Shown here: positions 1 through 64,000 of the stretch, piece after piece
Position numbering within the stretch: the first letter of the stretch is position 1
Layout: each line of letters starts with the position of its first letter
Origin: Glycomyces arizonensis DSM 44726
GTDB taxonomy: Bacteria > Actinomycetota > Actinomycetes > Mycobacteriales > Micromonosporaceae
Length of the DNA stretch: 64,000 nt
Direction: 5' to 3'
NCBI RefSeq assembly: GCF_000482705.1
Contig: NZ_AXWO01000013.1
Location: forward strand, 62,001-126,000
Made by a program: the position numbers and the translations under genes
Notes under the pieces: generated by a model
What the model saw: only the letters and a program-made list of their open reading frames with translations
Told to the model about the DNA's origin: nothing
Databases searched by the model: none

Positions 1-2187
1 GGCGGCATCGGCCTCCAGACCATCGCCAAAGAGGTCGCCGAGCGCCACCGGCGCGCCTACGAGCGGCCCGTCGACCCCGCCCAGCCGCTGCCGCCCGGCG
101 GCGACTACCAGTGGCGCCGCGAAGGCGAGGTCCACCTGTTCAACCCCGAGACGGTGTTCCTGCTCCAGCACGCCACCCGCTCGGGCCAGTACGAGGTGTT
201 CAAGCGCTACACCAGCAAGGTCGACGCGATCGCCGCCGACTCCGGGCTGCTGCGCGGCATGCTCGACTTCGAGACCGACTCGCGCGAGGCGGTCCCGATC
301 GACGAGGTCGAGCCGGTCGAGTCGATCGTCAGGCGGTTCCACACCGGCGCCATGTCCTACGGCGCGCTCTCCCAGGAGTCGCACGAGACTCTCGCGATCG
401 CCATGAACCGCCTCGGCGGGCGCTCGAACTCCGGCGAGGGCGGCGAGGACGCCGAGCGCCTCTACGACCCCGAGCGGCGCAGCGCCATCAAGCAGGTCGC
501 CTCGGGCCGCTTCGGCGTCACCAGCGAATACCTGGCCACGGCCGACGCGATCCAGATCAAGATGGCCCAGGGCGCCAAGCCCGGCGAGGGCGGCCAGCTG
601 CCCGGCAAGAAGGTCCATCCGTGGATCGCCGCGACCCGCAACGCCACGCCCGGCGTCGGGCTCATCAGCCCGCCGCCGCACCACGACATCTACTCGATCG
701 AGGACCTCGCCCAGCTCATCCACGACCTCAAGCACGCCGGAGGCGGCGACGCCGAGGTCCACGTGAAGCTCGTCAGCGAGGTCGGCGTCGGCACCGTCGC
801 CGCCGGGGTCTCCAAGGCCAAGGCCGACACGATCCTCATCTCCGGCTACGACGGCGGCACCGGCGCCGCCCCGGCCAACTCGGTCAAACACGCCGGGACG
901 CCCTGGGAGATCGGCCTCGCCGAGGCCCAGCAGACCCTCATCGGCAACGGCCTGCGCGACCGCGTCAAGGTCGAGGTCGACGGCGCGATGAAGACCGGCC
1001 GCGACGTCGTCGTCGCCGCGCTGCTCGGCGCCGAGGGCTACGGCTTCGCCACCGCGCCGCTGGTCGTCGCGGGCTGCGTCATGATGCGCGTGTGCCACCT
1101 CGACACCTGCCCGGTCGGCGTGGCCACCCAGGACCCGCTGCTGCGCGCGCGCTACAACGGCAGCCCCGAGTTCGTCGAGAACTTCTTCCGCTACATCGCC
1201 GAAGAGGTCCGCGAGTACCTCGCCCGGCTCGGCTACCGCTCCCTCGACGAGGCCATCGGCAACGTCGAGCGGCTGCGCCAGACCGCCGGGGAGGGCCGCA
1301 AGGCCGCCCGCATCGACCTGTCCAACGTCATCGCATCGCCCGTCGAGGGCACGCGCGTGCGGGTCCGCCTCCAAGACCACGAGGTCGAGCGGACCCTCGG
1401 CGCCCAGCTCGTCGACATCGCCAGGCCCGCGATCGAGGAGGGCCGCACCGTCGCGGCCGACCTCGCGATCCGCAACACCGACCGCTCGGTCGGCGCGCTC
1501 CTGGGGGCCGCGGTCAGCCGCGTCCACCGCGAGGGCCTGCCGGACGGGTCGATCGACCTGACCTTCAGGGGCACCGCCGGGCAGTCCTTCGGCGCGTTCC
1601 TCACCCGCGGGGCGAACTTCAAGCTCATCGGCGACGCCAACGACTACCTCGCCAAGGGCCTCTCGGGCGGCCGGATCGTGCTGCGGCCCGACGCCGGGGC
1701 GCCCTTCAAGGCCGAAGAGAACGTCATCGCGGGCAACACCATCCTCTACGGGGCCACCTCCGGCGAGGTCTACATCCGCGGCAAGGTCGGCGAGCGCTTC
1801 GGCGTCCGCAACTCCGGGGCCGTCGCCGTCGTCGAGGGCGTCGGCGACCACGGCTGCGAGTACATGACCGGCGGCACCGTCCTCGTCCTCGGCCCCACCG
1901 GGCGCAACTTCGCCGCGGGCATGTCCGGCGGCGTCGCCTACGTGTGGCGCCTGGACGAGAACCGCACCAACACCGCGCTGGTCGACCTCGACGAGCTCGG
2001 CGCCGCCGACATCGACCTGGTGCACAACCTGCTGCTGCGCCACGGCCGCGCCACCGGCTCGGCGGTCGCCGCCGACCTGCTCGGCAACTGGCCCAAGGCC
2101 GCAGGAGGCTTCACCAAGGTCATCCCCACCGAGTACAAGGCCGTGCTCGCCGCCCAGATGCAAGAGAAGGAGGCGCAGCATGCCTGA
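1..2187 (+). CDS. gltB: Glutamate synthase (NADPH) large subunit, C-terminal part (partial)
   Basis: The open frame runs in from the left edge, so the 5' part of the gene is missing and 728 residues are visible. It covers most of the FMN-binding synthase domain and the C-terminal beta-helix (glutamate synthase alpha) domain. The three cysteines of the [3Fe-4S] cluster are seen in [18 protein letters not shown] (window residues 359, 365, 370), the spacing usual for GltB. A glycine-rich FMN/2-oxoglutarate region ([11 protein letters not shown]) precedes it. The enzyme makes two glutamates from glutamine and 2-oxoglutarate in the cytoplasm, using electrons passed on by GltD. It overlaps gltD by 8 bases, so the two are translationally coupled subunits of one complex. 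The amidotransferase domain and start lie outside the window. Confidence 0.97.
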
Positions 2188-3649
2188 CCCCAGTGGGTTC
2201 CTCCAGCACGGACGCGAAGTGCCCAAGAAGCGGTCGATCCCGCTGCGCGTCCTCGACAACCGCGAGGTCTACGAGCGCACCAGCCCCGAGCTGGTCACCG
2301 CCCAGGCCTCGCGCTGCATGGACTGCGGCATCCCGTTCTGCCACAACGGCTGCCCGCTGGGCAACCGGATCCCCGAGTGGAACGACCTGGCCCGCACCGG
2401 CCGGTGGGGGGCCGCGATCGAGCAGCTCCACGCCACGAACAACTTCCCCGAGTTCACCGGCAGGCTCTGCCCCGCCCCGTGCGAGGCCTCCTGCGTGCTC
2501 GGCATCGGCGACGACCCCGTCACGATCAAGAACATCGAGGTCGAGATCATCGACCGGGCCTTCGACGACCGGAACGTCGCCCCGCGCCCGGCCGAGCGGT
2601 CCACCGGCAAGTCCGTGGCCGTCGTCGGCTCGGGCCCGGCGGGCCTGGCCGCCGCCCAGCAGCTGGCCCGCGCGGGCCACGCCGTCACCGTCTACGAGCG
2701 CGACGACGCGCCCGGCGGACTCCTGCGCTACGGCATCCCCGACTTCAAGCTCGAGAAGCGCCACATCGACCGCCGCGTGGCGCAGATGGAGGCCGAGGGC
2801 GTCGAGTTCGCGTGCGGCGTCAACGTCGGCTTCGACCTGTCCGCCGAGGACCTGCGCGAACGCCACGACGCCGTCGTCCTGGCCGTCGGGGCCCTCGAAG
2901 GGCGCGAGACCGACCAGGCCGGGCGCGAGCTCGCCGGGATCCACCAGGCCATGGAGCACCTCGTCGGCGCCAACCAGGTCGTGGCGGGCAAGGCCCCGTT
3001 CGCGCCCATCGACGCGCGCGGCAAGCACGTGGTCATCATCGGCGGCGGCGACACCGGCGCGGACTGCCTGGGCGTGGCCCACCGGCAGGGCGCGGCCTCG
3101 GTGCGCCAGCTCGACCTGTACCCGATGCCGCCGACCGACCGCGACGCCGAGCGCGACCCGTGGCCGACCTGGCCGGTCATCGTGCGCAACTACCCGGCCC
3201 ACGAGGAGGGCGGGGAGCGCGACTACGGCAGCGCCGCCGCCGAGTTCATCGGCGATGAGCACGGCCACGTGCGCCAGATGCGACTGAGCGAGGTCGTCGT
3301 CGACAAGTCCTCGGGCCGCCGCGTCGTCAACCCGGTGCCCGGCACCGAGCGGATCGTCCCGGCCGACCTGGTCCTCCTCGCGATCGGCTTCGCCGGAACC
3401 GAGGACCAGCAGCTGCTGCGCCAGCTCGGCGTCGAGCGCAGCGGCCGCGGCGTCATCGACTGCGGCGAGGACTGGCAGACCGACGCGCCCGGCGTGTTCG
3501 TCGCCGGGGACGCCCACCGCGGCGCCTCGCTGATCGTGTGGGCGATCGCGGAGGGCCGCGCCGCCGCCGCGGCGGTCCACCGGTACCTCGGAGGCGAAGT
3601 GGCGCTTCCCGAACCGGTCGCCGCCGACGCGCAGCCGCTCACCGCATAA
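2180..3649 (+). CDS. gltD: Glutamate synthase small subunit (NADPH oxidoreductase)
   Basis: 489 residues, full length for GltD. The N-terminus holds two cysteine clusters for [4Fe-4S] centres ([17 protein letters not shown], then [12 protein letters not shown]). A Rossmann FAD motif [16 protein letters not shown] follows near residue 150, and a second nucleotide-binding motif [13 protein letters not shown] near residue 290 should bind NADPH. The C-terminal [19 protein letters not shown] segment is the usual FAD-contacting end of this reductase family. It passes electrons from NADPH to GltB. The ATG lies inside the 3' end of gltB and is preceded by GAAGGAGG, which supports this start. It is co-transcribed with gltB. 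A 19-base inverted repeat follows the stop codon and may end the transcript. Confidence 0.97.
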
Positions 3650-3660
3650 ACGCCGATACC

Positions 3661-3739
3661 GAATTGCGCGCGGGCGGCCCCGCCGATTGGATGACGCTTT
3701 CACGGGCGACCATTCGGGGAGGCCGCCCGCGCGCAATTC
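3661..3739. repeat. Perfect 19-bp inverted repeat with 41-bp spacer, gltD-pyk gap
   Basis: Bases 3661-3679 (GAATTGCGCGCGGGCGGCC) are exactly reverse-complemented at 3721-3739. It starts 11 bases after the gltD stop. It could be the gltBD terminator, although there is no T-run and the loop is long, or a recognition or cruciform element. Confidence 0.7.
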
Positions 3740-3832
3740 CGCCTGTCTCCAATGTGCAATACGGCGCCATTCGCCTTACCGTGAATTCCGCCTCCCAACT
3801 GCGGTGACCTCGCGAGCGCGAATCGGCGCCGA

Positions 3833-3838
3833 TATAAG
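3833..3838 (+). promoter_or_regulatory. Putative -10 box of pyk (leaderless transcript)
   Basis: TATAAG ends 8 bases before the pyk GTG codon, so transcription should begin at or within about two bases of the start codon. No Shine-Dalgarno sequence is correctly spaced. No convincing -35 is seen. Inferred by eye. Confidence 0.45.
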
Positions 3839-3846
3839 CTCCCAGG

Positions 3847-5256
3847 GTGACTCGTAGAGCAAAAATCGTCTGTACCATCGGGCCCGCGACGGCCACGCCC
3901 GAGCGCATGGCCGGCCTGATCGACGCCGGTATGAACGTCGCGCGAATGAACTTCAGCCACGGCACTCAGGCCGACCACGAGGCCGTCTACCAGATGGTCC
4001 GCGAGGCCGCCGACGCCGCGGGCAAGCCCGTCGCCATCCTGGCCGACATGCAGGGCCCCAAGATCCGCCTCGGCACCTTCGCCGACGGCTCCGAGCAGTG
4101 GAACGCCGGGGACCGCGTCTTCATCACCTCCGATGACGTCGAGGGCACCCACGACCGCGTCTCGTGCACCTACAAGAAGCTCCCCGGCGAGGTCACCAAG
4201 GGCGACCGCCTCCTGGTCGACGACGGCAAGCTGGCTCTCGAAGTCCTCGGCGCCGACGAGACCGACGTCGAGTGCCTCGTCGTCGAGGGGGGTCCGGTCT
4301 CGAACCACAAGGGCCTGTCGCTGCCGAACGTGGCCATCTCCGTGCCCGCCCTCTCGGAGAAGGACGTCTCCGACATGAAGTTCGCCCTCAACCTGGGCGT
4401 GGACCTCATCGCCATGTCGTTCGTGCGCCACCCCGACGACGCGCGCCTGGGCCACAAGGTCATGGACGAGGTCGGCGTGCGGCGCCCGATCATCGCCAAG
4501 GTCGAGAAGCCCGAGGCCGTCGACCGCCTCGAGGAGATCGTGCTCGCCTTCGACGGCGTCATGGTCGCCCGCGGCGACCTGGGCGTCGAGATGCCGCTCG
4601 ACGAGGTGCCGATCGTGCAGAAGGAGATCATCCGCCTCTGCCGCGAGAACGCCAAGCCCGTCATCGTCGCCACCCAGATGCTCGACTCCATGATCGAGAA
4701 CGCCCGGCCCACCCGCGCCGAGGTCTCCGACGTCGCCAACGCCGTCCTCGACGGCACCGACGCGGTCATGCTCTCCGGCGAGACCTCGGTCGGCAAGTAC
4801 CCGATCGGGACCGTCCGCACGATGGCCAAGATCGTCGAGACCACCGAGGGCGGGCCCATCGACGTCGCCCACATGGAGCACGACCCCAGGACCAAGGCCG
4901 GGGCCATCACCGCGGCCGCCGCCCAGATCGCCGACTCGATCGGCGCGAAGGCCCTCGCGGCGTTCACGCAGACCGGCGACACCGTCAAGCGCCTGGCCCG
5001 CCTCAAGCCGAACCTGCCGATCGTGGGCCTGACCTCGATCGAGTCGGTGCGCAACCAGATGGCGCTGTCGTGGGGCACCGACGCCTACCTCGTCGAGCAC
5101 GTCGACCACACCGACGCCATGTTCGCGCTGGTCGACAAGAGCATGCAGGAGCACGGCCTGGCCTCGCACGGCGACCTGGTCGTCATCGTGGCCGGCACCC
5201 CGGCCGGCACGCCCGGCTCGACCAACACCGTCCGGGTCCACCAGATCGGGTCGTAG
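3847..5256 (+). CDS. pyk: Pyruvate kinase
   Basis: 469 residues, the normal size. It transfers phosphate from phosphoenolpyruvate to ADP, the last step of glycolysis, in the cytoplasm. The N-terminal signature KIVCTIGPAT is followed by MNVARMNFSHG, then the active-site block IIAKVEKPEAV with its catalytic lysine, and MVARGDLGVEMP and MLSGETSVGKYP later in the barrel. The GTG start gives the N-terminus MTRRAKIVCTIGPAT, which matches actinobacterial pyruvate kinases. A -10-like box sits so close upstream that the mRNA may be leaderless. Its stop codon TAG shares its last base with the GTG of the next gene, so the thioesterase is translationally coupled. Confidence 0.97.
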   Translation: MTRRAKIVCTIGPATATPERMAGLIDAGMNVARMNFSHGTQADHEAVYQMVREAADAAGKPVAILADMQGPKIRLGTFADGSEQWNAGDRVFITSDDVEGTHDRVSCTYKKLPGEVTKGDRLLVDDGKLALEVLGADETDVECLVVEGGPVSNHKGLSLPNVAISVPALSEKDVSDMKFALNLGVDLIAMSFVRHPDDARLGHKVMDEVGVRRPIIAKVEKPEAVDRLEEIVLAFDGVMVARGDLGVEMPLDEVPIVQKEIIRLCRENAKPVIVATQMLDSMIENARPTRAEVSDVANAVLDGTDAVMLSGETSVGKYPIGTVRTMAKIVETTEGGPIDVAHMEHDPRTKAGAITAAAAQIADSIGAKALAAFTQTGDTVKRLARLKPNLPIVGLTSIESVRNQMALSWGTDAYLVEHVDHTDAMFALVDKSMQEHGLASHGDLVVIVAGTPAGTPGSTNTVRVHQIGS

Positions 5257-6152
5257 TGGGCGAGGTACTCGTCGGTCAGGACGCCGTGGACTCGCTCCTC
5301 GGCGTCCTCGACCTCGAAGAGATCGACACCGGCCTGTACCGCGGGCCCCGGGCCGAGGTCGGCCTGCAGCGGGTCTTCGGCGGCCAGGTGGCCGGGCAGG
5401 CGCTCGTCGCCGCCGGGCGCACCGTCGCGCCCGACCGGCGCGTCCACTCCCTGCACGGCTACTTCGTGCGGCCGGGGGACTCGTCGAAGCCGATCCTCTA
5501 CCAGGTGGAGCACATCCGCGACGGCCGCTCCTTCTCGGTGCGGCGCACCGTGGCCCTCCAGGGCGGGCGGACGATCTTCTTCATGTCGGCCTCGTTCCAC
5601 ACCGGCGAGCCGGGTCTGGAGCACGGGGACCCCGCGCCGACGGGCCTGCCCGCGCCCGAGGCGGTGCCGACGATCGCCGAGCGCCTCCAGGCCGACCCGG
5701 ACCGCCTGAGCATGTGGGCGCGCATCCCGCGCCCGATCGACGTGCGCTACCTGGGCGGCTCGGGCTACTTCCGCTCGGGCGAGCGCCCGGCCGAGGAGCG
5801 CCAGCGGGTGTGGATGAAGGCCGACGGGAAGCTGCCCGACGACCCGCTCATCCACGTCTGCGTGCTGACCTACGCCTCGGACCTGACGCTCCTGGACTCG
5901 GTGCTGAGCCGCCACGGCGCGGTGTGGGGCCCGGGCGGCTACCTGGGGACGAGCCTGGACCACGCGCTGTGGTTCCACCGGCCCTTCCGCGCGGACGAGT
6001 GGATCCTGTACGACGCCGAGTCGCCGACCGCCTCGGGCGGCCGCGGCCTGGCCCAGGGCCGCTTCTTCGACCGCGACGGCCTCCACATAGCCTCGGCCAC
6101 CCAAGAGGGCCTGCTGCGCCAGACCCCGGACTTCCCCCCGGGCGTGCCGTAG
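5256..6152 (+). CDS. tesB: Acyl-CoA thioesterase II (TesB type)
   Basis: 298 residues with the double hot-dog layout of TesB thioesterases, which hydrolyse acyl-CoA to free fatty acid and CoA. The N-terminal half shows RVFGGQVAGQALVAAGRTV and HSLHGYFVRPGD, and the C-terminal half shows SLDHALWFHRPFRADEW and GRGLAQGRFFDRDG, all family hallmarks. The start is the GTG that overlaps the pyk stop by one base; no other in-frame start fits the family N-terminus. It is co-transcribed with pyk, a common arrangement in actinomycetes. A strong hairpin follows 18 bases after the stop and closes the operon. Confidence 0.93.
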   Translation: MGEVLVGQDAVDSLLGVLDLEEIDTGLYRGPRAEVGLQRVFGGQVAGQALVAAGRTVAPDRRVHSLHGYFVRPGDSSKPILYQVEHIRDGRSFSVRRTVALQGGRTIFFMSASFHTGEPGLEHGDPAPTGLPAPEAVPTIAERLQADPDRLSMWARIPRPIDVRYLGGSGYFRSGERPAEERQRVWMKADGKLPDDPLIHVCVLTYASDLTLLDSVLSRHGAVWGPGGYLGTSLDHALWFHRPFRADEWILYDAESPTASGGRGLAQGRFFDRDGLHIASATQEGLLRQTPDFPPGVP

Positions 6153-6170
6153 GCCGAACCATCGAACAGC

Positions 6171-6203
6171 GAGGGGCGACCCGCCTGCGGCGGGCCGCCC
6201 CTC
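6171..6203 (+). terminator. Hairpin terminator after pyk-tesB
   Basis: Nested stem: GAGGGGCG (6171-6178) pairs with CGCCCCTC (6196-6203), and inside it CCCGCC (6180-6185) pairs with GGCGGG (6189-6194) around a TGC loop. A short T-run (GTTT) follows. Confidence 0.8.
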
Positions 6204-6255
6204 AGCGTTTGGCGGACGGTGTCATATGCGGAAATACCGAACGGCGTGCACCGGC

Positions 6256-6284
6256 TTGATCACGCAGCAGGAGGCGGGTACCAT
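6256..6284 (+). promoter_or_regulatory. Putative promoter of the toxin-antitoxin pair, leaderless
   Basis: TTGATC (6256-6261) and TACCAT (6279-6284) are separated by 17 bases. The predicted transcription start, 7-8 bases downstream, falls on the antitoxin ATG at 6292. A CATATG palindrome overlaps the -10 and also occurs about 60 bases upstream, where an autoregulating antitoxin might bind. Confidence 0.45.
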
Positions 6285-6291
6285 ATGTGGC

Positions 6292-6534
6292 ATGAAGAAG
6301 ACCACCGTGTATTTTCCCGAGGACCTTGAGCTGCGGCTCGAGGCCGAGGCCCGTCGTACGGGAGCGAGCCAGGCAGAGCTCATCCGCCAGGCTGTGGCGG
6401 CACTGCTCGACCATGTCGAATCGGAGCGCGAACTGAAGCCTTGGCCGACGTTCAACTTCGGCGGTCCGATGACGCTTGAAGAGATGGATCAGGCGATCTA
6501 TGAGAGCATCAAGCGGAAAGTCGCACGCCGTTGA
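6292..6534 (+). CDS. Ribbon-helix-helix antitoxin (CopG/VapB-like)
   Basis: 80 residues. The N-terminus KKTTVYFPEDLELRLEAEA followed by GASQAELIRQAV is a classic ribbon-helix-helix DNA-binding fold: a beta-strand, then two helices. The acidic and hydrophobic C-terminus (about residues 45-80) would wrap the toxin. It overlaps the PIN-domain gene by 4 bases, the standard layout of type II toxin-antitoxin operons in which the antitoxin represses its own promoter. A longer frame from 6226 exists, but the family N-terminus and the promoter position favour the ATG at 6292. The GC content is visibly lower here than in neighbours, as expected for a mobile module. Confidence 0.85.
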   Translation: MKKTTVYFPEDLELRLEAEARRTGASQAELIRQAVAALLDHVESERELKPWPTFNFGGPMTLEEMDQAIYESIKRKVARR

Positions 6535-6968
6535 TACTGATAGCGGACACCTCGGGGCTCATCGCCGCGCTGAATCCAGCAGAAGACATGCACGCCGCCG
6601 CGCGCGAAGTCCTCAAGAGGGAGACCGCTGTGGTCTCGCCGCTGGTGCTGCCCGAATTCGATCATCTGATGGGGCAACGAATCGGATTCGACGCGTCGAC
6701 CACGGCGGTGAAGTTCGTCCTCGATCAGTTCAGTGCGGGGAGGCATCGGTTGGCGTCGATCACGGTCGATGACCTGCTTCGAGCGCATGAGGTTCGGATG
6801 AAGTACGCCGATCTCTGCCTGGACATCGCCGACACGGTCGGCGTCGTTCTCGCGGATCGGTACAAGACCGATCGCGTCTTCACCCTCGACCAGCGCGACT
6901 TCCGTGCTATCAAGCCGCTGACCTCCGGATTTGACGCGTTCAAGATCCTTCCCTACGACGAGGTCTGA
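6531..6968 (+). CDS. PIN-domain ribonuclease toxin (VapC-like)
   Basis: 145 residues with the PIN fold. Acidic metal-binding residues expected for a PIN nuclease are visible: D6 in LIADTSGLIAAL, E42 in VLPEFDHL, D98 in LCLDIADT and D120/D123 in FTLDQRDF. VapC toxins cleave RNA (often tRNA or rRNA) and are neutralised by the upstream antitoxin. Translation starts at TTG, which overlaps the antitoxin stop (TTGA), so synthesis is coupled. All acidic positions are kept, so the toxin is likely active. The target RNA cannot be told from sequence. Confidence 0.88.
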   Translation: MILIADTSGLIAALNPAEDMHAAAREVLKRETAVVSPLVLPEFDHLMGQRIGFDASTTAVKFVLDQFSAGRHRLASITVDDLLRAHEVRMKYADLCLDIADTVGVVLADRYKTDRVFTLDQRDFRAIKPLTSGFDAFKILPYDEV

Positions 6969-7184
6969 CGGCGGTTCCGGCTGCTGGAGCACCGGTTCTG
7001 GCGGCGCCGACGGGACGGGCGGGCAAATGAGACTAATGCCACTAACTCGGAGTCTCTCGGTGCCAATGGGTGGAAACTGCTAGGGTCACCACTCGTCCCC
7101 CCGGGATTCCGATCCCGATTGCCAGCCCAGTGGTGCCCGACTGGGGAAACCAGCGCCCGGTGAACCGTTCGGAGACCGACACCT

Positions 7185-9359
7185 ATGCGTTTGACCAGCG
7201 CACCACGACCGGAGAAGACGTCGAACGACGCCACCACCGACTCGGCGGCGAAGGAGCGCCCCGGCCACTGGCGCCCCGACATCGAGGGCATGCGGGCCGT
7301 GGCGGTGGGCATCGTCATCGCCGGCCACATCGGCTTCCCGTACATGGCCGGCGGCTTCGTCGGCGTCGACGTGTTCTTCGTGATCTCGGGCTTCCTGATC
7401 ACCTCGCTGCTGCTGCGCGAGATCGACAAGACCGGCCGCGTCTCGATCACCCGCTTCTACGCCCGCCGCGCGGTGCGGCTGCTGCCCGCCGCCGCGACCG
7501 TCCTGCTGGCGACGCTGGCCGCGGCCTGGCTGTGGCTGCCGCGAACCAGGCTCGGCGACATCGCCGCCGACACCGCCGCCGCCGCGCTCAACGTCGTCAA
7601 CATCCGCCTCGCCGTCGAAGGCACCGACTACTTCAACGCCGACGCCGACCCCTCGCCGCTCCAGCACTTCTGGTCGCTCGCGGTCGAAGAGCAGTTCTAC
7701 CTGGCGTGGCCCCTGATCCTGCTGGCCATCGCGCTCCTGGGCGCACGCTTCGGCAAGCCCGGCAAGTTCCAGGCCAGCCCGCACCTTGGTTTCTTGCGTA
7801 CTGCCGCCATCACCGGCCTCCTCGTCGCGGTCGCCGCCGCCTCGTTCTACCTCAGCGTCACCCGCTCCGCCGACGACGCCGTCTGGTCCTACTTCGGCAT
7901 CCACACCCGCGCCTGGGAGCTCGCCGTCGGCGCGCTCATCGCCGTCGCCGCGGCCCGGATCAAGCGGATCCCCGCGCCGCTCGCCGCGCTCGCCTCCTGG
8001 GCCGGGCTGGCCCTCGTCACCGCCTCGGTCTTCCTCTTCGACGAGCGCACCACCTTCCCCGGCTACGCCGCGGCCATGCCCGTCGCGGGCGCCGCCCTGG
8101 TCATCGCCGCCGGGTGCGTCCCCCACCGCGGCGGCGCGACGGTGCTGCTCGGCATCGCGCCCGCCCAGTACGTCGGCAAGATCTCCTACGGCCTGTACCT
8201 GTGGCACTGGCCGCTCATCATGATCGGCCCGGCCGCCCTCGGGCTCGAAGAGCCGCGCCTGCGACACCTCCTGGTGCTCATGGTCGCCGCGTTCATCCTC
8301 GCCGTCGCCACCTACCACCTGGTGGAGCACCCGATCCGCACCCGCAAGCCCCTGGTCCAGGTGCCCTCCCGCGCCCTCGCGATGGGCGGCGGCCTCATGG
8401 TGTGCGCCCTGGCCGCCTCGTTCGTCGCCGTCACCCAGCCGGTCCAGATCAAGGACGCGGCCGAGGCCGAGGAGATCACCGGCGACGACGCGACCGTCTG
8501 GGAGGTGCTCGACGACTCCTCCGACGTGGAGGACGTGCCGGCCAACCTCCAGCCGCCGCTCGACAACGCCCGCCAGGACAAGCCGCTGCCCTACCAGGCG
8601 GGCTGCATGACCATGCAGGCCGCCACCGAACCGGCCGACGACTGCTGGTTCGGCGACCCCGACGGCGACAAGACCATGGTGATCTTCGGCGACTCCCACG
8701 CGACCCAGTGGTTCCCGCCGCTCAACCAGCTCGCGGAGGTCTCGGGCTGGAAGATGCTCGTCCTCACCAAGGCCGCGTGCAGCGCGCCGGTGGTCGAGGA
8801 GTACAACTCCGAGCGCGGCCGCGAGTACACCGAGTGCACCGAGTGGCGCGAGAACGCGCTCGACGAGATCGAGGACCTCGAACCGGAACTCGTCTTCGCC
8901 TCCAACTCGGACAACAAGGAAGTGCTCGCCGACGACCCCGACCAGGCGTGGGTCGACGGCTGGATCGAGACCGCCGAGCGGCTCACCGCGGCCGCCGACG
9001 AGGTCTACGTCATGGCCGACACCGCCTGGGGCGTGGGGAACGTGCCCGACTGCCTCTCCGAGCACCCGAAGGACGCCACCGCGTGCGTCAACGACCTCGA
9101 CGACGCGGTGGTCTTCCCCGAGCGCCGCGAGAAGGCGATGGCCGCGGTCGCCGACGTCGGCGCCGAGGTGATCGACCCGATCCCGTGGATCTGCGACACC
9201 GAGGAGGGCAAGTGCCCGGTCGTGGTGGGCAACCTCCTGGTCTACCGCGACAGCAACCACCTGTCCGCGCGCTTCGCCTCCCAGTTGGCGCCGCAGCTCG
9301 CCGCCGTCATGCCGATCGAGGACGCACCCGCCGAGGGCGAGACCCAGCAGGCGGGCTGA
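7185..9359 (+). CDS. Acyltransferase 3 / SGNH fusion (OafA-type surface O-acetyltransferase)
   Basis: 724 residues in two parts. Residues about 27-370 form an integral membrane acyltransferase-3 domain with roughly ten hydrophobic helices and the conserved RPDIEGMRAVAV and GLYLWHWPLIM motifs. The C-terminal part (about 450-720) is an SGNH esterase/transferase domain facing the outside, with GDSHATQWF (D503, S504, H505) and the D-x-x-H motif DSNHLSARF (D689, H692). Such proteins move acetyl groups from the cytoplasm and attach them to cell-surface polysaccharide, peptidoglycan or exported glycosides. It stands alone between the toxin gene and a sulfotransferase, so the acceptor cannot be told. 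The ATG at 7185 leaves a polar tail of about 25 residues before the first membrane helix. Confidence 0.9.
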   Translation: MRLTSAPRPEKTSNDATTDSAAKERPGHWRPDIEGMRAVAVGIVIAGHIGFPYMAGGFVGVDVFFVISGFLITSLLLREIDKTGRVSITRFYARRAVRLLPAAATVLLATLAAAWLWLPRTRLGDIAADTAAAALNVVNIRLAVEGTDYFNADADPSPLQHFWSLAVEEQFYLAWPLILLAIALLGARFGKPGKFQASPHLGFLRTAAITGLLVAVAAASFYLSVTRSADDAVWSYFGIHTRAWELAVGALIAVAAARIKRIPAPLAALASWAGLALVTASVFLFDERTTFPGYAAAMPVAGAALVIAAGCVPHRGGATVLLGIAPAQYVGKISYGLYLWHWPLIMIGPAALGLEEPRLRHLLVLMVAAFILAVATYHLVEHPIRTRKPLVQVPSRALAMGGGLMVCALAASFVAVTQPVQIKDAAEAEEITGDDATVWEVLDDSSDVEDVPANLQPPLDNARQDKPLPYQAGCMTMQAATEPADDCWFGDPDGDKTMVIFGDSHATQWFPPLNQLAEVSGWKMLVLTKAACSAPVVEEYNSERGREYTECTEWRENALDEIEDLEPELVFASNSDNKEVLADDPDQAWVDGWIETAERLTAAADEVYVMADTAWGVGNVPDCLSEHPKDATACVNDLDDAVVFPERREKAMAAVADVGAEVIDPIPWICDTEEGKCPVVVGNLLVYRDSNHLSARFASQLAPQLAAVMPIEDAPAEGETQQAG

Positions 9360-9446
9360 TCGCCTTGAGCCCCAAGTGGTTCCGCCTGGGCGCGATTAAA
9401 TGTAGGCTTATTTCACAATTACAGCGCCCCAAGAGGAGAAGCCGCA

Positions 9447-10646
9447 ATGCAACGAGTCGCCCCCTGGCTCAAGGCGGTCAACGTCGTGCTCGCCCCCACC
9501 ATCGCGAATAGACGGAACAAGGTCGACAAGGCCATCGACCGGGCCGTCCGCGCGGCCGAGGCCAAGACCGACGGCACCGCCTCGGGCGACGAGCGGTTCA
9601 TCGAGGAGATGCGCTTCGTCCTCAGTTGCTTCGCCGACGTCGACGATCTCACGCCCATCGGCTGGATGGGCACCGTCGGCGACCTCGGCACCCGACTGGA
9701 GAACCGCTTCCGCATCCGCAAGCTCCACGCCCAGCACCCCGAGATCGCCGACGAGCCGATCGAGCGCCCCATCGTCGTCGTCGGCATGCCCCGCACCGGC
9801 ACCACCGTCACCCACCGCGTCCTCGCCGCCGCCGAGGCCCACCGCGCCCCGCTGATGTGGGAGCTCCTGCACACCGACCTCGGCGACATCCCCGAGGCCA
9901 CCCGCGCCGAATACCTCAAGCAGGCCGCGAAGGTCGCCGAGGGCGCCGCGAAGGCCTCCCCGGCCATGCGCAGCATCCACACGCTCGGCGCCGAGGAGCC
10001 CGAGGAGTGCGTGTTCGTGCTGCCCCACGGGCTCATCTACCTCGTGCGCGCCCGCATGCCCCGCTACGAGCAGTGGATGCTCGACCGCGACTACACGCCC
10101 GACTACCAGTACCTCAAGCAGGCCCTCCAGGTCCTCCAGCACGGTCGGGAGCGCCGCCGCTGGGTCCTCAAGTCCCCGGCGCACCTGTGGAACCTGGAGA
10201 CCCTGCTCAAGACCTTCCCCGACGCGCAGGTCGTGTGGACCCACCGCGATCCGGCCACGGTCCTGGGCTCCATGTGCTCGCTGGCCGAGACCAGCATGTC
10301 CGCCCACGTGAGGAACCCCGACCCGCACCAGATCGGCCGGACCTGGCTCGGGATGCTCGCCACCGGCGTGGGCCGGGCCACCGCCGCCCGCCGGAACCTG
10401 CCCGAGGACACCCTCATCGACGTGCCGTACCGCCACCTGACCGAGGCGCCCGGCAGGCGCCTGCCCGATCTGTTCGAACGCCTCGGCGCCCCGTGGGGCG
10501 AGCGCGAGCGGCGCGGCCTCGAAGGACTCCTGGCGCACCGCGGCGGCGGCAGCGGCCACCGCTACGAGCTGTCCCGCTACGGCATCGCCGACGCCGAGGT
10601 CGAGCAGGCCTTCGGCGACTACGGCCGCTTCGTCGACAGCCTCTAG
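9447..10646 (+). CDS. Sulfotransferase-family protein (paralogue of the gene at 22845)
   Basis: 399 residues. The 5'-phosphosulfate binding loop IVVVGMPRTGTTVTHRVL is near residue 115, and the 3'-phosphate region follows (VVWTHRDPATVLGSMCSL, near 265-280). This marks a PAPS-dependent sulfotransferase of the Sulfotransfer_3 type. Members sulfate lipids, glycans or small molecules; the substrate is not predictable here. ATG is preceded by AAGAGGAGAAG. It is about the same length as the minus-strand protein at 22845-24047 and collinear with it (FIEE-x-RF, GW-x(3)-V-x-DL, YLKQALQVLQ-x-GR are shared). The gene ends in a CTAG that also holds the stop of the convergent GNAT gene. Confidence 0.88.
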   Translation: MQRVAPWLKAVNVVLAPTIANRRNKVDKAIDRAVRAAEAKTDGTASGDERFIEEMRFVLSCFADVDDLTPIGWMGTVGDLGTRLENRFRIRKLHAQHPEIADEPIERPIVVVGMPRTGTTVTHRVLAAAEAHRAPLMWELLHTDLGDIPEATRAEYLKQAAKVAEGAAKASPAMRSIHTLGAEEPEECVFVLPHGLIYLVRARMPRYEQWMLDRDYTPDYQYLKQALQVLQHGRERRRWVLKSPAHLWNLETLLKTFPDAQVVWTHRDPATVLGSMCSLAETSMSAHVRNPDPHQIGRTWLGMLATGVGRATAARRNLPEDTLIDVPYRHLTEAPGRRLPDLFERLGAPWGERERRGLEGLLAHRGGGSGHRYELSRYGIADAEVEQAFGDYGRFVDSL

Positions 10647-11155
10647 AGCTCCAGGGAGAAGCCCCACAGCAGGACGTCCGGCATCGGCCGCCAGTCAAGC
10701 TGCGGCGCGCGCTCGAAACCGAACCGCTCGTAGATGCGATGCGCCGTCGTCATCTCCTGCTGCGAGCACAGCACGATGCGCTTGACCCCGGCCTCGGCGC
10801 GGGCCCGCTCGACGCAGTGGGCCACCAGTGCCGAACCGATGCCCTTGCGGTGACCGAGCGGATCGACGGCGAGCATGCGGATCTCGGCCTCGCCTGGCCC
10901 GGCCATGTTGGCCATCGGCCCGCCCGCCAGCACCAGCGTGACGCCTCCCAGCAGGCGTTCGGCGTCGGCGGCGACCAGCACCTCGGCGGTGGCCGCGCGG
11001 GCGGCCACGTCGCGCAGGTGCGCCGCGTAGTAGTCGTCCGGGCCGTGCAGGAATCCGCCCTCGAGGTAGGCGCGGACCGTGATCTCGCCGAGCGAGGCGT
11101 GCTCGGACTCGCGCACCGGCCGAATTGTGAAAGCGGGGGAGGATGGTTCTGGCAT
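10643..11155 (-). CDS. GNAT-family N-acetyltransferase
   Basis: 170 residues from the ATG at 11155; an in-frame ATG at 11191 would add 12 residues. MPEPSSPAFTIRPVRESEHA is the better family N-terminus. The core GNAT motif A is seen in IRMLAVDPLGHRKGIGSALV, the acetyl-CoA pyrophosphate loop. The C-terminal strand carries RIYERFGFERAP. It probably acetylates an amine on a small molecule or protein; the substrate is unknown. It converges on the sulfotransferase gene and shares the four bases CTAG with it, each strand reading TAG. Confidence 0.88.
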   Translation of the reverse strand: MPEPSSPAFTIRPVRESEHASLGEITVRAYLEGGFLHGPDDYYAAHLRDVAARAATAEVLVAADAERLLGGVTLVLAGGPMANMAGPGEAEIRMLAVDPLGHRKGIGSALVAHCVERARAEAGVKRIVLCSQQEMTTAHRIYERFGFERAPQLDWRPMPDVLLWGFSLEL

Positions 11156-11233
11156 AAGGGCATTCTCGCGCACCGAGGCGACATTCCGCATGCCCGTATC
11201 CTTGCGCGGCGGCGCGGTCCGGTGTTGGATTGT

Positions 11234-11245
11234 GAAAACGTATTC
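11234..11245. promoter_or_regulatory. Putative LacI-family operator before the GH43 gene
   Basis: GAAAACGTATTC is a near-perfect palindrome around a central CG (one mismatched pair), the usual form of LacI-family sites. It lies 23 bases before the GH43 start. Which LacI protein binds is not known. Confidence 0.5.
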
Positions 11246-11268
11246 CTGCCATCGGAAGGACCGCAGCC

Positions 11269-12870
11269 TTGCACCGTTACGCCGTCCGCAACCCCATCCT
11301 CCCCGGCTTCCACCCCGACCCGTCGATCGTGCGCGTCGGCGAGGACTACTACCTCGCGACCTCGACGTTCGAGTGGTGCCCCGGCGTGCGCCTCCACCAC
11401 TCCCGCGACCTCGAGCACTGGCGGCCGCTGGGCGGCATCGCGGACTCGCCGCGCCTGCTCGACCTCACCGGCGTGCCCGACTCCGGCGGCGTGTGGGCCC
11501 CCGACCTGACGTACGCGAATGGCCGCTTCCACCTCGTCTACAGCGTCATGGACAGCTTCGGCCTCGGCTACAAGGACTGCGCGAACCACCTGACCACCGC
11601 CACCGACCCCGAAGGGCCGTGGAGTGACCCGATCCGCCTGCCCGGCAGGGGCTTCGACGCCTCCCTCTACCACGACGAGGACGGCACCTCGTGGCTGCTC
11701 AATATGATCGGCATCTCCAAGCCCGGGAAGGGCTTCTCCGGCATCGAGATCCAGCGCCTCGAAGGCGGGCGGCCCGCGGGCGACCCCGAACTGCTGCTCG
11801 CGTCCTCACCCGAGGGGGTCACCGAAGGCCCGCACCTGTACCGCAAGGGCGGCTGGCACTACCTGCTCGCCGCCGAGGGCGGCACCGGCTTCCACCACGG
11901 CGCGCTCGTCGCCCGCTCGCGGGACCTCTTCGGCCCCTACGAGTTCGACCCGAACGGGCCGCTCATCACCGCCCGAGACAAGCTCCACCTCGAACTCCAG
12001 AAGGCCGGCCACGGCTGCCTCGTCGAGACGCAGACGGGCCAGTGGTACCTGACGTATCTGACCTCGCGTCCCTACACCGAGGTCGAGGAGACCATCCCGG
12101 ACACGGCCCGCGAACGCGACGCCACCGGTCGGTCCGTCCTCGGCCGCGAGACCGCCATCGCCCCGGTCGAATGGGTCGACGGCTGGCCGCGCGTGGCGGG
12201 CGCCGCGCCCGCCGTGGCGATCGCCGCGCCCGACCTGCCCGCCCATCCCTGGCCCGAGTCGCCCGCCCGCGACGACTTCGACGCGCCCCGACTCGACCCG
12301 CGCTGGAGCACCGTGCGCCGCCACGCCGCACCCGACTGGGTCGACCTCACCGCGCGGCCCTCGCATCTGCGCGTGAGGGGCGGCCAGTCGCCGTTCGGCC
12401 GCCGCACCCCGAGCCTGGTCGCTCAGCGCGTCACCGCCAAGCACGGCGTCTTCGAAGCGGGCCTTGAGTTCACGCCGGCCACCGAGCACCAGAACGCGGG
12501 GATCGTCGCCTACTACAACGCCTACAACTGGCACTACCTCCAAGTCTCCCTTGAGGAAGGCGAACCGGTGCTCTCGCTGGTGACCTCCGATCTGGCCGAG
12601 CGGGACTACCACCGGATCGCCCCGGTGGGCCCGAAACTGGACCTGCGGATCGCCTTCGACGGGCCGGTGCTGCGCTTCGCCTACCGCGAGACCGAGTGGA
12701 TCGAGCTCGGCCTGGAGCGGGACGCGACGATCCTGTCCGACGAGTACGCCCGGATAAGCGGCGAGGGCGGCGTCCACCTGCTCGGCTTCACCGGCGCCTT
12801 CGTCGGACTGTGGGTCCAGGACCTGGCGGGCGAGGGCGGATACGCCGACTTCGGCTATGCCTCTTATTGA
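11269..12870 (+). CDS. GH43 beta-xylosidase / alpha-L-arabinofuranosidase, cytoplasmic
   Basis: 533 residues, the usual size of two-domain GH43 xylosidases. The five-bladed propeller carries the catalytic base D17 in GFHPDPSIVRVGEDYYL, the pKa-modulating Asp in GFDASLYHDEDG, and the acid Glu in GVTEGPHLY. Residues about 340-530 form the C-terminal beta-sandwich typical of XynB-type enzymes. There is no signal peptide, so it should cleave xylo- or arabino-oligosaccharides after uptake. The start is TTG at 11269, 8 bases after GGAAGGA; no ATG or GTG fits. A LacI-type palindrome lies just upstream. Its stop codon is inside the first unit of a 17-bp tandem repeat. Confidence 0.9.
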   Translation: MHRYAVRNPILPGFHPDPSIVRVGEDYYLATSTFEWCPGVRLHHSRDLEHWRPLGGIADSPRLLDLTGVPDSGGVWAPDLTYANGRFHLVYSVMDSFGLGYKDCANHLTTATDPEGPWSDPIRLPGRGFDASLYHDEDGTSWLLNMIGISKPGKGFSGIEIQRLEGGRPAGDPELLLASSPEGVTEGPHLYRKGGWHYLLAAEGGTGFHHGALVARSRDLFGPYEFDPNGPLITARDKLHLELQKAGHGCLVETQTGQWYLTYLTSRPYTEVEETIPDTARERDATGRSVLGRETAIAPVEWVDGWPRVAGAAPAVAIAAPDLPAHPWPESPARDDFDAPRLDPRWSTVRRHAAPDWVDLTARPSHLRVRGGQSPFGRRTPSLVAQRVTAKHGVFEAGLEFTPATEHQNAGIVAYYNAYNWHYLQVSLEEGEPVLSLVTSDLAERDYHRIAPVGPKLDLRIAFDGPVLRFAYRETEWIELGLERDATILSDEYARISGEGGVHLLGFTGAFVGLWVQDLAGEGGYADFGYASY

Positions 12871-12909
12871 GCCGCGCCTGTTATTGACCCGTGCCTCCTA
12901 TTGACCCGA
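12859..12909. repeat. Three tandem 17-bp repeats carrying the stops of two convergent genes
   Basis: Units at 12859-12875, 12876-12892 and 12893-12909 follow the pattern GCCTSYTATTGASCCGN. The first contains the forward TGA of the GH43 gene. The third contains the reverse TAG of the GntR-TetR regulator. Every unit offers a stop on both strands (TGA forward, TAA or TAG reverse). Confidence 0.85.
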
Positions 12910-13866
12910 GTCGCGGGCCGATGAGGCGGAGGCGGTCCGCCCGCGGGCGGCCAGGGTTTCGAGGCCGTTGAGGAGCATCGTGAGGCCGAGCTCGAACATC
13001 TCGTCGAGGTCCATGTCGTACCCGTCGGGCAGCGACGCGAAGTGGCCGAAGAACTTGGCGAAGTGCGGGTAGCGCGCCATGACCCCCTCGCCGTTGAGCG
13101 TGGGCACATACTGCAGATCGGTCCACTCCTCGGACGACAGGCCGGTGGCCGACAACGCCTCGTCCTCGCGCTCGAAGTTCGCCGCCAAGCCCACGACGTG
13201 GCTGTACAGCAGCACCTGGACATCGAAATGAAGCTTCGGCGGCAAGCCGACGCCGTCGAGCGCCCCGAGCAGGCGGTCGCTGAACACGAGCAGGTTCGGC
13301 AGGGGCAGCGGCCGGGTGAGCGGGTGGAGCCGGCCGAGCCACGGGTGCGCCCGATGCAGCCGCCACAGCGCACGCGTGAGGGTCTCGATCCGTTCACGCC
13401 ACGGCCCCGACTCGTCGTCCTCAAGCGACATGGTGCCGTAGACGCTGTCGGCCATCGCCATCACGAGCTCGTCCTTGCCTTCCACGTGGCGGTACAGCGA
13501 CATCGGCGCGATGCCGCAGCGGCCGGCGACCGCCCGCATCGACACCGCTTCCAGCCCTTGGGCATCGGCGATCGCCGCCGCCTCGGCCAGCACCCGCGCG
13601 CGGGTGAGTTCCGCAGCGGCTTCGCCCGACCCCCGCGCCGAGCGGCGCGGCGCGACGACGGTGCCCGAGCGCGGGCGGGTGTGCACCAGGCCCTCGGCGC
13701 GCAGCACGCCCAACGCCTTCGCCGCAGTGGCCAGAGCCACACCGAATTCCTGGGCGACCTGGCGGGTGGAGGGCACCTTGTCCCCGGGCGCCAGCTCCCG
13801 CTCGGTGATGCGCCTGCCCAGCTCGGCGGCGATGCGCGCATAGGGCGGCTCGGCCTGTCCGGTCAC
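12898..13866 (-). CDS. GntR-TetR chimeric transcriptional regulator
   Basis: 322 residues. Residues 1-72 are a GntR winged helix-turn-helix (LGRRITERELAPGDKVPSTR, then VALATAAKALGVLRAEGLV and RPRSGTVV). Residues about 90-140 are a second, TetR-type helix-turn-helix (ARVLAEAAAIADAQGLEAVS, GIAPMSLYRHVEGKDELV), and the rest is a TetR C-terminal ligand-binding domain (TetR_C type). It is a double-HTH repressor whose ligand pocket is TetR-like. Such fusions occur in actinomycetes, often beside oxidoreductase or exporter genes. It is divergent from the FAD monooxygenase at 14028, so it probably controls that gene and itself through the palindrome at 13932. Confidence 0.9.
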   Translation of the reverse strand: MTGQAEPPYARIAAELGRRITERELAPGDKVPSTRQVAQEFGVALATAAKALGVLRAEGLVHTRPRSGTVVAPRRSARGSGEAAAELTRARVLAEAAAIADAQGLEAVSMRAVAGRCGIAPMSLYRHVEGKDELVMAMADSVYGTMSLEDDESGPWRERIETLTRALWRLHRAHPWLGRLHPLTRPLPLPNLLVFSDRLLGALDGVGLPPKLHFDVQVLLYSHVVGLAANFEREDEALSATGLSSEEWTDLQYVPTLNGEGVMARYPHFAKFFGHFASLPDGYDMDLDEMFELGLTMLLNGLETLAARGRTASASSARDSGQ

Positions 13867-13931
13867 GACGGCTCCCTTCCCGGTCCTGTCCTATGACAGA
13901 TCCGCGTCCGCGCGGCCTGCCGAAGCCTCAT

Positions 13932-13943
13932 TGTACTAGTGCA
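13932..13943. promoter_or_regulatory. Putative GntR-type operator in the regulator/monooxygenase gap
   Basis: TGTACTAGTGCA is palindromic with one mismatched pair and resembles GTAC-centred GntR sites. It lies 65 bases before the regulator start and 84 bases before the monooxygenase start. A related half-site (AAGTACAACG) is at 14001-14010. Confidence 0.45.
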
Positions 13944-14027
13944 GTTGAATCGTGTATTTGCAGCTCATGGACGGATTTCTTATCGTGGTTCCCGGTAACG
14001 AAGTACAACGTATTCGGAGGAACCCCG

Positions 14028-15149
14028 ATGGCCACCGTTCTCATCTCCGGCTCCAGCGTCGCCGGTTCGGCCCTCGCCTACTGGCTGCGCGAGCAGGGCT
14101 TCACCCCTGTCGTGCTCGAACACGCCCCGGCGCCGCGCCGCGGCGGCCAGGCCGTCGACGTGCGCGGGGCGGCCTTGTCCGTCCTTCGCCGTATGGAACT
14201 CGAAGCCGCCGCCCACGGGCTGGAGAACCACACCGACGGCATGTCCATGCTGGATGCCGAGGGCAACGAGGTATTCCGGTCCGAGGAGGTCGCGCTCTCC
14301 TCGGGCAACCTCGACTCCGGCGACATCGAGATCCTCCGCGAGGACCTCGTGGATCTCATCCAGGAACGCAACCAGGGCATCGAGCACTGCTTCGGCGACT
14401 CGATCACCGCCATCGCGCAGGAGGACGGCGGCGTCACCGTCGAGTTCGAGCACGCCGCGCCGCGTCGCTTCGACCTGGTGATCGGGGCGGACGGCCTCCA
14501 CTCCAACACCCGCCGCCTCGCCTTCGGACCCGAGTCGCGGTTCATCCGCCATCTCGGAACCTACCTCTCGGTGTTCAGCGAGGAGAACTACCTGGGTCTC
14601 GACCGGTGGCAGACCTGGTTCAACAGCGGTGCCGTCGGCGGCACGGTCATGACCGTGCGCGACAACGCCGAGCTGAGGATCTTCCTCGGCTTCGCCTCCG
14701 ATCCGATCGAATACGACTACCGCGACGTCCAGGCGCAGAAGCAGCTCATCGCCGACAACGTGACCGGCCTCGGCTGGGAGGTGCCCGGCTTCATCGAACG
14801 GATGTGGAAGTCGGAGGACTTCTACTTCGACGCGATGGCGCAGATCAAGATGGACTCGTGGTCGTCGGGGCGGGTGTCCCTCGTCGGCGACGCGGCGCAC
14901 TGCGCGGCGCCGCTGTCGGGCCAGGGCACCAGCCTCGCGATGGTCGGCGCCTATGTCCTCGCCGCCGAGCTGGGGCGCACCGATGACCACGAAGTCGCCT
15001 TCGCCCGATACGAACGGCGCATGCGGCCGTTCGTCGAGGCCAACCAGGCGCTCGCCCTCATGGACCGCGAGAAGACGCCCCCCGAGGAGATGGTGGCCCG
15101 CACCGACGCGGTCAAGAACGCCATCGACCTCGACGCGGTCGTCGACTAG
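14028..15149 (+). CDS. FAD-dependent monooxygenase (PHBH/TetX-like)
   Basis: 373 residues. The N-terminal Rossmann motif ISGSSVAGSALAYWLREQG is a variant GxGxxG for FAD. The mid-protein motif FDLVIGADGLHSNTRR is the DG motif of aromatic hydroxylases, and VSLVGDAAHCAAPLSGQGTS is the C-terminal GD motif. These mark a class A flavoprotein monooxygenase that hydroxylates an aromatic or polyketide-like compound, possibly an antibiotic. The ATG at 14028 is preceded by CGGAGG; longer upstream frames lack a ribosome site. It is divergent from a chimeric repressor, which suggests induction by its own substrate. Confidence 0.92.
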   Translation: MATVLISGSSVAGSALAYWLREQGFTPVVLEHAPAPRRGGQAVDVRGAALSVLRRMELEAAAHGLENHTDGMSMLDAEGNEVFRSEEVALSSGNLDSGDIEILREDLVDLIQERNQGIEHCFGDSITAIAQEDGGVTVEFEHAAPRRFDLVIGADGLHSNTRRLAFGPESRFIRHLGTYLSVFSEENYLGLDRWQTWFNSGAVGGTVMTVRDNAELRIFLGFASDPIEYDYRDVQAQKQLIADNVTGLGWEVPGFIERMWKSEDFYFDAMAQIKMDSWSSGRVSLVGDAAHCAAPLSGQGTSLAMVGAYVLAAELGRTDDHEVAFARYERRMRPFVEANQALALMDREKTPPEEMVARTDAVKNAIDLDAVVD

Positions 15150-15225
15150 CTCTCGGACTGGCCTCATTGCGGCGCGGGCCGACCGCCGACGCACCGCCCG
15201 GAACTGACGGACTTTCCCGTGGCGC

Positions 15226-15252
15226 CGCCCCCGGTCACCTCGGCCGGGGGCG
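15226..15252. terminator. Hairpin between convergent monooxygenase and LacI genes
   Basis: CGCCCCCGG (15226-15234) pairs with CCGGGGGCG (15244-15252) around a 9-base loop. It may serve both strands. There is only a weak T-run. Confidence 0.6.
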
Positions 15253-15269
15253 TTCGCGCGCCTATCCGC

Positions 15270-16337
15270 TCATGCGTTGGGGCGCTTCGGCGGCGCCACC
15301 GATTCCCGCACCACGATATGCGTTCCCAGCACCACCGGATCAGCGCTCGTGTCAGCCCGGCGCAGGCCGAGTCTTACCGCTTCCTTCCCCAACTCCTCAT
15401 GCGGCACATGCACAGTGGTGAGCGCCGGAGTCAGGTCGGAGGCAAGCGGTATGTCATCGAAGCCGACCACCGACATGTCCTCCGGCACGCGCACCCCCGC
15501 CGCCCTCAACGCCTTCAGCACACCGGCGGCGACCATGTCCGTGGCCGCGAACACCGCCGTCACATCACCGCGCTCGGCCAAGATCCGCTCAGCGAGCGCA
15601 ATGCCGCTGGCCTTGGTGAACTCACCCTGGAGCAGCAGCGACTCGTCGACCTCCACGCCATAGTCGGCATGAGCCCGCCTGAATCCGCGAATGCGCTCGT
15701 CAGTGGTCGACAGACCCTCGTTGATGCCCACATAGGCAATCGTCCGATGCCCCGCCGACAGCAGGTGCGAGGTCATCGCGTACGCCCCGCCCTCGTTGTC
15801 GTAGTGCACCACCGTCGCAGGCACATCATCGCCGAGCGAGGGCCGCCCGCACAGCACCAGTCGCGAATCGGACTTGTCCAGCGCCGTCGCGAAATACCGC
15901 ATCCGCTCGGTGTACTTCTCGTCATCCCACGCCCCGCCTACGACGATCACCGCCTCGGCGTGCTGCTCGCGCATCAGCTCCACCACCGCCAGCTCCCGCT
16001 CCGGATCACCGTGCGTGGTGCACAGCAGGCACAGCCTTCCCTCCGAGGCGGCCTGCTGCTCCACGCCGCGCGCGATATAGGCGTAGAACGGCCCCGTCAC
16101 GTCGTCGACCACGAACGCGACCGTCTTGGTCGTCGCCCCCGCCAGCGCCCGCGCGTGCGCGTTGACCACGTAGTCGAGATCCCGCATCGCGCGCAGCACC
16201 TTCGCGCGCGTGGCGGGAGCGACCGGGTAGTTCCCGGCCAGCACCCGCGAGACCGTCGGCACCGACACCCCCGCGCGGGCCGCCACGTCCCGGATCGTCG
16301 GGCGCTTCGCGGTGTCGGGATTCGACTTCTTCGGCAC
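15270..16337 (-). CDS. LacI-family transcriptional repressor
   Basis: 355 residues. The N-terminal helix-turn-helix and hinge (PTIRDVAARAGVSVPTVSRV) are followed by a periplasmic-binding-protein-like sugar domain (TKTVAFVVDDVTGPFYAYI, then DMSVVGFDDIPLASDLTPAL). It should repress sugar genes until a galactoside-like ligand binds. The GTG start has AAGGAAAGG upstream. It is the last gene of a minus-strand set: 2-hydroxyacid dehydrogenase, GH2 beta-galactosidase, then this regulator. It may act at the paired palindromes 20538-20553 and 20713-20728 and so control both this set and the divergent permeases; this link is inference. Confidence 0.93.
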   Translation of the reverse strand: MPKKSNPDTAKRPTIRDVAARAGVSVPTVSRVLAGNYPVAPATRAKVLRAMRDLDYVVNAHARALAGATTKTVAFVVDDVTGPFYAYIARGVEQQAASEGRLCLLCTTHGDPERELAVVELMREQHAEAVIVVGGAWDDEKYTERMRYFATALDKSDSRLVLCGRPSLGDDVPATVVHYDNEGGAYAMTSHLLSAGHRTIAYVGINEGLSTTDERIRGFRRAHADYGVEVDESLLLQGEFTKASGIALAERILAERGDVTAVFAATDMVAAGVLKALRAAGVRVPEDMSVVGFDDIPLASDLTPALTTVHVPHEELGKEAVRLGLRRADTSADPVVLGTHIVVRESVAPPKRPNA

Positions 16338-16380
16338 GGGGCGCCTTTCCTTAGTGCTGCTGTCCCACTCAGCCTAAATT

Positions 16381-16426
16381 ACGGGCCGCGACGCCGCCCG
16401 CGCGGAGCGATACCGCCGCGGCCCGT
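16381..16426 (-). terminator. Possible hairpin between lacZ and the LacI gene
   Basis: ACGGGCCGCG (16381-16390) pairs perfectly with CGCGGCCCGT (16417-16426) around a 26-base GC-rich loop. It begins 7 bases after the lacZ stop on the minus strand. It may attenuate rather than stop read-through into the LacI gene. Confidence 0.5.
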
Positions 16427-16432
16427 GATCCA

Positions 16433-19411
<2,979 letters not shown>

Positions 19412-19505
19412 TCACTGGGCGCATGCCCCGTGTCGAGTGCCGCCTCGCGGGGGAGCTTAGTTCGCCCGCCGCGATTAGGCAGCCAGAGTGAGTCCGTTGT
19501 CACAC

Positions 19506-20513
19506 TCAAGCCTGCCGCCACAGGATCGCCGGGTCCACCCGGTGCGCGAGCGGCTCGCCCGAGGCGAGACGCTCGGCCTCCTCGACCATGTAGAGGCCCA
19601 TGCGGGACAGCTCGTTGCCCTGCGATCCGGCCACGTGCGGGGTGAGGAAGACGTTGGGCAGGTCGAACAGCGGCGATTCGCTCGGCAGCGGCTCGGGGGT
19701 GGTGACGTCGATGACCGCTGACAGGCGCCCGCCCTGCAGTTCGGCGGTGAGCGCGTCGGTGTCGACGAGGTTGCCGCGCGCGGTGTTGACCAGGACGGCG
19801 CCGTCCTTCATGGCGGCCAGGCGTCCGGCGTCGATGAGGCCCGCCGTCTCGCGCAGGTCGGGGGCGTGGACGGAGACGATGTCGGCGGTCGCCACGAGCT
19901 CGTCGAGCCCGACGAGCCGGGTGCCGAGCGCGGCGGCCTCGGCCTCGTCGACGAAGGGGTCGGCCAGGAGGATGTCGAGGTCGAAGGGCCGCAGGAGTTC
20001 GATGACCCGCCGGCCGATCTTGGAGGCGCCGATGATGCCGATGACGCGCCCGAAGTTGCCCACCTGCGGGTGGACGAGGCCGAGCGTGAACGAGCGCTTC
20101 GCCTTGAAGTCCTCGCGGAGGTGGAAGATGCCCTTGCCCGCCAGGAGGATCGAGGCGAGCGTGTATTCGGCGACGGGGACCGCGTTGGCCTCGGCGGAGG
20201 AGGAGACGGCGAGGCCGCGTTCCCATGCGGCCGGGGTGATGTGCCATTTGACCGAGCCCGCGGCGTGGAGGACGGTGTGCAGCAGCGGTGCGGCCTCGAT
20301 AGCGGCGGCGTCGATCCTCGGGGCGCCCCAGCTGGAGACGATCACCTCCGTTTCGGCGAGCGCGGCGGCGGCGCGCGGCTCGTCGAAGTGCTCGGCCACG
20401 GCCCCGGGGTCGATGTCGAGGACGGCGGTCAGGCGCCGCAGCAGCGGTTCGGGGAACAGGCGGGGGAGGTGCTCGGGGTTCATGGCGAAGAGTGCCCGGG
20501 GTCGATCAGCCAC
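19506..20513 (-). CDS. D-isomer-specific 2-hydroxyacid dehydrogenase
   Basis: 335 residues, the usual length. The NAD-binding motif is IGIIGASKIGRRV near residue 160; the third glycine of the usual GxGxxG is replaced (GASKIG). The catalytic Arg is in VNTARGNLVDTDAL, the Glu in DVTTPEPLP and the His in FLTPHVAGSQGNE. It reduces or oxidises a 2-oxo/2-hydroxy acid in the cytoplasm. Its place at the head of the lacZ-LacI set suggests a role with sugar acids released from the imported glycoside, which is inference. The divergent gap upstream holds two LacI-type palindromes. Confidence 0.9.
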   Translation of the reverse strand: MADRPRALFAMNPEHLPRLFPEPLLRRLTAVLDIDPGAVAEHFDEPRAAAALAETEVIVSSWGAPRIDAAAIEAAPLLHTVLHAAGSVKWHITPAAWERGLAVSSSAEANAVPVAEYTLASILLAGKGIFHLREDFKAKRSFTLGLVHPQVGNFGRVIGIIGASKIGRRVIELLRPFDLDILLADPFVDEAEAAALGTRLVGLDELVATADIVSVHAPDLRETAGLIDAGRLAAMKDGAVLVNTARGNLVDTDALTAELQGGRLSAVIDVTTPEPLPSESPLFDLPNVFLTPHVAGSQGNELSRMGLYMVEEAERLASGEPLAHRVDPAILWRQA

Positions 20514-20537
20514 TGGAGGTCCTTCAATCGGCGCGGA

Positions 20538-20553
20538 TAGATATCGGTTTCTA
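20538..20553. promoter_or_regulatory. LacI-type operator, dehydrogenase side of the divergent gap
   Basis: TAGATATCGGTTTCTA is palindromic around a central CG (TAGA-n-A-n-CG-n-T-n-TCTA), 24 bases before the dehydrogenase start. In the longer form GATAGATATCGGTTTCTAC it matches 17 of 19 bases of the reverse complement of the second copy at 20713. The 376-base gap 20514-20889 holds no gene. Confidence 0.6.
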
Positions 20554-20640
20554 CCGTAGGGCCGCCATGCCGTCTTGTCGATAGCGCGGGTCCGATATTT
20601 TCTCCTCCTGCGCTCAACTGCATATTCGATCGACGAGCCG

Positions 20641-20659
20641 CTTCATGGAATTCATGAAG
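20641..20659. promoter_or_regulatory. 19-bp palindrome in the divergent gap
   Basis: CTTCATG (20641-20647) and CATGAAG (20653-20659) are perfect arms around GAATT. It lies between the two LacI-type sites. It could bind a second regulator. Confidence 0.4.
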
Positions 20660-20712
20660 GTAACGATTCGGCCACGTCGGCTTGCATTCATGGCAGGCCA
20701 CACCTAGATTCG

Positions 20713-20728
20713 TAGAGACCGGTATCTA
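20713..20728. promoter_or_regulatory. LacI-type operator, permease side of the divergent gap
   Basis: TAGAGACCGGTATCTA is palindromic (TAGA-n-ACCGGT-n-TCTA) and is the inverted near-copy of 20538-20553, 175 bases away. Two sites in opposite orientation flanking a divergent promoter region suggest looping by one tetrameric LacI-family repressor. Confidence 0.6.
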
Positions 20729-20889
20729 TCATCCGGGATGCGCACGCGACATCCGCGGACGCCCCGGATCCGGCGTCGCCGACACTGAGAGAACGCCGAC
20801 CGGCAGGCAGACCCGTGCGAGAGACGACCACCAGCGCCGCCGAGGCCGCGAGCCGCCCCGGCCGACCAGACCAGAAGGGACCCGATGCC

Positions 20890-21834
20890 GTGACCTCCAC
20901 AGGCGCAGCACCCGACGCCGACGTCGGCGACGCCGCCCGCCCCCGGCACTGGACGACCGCGCTCAAATGGAAGGGCGCGGCGTTCACCGCCCCGTTCTTC
21001 GCCGGATTCGTCCTGCTGTTCATCATCCCGCTGGGCTACGCGATCTGGCAGTCCTTCTTCCGCGAGCAGTCCTCCGGGCTCGGCCTGGGCGGCACCACCA
21101 CCGAGTTCGTGTGGTTCGGCAACTTCGCCAAGGCCTTCGAGGACGCGACGTTCTGGACCTCGATCGGCCGCGTCCTGGCCTTCGCGTTCATCGTCGTCCC
21201 GGTCATGCTCGCCATCAGCCTGGCCATGGCGCTCCTGCTCGACATGGCGAAGCGGCGAGCGGTCCGGTTCTTCCGGATCGGATTCCTGGTGCCGTACATG
21301 GTCCCCGGCATCGTCGCCGCCCTCATGTGGATCTACATCTACAGCCCCCGCTCCGGGCCCCTCACCCCCGTGTTCGCCGACCTCGGCATCGGGGTGAACT
21401 TCTTCTCCTCCCAGATGCTCTGGGTCTCGATCGGCAACCTGATCATCTGGAACACCATCGGGTTCAACATGCTCATCATCTACGCGGCGCTGCTGAGCGT
21501 GCCCCGCGAGCTGTTCGACGCCGCCCGCGTCGACGGCGCGAGCGAATGGCGCATCGCCTGGTCGATCAAGATCCCGCACGTCCGCGGCCCCCTGGCCCTG
21601 GTGGGCATGATCTCGATCATCGGCCTCGTCCAGATCTTCAACGAGCCGCTGCTGTTCCGCCAGATCTCGCCCGAGACCGTCACCAAGGACTTCACGCCGA
21701 TCCTCTTCATCTACAACCAGGCGTTCGCCGCCAACGACTACCACTACGCCGCCGCGGTGTCGGTGCTCCTGGCCCTGGTCATCGGGGCCGTCTCCTTCGT
21801 CTACTACAAGATCGCGAACAGGCCGACGTCATGA
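20890..21834 (+). CDS. Sugar ABC transporter permease (MalF type)
   Basis: 314 residues with six predicted membrane helices. The binding-protein-dependent permease signature is the EAA loop, here ELFDAARVDGASEWRIAWSI near residue 215. A GTG at 20890, 8 bases after AGAAGGGA, is preferred over the GTG at 20815, which has no ribosome site and would add 25 polar residues. It pairs with the next permease through an ATGA overlap. No solute-binding protein or ATPase gene is adjacent; carbohydrate importers of this family commonly borrow a shared MsiK-type ATPase, but a missing binding protein is unusual. It is divergent from the dehydrogenase-lacZ-LacI set, so the two sides probably form one sugar system. 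Confidence 0.9.
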   Translation: MTSTGAAPDADVGDAARPRHWTTALKWKGAAFTAPFFAGFVLLFIIPLGYAIWQSFFREQSSGLGLGGTTTEFVWFGNFAKAFEDATFWTSIGRVLAFAFIVVPVMLAISLAMALLLDMAKRRAVRFFRIGFLVPYMVPGIVAALMWIYIYSPRSGPLTPVFADLGIGVNFFSSQMLWVSIGNLIIWNTIGFNMLIIYAALLSVPRELFDAARVDGASEWRIAWSIKIPHVRGPLALVGMISIIGLVQIFNEPLLFRQISPETVTKDFTPILFIYNQAFAANDYHYAAAVSVLLALVIGAVSFVYYKIANRPTS

Positions 21835-22775
21835 CCGCACTCAGCGAAGCCCGCCGCACCGCCCCGACCGCCCGGCCGAAGCGCAGGCGTCCCTCCCGAG
21901 CCGCCGAGGAGATGCCGGTCGGGCACGGGCAGTCCCGCCGCAGCCAGCTGTTCGTCCTCGCCGGACTCGGGCTGTTCTTCGTCTACTCCGTCGCCCCGAT
22001 CTGGTGGCTGGTCGTCTCGGCCACCAAGGACCAGCGGGACCTGTACGCCTCGCCCGGCGTCGAGGGCCTGTGGTTCGGCGACCTCAACCTGCTCGAGAAC
22101 CTGAAGCTCGTGCTCACCTACGACGACGGCGTCTTCGCCCGCTGGACGGTGAACACGATCTTCTACTCCGGTACCGGCGCTCTGGTCAGCACCCTCATCG
22201 CCCTGGCCGCCGGATACGGGATCGCGAAGTTCCGATTCCGCGGGCGCCGCATCGCCCTGGGGTTCATCGTCGCCACCTTCCTGGTGCCCGGCATGCTCCT
22301 GGCCTTCCCGCTGTACCTGCTGTTCACCAAGATGGGCCTGGTCGACACCGTCTGGGCGGTCCTGATCCCCTCGTTCGTCAACGCCTTCAGCGTCTACCTG
22401 GCGAAGGTCTACTGCGACTCCTCGGTCCCCGACGAGCTGCTCGACGCCGCCCGCGTCGACGGGGCGGGGGAGGTCCGGCTGTTCTTCCAGATCGTCGTGC
22501 GCATCATGACCTCCGGCGCGGCCACGATCTTCCTGCTCGCGTTCGTCGGCGCCTGGAACAGCTTCTTCCTGCCGCTGATGATGCTGCGCGGATCGGACAA
22601 GTGGACGCTGGCGCTCGGCCTGTACTCGTGGGCCGGCAAGCGCGTCGAGAGCGGCACCGACCTGACGAGCCTGGTCATCATGGGCTCGCTGCTGTCGACG
22701 ATCCCGCTGGCGGTCTTCATGATCGCGATGGCCAGGTTCTGGCGCTCCGGCGTCACGCTCGGCAGCCTCAAATGA
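21831..22775 (+). CDS. Sugar ABC transporter permease (MalG type)
   Basis: 314 residues. An N-terminal polar stretch of about 40 residues precedes six membrane helices. The EAA loop near residue 200 reads ELLDAARVDGAGEVRLFFQI and would contact the ATPase. The start overlaps the upstream stop (ATGA). It forms a heterodimeric channel with the preceding gene and is the last gene of the set; a strong hairpin starts just after the stop. The missing binding protein is probably encoded elsewhere, or one from another locus is shared. Confidence 0.9.
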   Translation: MTALSEARRTAPTARPKRRRPSRAAEEMPVGHGQSRRSQLFVLAGLGLFFVYSVAPIWWLVVSATKDQRDLYASPGVEGLWFGDLNLLENLKLVLTYDDGVFARWTVNTIFYSGTGALVSTLIALAAGYGIAKFRFRGRRIALGFIVATFLVPGMLLAFPLYLLFTKMGLVDTVWAVLIPSFVNAFSVYLAKVYCDSSVPDELLDAARVDGAGEVRLFFQIVVRIMTSGAATIFLLAFVGAWNSFFLPLMMLRGSDKWTLALGLYSWAGKRVESGTDLTSLVIMGSLLSTIPLAVFMIAMARFWRSGVTLGSLK

Positions 22776-22776
22776 G

Positions 22777-22806
22777 GGACGGCCGGGAGCGCGCTCCCGG
22801 CCGTCC
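22777..22806. terminator. Strong hairpin terminator after the permease pair
   Basis: GGACGGCCGGGAGC (22777-22790) pairs perfectly with GCTCCCGGCCGTCC (22793-22806), a 14-bp stem. It lies between convergent genes. There is no T-run, as is common in high-GC actinomycetes. Confidence 0.8.
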
Positions 22807-22844
22807 GGCGCCTGTCGCCCGGCGGACGCGTCTCGGGCCGGTGC

Positions 22845-24047
22845 CTATTTCAGCCGCAGGGTCTCGACGAGCTTGGGGTAGTCGCCGAAGGCGTTCTCGA
22901 CGTCGGTCGGGCTCAGCCCGTACCGCGACAGCTCGTACTCGTGCTGCCGGCCGATCCCCGGCCTGGCCAGCACGCTGTCGAGGTTCCGGGCGTCGGCCTC
23001 GGTCCACCGGGCCCCGATCAGCTCGTAGAGCTTGGGGACCTTCGCGTGCGGTTCGGCGTTCAGCCACGTGTAGGGCACGTCGACGAACGCCTCGCGCGGG
23101 CCCGCGACGCGCGCCTCCCGGCCCCGCTCGACCGCCGTCGCCTGGACGTCGAGCCACATCTTGCCGATGGCGTGCAGGTCGGGGCGGCGGACGTGCATCA
23201 GCTGCGTGGTCTCGACCATCGAGCACAGCGATCCGATCACCGTGACCGGGTCGCGGTGCGTCCACACGATCGTCGCGTCCGGGAACACCTTCAGGATCTG
23301 CGGGAGCCGGTCGAGGTGCATGGGGGACTTCAGGATCCACCGCTTGCGGTCCCTGCCGTACTGGAGGACCTGGAGCGCCTGCTTGAGGTACTCGTAGTCG
23401 GGCAGGTTGTCGCGCTCCTTGAGCCACTCGTGGTACTTCGGCATGAGGACCCGCGCCAGGTGGTGGCTCCCGTGCGGCAGGAGGTAGTTGCACTCGTCGG
23501 GCTTCTCGGGGTCGAGCGGGTGGATGACCTTGAAGGCCGGGGCCAGTCGCATGAACGTGTTGACCATCCGCGCGGTGCTCTTGATGTGGCGGCGCCTGGC
23601 GGCCTCGCCGCGGTCGAGGTCGGTGAACATCCACTCCCACAGCGCCGGGCCGCGGTGGTCGGCTGATCTGGCGATGATGTTGTGGGCCAAGGTGGTGGCG
23701 GTTCGCGGCAGCCCGATGATGAAGACGGGCCGCTCGATGCGCTCGTCGGCGACGGCCGGGGTCTCGGCGATGATGCGCTGGACGCGCAGGCGGTTCTCGA
23801 TGCGGTTCCGCAGGTCGTTCACCACGCTCTGCCAGCCCATCGGGCTCAGGCCGGAGTTGGAGACGAAGCACTGCATGAGGAAGCGGAACTCCTCGATGAA
23901 CTGCGGGACGGCGGAGGCGTCGCCGCCGGTGTTCTTCTCGGCCTTCGCGACGATCGAGTCGAAGACGCGGTCGGGGTTGCGCTGGTTCAACGTCGTGGGC
24001 TTCAGCAGGACGTTGAGCACGTTGGTGGTCGTAGACTTGCGGCGCAT
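22845..24047 (-). CDS. Sulfotransferase-family protein (paralogue of the gene at 9447)
   Basis: 400 residues. The phosphosulfate loop VFIIGLPRTATTLAHNIIA is near residue 112 and the second PAPS-binding block is IVWTHRDPVTVIGSLCSM. The C-terminal ELSRYGLSPTDVENAFGDY matches the end of the paralogue at 9447-10646 (ELSRYGIADAEVEQAFGDY). The N-terminus MRRKSTTTNVLNVLLKPTTL also aligns with that paralogue. It probably transfers sulfate from PAPS to a lipid or glycan; the acceptor is unknown. It converges on the permease operon with the hairpin between. The start sits after a GAGGAG sequence on the minus strand. Confidence 0.88.
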   Translation of the reverse strand: MRRKSTTTNVLNVLLKPTTLNQRNPDRVFDSIVAKAEKNTGGDASAVPQFIEEFRFLMQCFVSNSGLSPMGWQSVVNDLRNRIENRLRVQRIIAETPAVADERIERPVFIIGLPRTATTLAHNIIARSADHRGPALWEWMFTDLDRGEAARRRHIKSTARMVNTFMRLAPAFKVIHPLDPEKPDECNYLLPHGSHHLARVLMPKYHEWLKERDNLPDYEYLKQALQVLQYGRDRKRWILKSPMHLDRLPQILKVFPDATIVWTHRDPVTVIGSLCSMVETTQLMHVRRPDLHAIGKMWLDVQATAVERGREARVAGPREAFVDVPYTWLNAEPHAKVPKLYELIGARWTEADARNLDSVLARPGIGRQHEYELSRYGLSPTDVENAFGDYPKLVETLRLK

Positions 24048-24354
24048 CGGGGGTTGGCTCCTCTAGTCCGACATGGATTCGGGCCATTCTCGCACAGTCG
24101 CGGTCACCGGTCCAGGCGAGCGGCGAGACCGGGGATCGGCGTCGCCGCCATCGCTCCGCACGCGGCGGCGCATTGGCGGAGCGGCGACGGTCGCGCCTCC
24201 TCCGCCGCGCCTCCCACAGCGAGCAGCGCGCCCTGCGCCGCGATGAGCGACGGCGCCGCTCAGGGTACCGGCTTGCCCACCGAGGAGAGCGCGACGACCG
24301 CGCCTCCCATGCCGGGCGGCGCACTTGCCAGCCGCCATGAGCGACGGCCGCTCC
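24048..24354 (-). other. Gene-free stretch with a decayed copy of the lipoprotein 3' end
   Basis: Bases about 24243-24312 resemble 24337-24404, which is the 3' end and downstream flank of the lipoprotein gene. On the minus strand the copy still reads ...LSSVGKPVP-stop against ...FSSMLEPVP-stop of the real gene. A fainter third similarity is near 24182-24214. I see no intact gene; this looks like a remnant of a tandem duplication. Confidence 0.5.
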
Positions 24355-24990
24355 TTACGGCACCGGCTCGAGCATCGAGGAGAACACGACCGTCCCCTCG
24401 GGATACGTCTCGGCCGCATACGACTCGAGCTCGGGCGTCACCAGCGTCGCGTCGATTCGGGCCACGCCGTTCTCGGCGTCCGCCCAACCGCCGTTGACCA
24501 GCGCGGGGAAGCGCTCGGTCAGGTCGTCGACGATGCCCTGGAGCTCGGCCTCCGGCAGCGGCTCGGCCGGCTCGGGGGTCTCCGGCTCGCCGGGCTGGAG
24601 GTGCGGGTAGTCGTCCATGTCGACCTCGTCGGCCGGGACCGGCTCCTCGGTCAGCTCGAAGGCTTCGCCGTTGAAGGTGCCGGTCACGAGGTACATGCCC
24701 CACCGGGTGCCCGCCGCCTCGTCGTGCTCGACGGCCTCCCAGTCCCAGCCCGCGACGTCCAGGCCGCCGCCCTGCGGCGGATAGGACTGGGCCACCACTC
24801 CGGCCAGCTGCGGCCCGTGCTCCTCGTTCTCCAGGACCGTCAGCGCGCCCTGGTAGACCGTCTCGTCCGCCTCGCCTTGGCCCGAGCCGCCTTCGGGCTC
24901 GTCCGGTGCCCGCTCTCCGGCCCCGCAGGCCGCCACCGCGAACAGCGCCGCCGCGGGGATCAGTCGCAAAAGTGTCATTTGTACTGTCAT
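24355..24990 (-). CDS. Putative lipoprotein of unknown function
   Basis: 211 residues. The N-terminus LLRLIPAAALFAVAACGAG is a type II signal peptide with the lipobox AVAAC, so the mature protein should be anchored to the outer face of the membrane at Cys22. The mature part is very acidic (rich in E, D and P), with a proline-glutamate stretch near residues 125-145. I recognise no domain. An in-frame ATG four codons later is also possible as the start. It is divergent from the EamA transporter gene, and a decayed copy of its 3' end lies downstream. Confidence 0.7.
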   Translation of the reverse strand: MTVQMTLLRLIPAAALFAVAACGAGERAPDEPEGGSGQGEADETVYQGALTVLENEEHGPQLAGVVAQSYPPQGGGLDVAGWDWEAVEHDEAAGTRWGMYLVTGTFNGEAFELTEEPVPADEVDMDDYPHLQPGEPETPEPAEPLPEAELQGIVDDLTERFPALVNGGWADAENGVARIDATLVTPELESYAAETYPEGTVVFSSMLEPVP

Positions 24991-25100
24991 ACCCCTTCGA
25001 CGACGGCCGTGGAATTCCGGTTCCCGAATATGGGACCCCGGTGCTACCGTCGCGTTTGGCGCCGACCCGACGCCCGTCCCCGCATGGAGAAAGACCCGCC

Positions 25101-26051
25101 ATGAGCCAACGATTCAACGCCCGGGCAGCCGCGGCGGCCGGTGTCACCGTCCTGTTCTGGGCATCGGCGTTCGTGTCGATCCGCGACGCCGGGCAGTACC
25201 TCGACCCCGGACCGCTCACCTTGGGGCGCATGAGCGTCGCCACCGTCATCCTGCTGGCCTTCTGGGCGCTGCGGCGCGAGGGCCTGCCCGGCCGCCGGGC
25301 CTGGCCGGGCATCGTCACCGCCGGGGTGCTGTGGTTCGGCGTCTACATGGTGTCGCTCAACTGGGGCGAGCAGCTGGTCGACGCCGGAACCGCCGCGCTC
25401 GTGGTCAACATCGGCCCGATCCTGATGGCCCTGCTCGGCGGCTGGTTCCTGAAGGAGGGCTTCGCGCCGCGCCTGTTCATCGGCATGGCCGTCTCCTTCG
25501 CGGGCGTGCTCGTGGTCAGCCTGTCCATGTCCGGCGAGGGCGCCACCTCGGTCCGCGGCGTCCTCCTGTGCCTGGTCGCCGCCATCACCTACGCCATCGG
25601 CGTCGTGGCGCAGAAGCCGACGCTGCGCTACGCCTCCCCGCTCCAGTTCACGACGTTCGGCTGCGCCATCGCCGCCGTGCTGTGCCTGCCGTTCGCGCCC
25701 GCGCTGGCCTCCGAGCTCGGCGACGCCCCCGCCTCGGCGTCGCTCCACGTCCTCTTCCTCGGCGTCTTTCCCACCGCGGTCGCGTTCATCACCTGGGCGT
25801 ACGCGCTGAAGTTCACCACCGCGGGCAAGATGGGCGCCACGACCTACGTCGTCCCGGCGCTGGTGGTGCTCATGTCGTGGGTGTTCCTCGACGAGGTGCC
25901 CGGCTGGCTGACCCTCGCCGGTGGCGTGCTGTGCCTGCTGGGCGTGGCGGTCTCGCGCTCCCGCAGCCGCTCCCGCGCAGCCGCCGACGTCGGTGCGGCG
26001 GTGCCGCGGGAGGTCGAGCCGGACACCTCCGCCGCGCCGCCCTCGCGCTAG
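25101..26051 (+). CDS. EamA/DMT-family transporter (RhaT/YdcZ-like permease)
   Basis: 316 residues with about ten hydrophobic helices in two EamA repeats (about residues 10-140 and 150-285). The first repeat opens with VTVLFWASAFVSIRDAG. The second ends in ATTYVVPALVVLMSWVFLDE, a typical DMT pattern. Such permeases export metabolites such as amino acids or nucleosides; the substrate is unknown. The ATG at 25101 has GGAGAAAG upstream; the longer frame from 24906 is not supported. It is divergent from the lipoprotein. The tail after residue 290 is polar and Arg/Ser-rich, so probably cytoplasmic. Confidence 0.9.
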   Translation: MSQRFNARAAAAAGVTVLFWASAFVSIRDAGQYLDPGPLTLGRMSVATVILLAFWALRREGLPGRRAWPGIVTAGVLWFGVYMVSLNWGEQLVDAGTAALVVNIGPILMALLGGWFLKEGFAPRLFIGMAVSFAGVLVVSLSMSGEGATSVRGVLLCLVAAITYAIGVVAQKPTLRYASPLQFTTFGCAIAAVLCLPFAPALASELGDAPASASLHVLFLGVFPTAVAFITWAYALKFTTAGKMGATTYVVPALVVLMSWVFLDEVPGWLTLAGGVLCLLGVAVSRSRSRSRAAADVGAAVPREVEPDTSAAPPSR

Positions 26052-26156
26052 CGGCGCCCGATCCGACTACTTGATGTTTTCTATACTTTTATACGCATGA
26101 CACGTATTTTGCGCATATGGTTCCGCCGTCGACCACGAACCGAAACGGAGTCCCGC

Positions 26157-26942
26157 ATGCGCACCGTGCGACGTACAGCGACCTTTGCCGTCGTCTCGCT
26201 CACCTTGTCCATCGCCCTGCCGACCGCCGCCCGCGCCCAAGAGGCCGTCGACTACGTCGCCCTCGGCGACTCCTACTCCTCGGGGACCGGCACCGGCTCC
26301 TACACCGACGCGGCCTGCAAGCGCTCGGATCTGGCCTACCCGGCGCTCCTCGCCGCCGAGCTGGGCGCCGAGCTGACCTTCGCGGCATGCTCCGGCGCCT
26401 ACACCGCCGACCTGATCGCCGAGCAGGCCGACGCGCTCGACGAAGGCACCGACCTCGTGACGCTCACCGTTGGCGGCAACGACATCGACTGGAACGAAGC
26501 CCTCGTGTCGTGCATGGTTCCCCTCCACGACTGCACCGGCGACGTCGAGCGTTCCGAGCGGCTCGCCGAGGACGAGCTGCCCGATCTGCTCGACGCCGCC
26601 TACACCGCGATCGGCGACCGTGCCCCGCACGCCGAGGTCTACGTGCTCGGCTACCCGCGCCTGTTCGCCGCCGAGAACACCTGCGACGCCTTCGGGCTGC
26701 TCAGCGTCGCCGAGCAGCGGCGGGCGAACCGGGCCGCCGACGTGCTCTCCGAGGTCATCGAGGCCGCCGCCCTCGCCCACGGCTTCACCTACATCGACGT
26801 CCGCGACGATTTCGAGGGCCACGCCGTCTGCGACGACGACCCGTGGCTGCACGGCCTGACCTATCCGGTCGGCGACTCCTACCACCCGGGGCGCGCCGGA
26901 CACGCTCGCGGTTACCTACCGGCGCTCCTCGCCGCGCTCTGA
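26157..26942 (+). CDS. Secreted SGNH/GDSL hydrolase (copy 1)
   Basis: 261 residues. A Sec signal peptide (RRTATFAVVSLTLSIALPTAARAQ) ends near residue 30. The four SGNH blocks are visible: block I VALGDSYSSGTG with the nucleophile Ser, the Gly oxyanion block in FAACSGAYTADL, GGNDIDW for block III, and DSYHPGRAGH for block V with the Asp-His pair. Six or more cysteines suggest disulfide bonds, as in Streptomyces secreted lipases of this family. It should hydrolyse extracellular esters. The ATG at 26157 with CGGAG upstream is preferred to the ATG at 26097. The next gene is a tandem paralogue. Confidence 0.92.
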   Translation: MRTVRRTATFAVVSLTLSIALPTAARAQEAVDYVALGDSYSSGTGTGSYTDAACKRSDLAYPALLAAELGAELTFAACSGAYTADLIAEQADALDEGTDLVTLTVGGNDIDWNEALVSCMVPLHDCTGDVERSERLAEDELPDLLDAAYTAIGDRAPHAEVYVLGYPRLFAAENTCDAFGLLSVAEQRRANRAADVLSEVIEAAALAHGFTYIDVRDDFEGHAVCDDDPWLHGLTYPVGDSYHPGRAGHARGYLPALLAAL

Positions 26943-27039
26943 CCGTCGACGCGTCCTCAATGTCCCGGACGGATCGGGACGTGCCGATTCGGCCGTCTGC
27001 CAATAGAATCACCACCACGGCAACATGAAAGGAGATCAT

Positions 27040-27831
27040 ATGAGGCCAGGCAAACGAGCGGCCACAGTGGTCGTGGCCGCCGGAGCGGCGCTGCTGCTGC
27101 TCCCGGCGGCCTCCGCTCAGGCGTGGTGCTTCGACACCGACTACGTCGCCCTCGGGGATTCCTACTCCTCGGGGACCGGCGCCGGTCCGTACCTCGACGA
27201 GGAGTGCCTGCGCTCCGAGCAGGCGTACCCGTCGCTGCTCGCCGGGGAGCTCCGCGGCGACTTCGACTTCGCCGCCTGCTCCGGCGCGGAGACCGAGGAC
27301 CTGCTCGCGAACCAGCTCGGCGACCTGAGCTGGCGCACCGACCTCGTCACCGTCGGCATCGGCGGCAACGACATCGGCTGGGTGCCCGCCGTGGGCGCCT
27401 GCATGCAGCCCGAGACCTACGACTGCACCCCGGCAGTCGAGGCCGCCGTGGCCGCCATGGAGAACGAACTGCCCGCGCTGCTCGACGAGGTGTACACCGA
27501 GATCGAGGACCGGGCGCCGTTCGCCGACGTCTACGTGGTCGGCTATCCCCGGCTGTTCAACGGGGAAGGCCCCTGCGAGTCGATCCCGTACGTCACCGCC
27601 GACGAGCAGGTGCTCATGAACGGCGCCGCCGACGTGCTCTCGAACGTCATCGAGGCGGAGGCCGAGGAGCACGGATTCACCTTTGTGGACGTGCGCGAGG
27701 CCTTCGAGGGCCACGTCGCCTGCGACGAGGACTCCTGGCTCCACGGCTACACCGGAACCGTCGAGTCCTTCCACCCGACCGTCGAAGGCCAGGAATCGGG
27801 CTACTACGCCGCCCTGACCGCAGCGCTCTAG
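27040..27831 (+). CDS. Secreted SGNH/GDSL hydrolase (copy 2)
   Basis: 263 residues. A signal peptide with the hydrophobic run VVVAAGAALLLLPAASAQA is followed by YVALGDSYSSGTGAG (nucleophile Ser), FAACSGAETEDL and GIGGNDIGW. It is clearly a paralogue of the preceding gene in order, length and cysteines. The final block reads ESFHPTVEG, so the Asp of the usual D-x-x-H motif is Glu here. The ATG at 27040 has a perfect AAAGGAGAT ribosome site five bases upstream, so the ATG at 27025 is less likely. A bidirectional hairpin follows the stop. Confidence 0.92.
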   Translation: MRPGKRAATVVVAAGAALLLLPAASAQAWCFDTDYVALGDSYSSGTGAGPYLDEECLRSEQAYPSLLAGELRGDFDFAACSGAETEDLLANQLGDLSWRTDLVTVGIGGNDIGWVPAVGACMQPETYDCTPAVEAAVAAMENELPALLDEVYTEIEDRAPFADVYVVGYPRLFNGEGPCESIPYVTADEQVLMNGAADVLSNVIEAEAEEHGFTFVDVREAFEGHVACDEDSWLHGYTGTVESFHPTVEGQESGYYAALTAAL

Positions 27832-27842
27832 ACCCCATAGGA

Positions 27843-27872
27843 CGCGGCCCGGCCCTCACCGGCCGGGCCGCG
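27843..27872. terminator. Bidirectional hairpin terminator
   Basis: CGCGGCCCGGCC (27843-27854) pairs perfectly with GGCCGGGCCGCG (27861-27872) around a 6-base loop. It sits between the convergent GDSL and RecQ-family genes, ending 2 bases before the RecQ stop. Confidence 0.85.
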
Positions 27873-27873
27873 C

Positions 27874-30012
27874 TCACGCCTGAAGCGCCAGGACCAGCGG
27901 ATGCACCGCCGTCGCGCCCGCCTCGCGCAATCGCCCCGCCGCCACTGTCAGCGACCAGCCGCTGTCGCGCACGTCGTCCACCAGCAGCACGCTCGCCTCC
28001 GGCACCGCGAAGTCCACGGTGAAGGCGTCGAGGACCTGCCGGAGCCGCTGCGCGCTGTTCGCCCGGCGCGCCTCGGGCACCGCGCCCGGCTCGCGCCCGA
28101 GCGGGCCGAGCCAGTCCATGCGACCCAGCGTCGCGAGCCGCTCGGCCAGGCCGTTCACCAGTCCTGGCCGCGTCAGCGAACCCATCGACACCACCGCCGA
28201 GGGCCGCTCGCTCCAATCCCACGCCGCCAGGACCTTCACCAGCGCGGCGAACACGTCCTCCGGCACCGGCCGGTCCGCGCCGTCGGACAGCAGCTCGCGC
28301 AGCGGCCCGCCCCAGCCGATGTCGGAGAGCCGGGCCAGCGCCCGGCCGGACTCGGCGCCCCGCTCGGCCGGGATCCGGCCCTTGAGGTCGATCCCGATCG
28401 CCTGCAAGCCGGTGGGCCACATCCGCTTCGCCTCGAAGGCGACGCCCGGGCGCGACAGCGCCGCCGCGGCCTCGCCGACCACTGCGGACGACACGCCAGC
28501 CTCGACGCGCTCGCCGGTGCAGTTGTCGCACCGCCCGCACGGCTCGGCCCCCGCGTCGTCGAGCTCGCCGCGCAGGAACTTGAGGCGGCAGTGGCCCGTG
28601 GCCTCGTAGGCGAGCATCCGCCGCTGCTCGTGCTCCCTGGTCGCGGTGACCTTCGCATAGCGCTCGGCGTCGTAGACCCACTCCCGGCCGGTGGCCTCCC
28701 AGCCGCCCTTGACGCGGCGGACCGCGCCGTCGACGTCGAGGACCTTGAGCATCATCTCCAGTCGCGTGCGCCGCAGGTCCACGCGCGTCTCCAGCGCCGC
28801 CGTCGACAGCGGGCGGCCCTCCTCGGCCAGCACGCGCAGCGTCTGGCGCACCGCGTCCTCGGCCGGGAACGACAGCGACCCGAAGTAGTCCCAGATAGCC
28901 CGGTCCTCGCTGCCGGGCATGAGCACCACCTCGGCGCGCTCGCACGCCCGCCCGGCCCGGCCGATCTGCTGGTAGTAGGCCACCGGCGAGGACGGCGCGC
29001 CCAGGTGCACCACGAAGCCGAGGTCGGGCTTGTCGAAGCCCATGCCGAGCGCGCTGGTGGCCACGAGCGCCTTGAGCTCGTTGCCCAGCAGCGCCTCCTC
29101 GCGTTCGAGCCGCTCGGCGTTGTCGGTGCGGCCGGTGTAGGAGGCCACGGCGTGGCCGCGGCCCGCGAGGTACTCGCTGACCTCCTCGGCGGCGGCCACG
29201 GTGAGCGTGTAGACGATCCCCGACCCCGGCAGCTTCGGCAGGCGCTCGTCGAGCCAGGCCATGCGGTGGGCGTTGTCGGGCAGGTCCACGACCGACAGGC
29301 GCAGCGACTCCCGGTCCAGGTTCCCGCGCAGCACCAGCGTCTCCGATGACGCACGTGGCGCGGCAGTGCCGATGCCGGTACTGTCGAGCTGCTCGGCGAC
29401 GTCGGCGCTGACGCGCGCATTCGCCGTCGCCGTGGTCGCCAGGACCGGCACCGACTCGGGCAGGCCGTCGATGAACGTGGCGATGCGCCGGTAGTCGGGC
29501 CGGAAGTCGTGGCCCCAGTCGGAGATGCAGTGCGCCTCGTCGACCACGAGCATTCCGCACCCGGCGGCCAGCTTCGGCAGCTGGTAGTCGCGGAAGGCCG
29601 GATTGTTGAGCCGCTCGGGGCTGATGAGCAGCACGTCGACCTCGTCGGCCGCGATGGCCTCGGCGATGGCGTCCCAGTCCTCCAGGTTCGCCGAGTTGAT
29701 CGTGCGCGCCCGCACGCCCGCCCGCTCGGCGGCCTCGATCTGGTTGCGCATCAGCGCCAGCAGCGGCGAGACGATCACCGTCGGGCCCGCGCCGCAGCGG
29801 CGCAGCAGCGCCGTGGCCACGAAGTACACCGCCGACTTCCCGAAGCCCGTGCGCTGGACCAGCAGCACCCGGCGGCCCGAGCCGTCGCACAGCGCCTCGA
29901 TCGCCCGCCACTGGTCCTCGCGCAGCCGCGCGCCCTCGCCCGCCAGCGACCGCAGCAGCCGCTCGGCCTCGTCCCGCGACGTGCTCACCGTGGTGCTTCC
30001 GATTCCCGCCAT
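27874..30012 (-). CDS. RecQ-family DNA helicase with C-terminal phosphoribosyltransferase-like motif
   Basis: 712 residues. Helicase motifs: Walker A TGFGKS at residues 55-60, DEAH box in VVDEAHCISDWGHDFRPDYR, motif VI in YYQQIGRAGRACERAEVV. A zinc-binding cysteine set (C-x-x-C-x-x-C in PCGRCDNCTGE) matches the RecQ C-terminal region, and a winged-helix region follows. Residues 675-692 (VLLVDDVRDSGWSLTVAA) match the phosphoribosyl-pyrophosphate binding loop of type I phosphoribosyltransferases, which ordinary RecQ lacks. It unwinds DNA 3' to 5', probably in recombination repair. The extra C-terminal module may bind a nucleotide as a regulator or may be structural; this is inference. It is divergent from the DUF1349 gene. 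Confidence 0.92.
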   Translation of the reverse strand: MAGIGSTTVSTSRDEAERLLRSLAGEGARLREDQWRAIEALCDGSGRRVLLVQRTGFGKSAVYFVATALLRRCGAGPTVIVSPLLALMRNQIEAAERAGVRARTINSANLEDWDAIAEAIAADEVDVLLISPERLNNPAFRDYQLPKLAAGCGMLVVDEAHCISDWGHDFRPDYRRIATFIDGLPESVPVLATTATANARVSADVAEQLDSTGIGTAAPRASSETLVLRGNLDRESLRLSVVDLPDNAHRMAWLDERLPKLPGSGIVYTLTVAAAEEVSEYLAGRGHAVASYTGRTDNAERLEREEALLGNELKALVATSALGMGFDKPDLGFVVHLGAPSSPVAYYQQIGRAGRACERAEVVLMPGSEDRAIWDYFGSLSFPAEDAVRQTLRVLAEEGRPLSTAALETRVDLRRTRLEMMLKVLDVDGAVRRVKGGWEATGREWVYDAERYAKVTATREHEQRRMLAYEATGHCRLKFLRGELDDAGAEPCGRCDNCTGERVEAGVSSAVVGEAAAALSRPGVAFEAKRMWPTGLQAIGIDLKGRIPAERGAESGRALARLSDIGWGGPLRELLSDGADRPVPEDVFAALVKVLAAWDWSERPSAVVSMGSLTRPGLVNGLAERLATLGRMDWLGPLGREPGAVPEARRANSAQRLRQVLDAFTVDFAVPEASVLLVDDVRDSGWSLTVAAGRLREAGATAVHPLVLALQA

Positions 30013-30069
30013 GCCAACCGTTCTACCGCATTGGTACGACGGGCCGCGACACCGCTACGCTTTGGCACT

Positions 30070-30663
30070 GTGACTACGAATACACCACTGACCGTGCCGT
30101 GGAAGGCCGGGTCCTGGACCACCATGCCCGTCAGCGCCGTCGAGCAGGACGATCACCTGCTGGTCACCGCCGTCGAAGGCAGCGACGCCTGGCGGCGCAC
30201 CGCCTACGGGTACATCAACGACGACGCGCACGAGCTGCTGGAGCACTGGGATCGCGCGCACGCCGTCGAGGTGGCCTTCAGTGCCGGGTTCGACTCGCAG
30301 TTCGACCAGGCGGGCATGATGATCCGCATCGACGAGGAGCGTTGGATCAAGGCCGGCGTCGAGTTCGCCGACGGCGAACTGCAGCTCGGCGCGGTGGTCA
30401 CGAACGGCTACTCCGACTGGTCCACCGGCGCGGTGCCCGACTGGGCCGGGAAGGAGATCACCATCCGCGCCAGCCGCATGGCCGACGCGGTGGCCATCCG
30501 GGCCCGGGCCGGCGACGGGCCGTGGCGCCTGGTGCGCCTCGCGCCGTTCGACCCCGACGCGGAGGCGAAGGCCGGGCCGTTCTGCTGCGCGCCCTCGCGT
30601 GCGGGCCTGACCGTCTCGTTCAGTGCCTGGCAGCTGACCGAACCGGACCAGGACCTCCACTAG
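30070..30663 (+). CDS. DUF1349 concanavalin-like protein
   Basis: 197 residues. The pattern HAVEVAFSAGFDSQFDQAGMM, then RWIKAGVEFADGELQLGAVVTNGYSDWS, and finally KAGPFCCAPSRAGLTVSFSA is characteristic of the DUF1349 family, a beta-sandwich of the concanavalin type whose yeast relative is annotated as a regulator of enolase. The biochemical role is unknown; sugar binding is possible. The start is a GTG at 30070 that gives the family N-terminus. Longer upstream frames overlap the divergent RecQ-family gene. The stop shares CTAG with the convergent MGMT-like gene. There is no signal peptide, so it should be cytoplasmic. Confidence 0.85.
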   Translation: MTTNTPLTVPWKAGSWTTMPVSAVEQDDHLLVTAVEGSDAWRRTAYGYINDDAHELLEHWDRAHAVEVAFSAGFDSQFDQAGMMIRIDEERWIKAGVEFADGELQLGAVVTNGYSDWSTGAVPDWAGKEITIRASRMADAVAIRARAGDGPWRLVRLAPFDPDAEAKAGPFCCAPSRAGLTVSFSAWQLTEPDQDLH

Positions 30664-31004
30664 CCCTCGGCGAGCTCCATCGCGAGCAGCCGCAGGTCGT
30701 AGACGTACATGCGCTGGTCCCGGGCGGCCACGCCGCCGCGGCTGACGGACACGCCGTCCTCGCGCAGCAGATCCGGCACGTCCACGCCCGTCCGGCCGTC
30801 CGACCAGCGGAAGCCCTCGGAGACCTTGCCGCTCGCGGTGAGCACGCGGTAGGCCCGCGGCACGTCGCCGTCGCGCATGTACGCGCCCACTTGGCGCGGG
30901 CCCGTGCCGATCAGCTCGGCCAGGTCGCCGTACGACGTCCAGGTGCCTTCCGGCAGCGCCGCCACCACGCGCCGGACCAGTTCCCAATCCTGCTCTGTCG
31001 CCAT
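30660..31004 (-). CDS. MGMT-family (ATL-like) DNA-binding protein lacking the alkyl-acceptor cysteine
   Basis: 114 residues from the ATG at 31004. It contains the MGMT DNA-binding half (TWTSYGDLAELIGTGPRQVG and VPRAYRVLTASGKVSEGF). In true methyltransferases the PCHR motif stands where this protein reads RAYR, so no cysteine is available to accept alkyl groups. Alkyltransferase-like proteins (ATL) of this kind flip out O6-alkylguanine and hand it to nucleotide excision repair. A longer frame up to 31220 would run back through the TPP riboswitch on the other strand and is not supported. The stop overlaps the DUF1349 stop by CTAG. Confidence 0.82.
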   Translation of the reverse strand: MATEQDWELVRRVVAALPEGTWTSYGDLAELIGTGPRQVGAYMRDGDVPRAYRVLTASGKVSEGFRWSDGRTGVDVPDLLREDGVSVSRGGVAARDQRMYVYDLRLLAMELAEG

Positions 31005-31109
31005 CTGAGACAATCTACGGTCCGCCCGCGGACCGGCGGAAGTCGGGCGCCGTGCGCCACTGCGGCCTCCAGCCGCGATACCGACCGCCCGCATGGTGTT
31101 AACGTCGAA

Positions 31110-31197
31110 GCTGACAGGGGAGCCGATTGGCTGAGAGTGCGGAACCGACCGCAGACCCTCACACCTGATCCGGGTAATACCGGCGTAGGAAGTCGTC
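31110..31197 (+). ncRNA. TPP riboswitch (THI element)
   Basis: The conserved blocks are present in order: GACAGGGGAGCC (31113-31124), GGCTGAGAGTGC (31129-31140), ACCCTCACACCTGATCCGGG (31155-31174) and GTAATACCGGCGTAGGAAG (31175-31193). These are the P2/P4 pyrimidine- and pyrophosphate-sensing helices of the thiamine pyrophosphate aptamer. It lies 44 bases before the ykoE start and should lower expression of the importer when thiamine pyrophosphate is plentiful. Mechanism (translation or transcription) is not clear; a putative -10 (TAACGT) precedes it. Confidence 0.93.
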
Positions 31198-31240
31198 CGC
31201 CGCTGTCGCGCCGCGTCCACGCACCTTGAAAGGCAAGCCC

Positions 31241-31849
31241 ATGCCTACCGCCGACAGCCCCGCCCTCGCCGCCGACCCCCGGTGGCGCACGCTCGACATC
31301 GTCACCTGCGCCGTCCTCGCCGTCGCCTTCGGCGTCGTCTTCTGGGCCTGGAACTTCGCCTGGGCCGGTCTCGAACCCGCGCTCGCCTTCCTGCTGCCGC
31401 TCAAAGGCGTCCTCTACGGCGTCTGGCTCATCCCCGCCGTCCTCGCCCCCCTGATCGTCCGCCGCATCGGCGCCGCGCTGTTCACCGAGTTCCTCGCCGC
31501 CACCTTCTCCCTGCTCCTCGGCTCCGCCTGGGGCATCCTCATCATGTACCAGGGCCTGTTCCAGGGCGCGGGCGGCGAACTCGCCTTCGCCGCCGGACGC
31601 TACCGGCGCTTCGGCACCCCGACCGCGCTCGCCGCGGGCGCACTCGCCGGTTTCGCCGCCACCCTCTACGACGTCATCGTCTACTACCCCTCCTACGAAC
31701 TGTGGGCCTTCCAGGTCCCGTACATCGCCTTCGCGATGCTCTCGGGCGCCGTCGTCGCCGGTCTCGGCTCCAAGGCCCTCGTCAGGGCCATGCTCCCGAC
31801 CGGCGTGCTCGACCGGTTCCCCGCCGGACGCGACCGGGCCAGGGTCTGA
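31241..31849 (+). CDS. ykoE: ECF transporter S component for thiamine precursor (YkoE)
   Basis: 202 residues with about six hydrophobic helices; the family pattern LDIVTCAVLAVAFGVVFWAW and GVLYGVWLIPAVLAPLIVRR is clear. YkoE is the substrate-binding subunit of an ECF importer for hydroxymethylpyrimidine or thiamine. The ATG at 31241 has AAAGGC upstream; a TTG at 31226 would add only five residues. It follows a TPP riboswitch and leads ykoD and ykoC in one operon, which fixes the substrate class. Confidence 0.93.
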   Translation: MPTADSPALAADPRWRTLDIVTCAVLAVAFGVVFWAWNFAWAGLEPALAFLLPLKGVLYGVWLIPAVLAPLIVRRIGAALFTEFLAATFSLLLGSAWGILIMYQGLFQGAGGELAFAAGRYRRFGTPTALAAGALAGFAATLYDVIVYYPSYELWAFQVPYIAFAMLSGAVVAGLGSKALVRAMLPTGVLDRFPAGRDRARV

Positions 31850-31856
31850 CCGGCCG

Positions 31857-33287
31857 ATGATCCCGGTCGAGTTCCGCGGCTTCACGTGGCGGCACGCGGG
31901 GCGCCGCGCCCCCGCCGTCGCCGAGGTCGACCTGCGCATCGAGGCGGGGGAGCGGGTCCTGCTGCTCGGCCCCTCCGGCTCGGGCAAGTCGACGCTGCTC
32001 GCCGCGCTCGCCGGGCTCCTCACCACCGACTCCGGGGAGCGGACCGGCGAGGTCCTGCTCGACGGCGCCGACGCGGCCTCCCAGCGCGGCCGCGTCGGGA
32101 TCCTCTTCCAAGACCCCGAGACGCAGCTGGTCATGGCCCGCAGCGGCGACGACGTCGCCTTCGGACTCGAGAACCAGGCCGTGCCGCGCGAGGCGATCTG
32201 GCCGCGCGTGCGCGAAGCGCTCGACGCGGTCGGATTCCCCTACCCCCTCGGGCATCCGACGCACGCCCTCTCCGGCGGCGAGCAGCAGCGCCTCACGCTC
32301 GCCGGGGTCCTCGCGCGCAGGCCCGAGCTGCTCCTGCTCGACGAGCCGACCGCCAACCTCGACCCCGAAGGCGCCGAAGCGATCCGATCCTCATTGAGGA
32401 CCGCTCTGGCCGACACCGACGCCACCTTGATCGTCGTCGAGCACCGCGTCGCCGACATCCTGGACCTGGTCGACCGCGTCATCGCCCTCGGACCCGGCGG
32501 CACCCTCCTGGCCGACGGCCCCGCCGAAGCGGTCTTCGCCGAACACGGCGACACTCTTGCCGAACAAGGCGTCTGGGTCCCCGGCGTGCCGCTCCCGGCC
32601 CTTCCCGATGCCGTGCCCGGCGAGCCGCGACTGCGTGGCGAGTCGCTCTCGCTGACCTACCCGGGGGCGGATCGGCCCGCCCTGGACGGGGTCGACTTCG
32701 AGCTCCGCGCGGGCGAACTGCTCGCCGTCACCGGCGCGAACGGCTCGGGCAAGACCACGCTCGCGCTCCTGGCTGGCGGCCTGGCCGCGCCGAGCCGCGG
32801 CAAGGCGACCGTCCCCGGCGAGCGCGCGCCGCTCCACCGCCTCCCGGCGAACCGGCTCGCCGCCCGCGTCGGCTCGGTCTTCCAAGACCCCGAGCACCAG
32901 TTCGTGACCGCCACCGTCCGATCCGAACTCGCCTTCGCGCCGCACGCCGCCGGATGGCCGCAGCGGCGGATCGACGCCCGCGTGTCCGAACTGCTCGAAC
33001 GCCTCCGCCTCGCGCACCTGGCCGAGGCCAACCCGCACACGCTCTCCGGCGGCGAGGCCCGGCGGCTGTCGGTCGCGGGGGCGCTGGCCGCCGCCCCGGG
33101 CGCGCTCCTGCTCGACGAGCCGACCTTCGGCCAGGACCGGCGCACCTGGGGCGAACTGGTCGACCTCATCGCGGGCATCCGCGACGAGGGCACCGCGCTC
33201 ATGGCGGTCACCCACGACCGCGACTTCGCCGCGGCCCTGGCGAGCCGCGAGATCGTCCTCGAAGACGGCAGGGTGAGCCGATGCTGA
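31857..33287 (+). CDS. ykoD: ECF transporter double ATPase (YkoD)
   Basis: 476 residues with two fused ATPase domains. Domain 1: Walker A GPSGSGKST near residue 40, signature LSGGEQQRL, Walker B LLLLDEPTANLDPEG. Domain 2 (from about residue 260): Walker A GANGSGKTT, signature LSGGEARRL, Walker B ALLLDEPTFGQD. All catalytic residues are present in both. It powers uptake with the S component YkoE and the T component YkoC. It starts 8 bases after ykoE and overlaps ykoC by 7 bases, so the operon is tightly coupled and presumably controlled by the upstream TPP riboswitch. Confidence 0.95.
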   Translation: MIPVEFRGFTWRHAGRRAPAVAEVDLRIEAGERVLLLGPSGSGKSTLLAALAGLLTTDSGERTGEVLLDGADAASQRGRVGILFQDPETQLVMARSGDDVAFGLENQAVPREAIWPRVREALDAVGFPYPLGHPTHALSGGEQQRLTLAGVLARRPELLLLDEPTANLDPEGAEAIRSSLRTALADTDATLIVVEHRVADILDLVDRVIALGPGGTLLADGPAEAVFAEHGDTLAEQGVWVPGVPLPALPDAVPGEPRLRGESLSLTYPGADRPALDGVDFELRAGELLAVTGANGSGKTTLALLAGGLAAPSRGKATVPGERAPLHRLPANRLAARVGSVFQDPEHQFVTATVRSELAFAPHAAGWPQRRIDARVSELLERLRLAHLAEANPHTLSGGEARRLSVAGALAAAPGALLLDEPTFGQDRRTWGELVDLIAGIRDEGTALMAVTHDRDFAAALASREIVLEDGRVSRC

Positions 33288-34078
33288 CCATCGCCCCGAT
33301 CTGCGGACCGGACGCGCCGATCGCCCGCGCCAACCCGGTGGCGAAGCTGTTCGCGGTCGTGGCCGTCTCGACCGCGGCGCTGGTGGCGGCGGACTGGCTG
33401 ACGCCGACGCTGCTTCTTGCCGCGCTCGCCGCGGCCACGCCGTTCAGCGGCGTCCACTGGGGGCCGCTGCTGCGCCGGTTGCGCTGGCTGTGGCTCGCGG
33501 CCGGGGCGGTCGCGGCGGGCAACGCGGTCTTCGCCGCCGAGCAGACCGGCTCGATCCTCCTGTCGCTCGGGCCTTGGGAACTCAGCTCGGGGGCCCTGAT
33601 CGACGGTGCGGCGCTCGGGCTGCGGGTGTGCGTCGCCGCGACGGCCGGGGTGCTGGGCTTCGCCACCACCGACCCGACCGACCTGGCCGACGCCCTCACC
33701 CAGCAGTTGCGCACCTCGCCGCGGTTCACCATCGGTTCGCTTGCCGCGCTGCGCATGCTGCCGCTGCTGGGCGCCGAGTGGCGGCAGATCGTCATCGCCC
33801 GCCGCGCCCGCGGCATGGAGGGCGGCCGCAATCCGCTGCGCCGGACGCGCCTGTTCGCCTCGACGATGTTCACGCTCCTGGTGGGCGCGATGAGGCGGGC
33901 CGGGCGCCTCGCCGCCGCCATGGACGCCAGGGGCTTCGACTCCGAGGTGCCGCGCACCTACGCCAGGGTGCAGCGGATGAGCAGGGCCGACTGGCTCTTC
34001 CTGGCGGCCGCGATCGCCGTCGCCATCGGAGCGGTCGCGATCAGTCACGCCTACGGCACCTTCCGCGTGCTGTTCTGA
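33281..34078 (+). CDS. ykoC: ECF transporter transmembrane T component (YkoC)
   Basis: 265 residues with about five to six membrane helices. The T-component coupling motif is the ARG pair, seen as VIARRARGMEGG and again as AMDARGFDSE near residue 220, which docks onto the ATPase. It couples ATP hydrolysis by YkoD to movement of YkoE. The ATG at 33281 lies inside the 3' end of ykoD. It is the last gene of the riboswitch-controlled operon. Confidence 0.93.
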   Translation: MLTIAPICGPDAPIARANPVAKLFAVVAVSTAALVAADWLTPTLLLAALAAATPFSGVHWGPLLRRLRWLWLAAGAVAAGNAVFAAEQTGSILLSLGPWELSSGALIDGAALGLRVCVAATAGVLGFATTDPTDLADALTQQLRTSPRFTIGSLAALRMLPLLGAEWRQIVIARRARGMEGGRNPLRRTRLFASTMFTLLVGAMRRAGRLAAAMDARGFDSEVPRTYARVQRMSRADWLFLAAAIAVAIGAVAISHAYGTFRVLF

Positions 34079-34128
34079 GCAGCGGAATTCGTCTTGCCGT
34101 GATTCCTTGTGGATGGTTTGATCAGGCG

Positions 34129-34557
34129 ATGAGTGAACGCTGGGAGACGGTCGAGGAGATCAGTGCCGCGAGGCGGCGGTTCGAGGAGTCGCTGCCGGAC
34201 TGGCGCCGACCGGCCGCCTACGGCGTCGGTCGGCCGGGCGGCCCTGACGGCATCGAGTTCGTGCGCGTCAACGACGGCGAGCACCCGCTGCCCGCCGCCG
34301 TGCTCGCGACGGTCTGCGGCTACCGCGGCGCCACGGGCTCCTTCCCCCTGTCCAGAGCCGAGCTGACCCGGGCGATCGACCTGCTCGCGCCCGCCGAGGC
34401 CTGCACCGCTTACGAGCACCCGAACCTGTGGGCATGGCGCGAACTGCGGGACGAGCTCCACGAGGACCACGAGGCCGCCGCGGTCTTCATCGACGACTGG
34501 GAAGCGCCCTCCGACGACCCGCACGTCAAGGCACTGCGCAAGGCGCTCGGCCACTGA
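34129..34557 (+). CDS. Hypothetical protein
   Basis: 142 residues, acidic, rich in Glu, Asp and Arg; no signal peptide or membrane helix. I recognise no family. It begins MSERWETVEEISAARRRFEE, has a central FVRVNDGEHPLPAAVLATVC stretch, and ends in an acidic helix-rich part (DELHEDHEAAAVFIDDWEAP). The ATG at 34129 is the first good start after the ykoC stop. Codon usage is normal for this genome, so it is probably real. Function unknown. Confidence 0.6.
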   Translation: MSERWETVEEISAARRRFEESLPDWRRPAAYGVGRPGGPDGIEFVRVNDGEHPLPAAVLATVCGYRGATGSFPLSRAELTRAIDLLAPAEACTAYEHPNLWAWRELRDELHEDHEAAAVFIDDWEAPSDDPHVKALRKALGH

Positions 34558-34683
34558 CGGCAGCGCCTCGACGGGGAGCGAACACCGGCAGACCCGCCGC
34601 CCAGCCGGTCCGCGCACGGGTGGCCGGACCGTGGACGGCGTGGGGCACAATGATCGGTGTGATCATCGACAACAGAAAGGGCG

Positions 34684-35124
34684 ATGCCGCGTAGGCCGCC
34701 CGCGCGAGTACGCGCCTCCATCCCGAAGCGCCCACGGCCCTGGCGGCCGGGACGCGTCACCCAGATCCCGAGCGCATCCGGCTCGCTCACCGCGGCGATG
34801 CGGCGGCTCGAACATCATGACCCCCGTTTGGAACCGGGGGACGTGGCGGCCGCGTTCATGACTTGGCGGCGACGGGCGTTCGGTCCATACCGCCAGTTGA
34901 CCGCGTCCTGCGAGCACTTCGAGTACGACTATCTCTATTTCGGCCCGCCGCCCAGAGACGTCCTGGAGTTCGCCGTTCATCGGCTACCCCGCAAGTCCGC
35001 ATCGGAGCTGCGTCGCCTGCTCGCCCCGATCGACCGGCACTTCCTCGAACGCACGCTCCCCAACCCGCTCGCGCCGCCGGGGCCGTGGTGGAAGCGCCGC
35101 TGTTCCACCGACATCCTCAACTGA
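34684..35124 (+). CDS. Hypothetical protein
   Basis: 146 residues from the ATG at 34684, which has AAAGG four bases before it; an internal ATG at 34798 (MRRLEHHDPRLEPGD) would make it 108 residues and is equally possible. The C-terminal half, FEYDYLYFGPPPRDVLEFAV followed by LRRLLAPIDRHFLERTLPNP, looks like a conserved core. The first 38 residues are Arg/Pro-rich and low in complexity. No domain is recognised. A hairpin follows the stop. Confidence 0.55.
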   Translation: MPRRPPARVRASIPKRPRPWRPGRVTQIPSASGSLTAAMRRLEHHDPRLEPGDVAAAFMTWRRRAFGPYRQLTASCEHFEYDYLYFGPPPRDVLEFAVHRLPRKSASELRRLLAPIDRHFLERTLPNPLAPPGPWWKRRCSTDILN

Positions 35125-35130
35125 GGCGGC

Positions 35131-35174
35131 GCGCGGCCCGAGTCGTCCTCGGGTGTTGTCGACTCGGGCCGCGC
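35131..35174. terminator. Hairpin between convergent unknown gene and ABC exporter
   Basis: GCGCGGCCCGAGTC (35131-35144) pairs perfectly with GACTCGGGCCGCGC (35161-35174); the loop is 16 bases. Reading plus, a CTTTT run lies about 20 bases beyond. Confidence 0.75.
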
Positions 35175-35198
35175 CGGCTGGGTTCCGCTGGTTTCCTT

Positions 35199-37031
35199 TT
35201 ACCCGATCGGGACCTCCTCCTGCTCCTCGACGGCCGGTTGGGAGAACTGGGCGGTGTACAGCCGGGCGTAGGCGCCGCCGGCCTTCACCAGTTCTTCGTG
35301 GCTGCCCTGCTCGACCACCTGGCCGTGCTCCATCACCACGATCACGTCCGCGTCGCGGATGGTCGACAGCCGGTGGGCGATCACGAAGCTCGTGCGGCCC
35401 TGCCGGAGCGCCACCATGCCCTGCTGCACCAGCATCTCGGTGCGGGTGTCCACCGAACTGGTGGCCTCGTCCAGGATCAGGATCGACGGGTCGATCAGGA
35501 AGGCCCGCGCGATGGTGATCAGCTGCCGCTCGCCCGCGCTCAGGCTGCCCTCGTCGGTCTCGATCGCCGTGTCGTAGCCGTCCGGCAGCGTCCTGATGAA
35601 GTGGTCGGCGTGCGCCGCCGAGGCCGCCGCCACCACCTCGTCCCGCGTGGCCTCCGGCCTGCCGTAGGCGATGTTCTCGGCGATCGTGCCGCCGAACAGC
35701 CACGTGTCCTGGAGGACCATGCCGATGCGCCGCCGCAGCCGTTCGCGCTCGACCGTCGCCGTGTCGACGCCGTCCACGGTGATGCGTCCGGCGTTCAGGT
35801 CGTAGAACCGCATCAGCAGGTTCACCAGGGTCGTCTTGCCCGCCCCGGTGGGGCCCACGATCGCCACCGTCTGGCCCGGTTCGGCCTTCAGCGAGAGGTG
35901 CTCGATCAGCGGTTCGTCGGGGAGGTACCGGAACGAGACGTCCTCGAAGGCCACCTCGCCGCGCACCGTCTCCAGCGGCCGCTCCTCGGCGGCCGGGATC
36001 GGCTCGGGCGACTGCTCGTCGGCGTCGAGCAGTTCGAAGATCCGCTCTCCGGAGGCCACGGCCGACTGGATCTGGCCGGACATCGCGGCCATCTGGTTGA
36101 CCGGCCCGGAGAACTGCATCGTGTACTGGATGAACGCCTGGATCTCGCCGATCGAGATCGCCCCCGCGGCCACCCGCAGGCCGCCGATGACCGCCACCAG
36201 CACATAGGTGAGCGATCCGAGGAAGCCCAGGACGGGGGCGATCAGACCGGACAGGAACTGCGCGCCCGCGCTCGCGGTGTACATCTCGTCGTTGTGGCGC
36301 TTGAAGACGGCCACCGACTCGCCCTGGCGGCCGAACACCGTCACCAGCTGGTGCCCGGTGATCATCTCCTCGGCGTGGCCGTTCACCTTTCCGGTGGCCG
36401 CCCACTGGCGGCCGAACCGCGGCTGGGCGCGCTTGCCGATGGCCTTCGCGACCCACACCGTCACCGGTATCGTCAGGAGCACCAGCAGGGTCAGCAGGGG
36501 CGAGATCGTGAGCATCATGACCGGCACGCCCAGGAACATCAGCGCGCTGAACACCATGCGCTGGAAGACCTGCTGGGCGGTCTGGGTCAGGTTGTCGATG
36601 TCGTTGGTGACCGTGGAGAGCACCTCGCCCCGCGGCCGCGAGTCGAAGTAGCGCAGCGGCAGCGCGGCCACCTTCGCGTCGGCGGCCTCGCGCAGCTCGT
36701 ACGCCATGCGCTGTGCCAGGCTCGCGATGGTGCGGCCCATGCCGACGGTGACCAGCCACGAGCCGGCGGCCAGCGCCGCCCCGAGGCCGAGCAGGCGCGC
36801 CAGCGCCGCGTAGTCGACGCCGCCGTCCTCGCTGACGCCGCGGATCACCAGGTCGGTGGCATCGCCCAGGATGCGCGGGACGGCGAGCATCGCGGCGGCG
36901 CTGAGCGCGGCGAAGACGACGATCCCGATCACGCGCAGCCGGTCGGTGCGCAGCATGCGCAGGATCCGCAGCGCGGTGCCGCGGAAGTCCGCGGCCTTGG
37001 CGTTCGCCGGGTTGCCCCCCGGCCTCATCAT
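35199..37031 (-). CDS. ABC exporter half-transporter, catalytic partner
   Basis: 610 residues: six-helix exporter membrane domain (about 25-330) followed by an ATPase. Walker A VGPTGAGKTT, Walker B with catalytic Glu ILILDEATSSVD, and the H-loop VIAHRLSTIRDAD are intact. The signature motif reads LSAGE instead of the usual LSGGQ. Together with the next gene it forms a heterodimeric multidrug/lipid exporter. The ATG at 37031 follows the upstream stop by two bases; a GTG at 37037 overlaps that stop and is an alternative. It is co-transcribed with the partner, and both are divergent from a TetR-type regulator. Confidence 0.92.
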   Translation of the reverse strand: MMRPGGNPANAKAADFRGTALRILRMLRTDRLRVIGIVVFAALSAAAMLAVPRILGDATDLVIRGVSEDGGVDYAALARLLGLGAALAAGSWLVTVGMGRTIASLAQRMAYELREAADAKVAALPLRYFDSRPRGEVLSTVTNDIDNLTQTAQQVFQRMVFSALMFLGVPVMMLTISPLLTLLVLLTIPVTVWVAKAIGKRAQPRFGRQWAATGKVNGHAEEMITGHQLVTVFGRQGESVAVFKRHNDEMYTASAGAQFLSGLIAPVLGFLGSLTYVLVAVIGGLRVAAGAISIGEIQAFIQYTMQFSGPVNQMAAMSGQIQSAVASGERIFELLDADEQSPEPIPAAEERPLETVRGEVAFEDVSFRYLPDEPLIEHLSLKAEPGQTVAIVGPTGAGKTTLVNLLMRFYDLNAGRITVDGVDTATVERERLRRRIGMVLQDTWLFGGTIAENIAYGRPEATRDEVVAAASAAHADHFIRTLPDGYDTAIETDEGSLSAGERQLITIARAFLIDPSILILDEATSSVDTRTEMLVQQGMVALRQGRTSFVIAHRLSTIRDADVIVVMEHGQVVEQGSHEELVKAGGAYARLYTAQFSQPAVEEQEEVPIG

Positions 37032-37033
37032 GC

Positions 37034-38827
37034 TCACATCGCCTCCTGGAGGGTCAGCTGGGAATCGACGATCTCGGCGTAGACCGCGTTGTCGCGCAGC
37101 AGCGTCTCGTGCGTGCCGACCCCGACCACTCGGCCGGCGTCGAGGACGACGATCCGGTCGGCGTCGCGGACGGTCGAGACGCGCTGGGCCACGATCACGA
37201 GCGCGGCGTCGGCGATCTCGGAGGACAGCGCCTGGCGCAGTGCGGCGTCGGTGGCGGTGTCCAGTGCGGAGAAGGAGTCGTCGAACAGGTAGATCTCGGG
37301 ACGGGCGACCAGGGTCCGGGCGATCGCCAGTCGCTGGCGCTGGCCGCCGGAGACGGTGGAGCCGCCCTGGCCGACGGCCGTCTCCAGGCCGTCGGGCATG
37401 GCCCGCACGAAGTCGGCCGCCTGGGCGATCTCCAGCGCCCGCCACAGCTCGGCGTCGCTCGCCTCGGGGTCGCCGTAGCGCAGGTTGGAGGCCACGGTGC
37501 CCGAGAACAGGTGGGCCCGCTGGGGGATGAGTCCAATGGTGGAGGCGATCAGGGACCGGTCCATCTCGCGCACGTCGACCCCGTCGATCGTCACCGACCC
37601 GCCGTCCACGTCGAACAGCCGGGGGATGAGGTTCAGCAGCGTGGTCTTGCCCGAACCGGTCGACCCGATCACCGCCGTGGTCTCGCCGGGCCTGGCGACG
37701 AGGTCGACGCCGCGCAGCACCGGCTCCTCGGCGCCCTCGTAGCGGAAGGTCACGTCCTTGACCTCGAGTTCGCCGCGGCCGGGCAGTTCGGTGACGGGGT
37801 TCGGCGGGTTCGCGACGCTCGGCTCGGTGTCGAGGACCTCCTGGATGCGCCCGGCCGCGACCTTGGCGCGCGGGGCCATCATGAACACGCCCATGGACAT
37901 CATGACGGCCATGAGGATCTGGGAGACGTAGCTCAGGTAGGCGATGAGCGATCCGACCTGCATCGAGCCGTCGGCGATGCGTCCGGCGGCGAACCACACC
38001 ACCGCGATCGAGGTCAGGTTCGAGACGGCCATCGCGGTGGCTCCGAAGAACGCCTGGATGCGGCCGACGCGCAGCGCGACGGCCATGAGGTCGCCGTTGG
38101 CCTCGCCGAATCGCTCCTGCTCGTGGCGGTCGCGCACGAACGCCCTGATGACGCGGATGCCGGTGATGTGCTCGCGCATGACCCGGTTGACCGAGTCGAT
38201 CCGCGACTGCATCGCCCTGGCCGAGGGGATCATGGCCCGGATGATGGCGAGCACCGCCAGGACCATGATCGGGATGGCCACCAGGAGCGTGGCCGACAGC
38301 GGCACGTCCTGGCCGAGCGCCAGGGCGAGCCCGCCGATGCCCATGACCGGGGCCATCAGCAGCATCATGAGCGCCATGACCATCAGCAGCTGGACCTGCT
38401 GGACGTCGTTGGTGGTGCGGGTGATCAGCGACGGCGCCCCGAAGCGGTCGACCTCGCGCTGCGAGTAGGACTGGACTCGTTCGAAGATCGCGTTCCGCAG
38501 GTCGCGGCCGAGGGCCATCGAGATGCGGGCGCTGAAGAGGACCGCGGCGCCGGCGGCGCTGATCTGGATGAGCGTCACGCCGAGCATGAAGGCGCCGTGG
38601 CGCAGGACGTAGCCGGTGTCGCCGTGGACGACGCCGTTGTCGATCAGGTCGGCGTTCAGGGTCGGCAGGTACAGCATCGCGAGCGTCTGCGTCAGCTGGA
38701 AGACGACCGTGAGGGCGAGTTGCCCGCGGTAGGGGCGGAGGTGTTCGCGCAGCAGCCGTATGAGGCCGCCGGACTCTGCCGGGGTCGCAGGCTCCTCGGC
38801 CGAGTCGGATGGGTGGGTTTCTGGCAT
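37034..38827 (-). CDS. ABC exporter half-transporter, partner with degenerate Walker B
   Basis: 597 residues: exporter membrane domain (about 20-320) and ATPase. Walker A is IGSTGSGKTT and the signature VSGGQRQRLAIA is canonical, but the Walker B ends in LFDDSFSALD, with Asp in place of the catalytic Glu. With the partner's altered signature this points to an asymmetric dimer with one active and one weak ATP site, as in TM287/288 and BmrCD. The start ATG at 38827 has GGTGGA upstream; the longer frame to 38974 would enter the TetR gene. Substrate unknown. Confidence 0.92.
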   Translation of the reverse strand: MPETHPSDSAEEPATPAESGGLIRLLREHLRPYRGQLALTVVFQLTQTLAMLYLPTLNADLIDNGVVHGDTGYVLRHGAFMLGVTLIQISAAGAAVLFSARISMALGRDLRNAIFERVQSYSQREVDRFGAPSLITRTTNDVQQVQLLMVMALMMLLMAPVMGIGGLALALGQDVPLSATLLVAIPIMVLAVLAIIRAMIPSARAMQSRIDSVNRVMREHITGIRVIRAFVRDRHEQERFGEANGDLMAVALRVGRIQAFFGATAMAVSNLTSIAVVWFAAGRIADGSMQVGSLIAYLSYVSQILMAVMMSMGVFMMAPRAKVAAGRIQEVLDTEPSVANPPNPVTELPGRGELEVKDVTFRYEGAEEPVLRGVDLVARPGETTAVIGSTGSGKTTLLNLIPRLFDVDGGSVTIDGVDVREMDRSLIASTIGLIPQRAHLFSGTVASNLRYGDPEASDAELWRALEIAQAADFVRAMPDGLETAVGQGGSTVSGGQRQRLAIARTLVARPEIYLFDDSFSALDTATDAALRQALSSEIADAALVIVAQRVSTVRDADRIVVLDAGRVVGVGTHETLLRDNAVYAEIVDSQLTLQEAM

Positions 38828-38873
38828 GGGATCCACCATAGCCAAGGTTTTGACCGAGTACAAGTTTTTATTC

Positions 38874-38889
38874 GGTTGAATTTTCAACC
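38874..38889. promoter_or_regulatory. Palindrome in the ABC exporter / TetR divergent gap
   Basis: GGTTGAA and TTCAACC are perfect 7-base arms around TT, 15 bases before the TetR-family start. This is the likely binding site of the TetR-family regulator. Confidence 0.5.
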
Positions 38890-38904
38890 TGGTACACTGT
38901 TCAC

Positions 38905-39687
38905 ATGGAAGAAGAGCTCGGCCTGCGGGAACGCAAGAAGCGCGCCACCTGGTCCCTGTTGATGAGCACCGCACTCGACATGTTCGAAGAGCGCGGGTAC
39001 GACAATGTGTCGGTCGCGGAGATCGCCGCGGAGGCCGGGGTGTCCAAGGCCACGGTCTTCAACTATTTCCCCAGCAAAGAGGAGCTGGTCGTCGGGGGAG
39101 CGAAGTCGCACACCGAGGAGCCGGCCCGGCTGGTCCGCGACCGCGCGGTGGGCGAGACGCCGCATGCGGTGATGCGCGATTACTTCCTGCGGGCCCTCGA
39201 ACGGCGCGAGCCGCTCTCCGGGCTGTGCGACGAGCCGCTCGTGCTCCAGGTTCACCGGGTCGCCCGCGCGAACCCCGGTCTGAGCCTGCGCCTGATGGAC
39301 TACCGGCGCCAGGCCTCGGTCATGCTGGCCGAGCAGTTGATCGCGGAGGGCGGCTCGGAGCTGACCTCCAACCTGGTCGCCAGCCAGCTGCTGCACGTCC
39401 AGTACATCCTCGCCCAGGGCAACGTCCGCCGCATCTACGCCGGCGAGTCGATCGATGCGATCTACCCCGGCGCGGTCGCCACCGCCGAGCACGCCTTCCG
39501 CCTGCTCCAATACGGGATCGGCGATTTCATGCGCCGGGACGCCGAGCCGCGCGGCGCGGTCGACGCCGCCTTCCACGACACCGGTCCCAGCGCCGAGGCC
39601 GACCGCTGCGTCGAATACGCGTCGAGCGGACCCTGCGCGCACGGGGAGAGCGGGCAGGCCCTGCCCGGCGCCGAGGACGAGCGCTAG
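38905..39687 (+). CDS. TetR-family transcriptional regulator
   Basis: 260 residues. The N-terminal helix-turn-helix is typical: MSTALDMFEERGYDNVSVAE then IAAEAGVSKATVFNYFPSKE, residues about 15-60. The C-terminal half is helical and variable, as expected for a ligand pocket. It is divergent from the two ABC exporter genes with only 77 bases between, so it probably represses them and itself until the exported compound binds. The last 25 residues are low in complexity. Confidence 0.93.
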   Translation: MEEELGLRERKKRATWSLLMSTALDMFEERGYDNVSVAEIAAEAGVSKATVFNYFPSKEELVVGGAKSHTEEPARLVRDRAVGETPHAVMRDYFLRALERREPLSGLCDEPLVLQVHRVARANPGLSLRLMDYRRQASVMLAEQLIAEGGSELTSNLVASQLLHVQYILAQGNVRRIYAGESIDAIYPGAVATAEHAFRLLQYGIGDFMRRDAEPRGAVDAAFHDTGPSAEADRCVEYASSGPCAHGESGQALPGAEDER

Positions 39688-40119
39688 CGCCGGTTCGTCC
39701 ACAACGGCGTTCGAGGGATTCGAGGCCCGCCCCCGGCCGGCGTTCCAATTCGGCCCAAGTCCCCTTCGTGTGCTCGGGCGCCGGTACGACGCCGCGCTTG
39801 AACGGCCGCTCGACGCCACGCCCACTGAGCTGCGATCCTGAGTGGAATTGTTCCGTGATCCGGTGAAGTATGCTTGCAGGACACCGGAATGCGACACTCG
39901 CGTGTGGTGACCCGAAGCCAGGGATACCGCGGAATCCACACCGTCCCCCCGTGTCGCGCCCGGAACCGGGCCTCGGCCGTGCGCCGGGCGCCGCCAGAGC
40001 AGCGCCGCTCGCGACCATGTCCGGCCGAAGGGCCACGGTGCGCCCAATGACATGCCCAACGACATCGGGACGTCTCGGGCGAAGCGATCCGAGCACTCCC
40101 CACCTGAAGGGAGCGTCCA
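39688..40119. other. 432-base stretch without a recognisable gene
   Basis: Short frames are present, but none has a ribosome site together with a family-like protein. A possible weak promoter (TTGTTC at 39848, TATGCT at 39869, spacer only 15) and a ribosome site AAGGGAG for the next gene are all I can point to. Confidence 0.5.
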
Positions 40120-40581
40120 TTGAAACTCAACACCCTTGACATCGGACGGACCGTCGCCGTCACCTTCGAGCACGGCGAGGACTTCTTCAAGGCACTGCGC
40201 TGCGCCTGCGAGGAGGCCGGCATCCGCCAGGGCTACATACCGCTGTTCCTGGCCGGGATGTCCGAGGCCGAACTCGCCGGGACCTGCCGGAAGCCCGAAG
40301 ACCCCGAAGCCCCCGTCTGGTCGGCCGTCCACCTCACCAACCTCGAAGCCGTGGGCGCGGGCAGCCTCGCCTGGGACGAGGAGCACCAGGCGGTGTCCCC
40401 GCACGTCCACCTCAGCGTCGGCACCAGGCAGCACGGGGCCCTCGGCTACACGAGCCACCTGCTCGCCGCCACCGTCCAGTTCCTCACCGAGATGATCATC
40501 GTCGAGGTCACCGCCCCGCAGGCGCGCCGGATCAAGAACCGCGCCCTGTACGACGTGCCGGTTCTGACCTTCGAGGACTGA
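40120..40581 (+). CDS. PPC/DUF296 domain protein
   Basis: 153 residues. The whole protein is a PPC domain: FEHGEDFFKALRCACEEAGI, then GAGSLAWDEEHQAVSPHVHL and LGYTSHLLAATVQFLTEMII. In plants this domain is attached to AT-hook DNA-binding proteins; in bacteria the free-standing trimer has no settled function. The conserved His pair (HVHL) and a Gly/His stretch, where metal binding has been suggested, are present. It starts with TTG, 8 bases after AAGGGAG; no other start fits the family N-terminus. No partner gene is adjacent in the same direction except a glyoxalase-like gene 49 bases downstream. Confidence 0.85.
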   Translation: MKLNTLDIGRTVAVTFEHGEDFFKALRCACEEAGIRQGYIPLFLAGMSEAELAGTCRKPEDPEAPVWSAVHLTNLEAVGAGSLAWDEEHQAVSPHVHLSVGTRQHGALGYTSHLLAATVQFLTEMIIVEVTAPQARRIKNRALYDVPVLTFED

Positions 40582-40630
40582 CATGCGTCGAGTTGGTACG
40601 GATGGGATGAACCGATACTAGACTGCACGC

Positions 40631-41251
40631 ATGTCTATGGTCGACCATCTTGTTCTCGCCACGCCCGACCTCGCCGCCACCGTCGCCGAGATCGGGCGCC
40701 TCACCGGGATCGATCCGGTCCCGGGCGGCAGACACCCGGGTCTCGGCACCGTCAACCATCTGCTCGGCATCGGCGAAGGCGCCTACCTCGAGATCATCGG
40801 GCCCGACCCCGACCAGCCCGCCCCGTCCCGGCCCCGGCCCTTCGAGATCGACTCCCTCACCGAGTCGCGCCTGGTGACCTGGTCCATCCAGGTCGAGGAC
40901 ATCGACGAGGCCGTGGAGTCCTCGCGCGACGAGGGGTACGACCCCGGCACGCCGTGGGCGATGTCGCGGCGCATGCCCGAGGGCGGCGATCTCAGGTGGC
41001 GGCTGACGCTCGACTACGAGCACGGGCACCGGGGCCTCATCCCGTTCCTCATCGACTGGGGCCGCACGCCCCACCCCTCCGCCGGGCTGCCGGTGGCGCC
41101 GCTGGTCAGCCTGGAGGCCGTCCACCCCGAACCCGCGGCCATCGAGCCGTGCCTCAAGACGATCGGGGCCTCACTGCAGATCAAGCCGGGCAACCGGCAG
41201 TCGCTGGTGGCGACGCTGCTGGGCGAGACCGACCTGGTCGTCATCCACTGA
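40631..41251 (+). CDS. Glyoxalase-like (VOC) domain protein
   Basis: 206 residues. N-terminus VDHLVLATPDLAATVAEIGR with HPGLGTVNHLLGIGEGAYLE is a glyoxalase/bleomycin resistance/dioxygenase fold of the Glyoxalase_3 kind. The conserved metal-side residues (H6, E56 region) are present, so it may bind a metal, but the reaction is unknown. It lies just downstream of the PPC gene and converges with a methyltransferase gene 9 bases away. Confidence 0.85.
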   Translation: MSMVDHLVLATPDLAATVAEIGRLTGIDPVPGGRHPGLGTVNHLLGIGEGAYLEIIGPDPDQPAPSRPRPFEIDSLTESRLVTWSIQVEDIDEAVESSRDEGYDPGTPWAMSRRMPEGGDLRWRLTLDYEHGHRGLIPFLIDWGRTPHPSAGLPVAPLVSLEAVHPEPAAIEPCLKTIGASLQIKPGNRQSLVATLLGETDLVVIH

Positions 41252-41260
41252 GCGTCCCGG

Positions 41261-42097
41261 TCAGGCCGGTCGCGACGCCTTGAGCGAGAACATGAGCGGC
41301 ACTCGCGGCCGTCCCTTCGGCGCGCGGAAGTAGCCGTCCTCGCCGCACTCCAACTCCCCGTTCTGCTGGAAGAGCGTCATGTCGAACTCGTGCAGGAACT
41401 CGGTCCGCAGACCGGCGGCCGCGACCGCACTGACGATGTCGCCGAGTGTGTGATCGCGTTCGAAGCTGCGGTTGTTGACCGTCTGGGCGTTGAAATCGAC
41501 GTAGGTGCCAGGCTCGTCCGCGATCTTCGGAGCCGTGTCGAAGTAGTCGTGCGCGATCACGGTGGCGCTCTCCCACCCCATGAGATGCGAGAACGGGTGG
41601 AAATCGGCGAGGTAGAGGAACCCGCCCGGCGCGACCAGCGATGCGGCCGACTCCGCCCAGCGCCAGATGTCGGGAAGCCAGCAGATCGCGCCGATGCCGG
41701 TGTAGACGATGTCGTAGTCCGCCTCCGGCACGGCCGAGGCCGCCTCGTACACGTCCGCGGCCACGAACTCGGCGCGGTCGGGGCCGAGACCGATCTCCGC
41801 GGCCAGGCCCCGCGCCACCTCCACGGCGGGCTCGGAGAAGTCGAGGCCCACGACCTTCGCCGCGCCGCGCCTGGCCCATGAGAGCGTGTCCTGTCCCATG
41901 TGGCATTGCAGGTGGAGCAGGCGTTTGCCGGTGACATCGCCGACCTCGGCGGCCTCGAAGTCGCGGATCTCGTCCTTGCCCTCGCGGAAGGCGTCCTGGT
42001 CGTAATACTCGCTGGCGGCGTGGATCGGGACGCGCTCGTCCCACATGGCCCGGTTCGTCTCGAGCCACTCGGCCCAGTCTTCATGAGAGGTCGTCAT
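41261..42097 (-). CDS. Class I SAM-dependent methyltransferase
   Basis: 278 residues. The S-adenosylmethionine-binding motif I is RLLHLQCHMGQDTLSWARRG followed by VVGLDFSEPAVEVAR (motif II). A C-terminal block ending in PRVPLMFSLKA is common in this uncharacterised subfamily. It methylates an unknown small molecule. The ATG at 42097 gives MTTSHEDWAEWLETNRAMWD, the expected N-terminus; the upstream ATG at 42163 would add 22 residues of unlikely sequence. It overlaps no neighbour. Confidence 0.9.
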   Translation of the reverse strand: MTTSHEDWAEWLETNRAMWDERVPIHAASEYYDQDAFREGKDEIRDFEAAEVGDVTGKRLLHLQCHMGQDTLSWARRGAAKVVGLDFSEPAVEVARGLAAEIGLGPDRAEFVAADVYEAASAVPEADYDIVYTGIGAICWLPDIWRWAESAASLVAPGGFLYLADFHPFSHLMGWESATVIAHDYFDTAPKIADEPGTYVDFNAQTVNNRSFERDHTLGDIVSAVAAAGLRTEFLHEFDMTLFQQNGELECGEDGYFRAPKGRPRVPLMFSLKASRPA

Positions 42098-42258
42098 ATG
42101 GTGATCCCGTGGTCGTAGGGTTGCGTTCGCGCAAGGCTCGCTGCCGAGGAGGAACGGCGCCACCTCGTCGCAGAACCGGCGAGGCGGTCGAAGGCGTGCC
42201 GGTCAGGTCCCGTTCCCGCAGCCCACGATTACAGCGTTTGCCGGTACGGACAAGCGAA

Positions 42259-42924
42259 TTACGCGACCTCCTGGCCGTCCCCCTTGCGGAACGCGCCGGG
42301 GAAGTCGGACCGGAAGGTCCAGCCGAGGGTCTCGTACAGCGCCCGGCCCGTGTCGGTGCCGACCAGCAGGCCGACCGTCATGCCCAGTTCGAGGGCCCGA
42401 TTCGACAAGGCGCGCATGACCGCGGTGCCCAGGCGGCGGCGCCGGTGCGCGGGGGAGGTCTGGACCTGGTCGAAGACGCCGAACTCGCCGCTGCGGCCGA
42501 GCCGCGCCGACGCGGCGGCCTCGCCGTTCGCGTCGCGGACCGTCGCGACGGTCAGTTCGCCCTCGGTGGTCACCTCGACCCGGTAGCCCTCGGGCACCTC
42601 CGCCCGATGCGGCGTGAGCGATGCGGTCATGAGGTGGCCGGCGTCGTCCGACACCCAATCGGGAGGGAGTGCGGCGCGCAGGGCCGCGGTCGGGCCGGAG
42701 AGCCTGATCTGGCTGCCCGGCGCGGTCTGCTCCGCGGCGAGCCGTCCGAGGAACTCAGGGCTGTAGGTGTGCAGGACGTGCCGGATTCTGCGGGTGGGGG
42801 CGTCGACGAAGGCCCGGAAACCGCCCGGGACGCCCACCGGCGGCGGGGTCAGACGCGAGACGGCCCGGCCGCGGCCCCAGGCCATGACGAGTTCGGGCAT
42901 CGAATGGACGGATCGGGCGGACAC
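42259..42924 (-). CDS. GNAT-family N-acetyltransferase
   Basis: 221 residues. The acetyl-CoA loop is FDQVQTSPAHRRRRLGTAVM near residue 160; the terminal strand ends in RALYETLGWTFRSDF. The first 100 residues are an N-terminal extension (perhaps a second, degenerate GNAT fold). The GTG start at 42924 has GAGGAG nine bases before it. A 22-bp stem-loop (42947-42995) lies just upstream of the ribosome site, between this gene and the P450 gene on the same strand. Confidence 0.88.
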   Translation of the reverse strand: MSARSVHSMPELVMAWGRGRAVSRLTPPPVGVPGGFRAFVDAPTRRIRHVLHTYSPEFLGRLAAEQTAPGSQIRLSGPTAALRAALPPDWVSDDAGHLMTASLTPHRAEVPEGYRVEVTTEGELTVATVRDANGEAAASARLGRSGEFGVFDQVQTSPAHRRRRLGTAVMRALSNRALELGMTVGLLVGTDTGRALYETLGWTFRSDFPGAFRKGDGQEVA

Positions 42925-42946
42925 GGCGGCGGCTCCTCGGCTTCGG

Positions 42947-42995
42947 CGGCCCGCCCATCTTATTGCAATGTATTTGCAATAAGATGGGCGGGCCG
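42947..42995. repeat. Perfect 22-bp stem with 5-base loop between P450 and GNAT genes
   Basis: Left arm 42947-42968 and right arm 42974-42995 are exact reverse complements around TGTAT. The base is GC-rich (CGGCCCGCCC) and the top is AT-rich (TTATTGCAA). On the minus strand it starts 8 bases after the P450 stop. There is no T-run, so it may end P450 transcription by structure, or act as an operator (TTGCAA...TTGCAA). Confidence 0.8.
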
Positions 42996-43003
42996 TGGCG
43001 AGG

Positions 43004-44308
43004 TCATCGTCGCTGGTAGGCCACCTTGGTCGACTCCGGCCACTTGGCGCCCTGGCCGGTGATCGGCTGCGGGTCCGCGTTCAGCAGCTTGAAGTCGTAG
43101 CGCTGGAGCAGCCGCGCGAGGACGACCGTCATCTCGAGGTAGGCGAACCGCATGCCGAGGCACCGGTGGAGGCCGCCGCCGAAGCCGATGAGCTTGCGCA
43201 TCTGCTCGGGCTCCTCCACGTAGCGGTCGGGCCGGTACGAGTCCGGGTCGGGGAACTCCTCCTCCAACCGGTGCGTCATCGCGGGCGAGAGCATGACCAT
43301 CGAACCGGTCGGGATCTCGTGCCCGTCGACCTCCATCGGCTCGACGGTGCTGCGGACCATCATCGGCGCGACCGGGTGGAGCCGCTCGGACTCGTGCAGG
43401 CACCGGTCCAGGTGCGCCAGGCGCCGCACCTCCTTGGCGTTCATGGCCTCGGGGACCTCGTCGAGCTCCTCGCGCGCCCGTTCGAGCTCGTCGGGGTGGC
43501 GGAGCAGGTCGATCAGGCCCCAGGAGATCTGCCCGGTGGTGGTCTCGTGCCCGGCCCACACCAGCATGATGATGAGGTGGATGAGGATGTCGTCGGGCAC
43601 CGGCGTCCCGTCGTCGTACTCGGCCTTGACGAAGTAGTCCAGGAAGTCCTCGCCGTCGCCGTCCTGGGCGCGGCGCCTGTCGATGATCTGCTGGAGCCGC
43701 GCACGGATGCGCTTCCCGGCGGCGCGGCTGCGCAGCAGGTGCGGCACCGGCAGCCAGCCGGGGGTGACGAAGTCGGCGCCCTCGGAGAAGCGGCGGAACT
43801 CCCCGAACCAATCGGTGGTGGTCTCGGCGAAGCGCTCGCCGAGGAAGGAGTGCGCGGCCACGCGCATGATCAGCGGCCCGAAGGCGTCGGGGACGCTGAC
43901 CTCGCCGGAGTCGCCGAGCCCGTCCATGAAGGCGCTCACCTCGTCCTCCATGACGCCGACGTAGGTGTCGAGCTGGCGGCCCTGGAAGCGGGGGAGGACG
44001 ACCTGCCGCTGCCGCTTGTACTCGTCGTAAGGCGCGAAGAAGTAGAAGTCGGGGCTGAACATCCGCAGGAAGAACGGGTAGGCGGTGCGGATCGAGAGCT
44101 TGCGGTCGGTCTCGTCGAAGGTGAGCTTGTTGTGCTCGGTGCCGAGGAGGACGACGGTGTCCTTCAGCGGGAGGCGCAGGCGGAACATGGAGCCGTGCTC
44201 GCGGTGGCCGCGCCTGAAGAGCCCGAGCGGGTCGCGAGTGAGCTCGGCGGCGTGCCCGATCACCGGGCGGCCGCCCGAGAGCGTCGGAATCGACATGCTG
44301 GTATTCAT
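43004..44308 (-). CDS. Cytochrome P450
   Basis: 434 residues, a soluble bacterial P450. The I-helix oxygen motif is WAGHETTTGQ near residue 250, the K-helix ExxR is in LHESERLHPVAP, and the heme-binding loop is FGGGLHRCLG with Cys383 as the axial ligand. It oxidises an unknown small molecule. No ferredoxin or reductase is adjacent, so it must use partners encoded elsewhere. The overall pattern (KRQRQVVLPRFQGRQL, HLIIMLVWAGHETT) is close to the CYP51/CYP102-like class E group. The start at 44308 gives MNTSMSIPTLSGGRPVIGHA, which fits the family. Confidence 0.94.
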   Translation of the reverse strand: MNTSMSIPTLSGGRPVIGHAAELTRDPLGLFRRGHREHGSMFRLRLPLKDTVVLLGTEHNKLTFDETDRKLSIRTAYPFFLRMFSPDFYFFAPYDEYKRQRQVVLPRFQGRQLDTYVGVMEDEVSAFMDGLGDSGEVSVPDAFGPLIMRVAAHSFLGERFAETTTDWFGEFRRFSEGADFVTPGWLPVPHLLRSRAAGKRIRARLQQIIDRRRAQDGDGEDFLDYFVKAEYDDGTPVPDDILIHLIIMLVWAGHETTTGQISWGLIDLLRHPDELERAREELDEVPEAMNAKEVRRLAHLDRCLHESERLHPVAPMMVRSTVEPMEVDGHEIPTGSMVMLSPAMTHRLEEEFPDPDSYRPDRYVEEPEQMRKLIGFGGGLHRCLGMRFAYLEMTVVLARLLQRYDFKLLNADPQPITGQGAKWPESTKVAYQRR

Positions 44309-44533
44309 ATGTCACCTCAAAAGGTTGCTTTGGTCCTGAGCTGCCGGTGGGGATCAACTTGGCCAGAGCTCATCGGCGGGTGGGGGCGCCGATTGTGTTC
44401 GAATCGTAACCTTTGTTGCCTGTATCACGCAACTATGAGGACGGTGGCGTCCAGGGACTGTCGGCGCCCGGTCGTACGGTCGAGACCGCGGGCGGCGGGC
44501 AGGCCGCCGCAGTAAGGCAGAGAGGAGGCGCAG

Positions 44534-45124
44534 ATGGCGGACGGCGTGATCGTCGGTGCCGACGGTCTGGCGCGATGCCCGTGGGGCGCCGAGCCCGAGG
44601 TGTACCGCGCGTACCACGACGGCGAGTGGGGGAGGCCGCTGCGGGGCGACGACGAGCTGTTCGAGCGGATCAGCCTGGAAGCGTTCCAATCGGGCCTGTC
44701 GTGGTTGACGATCCTGCGGCGCAGAGAGGCGTTCCGGGCCGCCTTCGACGGCTTCCGGATCGAGGCGGTGGCGGCCTACACCGACGCCGACGCCGAGCGC
44801 CTGCTCGGCGACGCGGGCATCATCCGCAACCGGGCGAAGATCGCCGCGACGATCGACAACGCGAAGGCCGCCCGGGAGCTCGACGGCGGCCTGACGGAGC
44901 TGATCTGGTCGTTCGCGCCCGCCGAGCGGGAGCGGCCGAAGGCGGTCGGCGACGTCCCAGCGGTGACACCGGAGTCCACGGCGCTGTCGAAGGCGTTGAA
45001 GAATGAGGGATTCCGGTTCGTGGGACCGACGACGGCCTACGCGATGATGCAGGCGGTCGGCATGGTCGATGACCACCTGGCCGGCTGCCACGTGGCGGCG
45101 GGGCTGGAGAGCGAGGTTCGCTAG
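44534..45124 (+). CDS. tag: DNA-3-methyladenine glycosylase I
   Basis: 196 residues. The family signature is complete: RCPWGAEPEVYRAYHDGEWG, then LFERISLEAFQSGLSWLTIL, and FRFVGPTTAYAMMQAVGMVD. The zinc-binding residues are the N-terminal Cys (RCPWG), His of YHDGEW, and the C-terminal His and Cys in DDHLAGCH. It removes 3-methyladenine from alkylated DNA as the first step of base excision repair. The ATG is preceded by AGAGGAGG. The stop shares CTAG with the convergent aldo/keto reductase gene. Confidence 0.97.
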   Translation: MADGVIVGADGLARCPWGAEPEVYRAYHDGEWGRPLRGDDELFERISLEAFQSGLSWLTILRRREAFRAAFDGFRIEAVAAYTDADAERLLGDAGIIRNRAKIAATIDNAKAARELDGGLTELIWSFAPAERERPKAVGDVPAVTPESTALSKALKNEGFRFVGPTTAYAMMQAVGMVDDHLAGCHVAAGLESEVR

Positions 45125-45954
45125 TCCCGCCCGGGAAGCGGGTCCAAGCGGTCGAGCTGGTCCGACGTCAGCTCGAGGTCCGCCGCGGCGAGGTTCTCCT
45201 CGAGGTGACCGACACCGGTGGTGCTCGGAATCGGGAGGACCACCGGCGAACGAGCGAGCAGCCAGGCGAGCGCGACCTGCGTCGGAGTCGCGCCGAGTTC
45301 ATCGGCCACGGCGGCGGCCTCGGCTCGGGACCCGGCGCTGCCGGCGGCCACCGGTCGCCAGGGCAGGAACGCGATCCCCGCCGCGTCACAGGCCGCGAGC
45401 ACAGGATCGTGTTCCCGGTCGAGCAGGTTGTAGCGGTTCTGCACACTGGCGATCTCGACGATCGAGCGGGCGCGTTCGAGCTCGGCGACGGTGACCTCGG
45501 ACAGGCCGATATGGCCGATCTTGCCTTCCGCCCGGAGCTCGCCGAGAGCGCCGAGCTGGTCGGCGAGCGGGGTGTCCGGGTCGATGCGGTGGAGCTGGAG
45601 CAGCCCGATGCGGTCGACGCGGAGGCGCCGGAGGGCTTGATCGACCCCGTCGCGAAGCACCGACGGCCGCCCGTCGACGCGCCATTCGCCGTCGACGAGC
45701 GAGATGCCCACCTTGGTGGCGATGTGCAGGTCGTCCGGGTAGGGGTACAGCGCCTCGGCCAGGAGCTCCTCGTTGGCGCCCCAGCCGTACATGTGCGCGG
45801 TGTCGATCAGAGTGACGCCCAGTTCGACCGCCCTGCGGGCAACCGCGATCGCGGCCCGGCGAGCCGATGCCGGCTCGGGCGCCAGGCGCATGGCGCCGAA
45901 TCCGATGCGCCGCACCGTCAGGTCGCCGCCTATGTCGAACGTGGTCGAAGCCAT
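45121..45954 (-). CDS. Aldo/keto reductase
   Basis: 277 residues, a TIM-barrel NADPH-dependent oxidoreductase. The catalytic tetrad is visible: Asp and Tyr in LIDTAHMYGWGANEELLAEAL (split by Asp-Thr-Ala), Lys in HIATKVG and His in LLQLHRIDPD. It probably reduces an aldehyde or sugar. It is on the same strand and 63 bases downstream of the LacI regulator, so it may be co-transcribed. Whether it acts on arabinose from the neighbouring operon is a guess. The stop overlaps that of tag by CTAG. Confidence 0.92.
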   Translation of the reverse strand: MASTTFDIGGDLTVRRIGFGAMRLAPEPASARRAAIAVARRAVELGVTLIDTAHMYGWGANEELLAEALYPYPDDLHIATKVGISLVDGEWRVDGRPSVLRDGVDQALRRLRVDRIGLLQLHRIDPDTPLADQLGALGELRAEGKIGHIGLSEVTVAELERARSIVEIASVQNRYNLLDREHDPVLAACDAAGIAFLPWRPVAAGSAGSRAEAAAVADELGATPTQVALAWLLARSPVVLPIPSTTGVGHLEENLAAADLELTSDQLDRLDPLPGRD

Positions 45955-46017
45955 TCAGTGTGGTCCTTTCGTCTCCAAGCTGCGCAACGGTACCAAGGCT
46001 CGGAGTCCTCCCGCCGG

Positions 46018-47046
46018 TCAGTTCAGCGGGGCCGTCGAACCTCGGATCACGATGCGGCACTGCATCGTCTGCACGCCGCGGTCGTGCTCGTCGTCGATGG
46101 CGTCGAACAGGGCCCTGGCCGCGGCGCGGCCCAGCTCCTCCAGGTTCATGTCCACGCTGGTCAGCTGCGGCCTCGCGCCGACGGTCAGGACCTCCCAGTT
46201 GTCGAAGCCCATCACCGCCACGTCGTCCGGCACGGCCCGCCCGCGCTCCCGCAGCGTGTCCAGCACGCCTCGGGCCACCTGGTCGCTGCCGCACAGCACG
46301 GCGTCGACCTCGGGGTGCCGGTCCAGCACGAGCCCCGCGGCCGCGCGCCCCCAACCTTCTGACCAAGTGCCGTACGAGACCTGCCCCACCGGCTCGAGTC
46401 CGGCCTCCTCCAGCGCCGCCGTCGCCCCCGCGACGCGGTCCCTGGCCGCGCTGTAGTCCCGGTCGCCGCTGATGTGCGCGATCCTCGTTCGCCCGCAGGC
46501 GATCAGGTGCTCCACGGCCATCCGCCCGGCCTCGACGTTGTCCGGCACGATCGACAGGTCGTCCGGGTCCTCGGACGGCGCGTAGGCGTAGACCACCGGC
46601 ACGTCCACCGCGTCGGCCAGGGCCGGACGCGGGTCGGTGCTGCTGCCCACGACGATGAGCCCGTCCACCCGGCGGCTGACCAGCGCCTGGACGTGGTGGC
46701 GCTCCCGGATCGCGTCGCCGCGCGCGTCGCACAGGAACACCGACACCTGGCCCGCGCCGAAGGCGTCCTCGGCGCCCATGAGGATCGGCAGGCTGAAGCG
46801 CCCCACCAGGTCCGAGGTGAGCAGCCCGACCGTGCCGCTCCGCCCGGCCAGCAGGCCGCGCGCCAGCGAGTTGGGGGAGAACGACAGCTGCGCGGCAGCG
46901 TCGAGCACTCGCGCCCGCGTCTGCGCGTGCACGTGGTTGCGGTTGTTGAGGGCCTTGGACGCCGTGGCGACCGAGACGCCCGCCAGCTTGGCCACATCGG
47001 ACAACGTCGCGGTGCGGGCGCCGCGCGAACCGGTCGGTCTGGCCAT
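46018..47046 (-). CDS. LacI-family repressor of the arabinoside operon (probable)
   Basis: 342 residues. Helix-turn-helix TLSDVAKLAGVSVATASKAL near residues 13-32, then the hinge and a sugar-binding core (GLLTSDLVGRFSLPILMGAE, DDVAVMGFDNWEVL). The ATG at 47046 has GAAGGAGG nine bases before it; the longer frame to 47157 lacks this. It is divergent from the 13-kb glycosidase operon and probably represses it at the palindrome 47236-47251, with an arabinose-type sugar as inducer. Confidence 0.93.
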   Translation of the reverse strand: MARPTGSRGARTATLSDVAKLAGVSVATASKALNNRNHVHAQTRARVLDAAAQLSFSPNSLARGLLAGRSGTVGLLTSDLVGRFSLPILMGAEDAFGAGQVSVFLCDARGDAIRERHHVQALVSRRVDGLIVVGSSTDPRPALADAVDVPVVYAYAPSEDPDDLSIVPDNVEAGRMAVEHLIACGRTRIAHISGDRDYSAARDRVAGATAALEEAGLEPVGQVSYGTWSEGWGRAAAGLVLDRHPEVDAVLCGSDQVARGVLDTLRERGRAVPDDVAVMGFDNWEVLTVGARPQLTSVDMNLEELGRAAARALFDAIDDEHDRGVQTMQCRIVIRGSTAPLN

Positions 47047-47189
47047 CGCGTCCTCCTTCGTGCCGGGTGCGCCGGGGCTTCGGCGCCGACTGGTCGACTG
47101 TAGCCCACGAGCGGAAAGTTTGCCGTCCAGCCTTTCGGCTGGCGGTGCCCGGCGCACCTGCGGAGTCCCAATTTACTGGGATCGATGCA

Positions 47190-47219
47190 TTGACAACGAC
47201 CGTCGCGAGGCCATAGCAT
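47190..47219 (+). promoter_or_regulatory. Putative promoter of the arabinoside operon
   Basis: TTGACA (47190-47195) and TAGCAT (47214-47219) are 18 bases apart. Transcription would start near 47226, about 70 bases before the first gene. Confidence 0.55.
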
Positions 47220-47235
47220 TTCGTCAGCAGCTTGC

Positions 47236-47251
47236 CCGAAAACCTTTTCGG
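47236..47251. promoter_or_regulatory. LacI-type operator of the arabinoside operon
   Basis: CCGAAAACCTTTTCGG has perfect 7-base arms (CCGAAAA/TTTTCGG) around CC. It lies just downstream of the predicted transcription start and before the ribosome site ACGGAGG (47286-47292), a good place for a roadblock or occlusion repressor. A TTTTCGG half-site repeats at 47255-47261. Confidence 0.6.
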
Positions 47252-47298
47252 TCATTTTCGGACCCCTGACTCTCCTGCCGCGCTCACGGAGGCACGCA

Positions 47299-50200
47299 AT
47301 GGCGCATTCGCATCCGTCCACCCGATCCCTCGCCACCATCGCCACCCTCGTCCTCACCGCCGGCCTCGTGGCCACCGCCGCACCGGCCTCCGCCCAGCAG
47401 ACCATCGGCTTCCCCGTCTTCACCGGCGGCGACGCGGTCCCCGACGAACCGGTCGAGTACACCGTGGACGGCATGATGCCGGCCATGTACGAGGCCGAGG
47501 CCGAGGGCACCGACTTCTGGATGGACCGCCTGCTCGCCCGCGAGGGCGCTGACCCCGCCGGCGACCAGTGGCTCATGACCCGGGGCCGGGCGCTGCTGAT
47601 GCGCGTCCACGACCCCGACGTCATCGGCTTCGGCGGCCAACTCGCCTACTACGACCCGTTCTTCGACCGCACCAGCAACACTGACGGGTTCGTCATCGAC
47701 ATCGGCGACGCCGACTTCACCGAGGACGTGGACCGGCGACGTCAGACGCCGAGCCACTGGACGAGTGTCCATGAGAGCGATAACTTGACCGTCGAGGTCC
47801 AGAAGTTCATCACGCACAACAACGTCGCGGTCGCGAACCTCACGATCACGAACAACGGCGGCGGGACCACCGTCCCCATTCGCGTCGACTCCGACTTCGC
47901 CTGGCAGGCCGACGGCGAGGAGCTCACCGGCGTCCTCGACGTCCAGAACTCCCGCGGGGAGCGCCTCACCACCGTCTTCCCGCGCCTGTCGGGCACCGGA
48001 CTCACCCCCTCGGGCGGCGCGCTCACCGGCGAACTCGCCCTCGACGACGGCGAATCGGCCACGGTCAAGGTCCAGCTCGGCATGATCGCCGAGGAGATCC
48101 CCGAGTCGGCCACCGAGTACGACGCCTACCGCGACGCCGCGCCCGACGCCGCCTTCGCCGAGCAGGTCCAGACCTACAACCGGTGGTGGGCCGAGAACCT
48201 CCCCTACTTCGACGTGCCCGACGAGGAGATCAAGAAGTTCATCTACTACCGCTGGTGGCTGATGCGCTACAACTACCTCGACGCCGACATCCCCGGCAAC
48301 GACTTCCAGTTCCCCACCTCCATCGAGGGCGTCACCGGCTACAACAACGCCATCGCGCTGACCGTCCCGATGTTCATCGACGACCTGAAATACCTGCGCA
48401 ACCCCGTCTACGCCTACGGCCCCTGGGTCTCCACCGGCGAGTCCTCCGAGGGCGGGCGGTTCATGGACAATCCCGGCGACCCCGAGAACTGGTCGAACTC
48501 CTACACCCAGTACATCGCCGAGGCCGCCTGGCGCTCCTACCAGATCCACGGCGGCCAGCTCCCGATCGTCGCCAACCTCGCCCGCTACGCCGAGGGGGAC
48601 GTGAAGGGCCAGCTGGAGGCGTTCGACACCAACGACGACTGGCTGATCGAGTACGACTGGGGCGCGATGACCGGCAACGACGCCGACGCCGTCTCCTTCC
48701 ACTGGAGGGAAGGCAACCTCGACCGCGCCGAATCCGCCTACCAGTACTCAGGCGCCCTCGCCGCCGCCCAGGCCTACGAGCTGATCGGCAACGAGGACAA
48801 GGCCGAGGAGATGTACGAGATCGCGGGCAACATCCAGCACGCCATCACCGACGTCCTGTGGAACCCCGAGACGCAGCTGTTCGAGCACGTCCACGTCGAC
48901 TCGGGCGAGCACGTCCCGTGGAAGGAGATCAACAACTACTACCCGTTCTCCGTGGGCGCCATCCCCAACGAGGAGCCCTACACCGACGCGCTGCGCCTGT
49001 TCACCGACCCCGACGAATACCCGATCTTCCCGTTCTACACCGCCAACCAGGCCGACAAGGCCGAGGCCGCCGAAGCCGGATTCCCCGGCTCGAACAACTT
49101 CTCCCAGATCAACTCCACCGTCCAGTTCCGACTCTTCTCCTCGGTGATCCGCAACTACGACACCGACGCCATCACCGCCGAGGACTACAAGAAGCTCCTG
49201 TACTGGAACGCCTGGGCCACCTACATCGACGGCGACACCGCCTGGCCCGACTCCAACGAGTTCTGGGCCGACTGGAACCCCGACACCCAGCACATCGACT
49301 ACCGCTCGTGGATCCACCACACCACGCTCGGCTCGAGCATCTGGACCATCGTCGAGGACGCCATGGGCCTGCGCCCCAGAACCGACAACGCCGTCGAACT
49401 CTCCCCGATCGACATCGGCTGGGACCACTTCACCGTCAACAACCTCCGCTACCGCAACGCCGACCTCACCATCACCTGGGACGAGCCGGGCGACGGCGAG
49501 ACCTACTACCCCGGCGTCCCCGAGGGCTACTCGGTCTTCATCAACGGTGAACGCACCCTCACCCTCGACGGCCTCGTCCCGGCCGTGTGGAACCCGCAGA
49601 ACGGCCAGGTCGAACTCACCGGCGGCGAAGGCGAAGTGCTCTTCAGCCACCCCGCGCCCGGCATGGCGGCCCCCGAGGACGTCGAGCTCGACGGCCGCGT
49701 CGCCGACGTGTTCGCCAAGGCGGGCGCCGACCTCACCGGCGACGCCGGCGAGAACCTCGCCGAAGGCGCCACCGCCACGGCCTCCTACACCGCCGAGGGC
49801 ACCAGCGTCGCCGGCGCCGTCGACGGCACCACCGTCAACGCGCCGTACTGGAGCAGCGCCGGATCGGGCAACACCAGTGACTGGTACGAAGTCGAATTCG
49901 ACAAGGCGAAACACGTCGACCAGGTCCGGCTGTACTTCTACCGCGACCGCACCTCCGGCGGCCTGCTGGAACCGTCGACCTACCGAATCGAGTACTACGA
50001 CGACGGCGAGTGGGCGCCGGTGACCGGCCAGGCCGCCGAACCGGCGATCCCGCAGGCCAACTACAACAAGATCAGCTTCGACGACGTCAAGACCGACCGG
50101 ATCCGCGTCGTCATGGACCACCAGGCCGGGCACGCCACCGGGCTCAAGGAGTTCCAGGTCTTCCGCAGCAAGGACCACGTCCCCGCCGCCGAGAACACGG

Positions 50201-51387
50201 CGCCGTACGTCGTGGCCCGCAACGACCTGTCCTTCCGCCAACCGCTCCAGGCCGAGCTCACCGGCACCGTCAAGGACGACGCCCTGCCCTCGGGCGGCGA
50301 GCTGACCAGCACGTGGTCCGCCGTCGACGGGCCCGGCTCGGTCATCTTCGAGGACGCGGGGGCCGCGACCACCGTCGCCACCTTCACCGCTCCAGGCGAA
50401 TACACGCTCCGGCTCACCGCGAGCGACGGCGAACTCGAGAACGCCTCGACCGTGACCGTCACCGTCGAGGCACCGGACGACCGCGTCAACGTCGCGCCAG
50501 CCGCCGAACCCAGTGCGTCCTACACCTCGCCGTGGGAGAACGTCGACGCGATCAACGACGACATCGAGCCGCCGCGCTCCAACGACGGCGCCAACCCCCG
50601 CTGGGGCGCCTGGCCCGAACAGGGCGAGCAGTGGGTCCAGCTCGATTGGGAGACGCCCGTGCGCGTCGGCGCCGCCGACATGTACTTCTTCGCCGACGGC
50701 GGCGGCGTGCTCGCCCCCGCGTCGTGGACGATCCAGTACCGTGACGGCGACCAATGGGTCGACGTGGCCGCCGACGGCTCTTACGGCACCGAGACCGACC
50801 AGTACAACCAGGTGACGTTCGCCCCGGTGACCACCACCGGGCTCAGGGCCGTCATGCAGAGCGGCGGCGCCTCCGTCGGCGTCCTCGAATGGAAGGTCTT
50901 CGCCGAGGCTCCCGAATCGGTGCGGCAGATCCACCAGCCCACCACCGTGGGCGTCGTCCCCGACCTGCCGTCCACCGTCACCTGCGTCTACGCCGACGGC
51001 ACCCGGCTCGACCTCCCGGTCGTGTGGGAGGCGATCGGCGAGAACGACGTGGCCGAACCGGCCACCAGCACCGACGTGAGCGGCCTCGTCACCGGCCTCG
51101 CCCTGGAGGCCACCGCCACCGTCCACGTCAGACTCACCGACGAAGTCGAGATCACCGCTCTGGAAACCGAGGAGATCACCACCCTCGCGGGCGTCGCACC
51201 GCAGCTGCCCGCCACCGTCACCGCCGTCTACAACGACGGCTCCAAGGACAACGTCACCACCACCGTGACCTGGGACGACATCGATCCCTCGGCGTACGCC
51301 GAACCGGGCTCGTTCACCGTCACCGGCACCATCGACGGCACCTCGCTCACCGCGGAGGCCGCCGTCACCGTCATCGAATCCAGCTGA
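47299..51387 (+). CDS. Large secreted glycosidase: (alpha/alpha)6-type catalytic region, two F5/8C, PKD-like and two Ig-like modules
   Basis: 1362 residues. Signal peptide with cleavage after ASA near residue 33. Residues about 35-270 are beta-rich (FFDRTSNTDGFVIDIGDADF). Residues about 280-720 are helical and Trp/Tyr-rich (IKKFIYYRWWLMRYNYLDAD, EINNYYPFSVGAIPNEEPY, IDYRSWIHHTTLGSSIWTIV), like MGH1/GH63-related (alpha/alpha)6 barrels. Then F5/8 type C (about 815-955), PKD-like (about 968-1060), second F5/8C (1064-1204) and two Big_4-type Ig modules (about 1207-1278, 1282-1358). I infer a cell-surface or secreted enzyme for plant arabinosylated glycoprotein or arabinan, perhaps GH121-like (beta-L-arabinobiosidase). 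The family is not certain and catalytic Glu residues cannot be fixed by eye. First gene of the operon. Confidence 0.85.
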   Translation: MAHSHPSTRSLATIATLVLTAGLVATAAPASAQQTIGFPVFTGGDAVPDEPVEYTVDGMMPAMYEAEAEGTDFWMDRLLAREGADPAGDQWLMTRGRALLMRVHDPDVIGFGGQLAYYDPFFDRTSNTDGFVIDIGDADFTEDVDRRRQTPSHWTSVHESDNLTVEVQKFITHNNVAVANLTITNNGGGTTVPIRVDSDFAWQADGEELTGVLDVQNSRGERLTTVFPRLSGTGLTPSGGALTGELALDDGESATVKVQLGMIAEEIPESATEYDAYRDAAPDAAFAEQVQTYNRWWAENLPYFDVPDEEIKKFIYYRWWLMRYNYLDADIPGNDFQFPTSIEGVTGYNNAIALTVPMFIDDLKYLRNPVYAYGPWVSTGESSEGGRFMDNPGDPENWSNSYTQYIAEAAWRSYQIHGGQLPIVANLARYAEGDVKGQLEAFDTNDDWLIEYDWGAMTGNDADAVSFHWREGNLDRAESAYQYSGALAAAQAYELIGNEDKAEEMYEIAGNIQHAITDVLWNPETQLFEHVHVDSGEHVPWKEINNYYPFSVGAIPNEEPYTDALRLFTDPDEYPIFPFYTANQADKAEAAEAGFPGSNNFSQINSTVQFRLFSSVIRNYDTDAITAEDYKKLLYWNAWATYIDGDTAWPDSNEFWADWNPDTQHIDYRSWIHHTTLGSSIWTIVEDAMGLRPRTDNAVELSPIDIGWDHFTVNNLRYRNADLTITWDEPGDGETYYPGVPEGYSVFINGERTLTLDGLVPAVWNPQNGQVELTGGEGEVLFSHPAPGMAAPEDVELDGRVADVFAKAGADLTGDAGENLAEGATATASYTAEGTSVAGAVDGTTVNAPYWSSAGSGNTSDWYEVEFDKAKHVDQVRLYFYRDRTSGGLLEPSTYRIEYYDDGEWAPVTGQAAEPAIPQANYNKISFDDVKTDRIRVVMDHQAGHATGLKEFQVFRSKDHVPAAENTAPYVVARNDLSFRQPLQAELTGTVKDDALPSGGELTSTWSAVDGPGSVIFEDAGAATTVATFTAPGEYTLRLTASDGELENASTVTVTVEAPDDRVNVAPAAEPSASYTSPWENVDAINDDIEPPRSNDGANPRWGAWPEQGEQWVQLDWETPVRVGAADMYFFADGGGVLAPASWTIQYRDGDQWVDVAADGSYGTETDQYNQVTFAPVTTTGLRAVMQSGGASVGVLEWKVFAEAPESVRQIHQPTTVGVVPDLPSTVTCVYADGTRLDLPVVWEAIGENDVAEPATSTDVSGLVTGLALEATATVHVRLTDEVEITALETEEITTLAGVAPQLPATVTAVYNDGSKDNVTTTVTWDDIDPSAYAEPGSFTVTGTIDGTSLTAEAAVTVIESS

Positions 51388-51413
51388 ACTCCGACCGGCA
51401 CGAGGAGCAGACC

Positions 51414-52880
51414 ATGCTGAAATCCACGAAGCGACCCAGAACGAGGGCCCTGTTCGCCGCCGCCCTGGCGGCGGCCCTCGCGGGTGCCCTCCAGACCGCC
51501 ACCGCCGCACAAGCCCAGGTGACCAATGTGGCCACCTCGGCGACGCCGTCGGCGTCCCACACGTCCCCGTGGGAGACGATCGACGCGATCAACGACGGCA
51601 TCGACCCGCCCCAGTCCGACGACACGCAGAACGCCCGCTGGGGCACCTGGCCCGAAGAGGGCGAGCAGTGGGTCCAGCTCACGTGGGGTGGGGCGGTCAC
51701 CGTCGCCTCCGCAGACCTGTACTTCTTCGACGACAACGGCGGCGTCCGCGTCCCCGCCTCCTGGCACATCGAATACCTGTCGAACGGCACCTGGCAACCG
51801 GTGAACGCCCACGGCGCCTACGGGACCGCCGTCAACCAGTACAACTCGGTCCAGTTCACCGAGGTCACCACCACCGCGCTCCGCGCCGTCATGCAGAGCG
51901 GCGCCGCCAGCGTCGGCGTCCTCGAATGGAAGGCCTACGGCGAAGGCTCCGGGACCGGCACCGGATCGGGCAACCCGATCGTCACCGACATCTACACCGC
52001 CGACCCGGCCACGCTCGTCGTCGACGACACCTTCTACATCTTCACCGGCCGCGACGAGGCCGCCCCCGGCCAGCAGGCGTTCGTCATGGACGAATGGCAC
52101 GCCTTCACCTCCACCGCGCCCGACGACGACCCCGACGCCTGGACCGACCGCGGCGCCGTCCTCTCCCTCGACACCTTCGACTGGGCCGGCGCCAACGCCT
52201 GGGCCTCCGAAGTCGTCGAGGGCCCCGACGGGCGCTTCTACTGGTTCGTCTCCGTCGACGGCAGCACCGACGGCGGTTGGATGAACATCGGCGTCGCCGT
52301 CGCCGACGACCCCCTCGGACCCTACGAGGACGCCATCGGCGGCCCGCTCGTCTCCGACTCCACGCCGAACTCCTCGGCGCTCAACATCGACCCCACCGTC
52401 CACATCGATGACGACGGCCGCATCTACATGTACTGGGGCTCCTATTGGCAGCCGCGCGTCGTCGAACTGAACCAGGACATGACCTCCCTCGCCGGACCGG
52501 TCACGACCCCGCAGGGCCTGACCGACTTCTGGGAGGCCCCCTGGATGTTCGAGCGGAACGGCACCTACTACATGGCCTACGCCTCGAACGGCGGATCCGG
52601 CTGCGTCACGAGCTCCTCGTACGCCTGCATCCGGTACTCCACCGCCACCGACCCGATGGGCCCCTGGACCCACCGCGGCGTCGTCCTCGGCCAGGTCAGC
52701 TCCACGACCAGCCACCCGGCCATCATGGAGTTCGACGGCCAGTGGTGGATGGTCTACCACACCGCCGACGCGCCCGGCGGCGACGACTTCCACCGCTCCG
52801 TAGCCATCGACAGGCTCTATTTCAATCCCGACGGCACCATGCAGCAAGTCATCCAAACCACTGGAGGTCAACCGTCATGA
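51414..52880 (+). CDS. Secreted GH43 glycosidase with N-terminal F5/8C domain
   Basis: 488 residues. A signal peptide (LFAAALAAALAGALQTATAA) is followed by an F5/8C sugar-binding domain (about 37-178), the linker GSGTGTGSGNP, and a GH43 propeller (about 190-480). The catalytic base Asp is in VTDIYTADPATLVVDDTFYI, the modulator Asp in LNIDPTVHIDDDGRIYMYWG and the acid Glu in DFWEAPWMFERNG. It likely removes alpha-L-arabinofuranose from side chains, like HypAA in Bifidobacterium. The F5/8C domain is a near copy of the second one in the preceding gene. The ATG at 51414 follows GAGGAG, and the stop overlaps the next start (ATGA). Confidence 0.9.
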   Translation: MLKSTKRPRTRALFAAALAAALAGALQTATAAQAQVTNVATSATPSASHTSPWETIDAINDGIDPPQSDDTQNARWGTWPEEGEQWVQLTWGGAVTVASADLYFFDDNGGVRVPASWHIEYLSNGTWQPVNAHGAYGTAVNQYNSVQFTEVTTTALRAVMQSGAASVGVLEWKAYGEGSGTGTGSGNPIVTDIYTADPATLVVDDTFYIFTGRDEAAPGQQAFVMDEWHAFTSTAPDDDPDAWTDRGAVLSLDTFDWAGANAWASEVVEGPDGRFYWFVSVDGSTDGGWMNIGVAVADDPLGPYEDAIGGPLVSDSTPNSSALNIDPTVHIDDDGRIYMYWGSYWQPRVVELNQDMTSLAGPVTTPQGLTDFWEAPWMFERNGTYYMAYASNGGSGCVTSSSYACIRYSTATDPMGPWTHRGVVLGQVSSTTSHPAIMEFDGQWWMVYHTADAPGGDDFHRSVAIDRLYFNPDGTMQQVIQTTGGQPS

Positions 52881-55528
52881 ACCTTCCCGTCACCCGAAGG
52901 ACCGCCCTGCGCCTCGGCGCCCTGACCACCGCCGCCCCGGCCGTCACCGCGATCGCGGTCCCGGCCGCCGCCAAGACGCGCCCACAAGGCTCGTGGGCGG
53001 TCGAGCCCTTCGCGCTCGACCAGGTCTCGCTCGACGAGAGCCTGTTCACCGAGAAGCGCGACAGGATGCTCGGCTACGCGCTCGGCTACGAGGCCGACCG
53101 CGGCGAACTCGCCGGGCCCGACCGCATGCTCTACAACTTCCGGGCCGCCGCCGGGATCGACAACCCCGACGGCTCCGCGCCGCCCGGCAGCTGGGACAAC
53201 GAGACCGGGTACCTCCGGGGCCACTTCAGCGGCCACTTCCTGAGCATGCTCTCCCAGGCGTACGCGGGCTCGGGTGACGGGATCTACCTCCGCAAGCTCG
53301 CACACATCGTGGACGGGCTCGGCGAATGCCAGGCCGTGCTGGCCGCCGCCGCGGCCCGCCCGACGCCCCGCGTCGAGGGCCGCAGTGGCACCGCGATCCG
53401 CCTGACCGGATCGCCCCTCGGGCACGCCGAACACCTCGCGCTGCCCGAAGGGCTCGTCGACGGGCTCGACGAGATCACCGTCGCCGTCTGGATCAACCCG
53501 GCGGCCATCGACCCCGAGGGCCTGCCCGACCCGAGACAGGACCCCGCGCCGCTCGCCAACGGCGCCAAGGTCTTCGATTTCGGGGCCGACGCCGATGCGC
53601 ACATGTACCTCACCGTGCGCGCGAGCAACGACGAGCCCGGCCCGCGCTTCGCCATCACCACCGGCGGCGAGGACGCCGAGCAGCGCGTCACCGGCGGCGC
53701 CGAACTGCCGACGGGGGAGTGGACGCACCTGGCCGTGACGATCGGCGGCGGCACCGCGACGCTGTACGTCAACGGCACCGCCGCCGCAGCGGCCTCGGTG
53801 AGCCTCACCCCGGCCGACCTCGGCGCGAGCACCGCGAACTGGATCGGCCGCGGCCAGTTCCCGCAGGGCAGCGTCCAGTACCTGGGCGCCACCGTCGACG
53901 AGTTCGGCGTCTTCGACCGGGCACTCGGCGCCGACGAGATCGCCTCGCTCGCCGCGGGAACGGGAGACGGCGGCAATATCGCTTGGTACCGCTTCGGCGA
54001 GGAGCCCGGCCCGGTGGCCGCCGACAGCTCCGGCAACGACCGCGACGCCCGCGTCATCGCCCCCACCGACGGCGGCCGCCACCCCGGCTTCCTCGCCGCC
54101 TATCCCGAGACCCAGTTCATCAGGCTGGAGGAGTTCGCCACGTACGGCGGCAACGCCGGGATCTGGGCGCCCTACTACACCTGCCACAAGATCATGGCCG
54201 GGCTCCTCGACGCCCACCGCCTCGCGGGCAGCGCCGCCGCCCTCGACATCGCCGTCGGCATGGGCGAATGGGCACACTCGCGCCTCGCCGAGCTCCCGCG
54301 CGAGCGCCTCGACCGGATGTGGTCGATCTACATCGCCGGGGAGTACGGAGGCATGAACGAGAGCATGGCGACCCTCGCCGGGCTCCACCCGGACCGGCCC
54401 GAGTTCCTCGAGACGGCGAAGCGGTTCGACAACACGACGCTGCTGGCCGACACCGTGGCGGGCGTCGACACGCTCGACGGCAGGCACGCCAACCAGCACG
54501 TCCCGCAGTTCACCGGCTACCTGCGCATGTATGAAGAGGGCGCGGGGGAGGACTACAAGACCGCCGCCGAGAACTTCTGGTCCATGGTGGTGCCCCACCG
54601 GACCTACAGCCACGGCGGCACCGGCGTCGGCGAGATCTTCCGCGGCAGGGACGTCATCGCCGGATCGCTCTACCAGTTCCCGAACGACCCCAACCACGCC
54701 GAGACCTGCACGATCTACAACATGCTCAAGCTGTCGCGGAACCTGTTCTTCCACACCGGGGACCCGAAGTACATGGAGTACTACGAGCGGGGCCTATACA
54801 ACCAGATCCTCGCCTCCCGGCGCGACGCCGACAGCACCACCAGCCCCGAGGTCACCTACTTCGTGCCCGTGCGGCCCGGCCGGTGGCGCGGCTACGGCAA
54901 CACCGGCACCTGCTGCGGCGGCACCGGCATGGAGAACCACACCAAGTACCAGGACTCGGTCTACTTCGCCGCCGCCGACGGCAAGACGCTCTACGTCAAC
55001 CTCTACATGGCGTCCGAACTGGACTGGTCCGACCGCCGCCTCACCGTCGCGCAGACGACCGAGTACCCGTTCGAGGGCGCCAGCCGCCTGACCTTCAGCG
55101 GCCGCGGGCGCGGCCACTTCGACGTGGCCCTGCGCGTCCCCGGCTGGGCAAGCGAGTTCACCGTCACCGTCAACGGCGTCGAGCAGGAGATCGACGCCGA
55201 GCCCGGTACGTACGCCACCATCGGCCGCCGCTGGAGGGACGGCGACGTCGTCGACGTGTCGATGCCGCTGCGCCTTCACACCGAGGCCGCCATCGACGAC
55301 CCCGACGTCCAGTCCGTCTACTACGGACCGACGCTGCTGGCCATTCAGCACGAGGCCGTCGGCGACGACCTCGAGACCGGACTGATCGACCTCGCGGTCG
55401 GTGAGAACCCGGAGGAGGTGTTCGAGCCCGGCGAGGAGCCCCTCCACTTCACCGCCGAGGGCTACACCTTCGCGCCGTTCCACATCGCGAACCGCGACCC
55501 GTACCACCTGTATTGGCGGAGGCGATAA
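52877..55528 (+). CDS. Secreted GH127/GH146-type beta-L-arabinofuranosidase with nested LamG domain
   Basis: 883 residues. A twin-arginine signal (VTRRTALRLGALTTAAPAV) suggests Tat export. The catalytic domain is split: residues about 40-160 carry its first helices (ETGYLRGHFSGHFLSMLSQA), then a concanavalin/LamG-type domain (about 161-400; TGEWTHLAVTIGGGTATLYV), after which the barrel resumes (GIWAPYYTCHKIMAGLLDAH). The zinc-Cys active site of this clan is intact: E609 and C611 in NHAETCTIYN, C679 and C680 in TGTCCGGTGMENH, of which one Cys is the nucleophile. It should release beta-L-arabinofuranose outside the cell. The start overlaps the GH43 stop (ATGA). Confidence 0.9.
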   Translation: MNLPVTRRTALRLGALTTAAPAVTAIAVPAAAKTRPQGSWAVEPFALDQVSLDESLFTEKRDRMLGYALGYEADRGELAGPDRMLYNFRAAAGIDNPDGSAPPGSWDNETGYLRGHFSGHFLSMLSQAYAGSGDGIYLRKLAHIVDGLGECQAVLAAAAARPTPRVEGRSGTAIRLTGSPLGHAEHLALPEGLVDGLDEITVAVWINPAAIDPEGLPDPRQDPAPLANGAKVFDFGADADAHMYLTVRASNDEPGPRFAITTGGEDAEQRVTGGAELPTGEWTHLAVTIGGGTATLYVNGTAAAAASVSLTPADLGASTANWIGRGQFPQGSVQYLGATVDEFGVFDRALGADEIASLAAGTGDGGNIAWYRFGEEPGPVAADSSGNDRDARVIAPTDGGRHPGFLAAYPETQFIRLEEFATYGGNAGIWAPYYTCHKIMAGLLDAHRLAGSAAALDIAVGMGEWAHSRLAELPRERLDRMWSIYIAGEYGGMNESMATLAGLHPDRPEFLETAKRFDNTTLLADTVAGVDTLDGRHANQHVPQFTGYLRMYEEGAGEDYKTAAENFWSMVVPHRTYSHGGTGVGEIFRGRDVIAGSLYQFPNDPNHAETCTIYNMLKLSRNLFFHTGDPKYMEYYERGLYNQILASRRDADSTTSPEVTYFVPVRPGRWRGYGNTGTCCGGTGMENHTKYQDSVYFAAADGKTLYVNLYMASELDWSDRRLTVAQTTEYPFEGASRLTFSGRGRGHFDVALRVPGWASEFTVTVNGVEQEIDAEPGTYATIGRRWRDGDVVDVSMPLRLHTEAAIDDPDVQSVYYGPTLLAIQHEAVGDDLETGLIDLAVGENPEEVFEPGEEPLHFTAEGYTFAPFHIANRDPYHLYWRRR

Positions 55529-55575
55529 GCCACCGCCGCAACCCCTTTGATCCCTTACCGTTAGGAGCACAGGTC

Positions 55576-56880
55576 ATGAGATTCGACAAGCGCCGACCGG
55601 CCCGGCGCGCGGCCGCGGCGGTCGCCGCGGGCACCGCCGCCGTGCTGCTCGCCGCCGCCTGCGGCGACGGCCGCAGCGGAGGCGGCGGCGACCAGGAGGT
55701 CGTCCTCGAAGGCGTCGACGACGGCACCACCCTCACCATGTGGACCAGGGCCGCCACCCAGGCCCAGTCGCAGGCGCTCGTGGACGCCTACAACGAAAGC
55801 CACGAGAACCAGGTGGAGCTGTCGGTCATCCCGACCGACGACTACCAGACGCGCGTGGGCACCGCCGCCGGGAACCAGGAGCTGCCCGACCTGTTCGCCA
55901 TCGACGTGGTGCTCGCGCCGAAGTTCACCACCGCGGGCGCCTACCTCGACATCACCGACCGGATCGACTCGCTCGAGTTCGCCGACGCCCTCGCCCCCTC
56001 GCACATCGAGGTCGGCACCGTCGACGACCGGAAGTACCTGGTCCCGCACACCCTCGACCTGTCGGTCCTGTTCTACAACAAGGACCTCTACGAGCAGGCC
56101 GGCCTCGACCCCGAGAAGCCGCCGACCACGCTCGTCGAGTTCGCCGAGCACGCCCGCGCGATCGCCGAGCTCGGCGACGACATCCACGGCACGTTCTTCG
56201 GCGGCAACTGCGGCGGCTGCTACCTCTTCACGTGGTGGCCGTCCATCTGGGCCGAGGGCGCCGAGGTCATGAACTCCGACGGCACCGAGTCGCTCCTGGA
56301 CTCCCCGGAGGCCCAGGAGGTCTACTCGATCTGGCGCGGCCTGGTCGAGGACGGCGCGGTCGCTCCCGGGCACGCCGAGGAGCCGGGCGCCACCTGGACC
56401 GGCCTGTTCCCCGAGGGCAACATCGGCGTCATGCCGATGCCCTCCACGATGCTCGGCCTCATGCCCGAGGACCTGAACATGGGCGTCGCGCCCATCCCCG
56501 GTCCGAGCGGCGGCGAGTCCACCTTCGTCGGCGGCGACTCCATCGGCATCAGCGCCAACTCCGAGCACCCGAACCAGGCGTGGGACTTCCTGCGCTGGAG
56601 CCTCCAGGAGGACACGCAGATCGACATCCTGGCCGCGGGCGGCGACGTCATGGCCCGCACCGATCTGGCCGACAACGAGTACTACGCGGACAACCCGAAC
56701 GCGGTCATCATGAACGACCTGGTCGCCATCGGCCGCACCCCGTACTCGCTGAACTTCGGGCAGACCTTCAACGACCCGCAGGGGCCGTGGCTGCCGCTGG
56801 TCAGAGAGGCGGTGTACGGAGACCCGAACGCCGACCTCAGTGCCCTCAACGACGCGATCACAGCCTCGCTGAGCAGTTAG
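55576..56880 (+). CDS. Sugar ABC transporter solute-binding lipoprotein
   Basis: 434 residues. The signal peptide ends in the lipobox LLAAAC, so Cys29 or so should be lipid-anchored. The mature protein is a type 1 extracellular binding protein (LTMWTRAATQAQSQALVDAY, ending DPNADLSALNDAI). It captures the oligosaccharide released by the three secreted enzymes. The ATG at 55576 has TAGGAG nine bases upstream; the longer frame to 55513 is not supported. It is followed at 11 bases by its permeases. No ATPase is in the operon; a shared MsiK-like ATPase is expected. Confidence 0.95.
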   Translation: MRFDKRRPARRAAAAVAAGTAAVLLAAACGDGRSGGGGDQEVVLEGVDDGTTLTMWTRAATQAQSQALVDAYNESHENQVELSVIPTDDYQTRVGTAAGNQELPDLFAIDVVLAPKFTTAGAYLDITDRIDSLEFADALAPSHIEVGTVDDRKYLVPHTLDLSVLFYNKDLYEQAGLDPEKPPTTLVEFAEHARAIAELGDDIHGTFFGGNCGGCYLFTWWPSIWAEGAEVMNSDGTESLLDSPEAQEVYSIWRGLVEDGAVAPGHAEEPGATWTGLFPEGNIGVMPMPSTMLGLMPEDLNMGVAPIPGPSGGESTFVGGDSIGISANSEHPNQAWDFLRWSLQEDTQIDILAAGGDVMARTDLADNEYYADNPNAVIMNDLVAIGRTPYSLNFGQTFNDPQGPWLPLVREAVYGDPNADLSALNDAITASLSS

Positions 56881-56891
56881 GACAACTCCAT

Positions 56892-57761
56892 ATGCGATAT
56901 TCGCGCAAGTTGACCGGCGCGGCCTACGCGGCACCCGTCGCACTGTTCGTGCTGGTCTTCTTCGTCGCGCCGCTGCTGCTGGTCGGACGCATGTCGGCGT
57001 CCGACTGGCCGCTGCTGGCCGGCGACCTCGGGGTGAACCTCCCCGACAACTACACCGCCATCGGCGACAACCGCCTGTTCTGGCCCGCCGTCGGCTTCAC
57101 GCTGAAGTACACCGGCATCGTCGTGGTGATCCTGGTGGGCCTCTCGCTCGGCCTGGCCATGCTCGTGTCCGGCACCCGGAAGGGCACCGGCTTCTTCCGG
57201 ACCGCCTACTTCCTGCCCACGACCCTCGGCCTGGCCTCGGCCTCGCTGCTGTTCTTCGGCTTCTACAGCCCGTCCATCGGGCCGCTCGACCCGATCCTCC
57301 AAGGGCTCGGCATCACCGACGAGCCGATCTCGTGGCTCGGGACCCCGAACATGGCCTTGTTCTCCACCGTCGTGCTCATCGTGTGGAAGTTCGCCGGGTT
57401 CTTCATGATCATCCTCCTGGTGGGCCTCCAGGCGATCCCGCCGGACGTCTACGAGGCCGCCCGGCTCGACGGTGCCGGCCGCTGGCAGGCGTTCGTGCAC
57501 ATCACGCTGCCGCTGCTGCGCCCCGCGCTCGGCCTGGTGCTCATCCTCAGCATCACCGGCTCGCTGCTGGCGTTCGACCAGTTCTTCATCCTCACCAAGG
57601 GCGGACCGGACAACAGCACCGTCACCGTGGTGCAGCTGATCTACCGGGAGGCGTTCCAGCGCTTCGACCTCGGTGCCGCGGCGGCCATCTCCGTGGTGGT
57701 GCTCCTGGCGCTGCTGGTGCTCAACATCGCCCAGTTCCGCTCACTGAGGAGGGACCAATGA
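56892..57761 (+). CDS. Sugar ABC transporter permease (MalF type)
   Basis: 289 residues, six predicted helices. The EAA loop DVYEAARLDGAGRWQAFVHI near residue 195 is the ATPase contact. It forms the channel with the next gene, to which it is coupled by an ATGA overlap. The ATG at 56892 is the first start after the binding-protein stop. It belongs to the arabinoside operon. Confidence 0.93.
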   Translation: MRYSRKLTGAAYAAPVALFVLVFFVAPLLLVGRMSASDWPLLAGDLGVNLPDNYTAIGDNRLFWPAVGFTLKYTGIVVVILVGLSLGLAMLVSGTRKGTGFFRTAYFLPTTLGLASASLLFFGFYSPSIGPLDPILQGLGITDEPISWLGTPNMALFSTVVLIVWKFAGFFMIILLVGLQAIPPDVYEAARLDGAGRWQAFVHITLPLLRPALGLVLILSITGSLLAFDQFFILTKGGPDNSTVTVVQLIYREAFQRFDLGAAAAISVVVLLALLVLNIAQFRSLRRDQ

Positions 57762-58582
57762 CGCGCCGAGGGGTTTGGAACACGACCTCCTACTACGTGC
57801 TCGCGGGCGGCCTGGCCGTGCTGTTCCTGTTCCCGCTGGTCTGGACCGGGTACGCCTCGGTCGCGCCGCACGGGGCCACCAACCAGCAGGACGGGTTCGG
57901 CTTCGGCAACTACCAGACCCTGCTCGAATACGACTCGGGTCTCCTGCGCTACCTGTGGAACAGCACCTACGTGTCGCTCTTGACCGTGCTGTTCACGCTC
58001 CTGCTGTCGTTCGTCGGCGGCTACGCGTTCGCCCGCTTCAAGTTCCCCGGGCGCGACACGCTGTTCCTTCTGACCATCGCGATCCTCATGGTGCCCTACA
58101 GCACCCTGCTGATCCCGCTCTACACGCAGCTGGGCGACATCGGCCTGCGCAACTCGCTGTTCGGGCTCTCGCTCGTCCTCACCCTCTACCAGCTGCCGTT
58201 CGCGGTGTTCATGATGCGCATCTCGTTCGAGGCGGTGCCCAAGGAGATCGAGGAGTCGGCGATGGTGGACGGCTGCGGGTCCATGGGCGTCCTCACCCGC
58301 ATCATGCTGTTCGCCGTGTGGCCCGGCCTGATCACCGTCGGCCTGTTCTCGTTCCTGGCCGCCTGGAACGACTTCATCGCGCCGCTCATTCTCGTCAGCG
58401 ACGCCGACAAGGCCGTGCTGCCGGTGGCGATCGCCAACCTCCGCCAGCAGTCGATGGGCGCCGTCGACTTCGGAGCGACACAGGCGGGCGTGGTCGTCAT
58501 GGCCCTGCCCTGCCTGGTGCTCTTCGCACTGCTGCAACGTCACTATGTCCGAGGATTCATGTCAGGAGCTATCAAAGGATGA
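57758..58582 (+). CDS. Sugar ABC transporter permease (MalG type)
   Basis: 274 residues, six predicted helices. The EAA loop is EIEESAMVDGCGSMGVLTRI near residue 170. It pairs with the preceding permease. Both ends are coupled by four-base overlaps (ATGA), including the one with the cytoplasmic GH127 gene, which supports joint uptake and hydrolysis. Confidence 0.93.
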   Translation: MTRRGVWNTTSYYVLAGGLAVLFLFPLVWTGYASVAPHGATNQQDGFGFGNYQTLLEYDSGLLRYLWNSTYVSLLTVLFTLLLSFVGGYAFARFKFPGRDTLFLLTIAILMVPYSTLLIPLYTQLGDIGLRNSLFGLSLVLTLYQLPFAVFMMRISFEAVPKEIEESAMVDGCGSMGVLTRIMLFAVWPGLITVGLFSFLAAWNDFIAPLILVSDADKAVLPVAIANLRQQSMGAVDFGATQAGVVVMALPCLVLFALLQRHYVRGFMSGAIKG

Positions 58583-60462
58583 GCAAGCCAACGCCAGTGC
58601 TGCCCTCCCAGAGCACGTTGCGCCCCCTGGGGCTCGACGAAGTCCGGATCACCGGAGGGTACTGGGCCCGCAGGCAGCAGACCAACGCCGAGGCCACCAT
58701 CTGGCACTGCCTGTACTGGCTGGAGGAACTGGGCTGGCTGGCCAACTTCGCGAAGGCGGGCTCCGGCGAGCCGTTCGAACGGGCCGGACGCGAGTTCTCC
58801 GACTCCGAGATCTACAAGCTCGCCGAGGCCATGGCCTGGGAGATCGGCCGGAGCGGCTCGCCCGAACTGGAGGAGCGGTTCGTCCGCCTCACCGGGCAGA
58901 TCGCCGCCGCGCAGGAGAGCGACGGCTACCTCAACACCCAGTTCGGCCACCCCGGCCAGCGGCCGCGGTACTCCGAACTGGAAGGAGGCCACGAGCTGTA
59001 CTGCTACGGGCATCTCATCCAGGCCGGGGTGGCGCGGCTGCGGACCCGCGGCGAGGACGACTTCACCAGGATGGTCCGGCGCGTCGCCGACCACGTCTGC
59101 GACGTCTTCGGCCCCGGCGGCATCGAGCGGATCTGCGGGCACGCCGAGATCGAGGTCGCCCTGGCCGAGCTCGGCCGCGCCACCGGCGAGCGGCGCTACC
59201 TGGAGCAGGCGAAGCGGTTCATCGACCGGCACGGCGAGCACACCCTCGCCGACGGCGGCTTCGGGCGCGTCTACTTCCAGGACGACGTGCCGGTGCGCGA
59301 GGCCGAGGTGCTGCGCGGGCACGCGGTCAGGGCCCTGTACCTCGCCTCGGGCGCGATCGACGTCGCGGTCGACACCGGCGACGCCGAACTGCTCGAAGCC
59401 GTCCGGCGCCAGTGGGACCGCACGATCGCCAGGCGCACGTACCTGACCGGCGGCATGGGCTCGCAGTACTCCGACGAGGCCTTCGGCGACGACTTCGCGC
59501 TGCCGCCGGACCGGGCCTACTCCGAGTCGTGCGCGGGCGTGGCCGCGGTGATGACGGCGTGGCGGCTGCTGCTGGCCACCGGCGAGACCTCCTACGGCGA
59601 CATGATCGAGCGGATCGCCTGGAACGTCCTGGCCGGTGCCGTCGCCCCGGACGGGAAGTCGTTCTTCTACGCCAACCCGCTGCACCAGCGCACCGCCGAC
59701 CAGGACCCGGTCGCGGGCGAGCTGTCGCACCGCGCGGCGGGCGGGCGGCGCGCGCCCTGGTTCGACGTCTCGTGCTGCCCGACGAACCTGGCGCGCACGT
59801 TCGCGTCCTTCGCGGCGTACGTCGCCACCGCCGACGACGGCGGCCTCCAGATCCACCAGTACACGCCCGCGGCCATCGCCACCGAGCTGGCGGGCGGCCC
59901 GGTCGAGGTCGCCGTCGAGGCCGACTACCCCGACAGCGGCGCGATCACCGTCCGCGTCGACCGCAACGGGGCGGGGGAGTGGACGCTGGGCCTGCGGGTG
60001 CCCGCCTGGGCCGAGGGCGCGGTGCTGACCGAGCCGTCGGGGGAGCGGCGCGAGGTCGCGCCCGGCGCGGTGAGCCTCACGCGCGACTTCGCCGCCGGGG
60101 ACGAGGTGCGCTTGGAACTGCCGGTGGAGCCGCGGTGGACCGGGCCGGACCCGCGCATCGACGCGGTGCGCGGCTGCGTCGCCGTCGAGCAGGGCCCGCG
60201 CGTGCTGTGCGCCGAGTCGATCGACCTGCCGGACGGGGCGGACGTCGCCGACCTGACCGTGGACACCGGCAAGGCCCCGGTGGGGGACGACGGCGTGGTG
60301 ACCGTCGCCGGACACGTCCACATGAACGCCGACGGCTGGCCTTACGGGCCTGACCCGGACCCGGAGACGGGACGCGAGGCCACAGAGGTCCGCCTCATCC
60401 CGTTCCATCTGCGGGCCACGCGGGAACCGGCCTCGATGCGGGTCTGGCTGCCGGTCGAATAG
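58579..60462 (+). CDS. Cytoplasmic GH127 beta-L-arabinofuranosidase (HypBA1-like)
   Basis: 627 residues with no signal peptide. The fold is an (alpha/alpha)6 barrel plus beta-sandwiches. The active site of GH127 is present: E316 and C318 in YSESCAGVAAVM, C399 and C400 in FDVSCCPTNLARTF. In HypBA1 the matching residues are Glu338, Cys340, Cys417 (nucleophile) and Cys418, a zinc-binding set with similar spacing. It should split imported beta-L-arabinobiose-type sugars to free L-arabinose. It is the last gene of the operon; a hairpin follows 17 bases later. Confidence 0.95.
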   Translation: MSKPTPVLPSQSTLRPLGLDEVRITGGYWARRQQTNAEATIWHCLYWLEELGWLANFAKAGSGEPFERAGREFSDSEIYKLAEAMAWEIGRSGSPELEERFVRLTGQIAAAQESDGYLNTQFGHPGQRPRYSELEGGHELYCYGHLIQAGVARLRTRGEDDFTRMVRRVADHVCDVFGPGGIERICGHAEIEVALAELGRATGERRYLEQAKRFIDRHGEHTLADGGFGRVYFQDDVPVREAEVLRGHAVRALYLASGAIDVAVDTGDAELLEAVRRQWDRTIARRTYLTGGMGSQYSDEAFGDDFALPPDRAYSESCAGVAAVMTAWRLLLATGETSYGDMIERIAWNVLAGAVAPDGKSFFYANPLHQRTADQDPVAGELSHRAAGGRRAPWFDVSCCPTNLARTFASFAAYVATADDGGLQIHQYTPAAIATELAGGPVEVAVEADYPDSGAITVRVDRNGAGEWTLGLRVPAWAEGAVLTEPSGERREVAPGAVSLTRDFAAGDEVRLELPVEPRWTGPDPRIDAVRGCVAVEQGPRVLCAESIDLPDGADVADLTVDTGKAPVGDDGVVTVAGHVHMNADGWPYGPDPDPETGREATEVRLIPFHLRATREPASMRVWLPVE

Positions 60463-60479
60463 AGGGATAGAGAGATGAA

Positions 60480-60507
60480 GGGTGGCACGGTGCGCGTCGT
60501 GCCACCC
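60480..60507. terminator. Hairpin terminator of the arabinoside operon
   Basis: GGGTGGCACG (60480-60489) pairs perfectly with CGTGCCACCC (60498-60507) around an 8-base loop. It also lies just beyond the convergent HxlR gene. Confidence 0.82.
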
Positions 60508-60524
60508 GGATTCTCGGTTCCCGC

Positions 60525-60911
60525 TCAGGCCGCGGCGGTGAGCCGGTCGTAGTCCCGGCGCGCCTCGATGATGTCGGGCTGGTGGCGCTCGGCCCACTCG
60601 AGCAGGCCGTTGAGGTGCGTGTACAGCTCCCGCGCGCTCGCGGTGGCGCTGTACTCCACCTTCGGCGGCACGGTGGGGTGGACGGTCCTGGTGAGCAGGC
60701 CGTCGCGTTCGAGGTTGCGCAGCGTCAGGGTGAGCATCCGGCGGCTGATGCCGGGAATGCCGCGCTCGAGCTCGGTGTAGCGGACCGGGGCCTTGGTGGC
60801 GGCCACCAGGATCGACACCGCCCACTTCCCGGCGACGCGGTCGATGACCTGGACGATGGGGCAGGCCTCGGCCTGCACGTCGGACTTGGGCAGTACGCAG
60901 TCGTCGGTCAT
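60525..60911 (-). CDS. HxlR-family transcriptional regulator
   Basis: 128 residues. The N-terminal cysteine and winged helix read CPIVQVIDRVAGKWAVSILV, then YTELERGIPGISRRMLTLTL and LERDGLLTRTVHPTVPPKVE, the whole HxlR domain. Such regulators sense electrophiles or oxidants through the Cys. It is divergent from a DHA2-type exporter gene 200 bases away, which it probably controls. The gap contains a GGCAC...GTGCC inverted repeat (61017-61032) as one candidate site. Confidence 0.93.
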   Translation of the reverse strand: MTDDCVLPKSDVQAEACPIVQVIDRVAGKWAVSILVAATKAPVRYTELERGIPGISRRMLTLTLRNLERDGLLTRTVHPTVPPKVEYSATASARELYTHLNGLLEWAERHQPDIIEARRDYDRLTAAA

Positions 60912-61111
60912 TCCCGCTCTCCCTTTGCCGTGGCCGGTGGCACGGCGCTCACGTGACGCACTTCATAGTCAGGGTGCGGACCGGATGACCTGGACAGGAA
61001 CATCCATGTCTCCCCCGGCACATGAAAGTGCCTTCTTACGGATTCCTCAATTGGAACACATGATGGCCTCAGGAACAAATCGTTCCCCACGTGTTTCCGA
61101 GAGGAAGTCCG

Positions 61112-62560
61112 ATGCCCACTCGCTCCGACCGCGGCCTCAGGTCCCGCTGGCTCGCGGTGATCGTCCTGTCCGCCGCCCAGGTCATGATCGTCCTGGATCA
61201 GAACATCGTCACCATCGCCCTCCCGGCCATCCGGGAGGACCTCGCGTTCAGCCAGGCCGATCTCGTGTGGACCGTCAACGCCTACGTGATCCCCTTCGGC
61301 GGCCTGCTGCTCCTGGCGGGCAGGCTCGGCGACCTCATCAGCCGCAAACAGGTGTTCCTGGCGGGCCTGGCGCTGTTCGTCGCCGCCTCGGTCGCCGCCG
61401 CGCTGGCCGACGGCCAGGGCGTCCTCCTCGCCGCCCGCTTCGTGCAGGGCATCGGCGGCGCCGTCACCACCGCCGGGCTCCTCGGCATGATCGTGACGAT
61501 CTTCCCCGAGCCCGAGCACCAAGGGAAGGCCATCGGTGTCTACGGCTTCGCGTCCGCCGGCGGCGGCGCCCTCGGGAGCGTCGTGGGCGGCGTCCTCACC
61601 GAGTCCCTCGGCTGGGAGTCGATCTTCTACGTCAACGTCCCGATCGGACTGGCCGTCGCGGTGCTCGCCTGGCGGCTGCTGCCGAACGACCGCGGCGTCG
61701 GCCTCAAGGCCGGGGCCGACATCATCGGCGCGGCCCTGATCACCTCCGGAATCATGCTGGCCGTCTACACCCTGGTCGAGACCGAGCGGTACGGCTGGAA
61801 CTCGCCCCGCACGATCGGCCTCGGCTTGGCGGCCGCGGTCCTCATCGCCGGGTTCTTCCGGCGCCAGTCCAAGGCCGCCGCGCCGCTCATTCCGCTGCGC
61901 ATCCTCCGCTCCCGCAACGTCGCCGGGGCGAACCTGGCCCAGGCGCTCATGGTGGGCGCGGCGTTCGGATTCATGTTCTTCACCGCCCTGTACCTCCAGC
62001 AGGTCCTCGGCTTCACCCCGCTGGCGGCCGGGCTGGCGTTCCTGCCCGCGCCGGTGGTGATCGCGACGGTGTCGATGGCGCTCGCGCCGCGGCTCCTGGC
62101 GCGCTTCGGGGCCAAGCCGCTCGTGCTCACCGGACTGTCGCTGATGGTCATCGGGTTCCTGCTGTTCGCGCAGATGCGCGCCGACGGCTCGTACGCCGTC
62201 GACGTGCTGCCGGGGATGCTGACCGCGCCGCTCGGATTCGGGCTGGCCATGCCCGCGCTGATGTCGCTGGGCATGTCGGACTCGCGGCCCGAGGACGCGG
62301 GCGTCACCTCCGGGCTGTTCAACACCGCCCAGCAGGTGGGCGGCGCGGTCGGCCTGGCGGTGCTGAGCACCGTGGTCGCCTCCCGGACCGACGGCCTGCT
62401 GGCCCAGGGGCACTCGACCGCCGAGGCGCTGACCGGCGGCTACCGGATCGGCTACACGGTCGCCGCCGTCTTCGCCGCGGCCGGACTGCTCATCGCGGTG
62501 ACGGTGCTGAAGGTCCGCAAGGCCGAGTCCGCCGAGCCCGAACTCGAACGCGTCGCCTGA
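61112..62560 (+). CDS. MFS drug exporter, DHA2 type (14 helices)
   Basis: 482 residues. About 14 hydrophobic helices. The MFS motif A is LLLAGRLGDLISRKQVFLAG after helix 2, and the antiporter motif in helix 5 is GSVVGGVLTESLGWESIFYV. The second helix bundle contains ASRTDGLLAQG-type loop segments. It exports small toxic molecules with protons as driving force; the substrate is unknown. The ATG at 61112 has GAGAGGAAG upstream, so the GTG at 61091 is less likely. It is divergent from the HxlR regulator. Confidence 0.93.
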   Translation: MPTRSDRGLRSRWLAVIVLSAAQVMIVLDQNIVTIALPAIREDLAFSQADLVWTVNAYVIPFGGLLLLAGRLGDLISRKQVFLAGLALFVAASVAAALADGQGVLLAARFVQGIGGAVTTAGLLGMIVTIFPEPEHQGKAIGVYGFASAGGGALGSVVGGVLTESLGWESIFYVNVPIGLAVAVLAWRLLPNDRGVGLKAGADIIGAALITSGIMLAVYTLVETERYGWNSPRTIGLGLAAAVLIAGFFRRQSKAAAPLIPLRILRSRNVAGANLAQALMVGAAFGFMFFTALYLQQVLGFTPLAAGLAFLPAPVVIATVSMALAPRLLARFGAKPLVLTGLSLMVIGFLLFAQMRADGSYAVDVLPGMLTAPLGFGLAMPALMSLGMSDSRPEDAGVTSGLFNTAQQVGGAVGLAVLSTVVASRTDGLLAQGHSTAEALTGGYRIGYTVAAVFAAAGLLIAVTVLKVRKAESAEPELERVA

Positions 62561-62571
62561 CCTGCCGCGGA

Positions 62572-62597
62572 GGTCCCGGCCCTGCGCGGCCGGGGCC
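62572..62597. terminator. Hairpin between convergent MFS and hydrolase genes
   Basis: GGTCCCGGCC (62572-62581) pairs with GGCCGGGGCC (62588-62597), ten pairs including one T-G. Loop of 6 bases. Confidence 0.75.
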
Positions 62598-62605
62598 GTT
62601 CCCGT

Positions 62606-63436
62606 TCAGGATCGCTCGCGCAGCCACTCCAGGGCGGCCTCGGCGTGGCCGAGGACCGACACGTGGCCGTCCTCGGGGTACAGCCGCAGCTCGGCGGTCG
62701 GGCAGTGCCCGGCCAGCCGGCGGCTGTGCGAGGCGGGCACCACCCGGTCCCGCTCGCCGTGGAGCAGCAGCAGCGGCACGGCGGCCTCGGTCGGGTCGAA
62801 GCCCCACGGCGCGACGTAGGCGAGGTCGTCGTCGACCAATCCGTCCAGCCCGGTGGCCGTGCCGAGCCCGGCGATCCTCCCCACCCAGGACCACTCGCCC
62901 TCGAGCGCGGCGTGGTCGGCCTCGGTGAACATCGCCGGGTCGTACTCGGCTCGGGACTCGTACTCCTCTTTGGCCTCTCGGCCTCCGATCGCGGCCTCCA
63001 GGGAGGCGACGCCGCCGGAGTACATCCCGGCGAACCAGTCCAGCCCGCCCGCGTCCCGCGGCGCCAGCCCCGCGATGTCGACGGCGGCGGTGACGCGGTC
63101 GCCGAGCAGTGCGGCCACGGCCAAGGCGTGCGGCCCGCCGCCGGAGTGGCCTACGGCCGCAAACCGTTCGAGACCGAAGCGGTCGGCGAGGCGCGCGGTG
63201 TACGCCGCCGCCGAAGCGATGTCGCGCCCTGGACGCGCGGTCGAACCGCCGTAACCGGGCCGGTCGTAGGAGACCCAGCGCAGCCCGAGCCGGTCGGCGG
63301 CCGTGAACAAGGGCTCGGGCGGCGCCCCGATGTTCGGGGTGCCGTGATGCCACACGACGGGGAACCCGTCGCCGCCGGTGTCGTACACGTGCAGCCGTCC
63401 GCCATCGGGCAGGACCAGATCGGACTCGTTCACCAT
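62606..63436 (-). CDS. Alpha/beta hydrolase
   Basis: 276 residues. Nucleophile elbow GHSGGGPHAL near residue 95 (Ser of the GxSxG motif), the Asp in LLLLHGERDRVVPASH and the His in EDGHVSVLGHAEAAL complete the catalytic triad. HHGTPNIG near residue 30 is the oxyanion hole. The reaction (ester, lactone or epoxide) is not predictable. It has no signal peptide. It lies next to no pathway partner. Confidence 0.92.
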   Translation of the reverse strand: MVNESDLVLPDGGRLHVYDTGGDGFPVVWHHGTPNIGAPPEPLFTAADRLGLRWVSYDRPGYGGSTARPGRDIASAAAYTARLADRFGLERFAAVGHSGGGPHALAVAALLGDRVTAAVDIAGLAPRDAGGLDWFAGMYSGGVASLEAAIGGREAKEEYESRAEYDPAMFTEADHAALEGEWSWVGRIAGLGTATGLDGLVDDDLAYVAPWGFDPTEAAVPLLLLHGERDRVVPASHSRRLAGHCPTAELRLYPEDGHVSVLGHAEAALEWLRERS

Positions 63437-63586
63437 GACCCGAGACTAGAGCGGGGGTCCGACGGTACAACGCCCCAGCGCGGTGTCGGCTTGTCGACAG
63501 TGGCGGTTGACCCCGCCGCGGCGGGGTAGTAGGAGCGGCGAGCACGCCGCGAGGGCGTGCCGATCGACACCACACGGGGGAAGACC

Positions 63587-63970
63587 ATGTCGAGACTTGC
63601 CCGCCGCGCCGCCACCGCCCTGGCGGCCGCGGCCCTGGCCACGTCCGCCGCGCTGGGCGTATCCGCGGCCGCCCAAGCCCAACCGGCACCGGCACCGGCA
63701 CCGCCGACGCAAGGCGTACCGACCGAATGCATTCCCGGGATGCCCATATTCGCCGAACCGGGCACGCCGCCTCCTGCTGGAATATGCACCGGCTTCGTGA
63801 TCGCTGAATGCTTCGTCGCAGATGCGTCGGGGCTCTGGGTGCGCGTCACCGACCCGATCGCGGGCGTGAAGGGGTACACCTTCGCCCAGGCCGTTCCGGA
63901 ATTCGAGGAACTGGATCTGGCTCCTTGCCAGCAGGGTGGTCCGGCCTCGCTTCCCCAGTCGGTGGGCTGA
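63587..63970 (+). CDS. Small secreted protein of unknown function
   Basis: 127 residues. A signal peptide (ALAAAALATSAALGVSAAAQ) ends near residue 35, followed by a Pro/Ala-rich linker (PAPAPAPPTQG) and a compact part with four cysteines (C-x12-ish spacing in TECIPGMPIF, ICTGFVIAECF, APCQQGG). The cysteines suggest two disulfide bonds in an exported protein. The ATG at 63587 has GGGGGAAG six bases upstream; a GTG at 63557 would add ten residues. I recognise no family. Confidence 0.65.
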   Translation: MSRLARRAATALAAAALATSAALGVSAAAQAQPAPAPAPPTQGVPTECIPGMPIFAEPGTPPPAGICTGFVIAECFVADASGLWVRVTDPIAGVKGYTFAQAVPEFEELDLAPCQQGGPASLPQSVG

Positions 63971-64000
63971 CCCGAGGCACCGGTGAACCGCGCGGCCCGC

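Follow-up and report, generated by a model that had tools for sequence, protein, structure and literature searches.

A LacI-adjoined operon of Glycomyces arizonensis resembling the bifidobacterial hyp locus and predicted to act on arabinooligosaccharides of extensin-type glycoproteins

Does an actinomycete, Glycomyces arizonensis, possess a counterpart of the bifidobacterial hyp/bau locus, which combines GH121, GH127 and GH43 enzymes with an ABC transporter and a LacI regulator (PMC7263609, PMC5928203), and on which plant glycan would it act? In the window (the whole stretch of DNA analysed, 64,000 nucleotides), seven co-directional genes were tightly spaced on the + strand from position 47299 to 60462, next to a divergent LacI gene. 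Three of the junctions were gaps of 26, 47 and 11 bases, and the other three were 4-base ATGA overlaps. Gene calls and junction spacing thus bore out the arrangement described in the first-pass annotation, a divergent LacI gene followed by seven close-packed genes and a hairpin.

The LacI-family regulator (46018–47046, − strand, 342 aa, Pfam LacI and Peripla_BP_3) was BauR-like in position. Its open reading frame extended to 47157, and the start was placed at the ATG at 47046, given its ribosome site and the conservation of this start among relatives. On the + strand, gene 1 (47299–51387, 1362 aa) encoded a predicted secreted enzyme of the GH121 beta-L-arabinobiosidase type with F5/8C, PKD and Big_4 domains. 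It was followed by a predicted secreted GH43 alpha-L-arabinofuranosidase with an F5/8C-type domain (gene 2, 51414–52880, 488 aa) and by a predicted secreted beta-L-arabinofuranosidase of GH146 type with a nested LamG module (gene 3, 52877–55528, 883 aa). Gene 4 (55576–56880, 434 aa, Pfam SBP_bac_1) corresponded to an ABC sugar-binding lipoprotein. Family scans assigned genes 5 and 6 to ABC permeases of the UgpA/MalF type (56892–57761, 289 aa) and of the GlcU/MalG type (57758–58582, 274 aa), and gene 7 (58579–60462, 627 aa) to an Ara127N/HypBA1-like GH127. Judged by eye, signal-like N-terminal stretches were present on all three secreted enzymes, with an RR motif in gene 3, a lipobox-like stretch was visible in gene 4, and gene 7 had no signal-like stretch. 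The encoded set proposed earlier, three secreted glycosidases, a binding lipoprotein, two permeases and a cytoplasmic GH127, was backed label by label by the family scans. The hairpin at the operon end (60480–60507) had an 11-bp stem; the fold of segment 60463–60520 gave a z-score of -3.7, with 1 of 200 shuffles equally good. No T-run was found behind this hairpin, which is for this reason not a canonical intrinsic terminator, and a convergent gene terminated beyond it, at 60525.

The match of gene 1 to HypBA2 (6M5A; 614 bits, residues 72–812, E 4.3e-183) covered the whole GH121 catalytic region. The residues E383, D515 and E713, essential in HypBA2 by mutagenesis (PMC7263609), corresponded to E343, D461 and E654 in gene 1 and were kept in 80/80 relatives. 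The score against the HypBA2 model NF041578 was 1044.2 bits, so far under the curated equivalog cut-off of 3200 that a specificity equal to that of HypBA2 is not established. As read from its sequence, gene 1 is a member of GH121 and a relative of HypBA2 rather than a demonstrated HypBA2. The host genome also carries a second, frame-broken GH121 copy.

In 2020 the family was known mainly from bifidobacteria and Xanthomonas (PMC7263609), and hypBA2 homologs had already been noted in some actinomycetes (PMC6085000). Of 22 Glycomyces genomes, 15 carried GH121; beyond the genus, the comparison kept 80 GH121 loci from 17 actinomycete genera in all, those cut by contig ends included. With thresholds for partner presence set in this analysis, LacI was found in 63 loci, GH127 in 61, the GH146 type in 45 and GH43 in 36, the last two being not universal. 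The binding protein and both permeases were found together in 56 loci, 55 of which also had GH127; seven of the 80 were devoid of any partner at the chosen thresholds. The gene-set comparison across actinomycetes thus showed the partners to be common, and the idea that the combination might be new for this lineage was wrong.

A sigma-70-like promoter was visible on the + strand at 47190–47219 (TTGACA at 47190–47195, TAGCAT at 47214–47219, spacer 18). The TTGACA hexamer was conserved in all 14 aligned Glycomyces spacers, and the second hexamer was variable. Downstream of the promoter, at 47236–47251, a LacI-type operator palindrome, CCGAAAACCTTTTCGG, was predicted. The motif CCGAAAANNTTTTCGG, learned within Glycomyces, had a single match in the window at up to two mismatches, with 0.05 expected. 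Among the 80 GH121 loci, 39 sites were observed in 38 loci and 37 adjoined a gene of the set, under a generous neighbour rule (operator no more than 600 bases ahead of a stop-to-stop ORF or no more than 450 bases into it, the divergent LacI gene being counted too); control palindromes gave a mean of 0.08. Outside Glycomyces there were 25 of the 39 sites, 23 of them beside a set gene. No operator within one mismatch was found in 42 of the 80 loci, including all Lentzea and Nonomuraea loci. As an arrangement, the locus showed the features of a BauR1-type regulon: its LacI gene lies alongside the operon genes, which are preceded by a shared operator.

The catalytic, middle and C-terminal domains of gene 7 corresponded to three Pfam domains, and the protein scored 312 bits to Ara127N and 271 bits to HypBA1. 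Its site residues were E300, E316, C318, C399 and C400, matching a Glu as acid/base and, at the zinc site, a Glu and three Cys. The active-site residues were kept in 61 of 62 GH127 sequences, the remaining one being truncated. The operon had no transporter ATPase, as correctly annotated before; a UgpC-type ATPase gene was located elsewhere in the genome (459 bits, cut-off 432), and araBDA was also present outside the operon.

We propose that the operon is probably a LacI-repressed variant of the hyp locus, dedicated to the beta-L-arabinooligosaccharides of extensin-type plant hydroxyproline-rich glycoproteins. The sequence itself provides the families, the catalytic residues, the operator, the presence of the ATPase and araBDA, and the conservation. 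The core of the first-pass annotation, hyp-locus logic in an actinomycete, is in agreement with a gene content like that of the bifidobacterial hyp/bau locus and with the retention of the expected catalytic residues. We infer the substrate, the linkages, the order of action, the inducer and the use of the UgpC-type ATPase. Outside the cell, GH43 would take off alpha-linked arabinose, GH121 would release the Araf-beta1,2-Araf disaccharide and the GH146-type enzyme would remove further beta-arabinofuranosyl residues, with the F5/8C and LamG modules holding the secreted enzymes on the substrate. The disaccharide would be imported via the binding lipoprotein and the two permeases, powered by a shared MsiK/UgpC-type ATPase encoded elsewhere. 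The cytoplasmic GH127 would then split it to arabinose for AraBDA metabolism, and the imported sugar would lift LacI repression at CCGAAAANNTTTTCGG.

The enzymes encoded by genes 2 and 3 leave room for another substrate. Gene 3 scored 255 and 158 bits to BT0349 and Bll3HypBA1, and at most 86 to GH127 enzymes, and its best Foldseek matches were GH146 enzymes, with which (5OPJ, 8K7X) it shares the catalytic barrel and the Cys/Glu site residues; these active-site residues were intact in 45/45 GH146-type sequences. The additional secreted GH127/146 enzyme noted earlier is indeed present, and score and Foldseek place it in GH146, with an inserted LamG. In Glycomyces this module is nested within the barrel, at residues about 157–401; Bll3HypBA1 bears LamG modules too (PMC10850190). 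BT0349 is located in an RG-I locus, and Bll3HypBA1 cleaves beta1,3-Araf on arabinogalactan protein and arabinan (PMC10850190). The operon could accordingly serve beta-arabinofuranosyl-capped pectic arabinan or arabinogalactan protein, GH121 freeing a disaccharide from those side chains, an explanation that we regard as rather unlikely. In its favour, the nested LamG is similar to domain 4 of the arabinanase AbnA (5hon). Gene 2 had the GH43 domain and the expected acids, with active-site residues kept in 36/36 GH43 sequences, and its closest solved GH43 was not HypAA but gly43N, which we take to be an arabinan-acting enzyme. However, gene 2 reached just 52 bits to an endo-arabinanase model (cut-off 750), and no galactanase was recognised in family scans of the operon proteins. 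Moreover, Ara3-Hyp is a substrate of the two GH121 enzymes characterised in PMC7263609 and PMC6085000, and the linked protease-like family described below suits a glycoprotein target.

It is much less probable that the substrate consists of small arabinosylated molecules or peptides, such as signalling peptides or flavonoids, instead of wall glycoproteins: arabinose does occur on plant signalling peptides and small glycoconjugates (PMC5897480), but each of the three secreted enzymes carries binding-type modules, which would fit a polymeric substrate bound in the wall. A chance neighbourhood or decaying cluster, for which the frame-broken second GH121 and the relatives devoid of GH43 or GH146 could be invoked, is already contradicted by the cross-genus conservation, along with intact frames, overlapping junctions and a shared operator, and hardly deserves consideration.

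The extensin-directed reading was set against the published description of the Bifidobacterium longum locus hypBA1-hypBA2-hypAA/BauR1-BauABC. Both have LacI, an ABC transporter, GH127, GH121 and GH43, with one predicted regulon over GH127, GH121 and the transporter (PMC7263609, PMC5928203), and both GH121 enzymes carry F5/8C and Big_4 domains. Unlike that of B. longum, the Glycomyces GH121 has a PKD domain and no visible C-terminal anchor, and Glycomyces has the extra GH146-type enzyme. In Xanthomonas euvesicatoria, xehypBA1-BA2-AA also encodes GH43, GH121 and GH127, acting there in sequence on Ara4-Hyp, with GH121 and GH43 secreted and devoid of a membrane anchor (PMC6085000). That operon is upregulated by HrpX in a species said to be unable to use arabinose (PMC6085000), whereas Glycomyces has LacI control, ABC import and araBDA. 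A genome-based proposal for Latescibacteria (PMC4454575) similarly has bacteria using both the sugar and the protein part of algal wall glycoproteins, extensins among them; it invokes GH127 and general endopeptidases, whereas in the present case a protease-like family is linked to the locus and the operator.

This unnamed family of secreted HExxH proteins, encoded outside the window, was found in 20 of the GH121 loci, directly under the operator in four. In its HExxHxxGxxD motif the H, E, H, G and D were invariant in 21/21 sequences. The best Pfam score was 21.4 bits (Reprolysin_5, cut-off 27), TIGR03296 gave 21.6 (cut-off 110.8), a profile search of PDB sequences gave no match at E up to 1, and the AlphaFold model was poor (pLDDT 43.9, pTM 0.44). 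For metzincin/M6 membership, the family has the motif and falls short of a curated score and a confident fold. It is not exclusive to GH121, which went unmatched at 1e-60 in 8 of 11 carriers in the class sample, two of the eight known from short fragments only. The family and GH121 are not always neighbours either: the two lay within 10 kb in 7 of the 17 family-sample genomes having both, a count that includes the second GH121 of the host genome.

A separate Glycomyces operon linked the uptake of peptides to a GH146-type enzyme and to the probable degradation of hydroxyproline. It does not belong to the LacI regulon, no operator within two mismatches being present at its locus, and its tracking of GH121 in the genus was not supported (8/10 versus 7/12). 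Tentatively, one can imagine a two-armed programme of filamentous actinomycetes consuming plant hydroxyproline-rich glycoproteins whole. The LacI-run arm would comprise deglycosylation by GH121, GH43 and GH146, disaccharide import, and undescribed secreted, often CBM-bearing metalloproteases. The Glycomyces arm would comprise Opp import of arabinosyl-Hyp peptides, a leaderless GH146-type enzyme taking the last arabinose inside, prolyl-aminopeptidase-like trimming and hydroxyproline catabolism.

In the nested LamG, a cysteine glycosidase has its binding module attached in an unusual way. How bacteria open hydroxyproline-rich glycoproteins can be tested directly with the help of the operator and of the protease-like family linked to these loci. 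GH121 is widespread, and apparently regulated, in actinomycetes associated with soil and plants, which suggests that extensin-type glycans commonly serve as a source of carbon in soil.

The seven operon genes lie on the plus strand at 47299–60462 of the window, which covers positions 62001–126000 of contig C9 in a 5.05-Mb draft genome of 49 contigs. The LacI gene (46018–47046, minus strand) is divergent from them. Three of the operon junctions are gaps of 26, 47 and 11 bases and the three others are ATGA overlaps. A hairpin is located 3' of the operon (60480–60507), and the next gene (60525–60911, minus strand) is convergent. Gene 1 had its nearest named relative in Glycomyces tenuis (85%, with all 1362 residues covered), followed by other Glycomyces species, which points to a Glycomyces as host. 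It scored 1044 bits against the HypBA2 model NF041578 (cut-off 3200) and 614 bits against the HypBA2 structure 6M5A, and carries F5/8C, PKD and Big_4 domains C-terminal of the catalytic part. The HypBA2 residues E383, D515 and E713, essential by mutagenesis according to PMC7263609, mapped to E343, D461 and E654 of gene 1. Gene 2 is composed of an F5/8C-type domain and a GH43 domain, with gly43N as its nearest solved relative (225.5 bits). Gene 3 is of the GH146 type: BT0349 scored 255 bits and Bll3HypBA1 158, compared to 86 at most for the GH127 structures. Genes 4–6 encode a binding lipoprotein and two permeases, and gene 7 showed three GH127 domains, with scores of 312 bits for Ara127N and 271 for HypBA1. 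The expected active-site residues, with presumed roles in GH43 and GH127, were conserved among relatives in 80/80 GH121, 36/36 GH43, 45/45 GH146-type and 61/62 GH127 sequences, the sole exception being a sequence at the end of its locus.

The contig scan for GH121 matched 175 stretches, 170 of which were relatives, and the best 80 of these 170, from 17 named genera, were retained. LacI was present in 63 of the 80 loci, GH127 in 61 (62 in the residue count, which used a different threshold), the binding protein in 58, each permease in 56, the GH146 type in 45 and GH43 in 36; partners were called at thresholds chosen for this analysis, and some loci were cut by contig ends. All components of the window were present in 18 loci, and seven had, at these thresholds, none of the components other than GH121. 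Within the genus, 15 of 22 genomes carried a GH121 (E 1e-30). The class sample gave a match in 22 of 394 genomes (1e-60), 12 of them of a distant type with 410–434 bits. Two class hits from a single family possessed a GH121 of approximately 2070 residues adjoining LacI and a binding protein; one was accompanied by a GH43 52% identical to gene 2, and the other by a short GH43 stretch at 45%. Earlier publications state that the majority of GH121 stem from bifidobacteria and Xanthomonas (PMC7263609) and that hypBA2 homologs had already been noted in some actinomycetes (PMC6085000). The only literature match listed for "Glycomyces" and "arabinofuranosidase" was a nematode paper.

The GH146-type gene was present in nine of 14 Glycomyces loci, and all nine proteins showed a LamG domain at residues ~157–401. 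The predicted model was of medium quality (pLDDT 71.8, pTM 0.74); its best structure matches were GH146 enzymes, followed by LamG-type folds of several unrelated proteins, among them domain 4 of the arabinanase AbnA. The Glycomyces LamG sits within the catalytic fold, with exact junctions that are not certain. In 22 loci (Lentzea, Actinoplanes, Asanoa and others) a C-terminal LamG was observed, approximately 40% identical, and the GH146-type proteins of 12 Streptomyces and two Kibdelosporangium had no LamG. In the Glycomyces buryatensis locus (L006, 13965–17804), one in-frame stop directly after LamG splits the GH146-type gene.

Alignment of the LacI–GH121 spacer from the window and 13 Glycomyces relatives revealed a single conserved 16-base palindrome, CCGAAAANNTTTTCGG, a putative LacI-type operator that lies downstream of a TTGACA-18-TAGCAT promoter and ahead of the GH121 start. 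In the fourteenth Glycomyces locus, L014, only a fragment of LacI occurs where the gene would be expected, and this locus was left out. A position downstream of the promoter is the one that would be expected for a repressor. The window contained one match with up to two mismatches, against 0.05 in shuffles. When up to one mismatch was allowed, 38 of the 80 loci contained 39 sites in total, compared to a mean of 0.08 and a maximum of one for 60 scrambled palindromes with unchanged base composition. Under a generous rule, 37 of the 39 sites adjoined a gene of the GH121-locus set, LacI included. Glycomyces, from which the motif was derived, accounted for 14 sites and other genera for 25; 23 of the latter adjoined a gene of the set. 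At this threshold the operator was absent from 42 of the 80 loci, including every Lentzea and Nonomuraea locus. The Glycomyces salinus locus (L016) showed a second operator with one mismatch at 14633, ahead of the binding-protein gene; neither GH43 nor GH146 was found at this locus. Among the matches listed in openly licensed PMC papers, no link of this operator to GH121 was found.

A second GH121 is located on contig C17 (stretch L095, 10489–13970), 88% identical to gene 1 over residues 17–750. Its reading frame shifts close to where the catalytic region ends, so either the copy is decaying or the assembly contains an error there; no second copy was found in the 21 other Glycomyces genomes (E 1e-30). 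The gene at 9148–10425, on the same strand and 63 bases downstream, has a secreted product in which an F5/8C-type domain is combined with a domain of 245 residues containing HELGHTFGLDD, and another secreted HExxH protein is encoded nearby at 14314–15015. Operators with one and two mismatches precede the second GH121 and a divergent HExxH protein, respectively. The 245-residue domain was found in 20 of the 80 loci, 64–71% identical; the H, E, H, G and D were invariant in 21/21 sequences, and the N-terminal modules varied or were absent. A gene of this family comes first behind the operator at the loci of Actinoplanes lutulentus, A. aureus, A. couchii and Paractinoplanes atraurantiacus, four in all. 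A count by eye over the wider family (61 genomes) found the HExxH family in 17/19 genomes with GH121 versus 7/42 without (Fisher p 8e-8, kinship ignored), and three of these seven have GH121 fragments. The two genes were at most 10 kb apart in seven of the 17 genomes having both. In the class sample the counts were 3/22 versus 8/372 (p 0.019). The family is thus associated with GH121 and not exclusive to it. Judging by its motif, it may be proteolytic; both proteins beside the second GH121 scored under every Pfam and NCBIfam peptidase cut-off, the predicted model was of no use, and no tie of GH121 to a metalloprotease was found among the matches listed in openly licensed PMC papers.

Contig C17 also carries an operon (L131, 2551–19001, and L095, 133–2109) encoding an ABC transporter for oligopeptides, an alpha/beta hydrolase, a GH146-type enzyme and a GntR regulator. 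Its further products are FAD, 2Fe-2S and pyridine-nucleotide proteins together with one member each of the DHDPS and proline-racemase families, and these would presumably fit hydroxyproline breakdown. The racemase-family protein scored 343 bits as proline racemase (cut-off 556) and 337 as 4-hydroxyproline epimerase (cut-off 376), both below the cut-offs, so neither name is secured. The hydrolase matched two structures with 337 and 336 bits, one named AT3g61540, and the remaining eight of ten PDB matches were weak and named proline iminopeptidase or related. The GH146-type enzyme scored 189 bits to BT0349, and no leader was seen by eye. Nine of 18 other Glycomyces regions kept the gene order as far as retrieved, one lacked the GH146 and GntR genes, and eight formed a more distant set without GH146; three of 22 Glycomyces genomes gave no match to the operon gene searched (1e-60). 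According to PMC6085000, HypBA2 leaves one arabinose on hydroxyproline, and the operon would therefore fit the leftover arabinosyl-hydroxyproline. Against this, the LacI operator was missing from the operon (up to two mismatches), whose presence did not follow that of GH121 across the genus (8/10 versus 7/12).

One ATPase of the genome, on contig C8, exceeded the UgpC model cut-off (459 versus 432 bits) and may be the shared ATPase of MsiK type known from actinomycetes. On contig C29, araBDA is represented by a ribulokinase that scored 756 bits (cut-off 583), together with a class II aldolase and an arabinose isomerase. At 11269–19381 of the window, a GH43-like protein, GntR-like and LacI-like regulators and a large GH2-like protein were recognised by eye from their sequence starts; this is perhaps another sugar locus. 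Two small overlapping genes at 6226–6968 showed a lower third-position GC (0.75–0.79) and by eye resembled a ribbon-helix-helix and PIN toxin–antitoxin pair.

The core of the operon is a hyp/bau-type locus, of a known kind. Its variant features are the GH146-type enzyme with a nested LamG, the protease-like partner, and an operator that some of the actinomycetes have in common.
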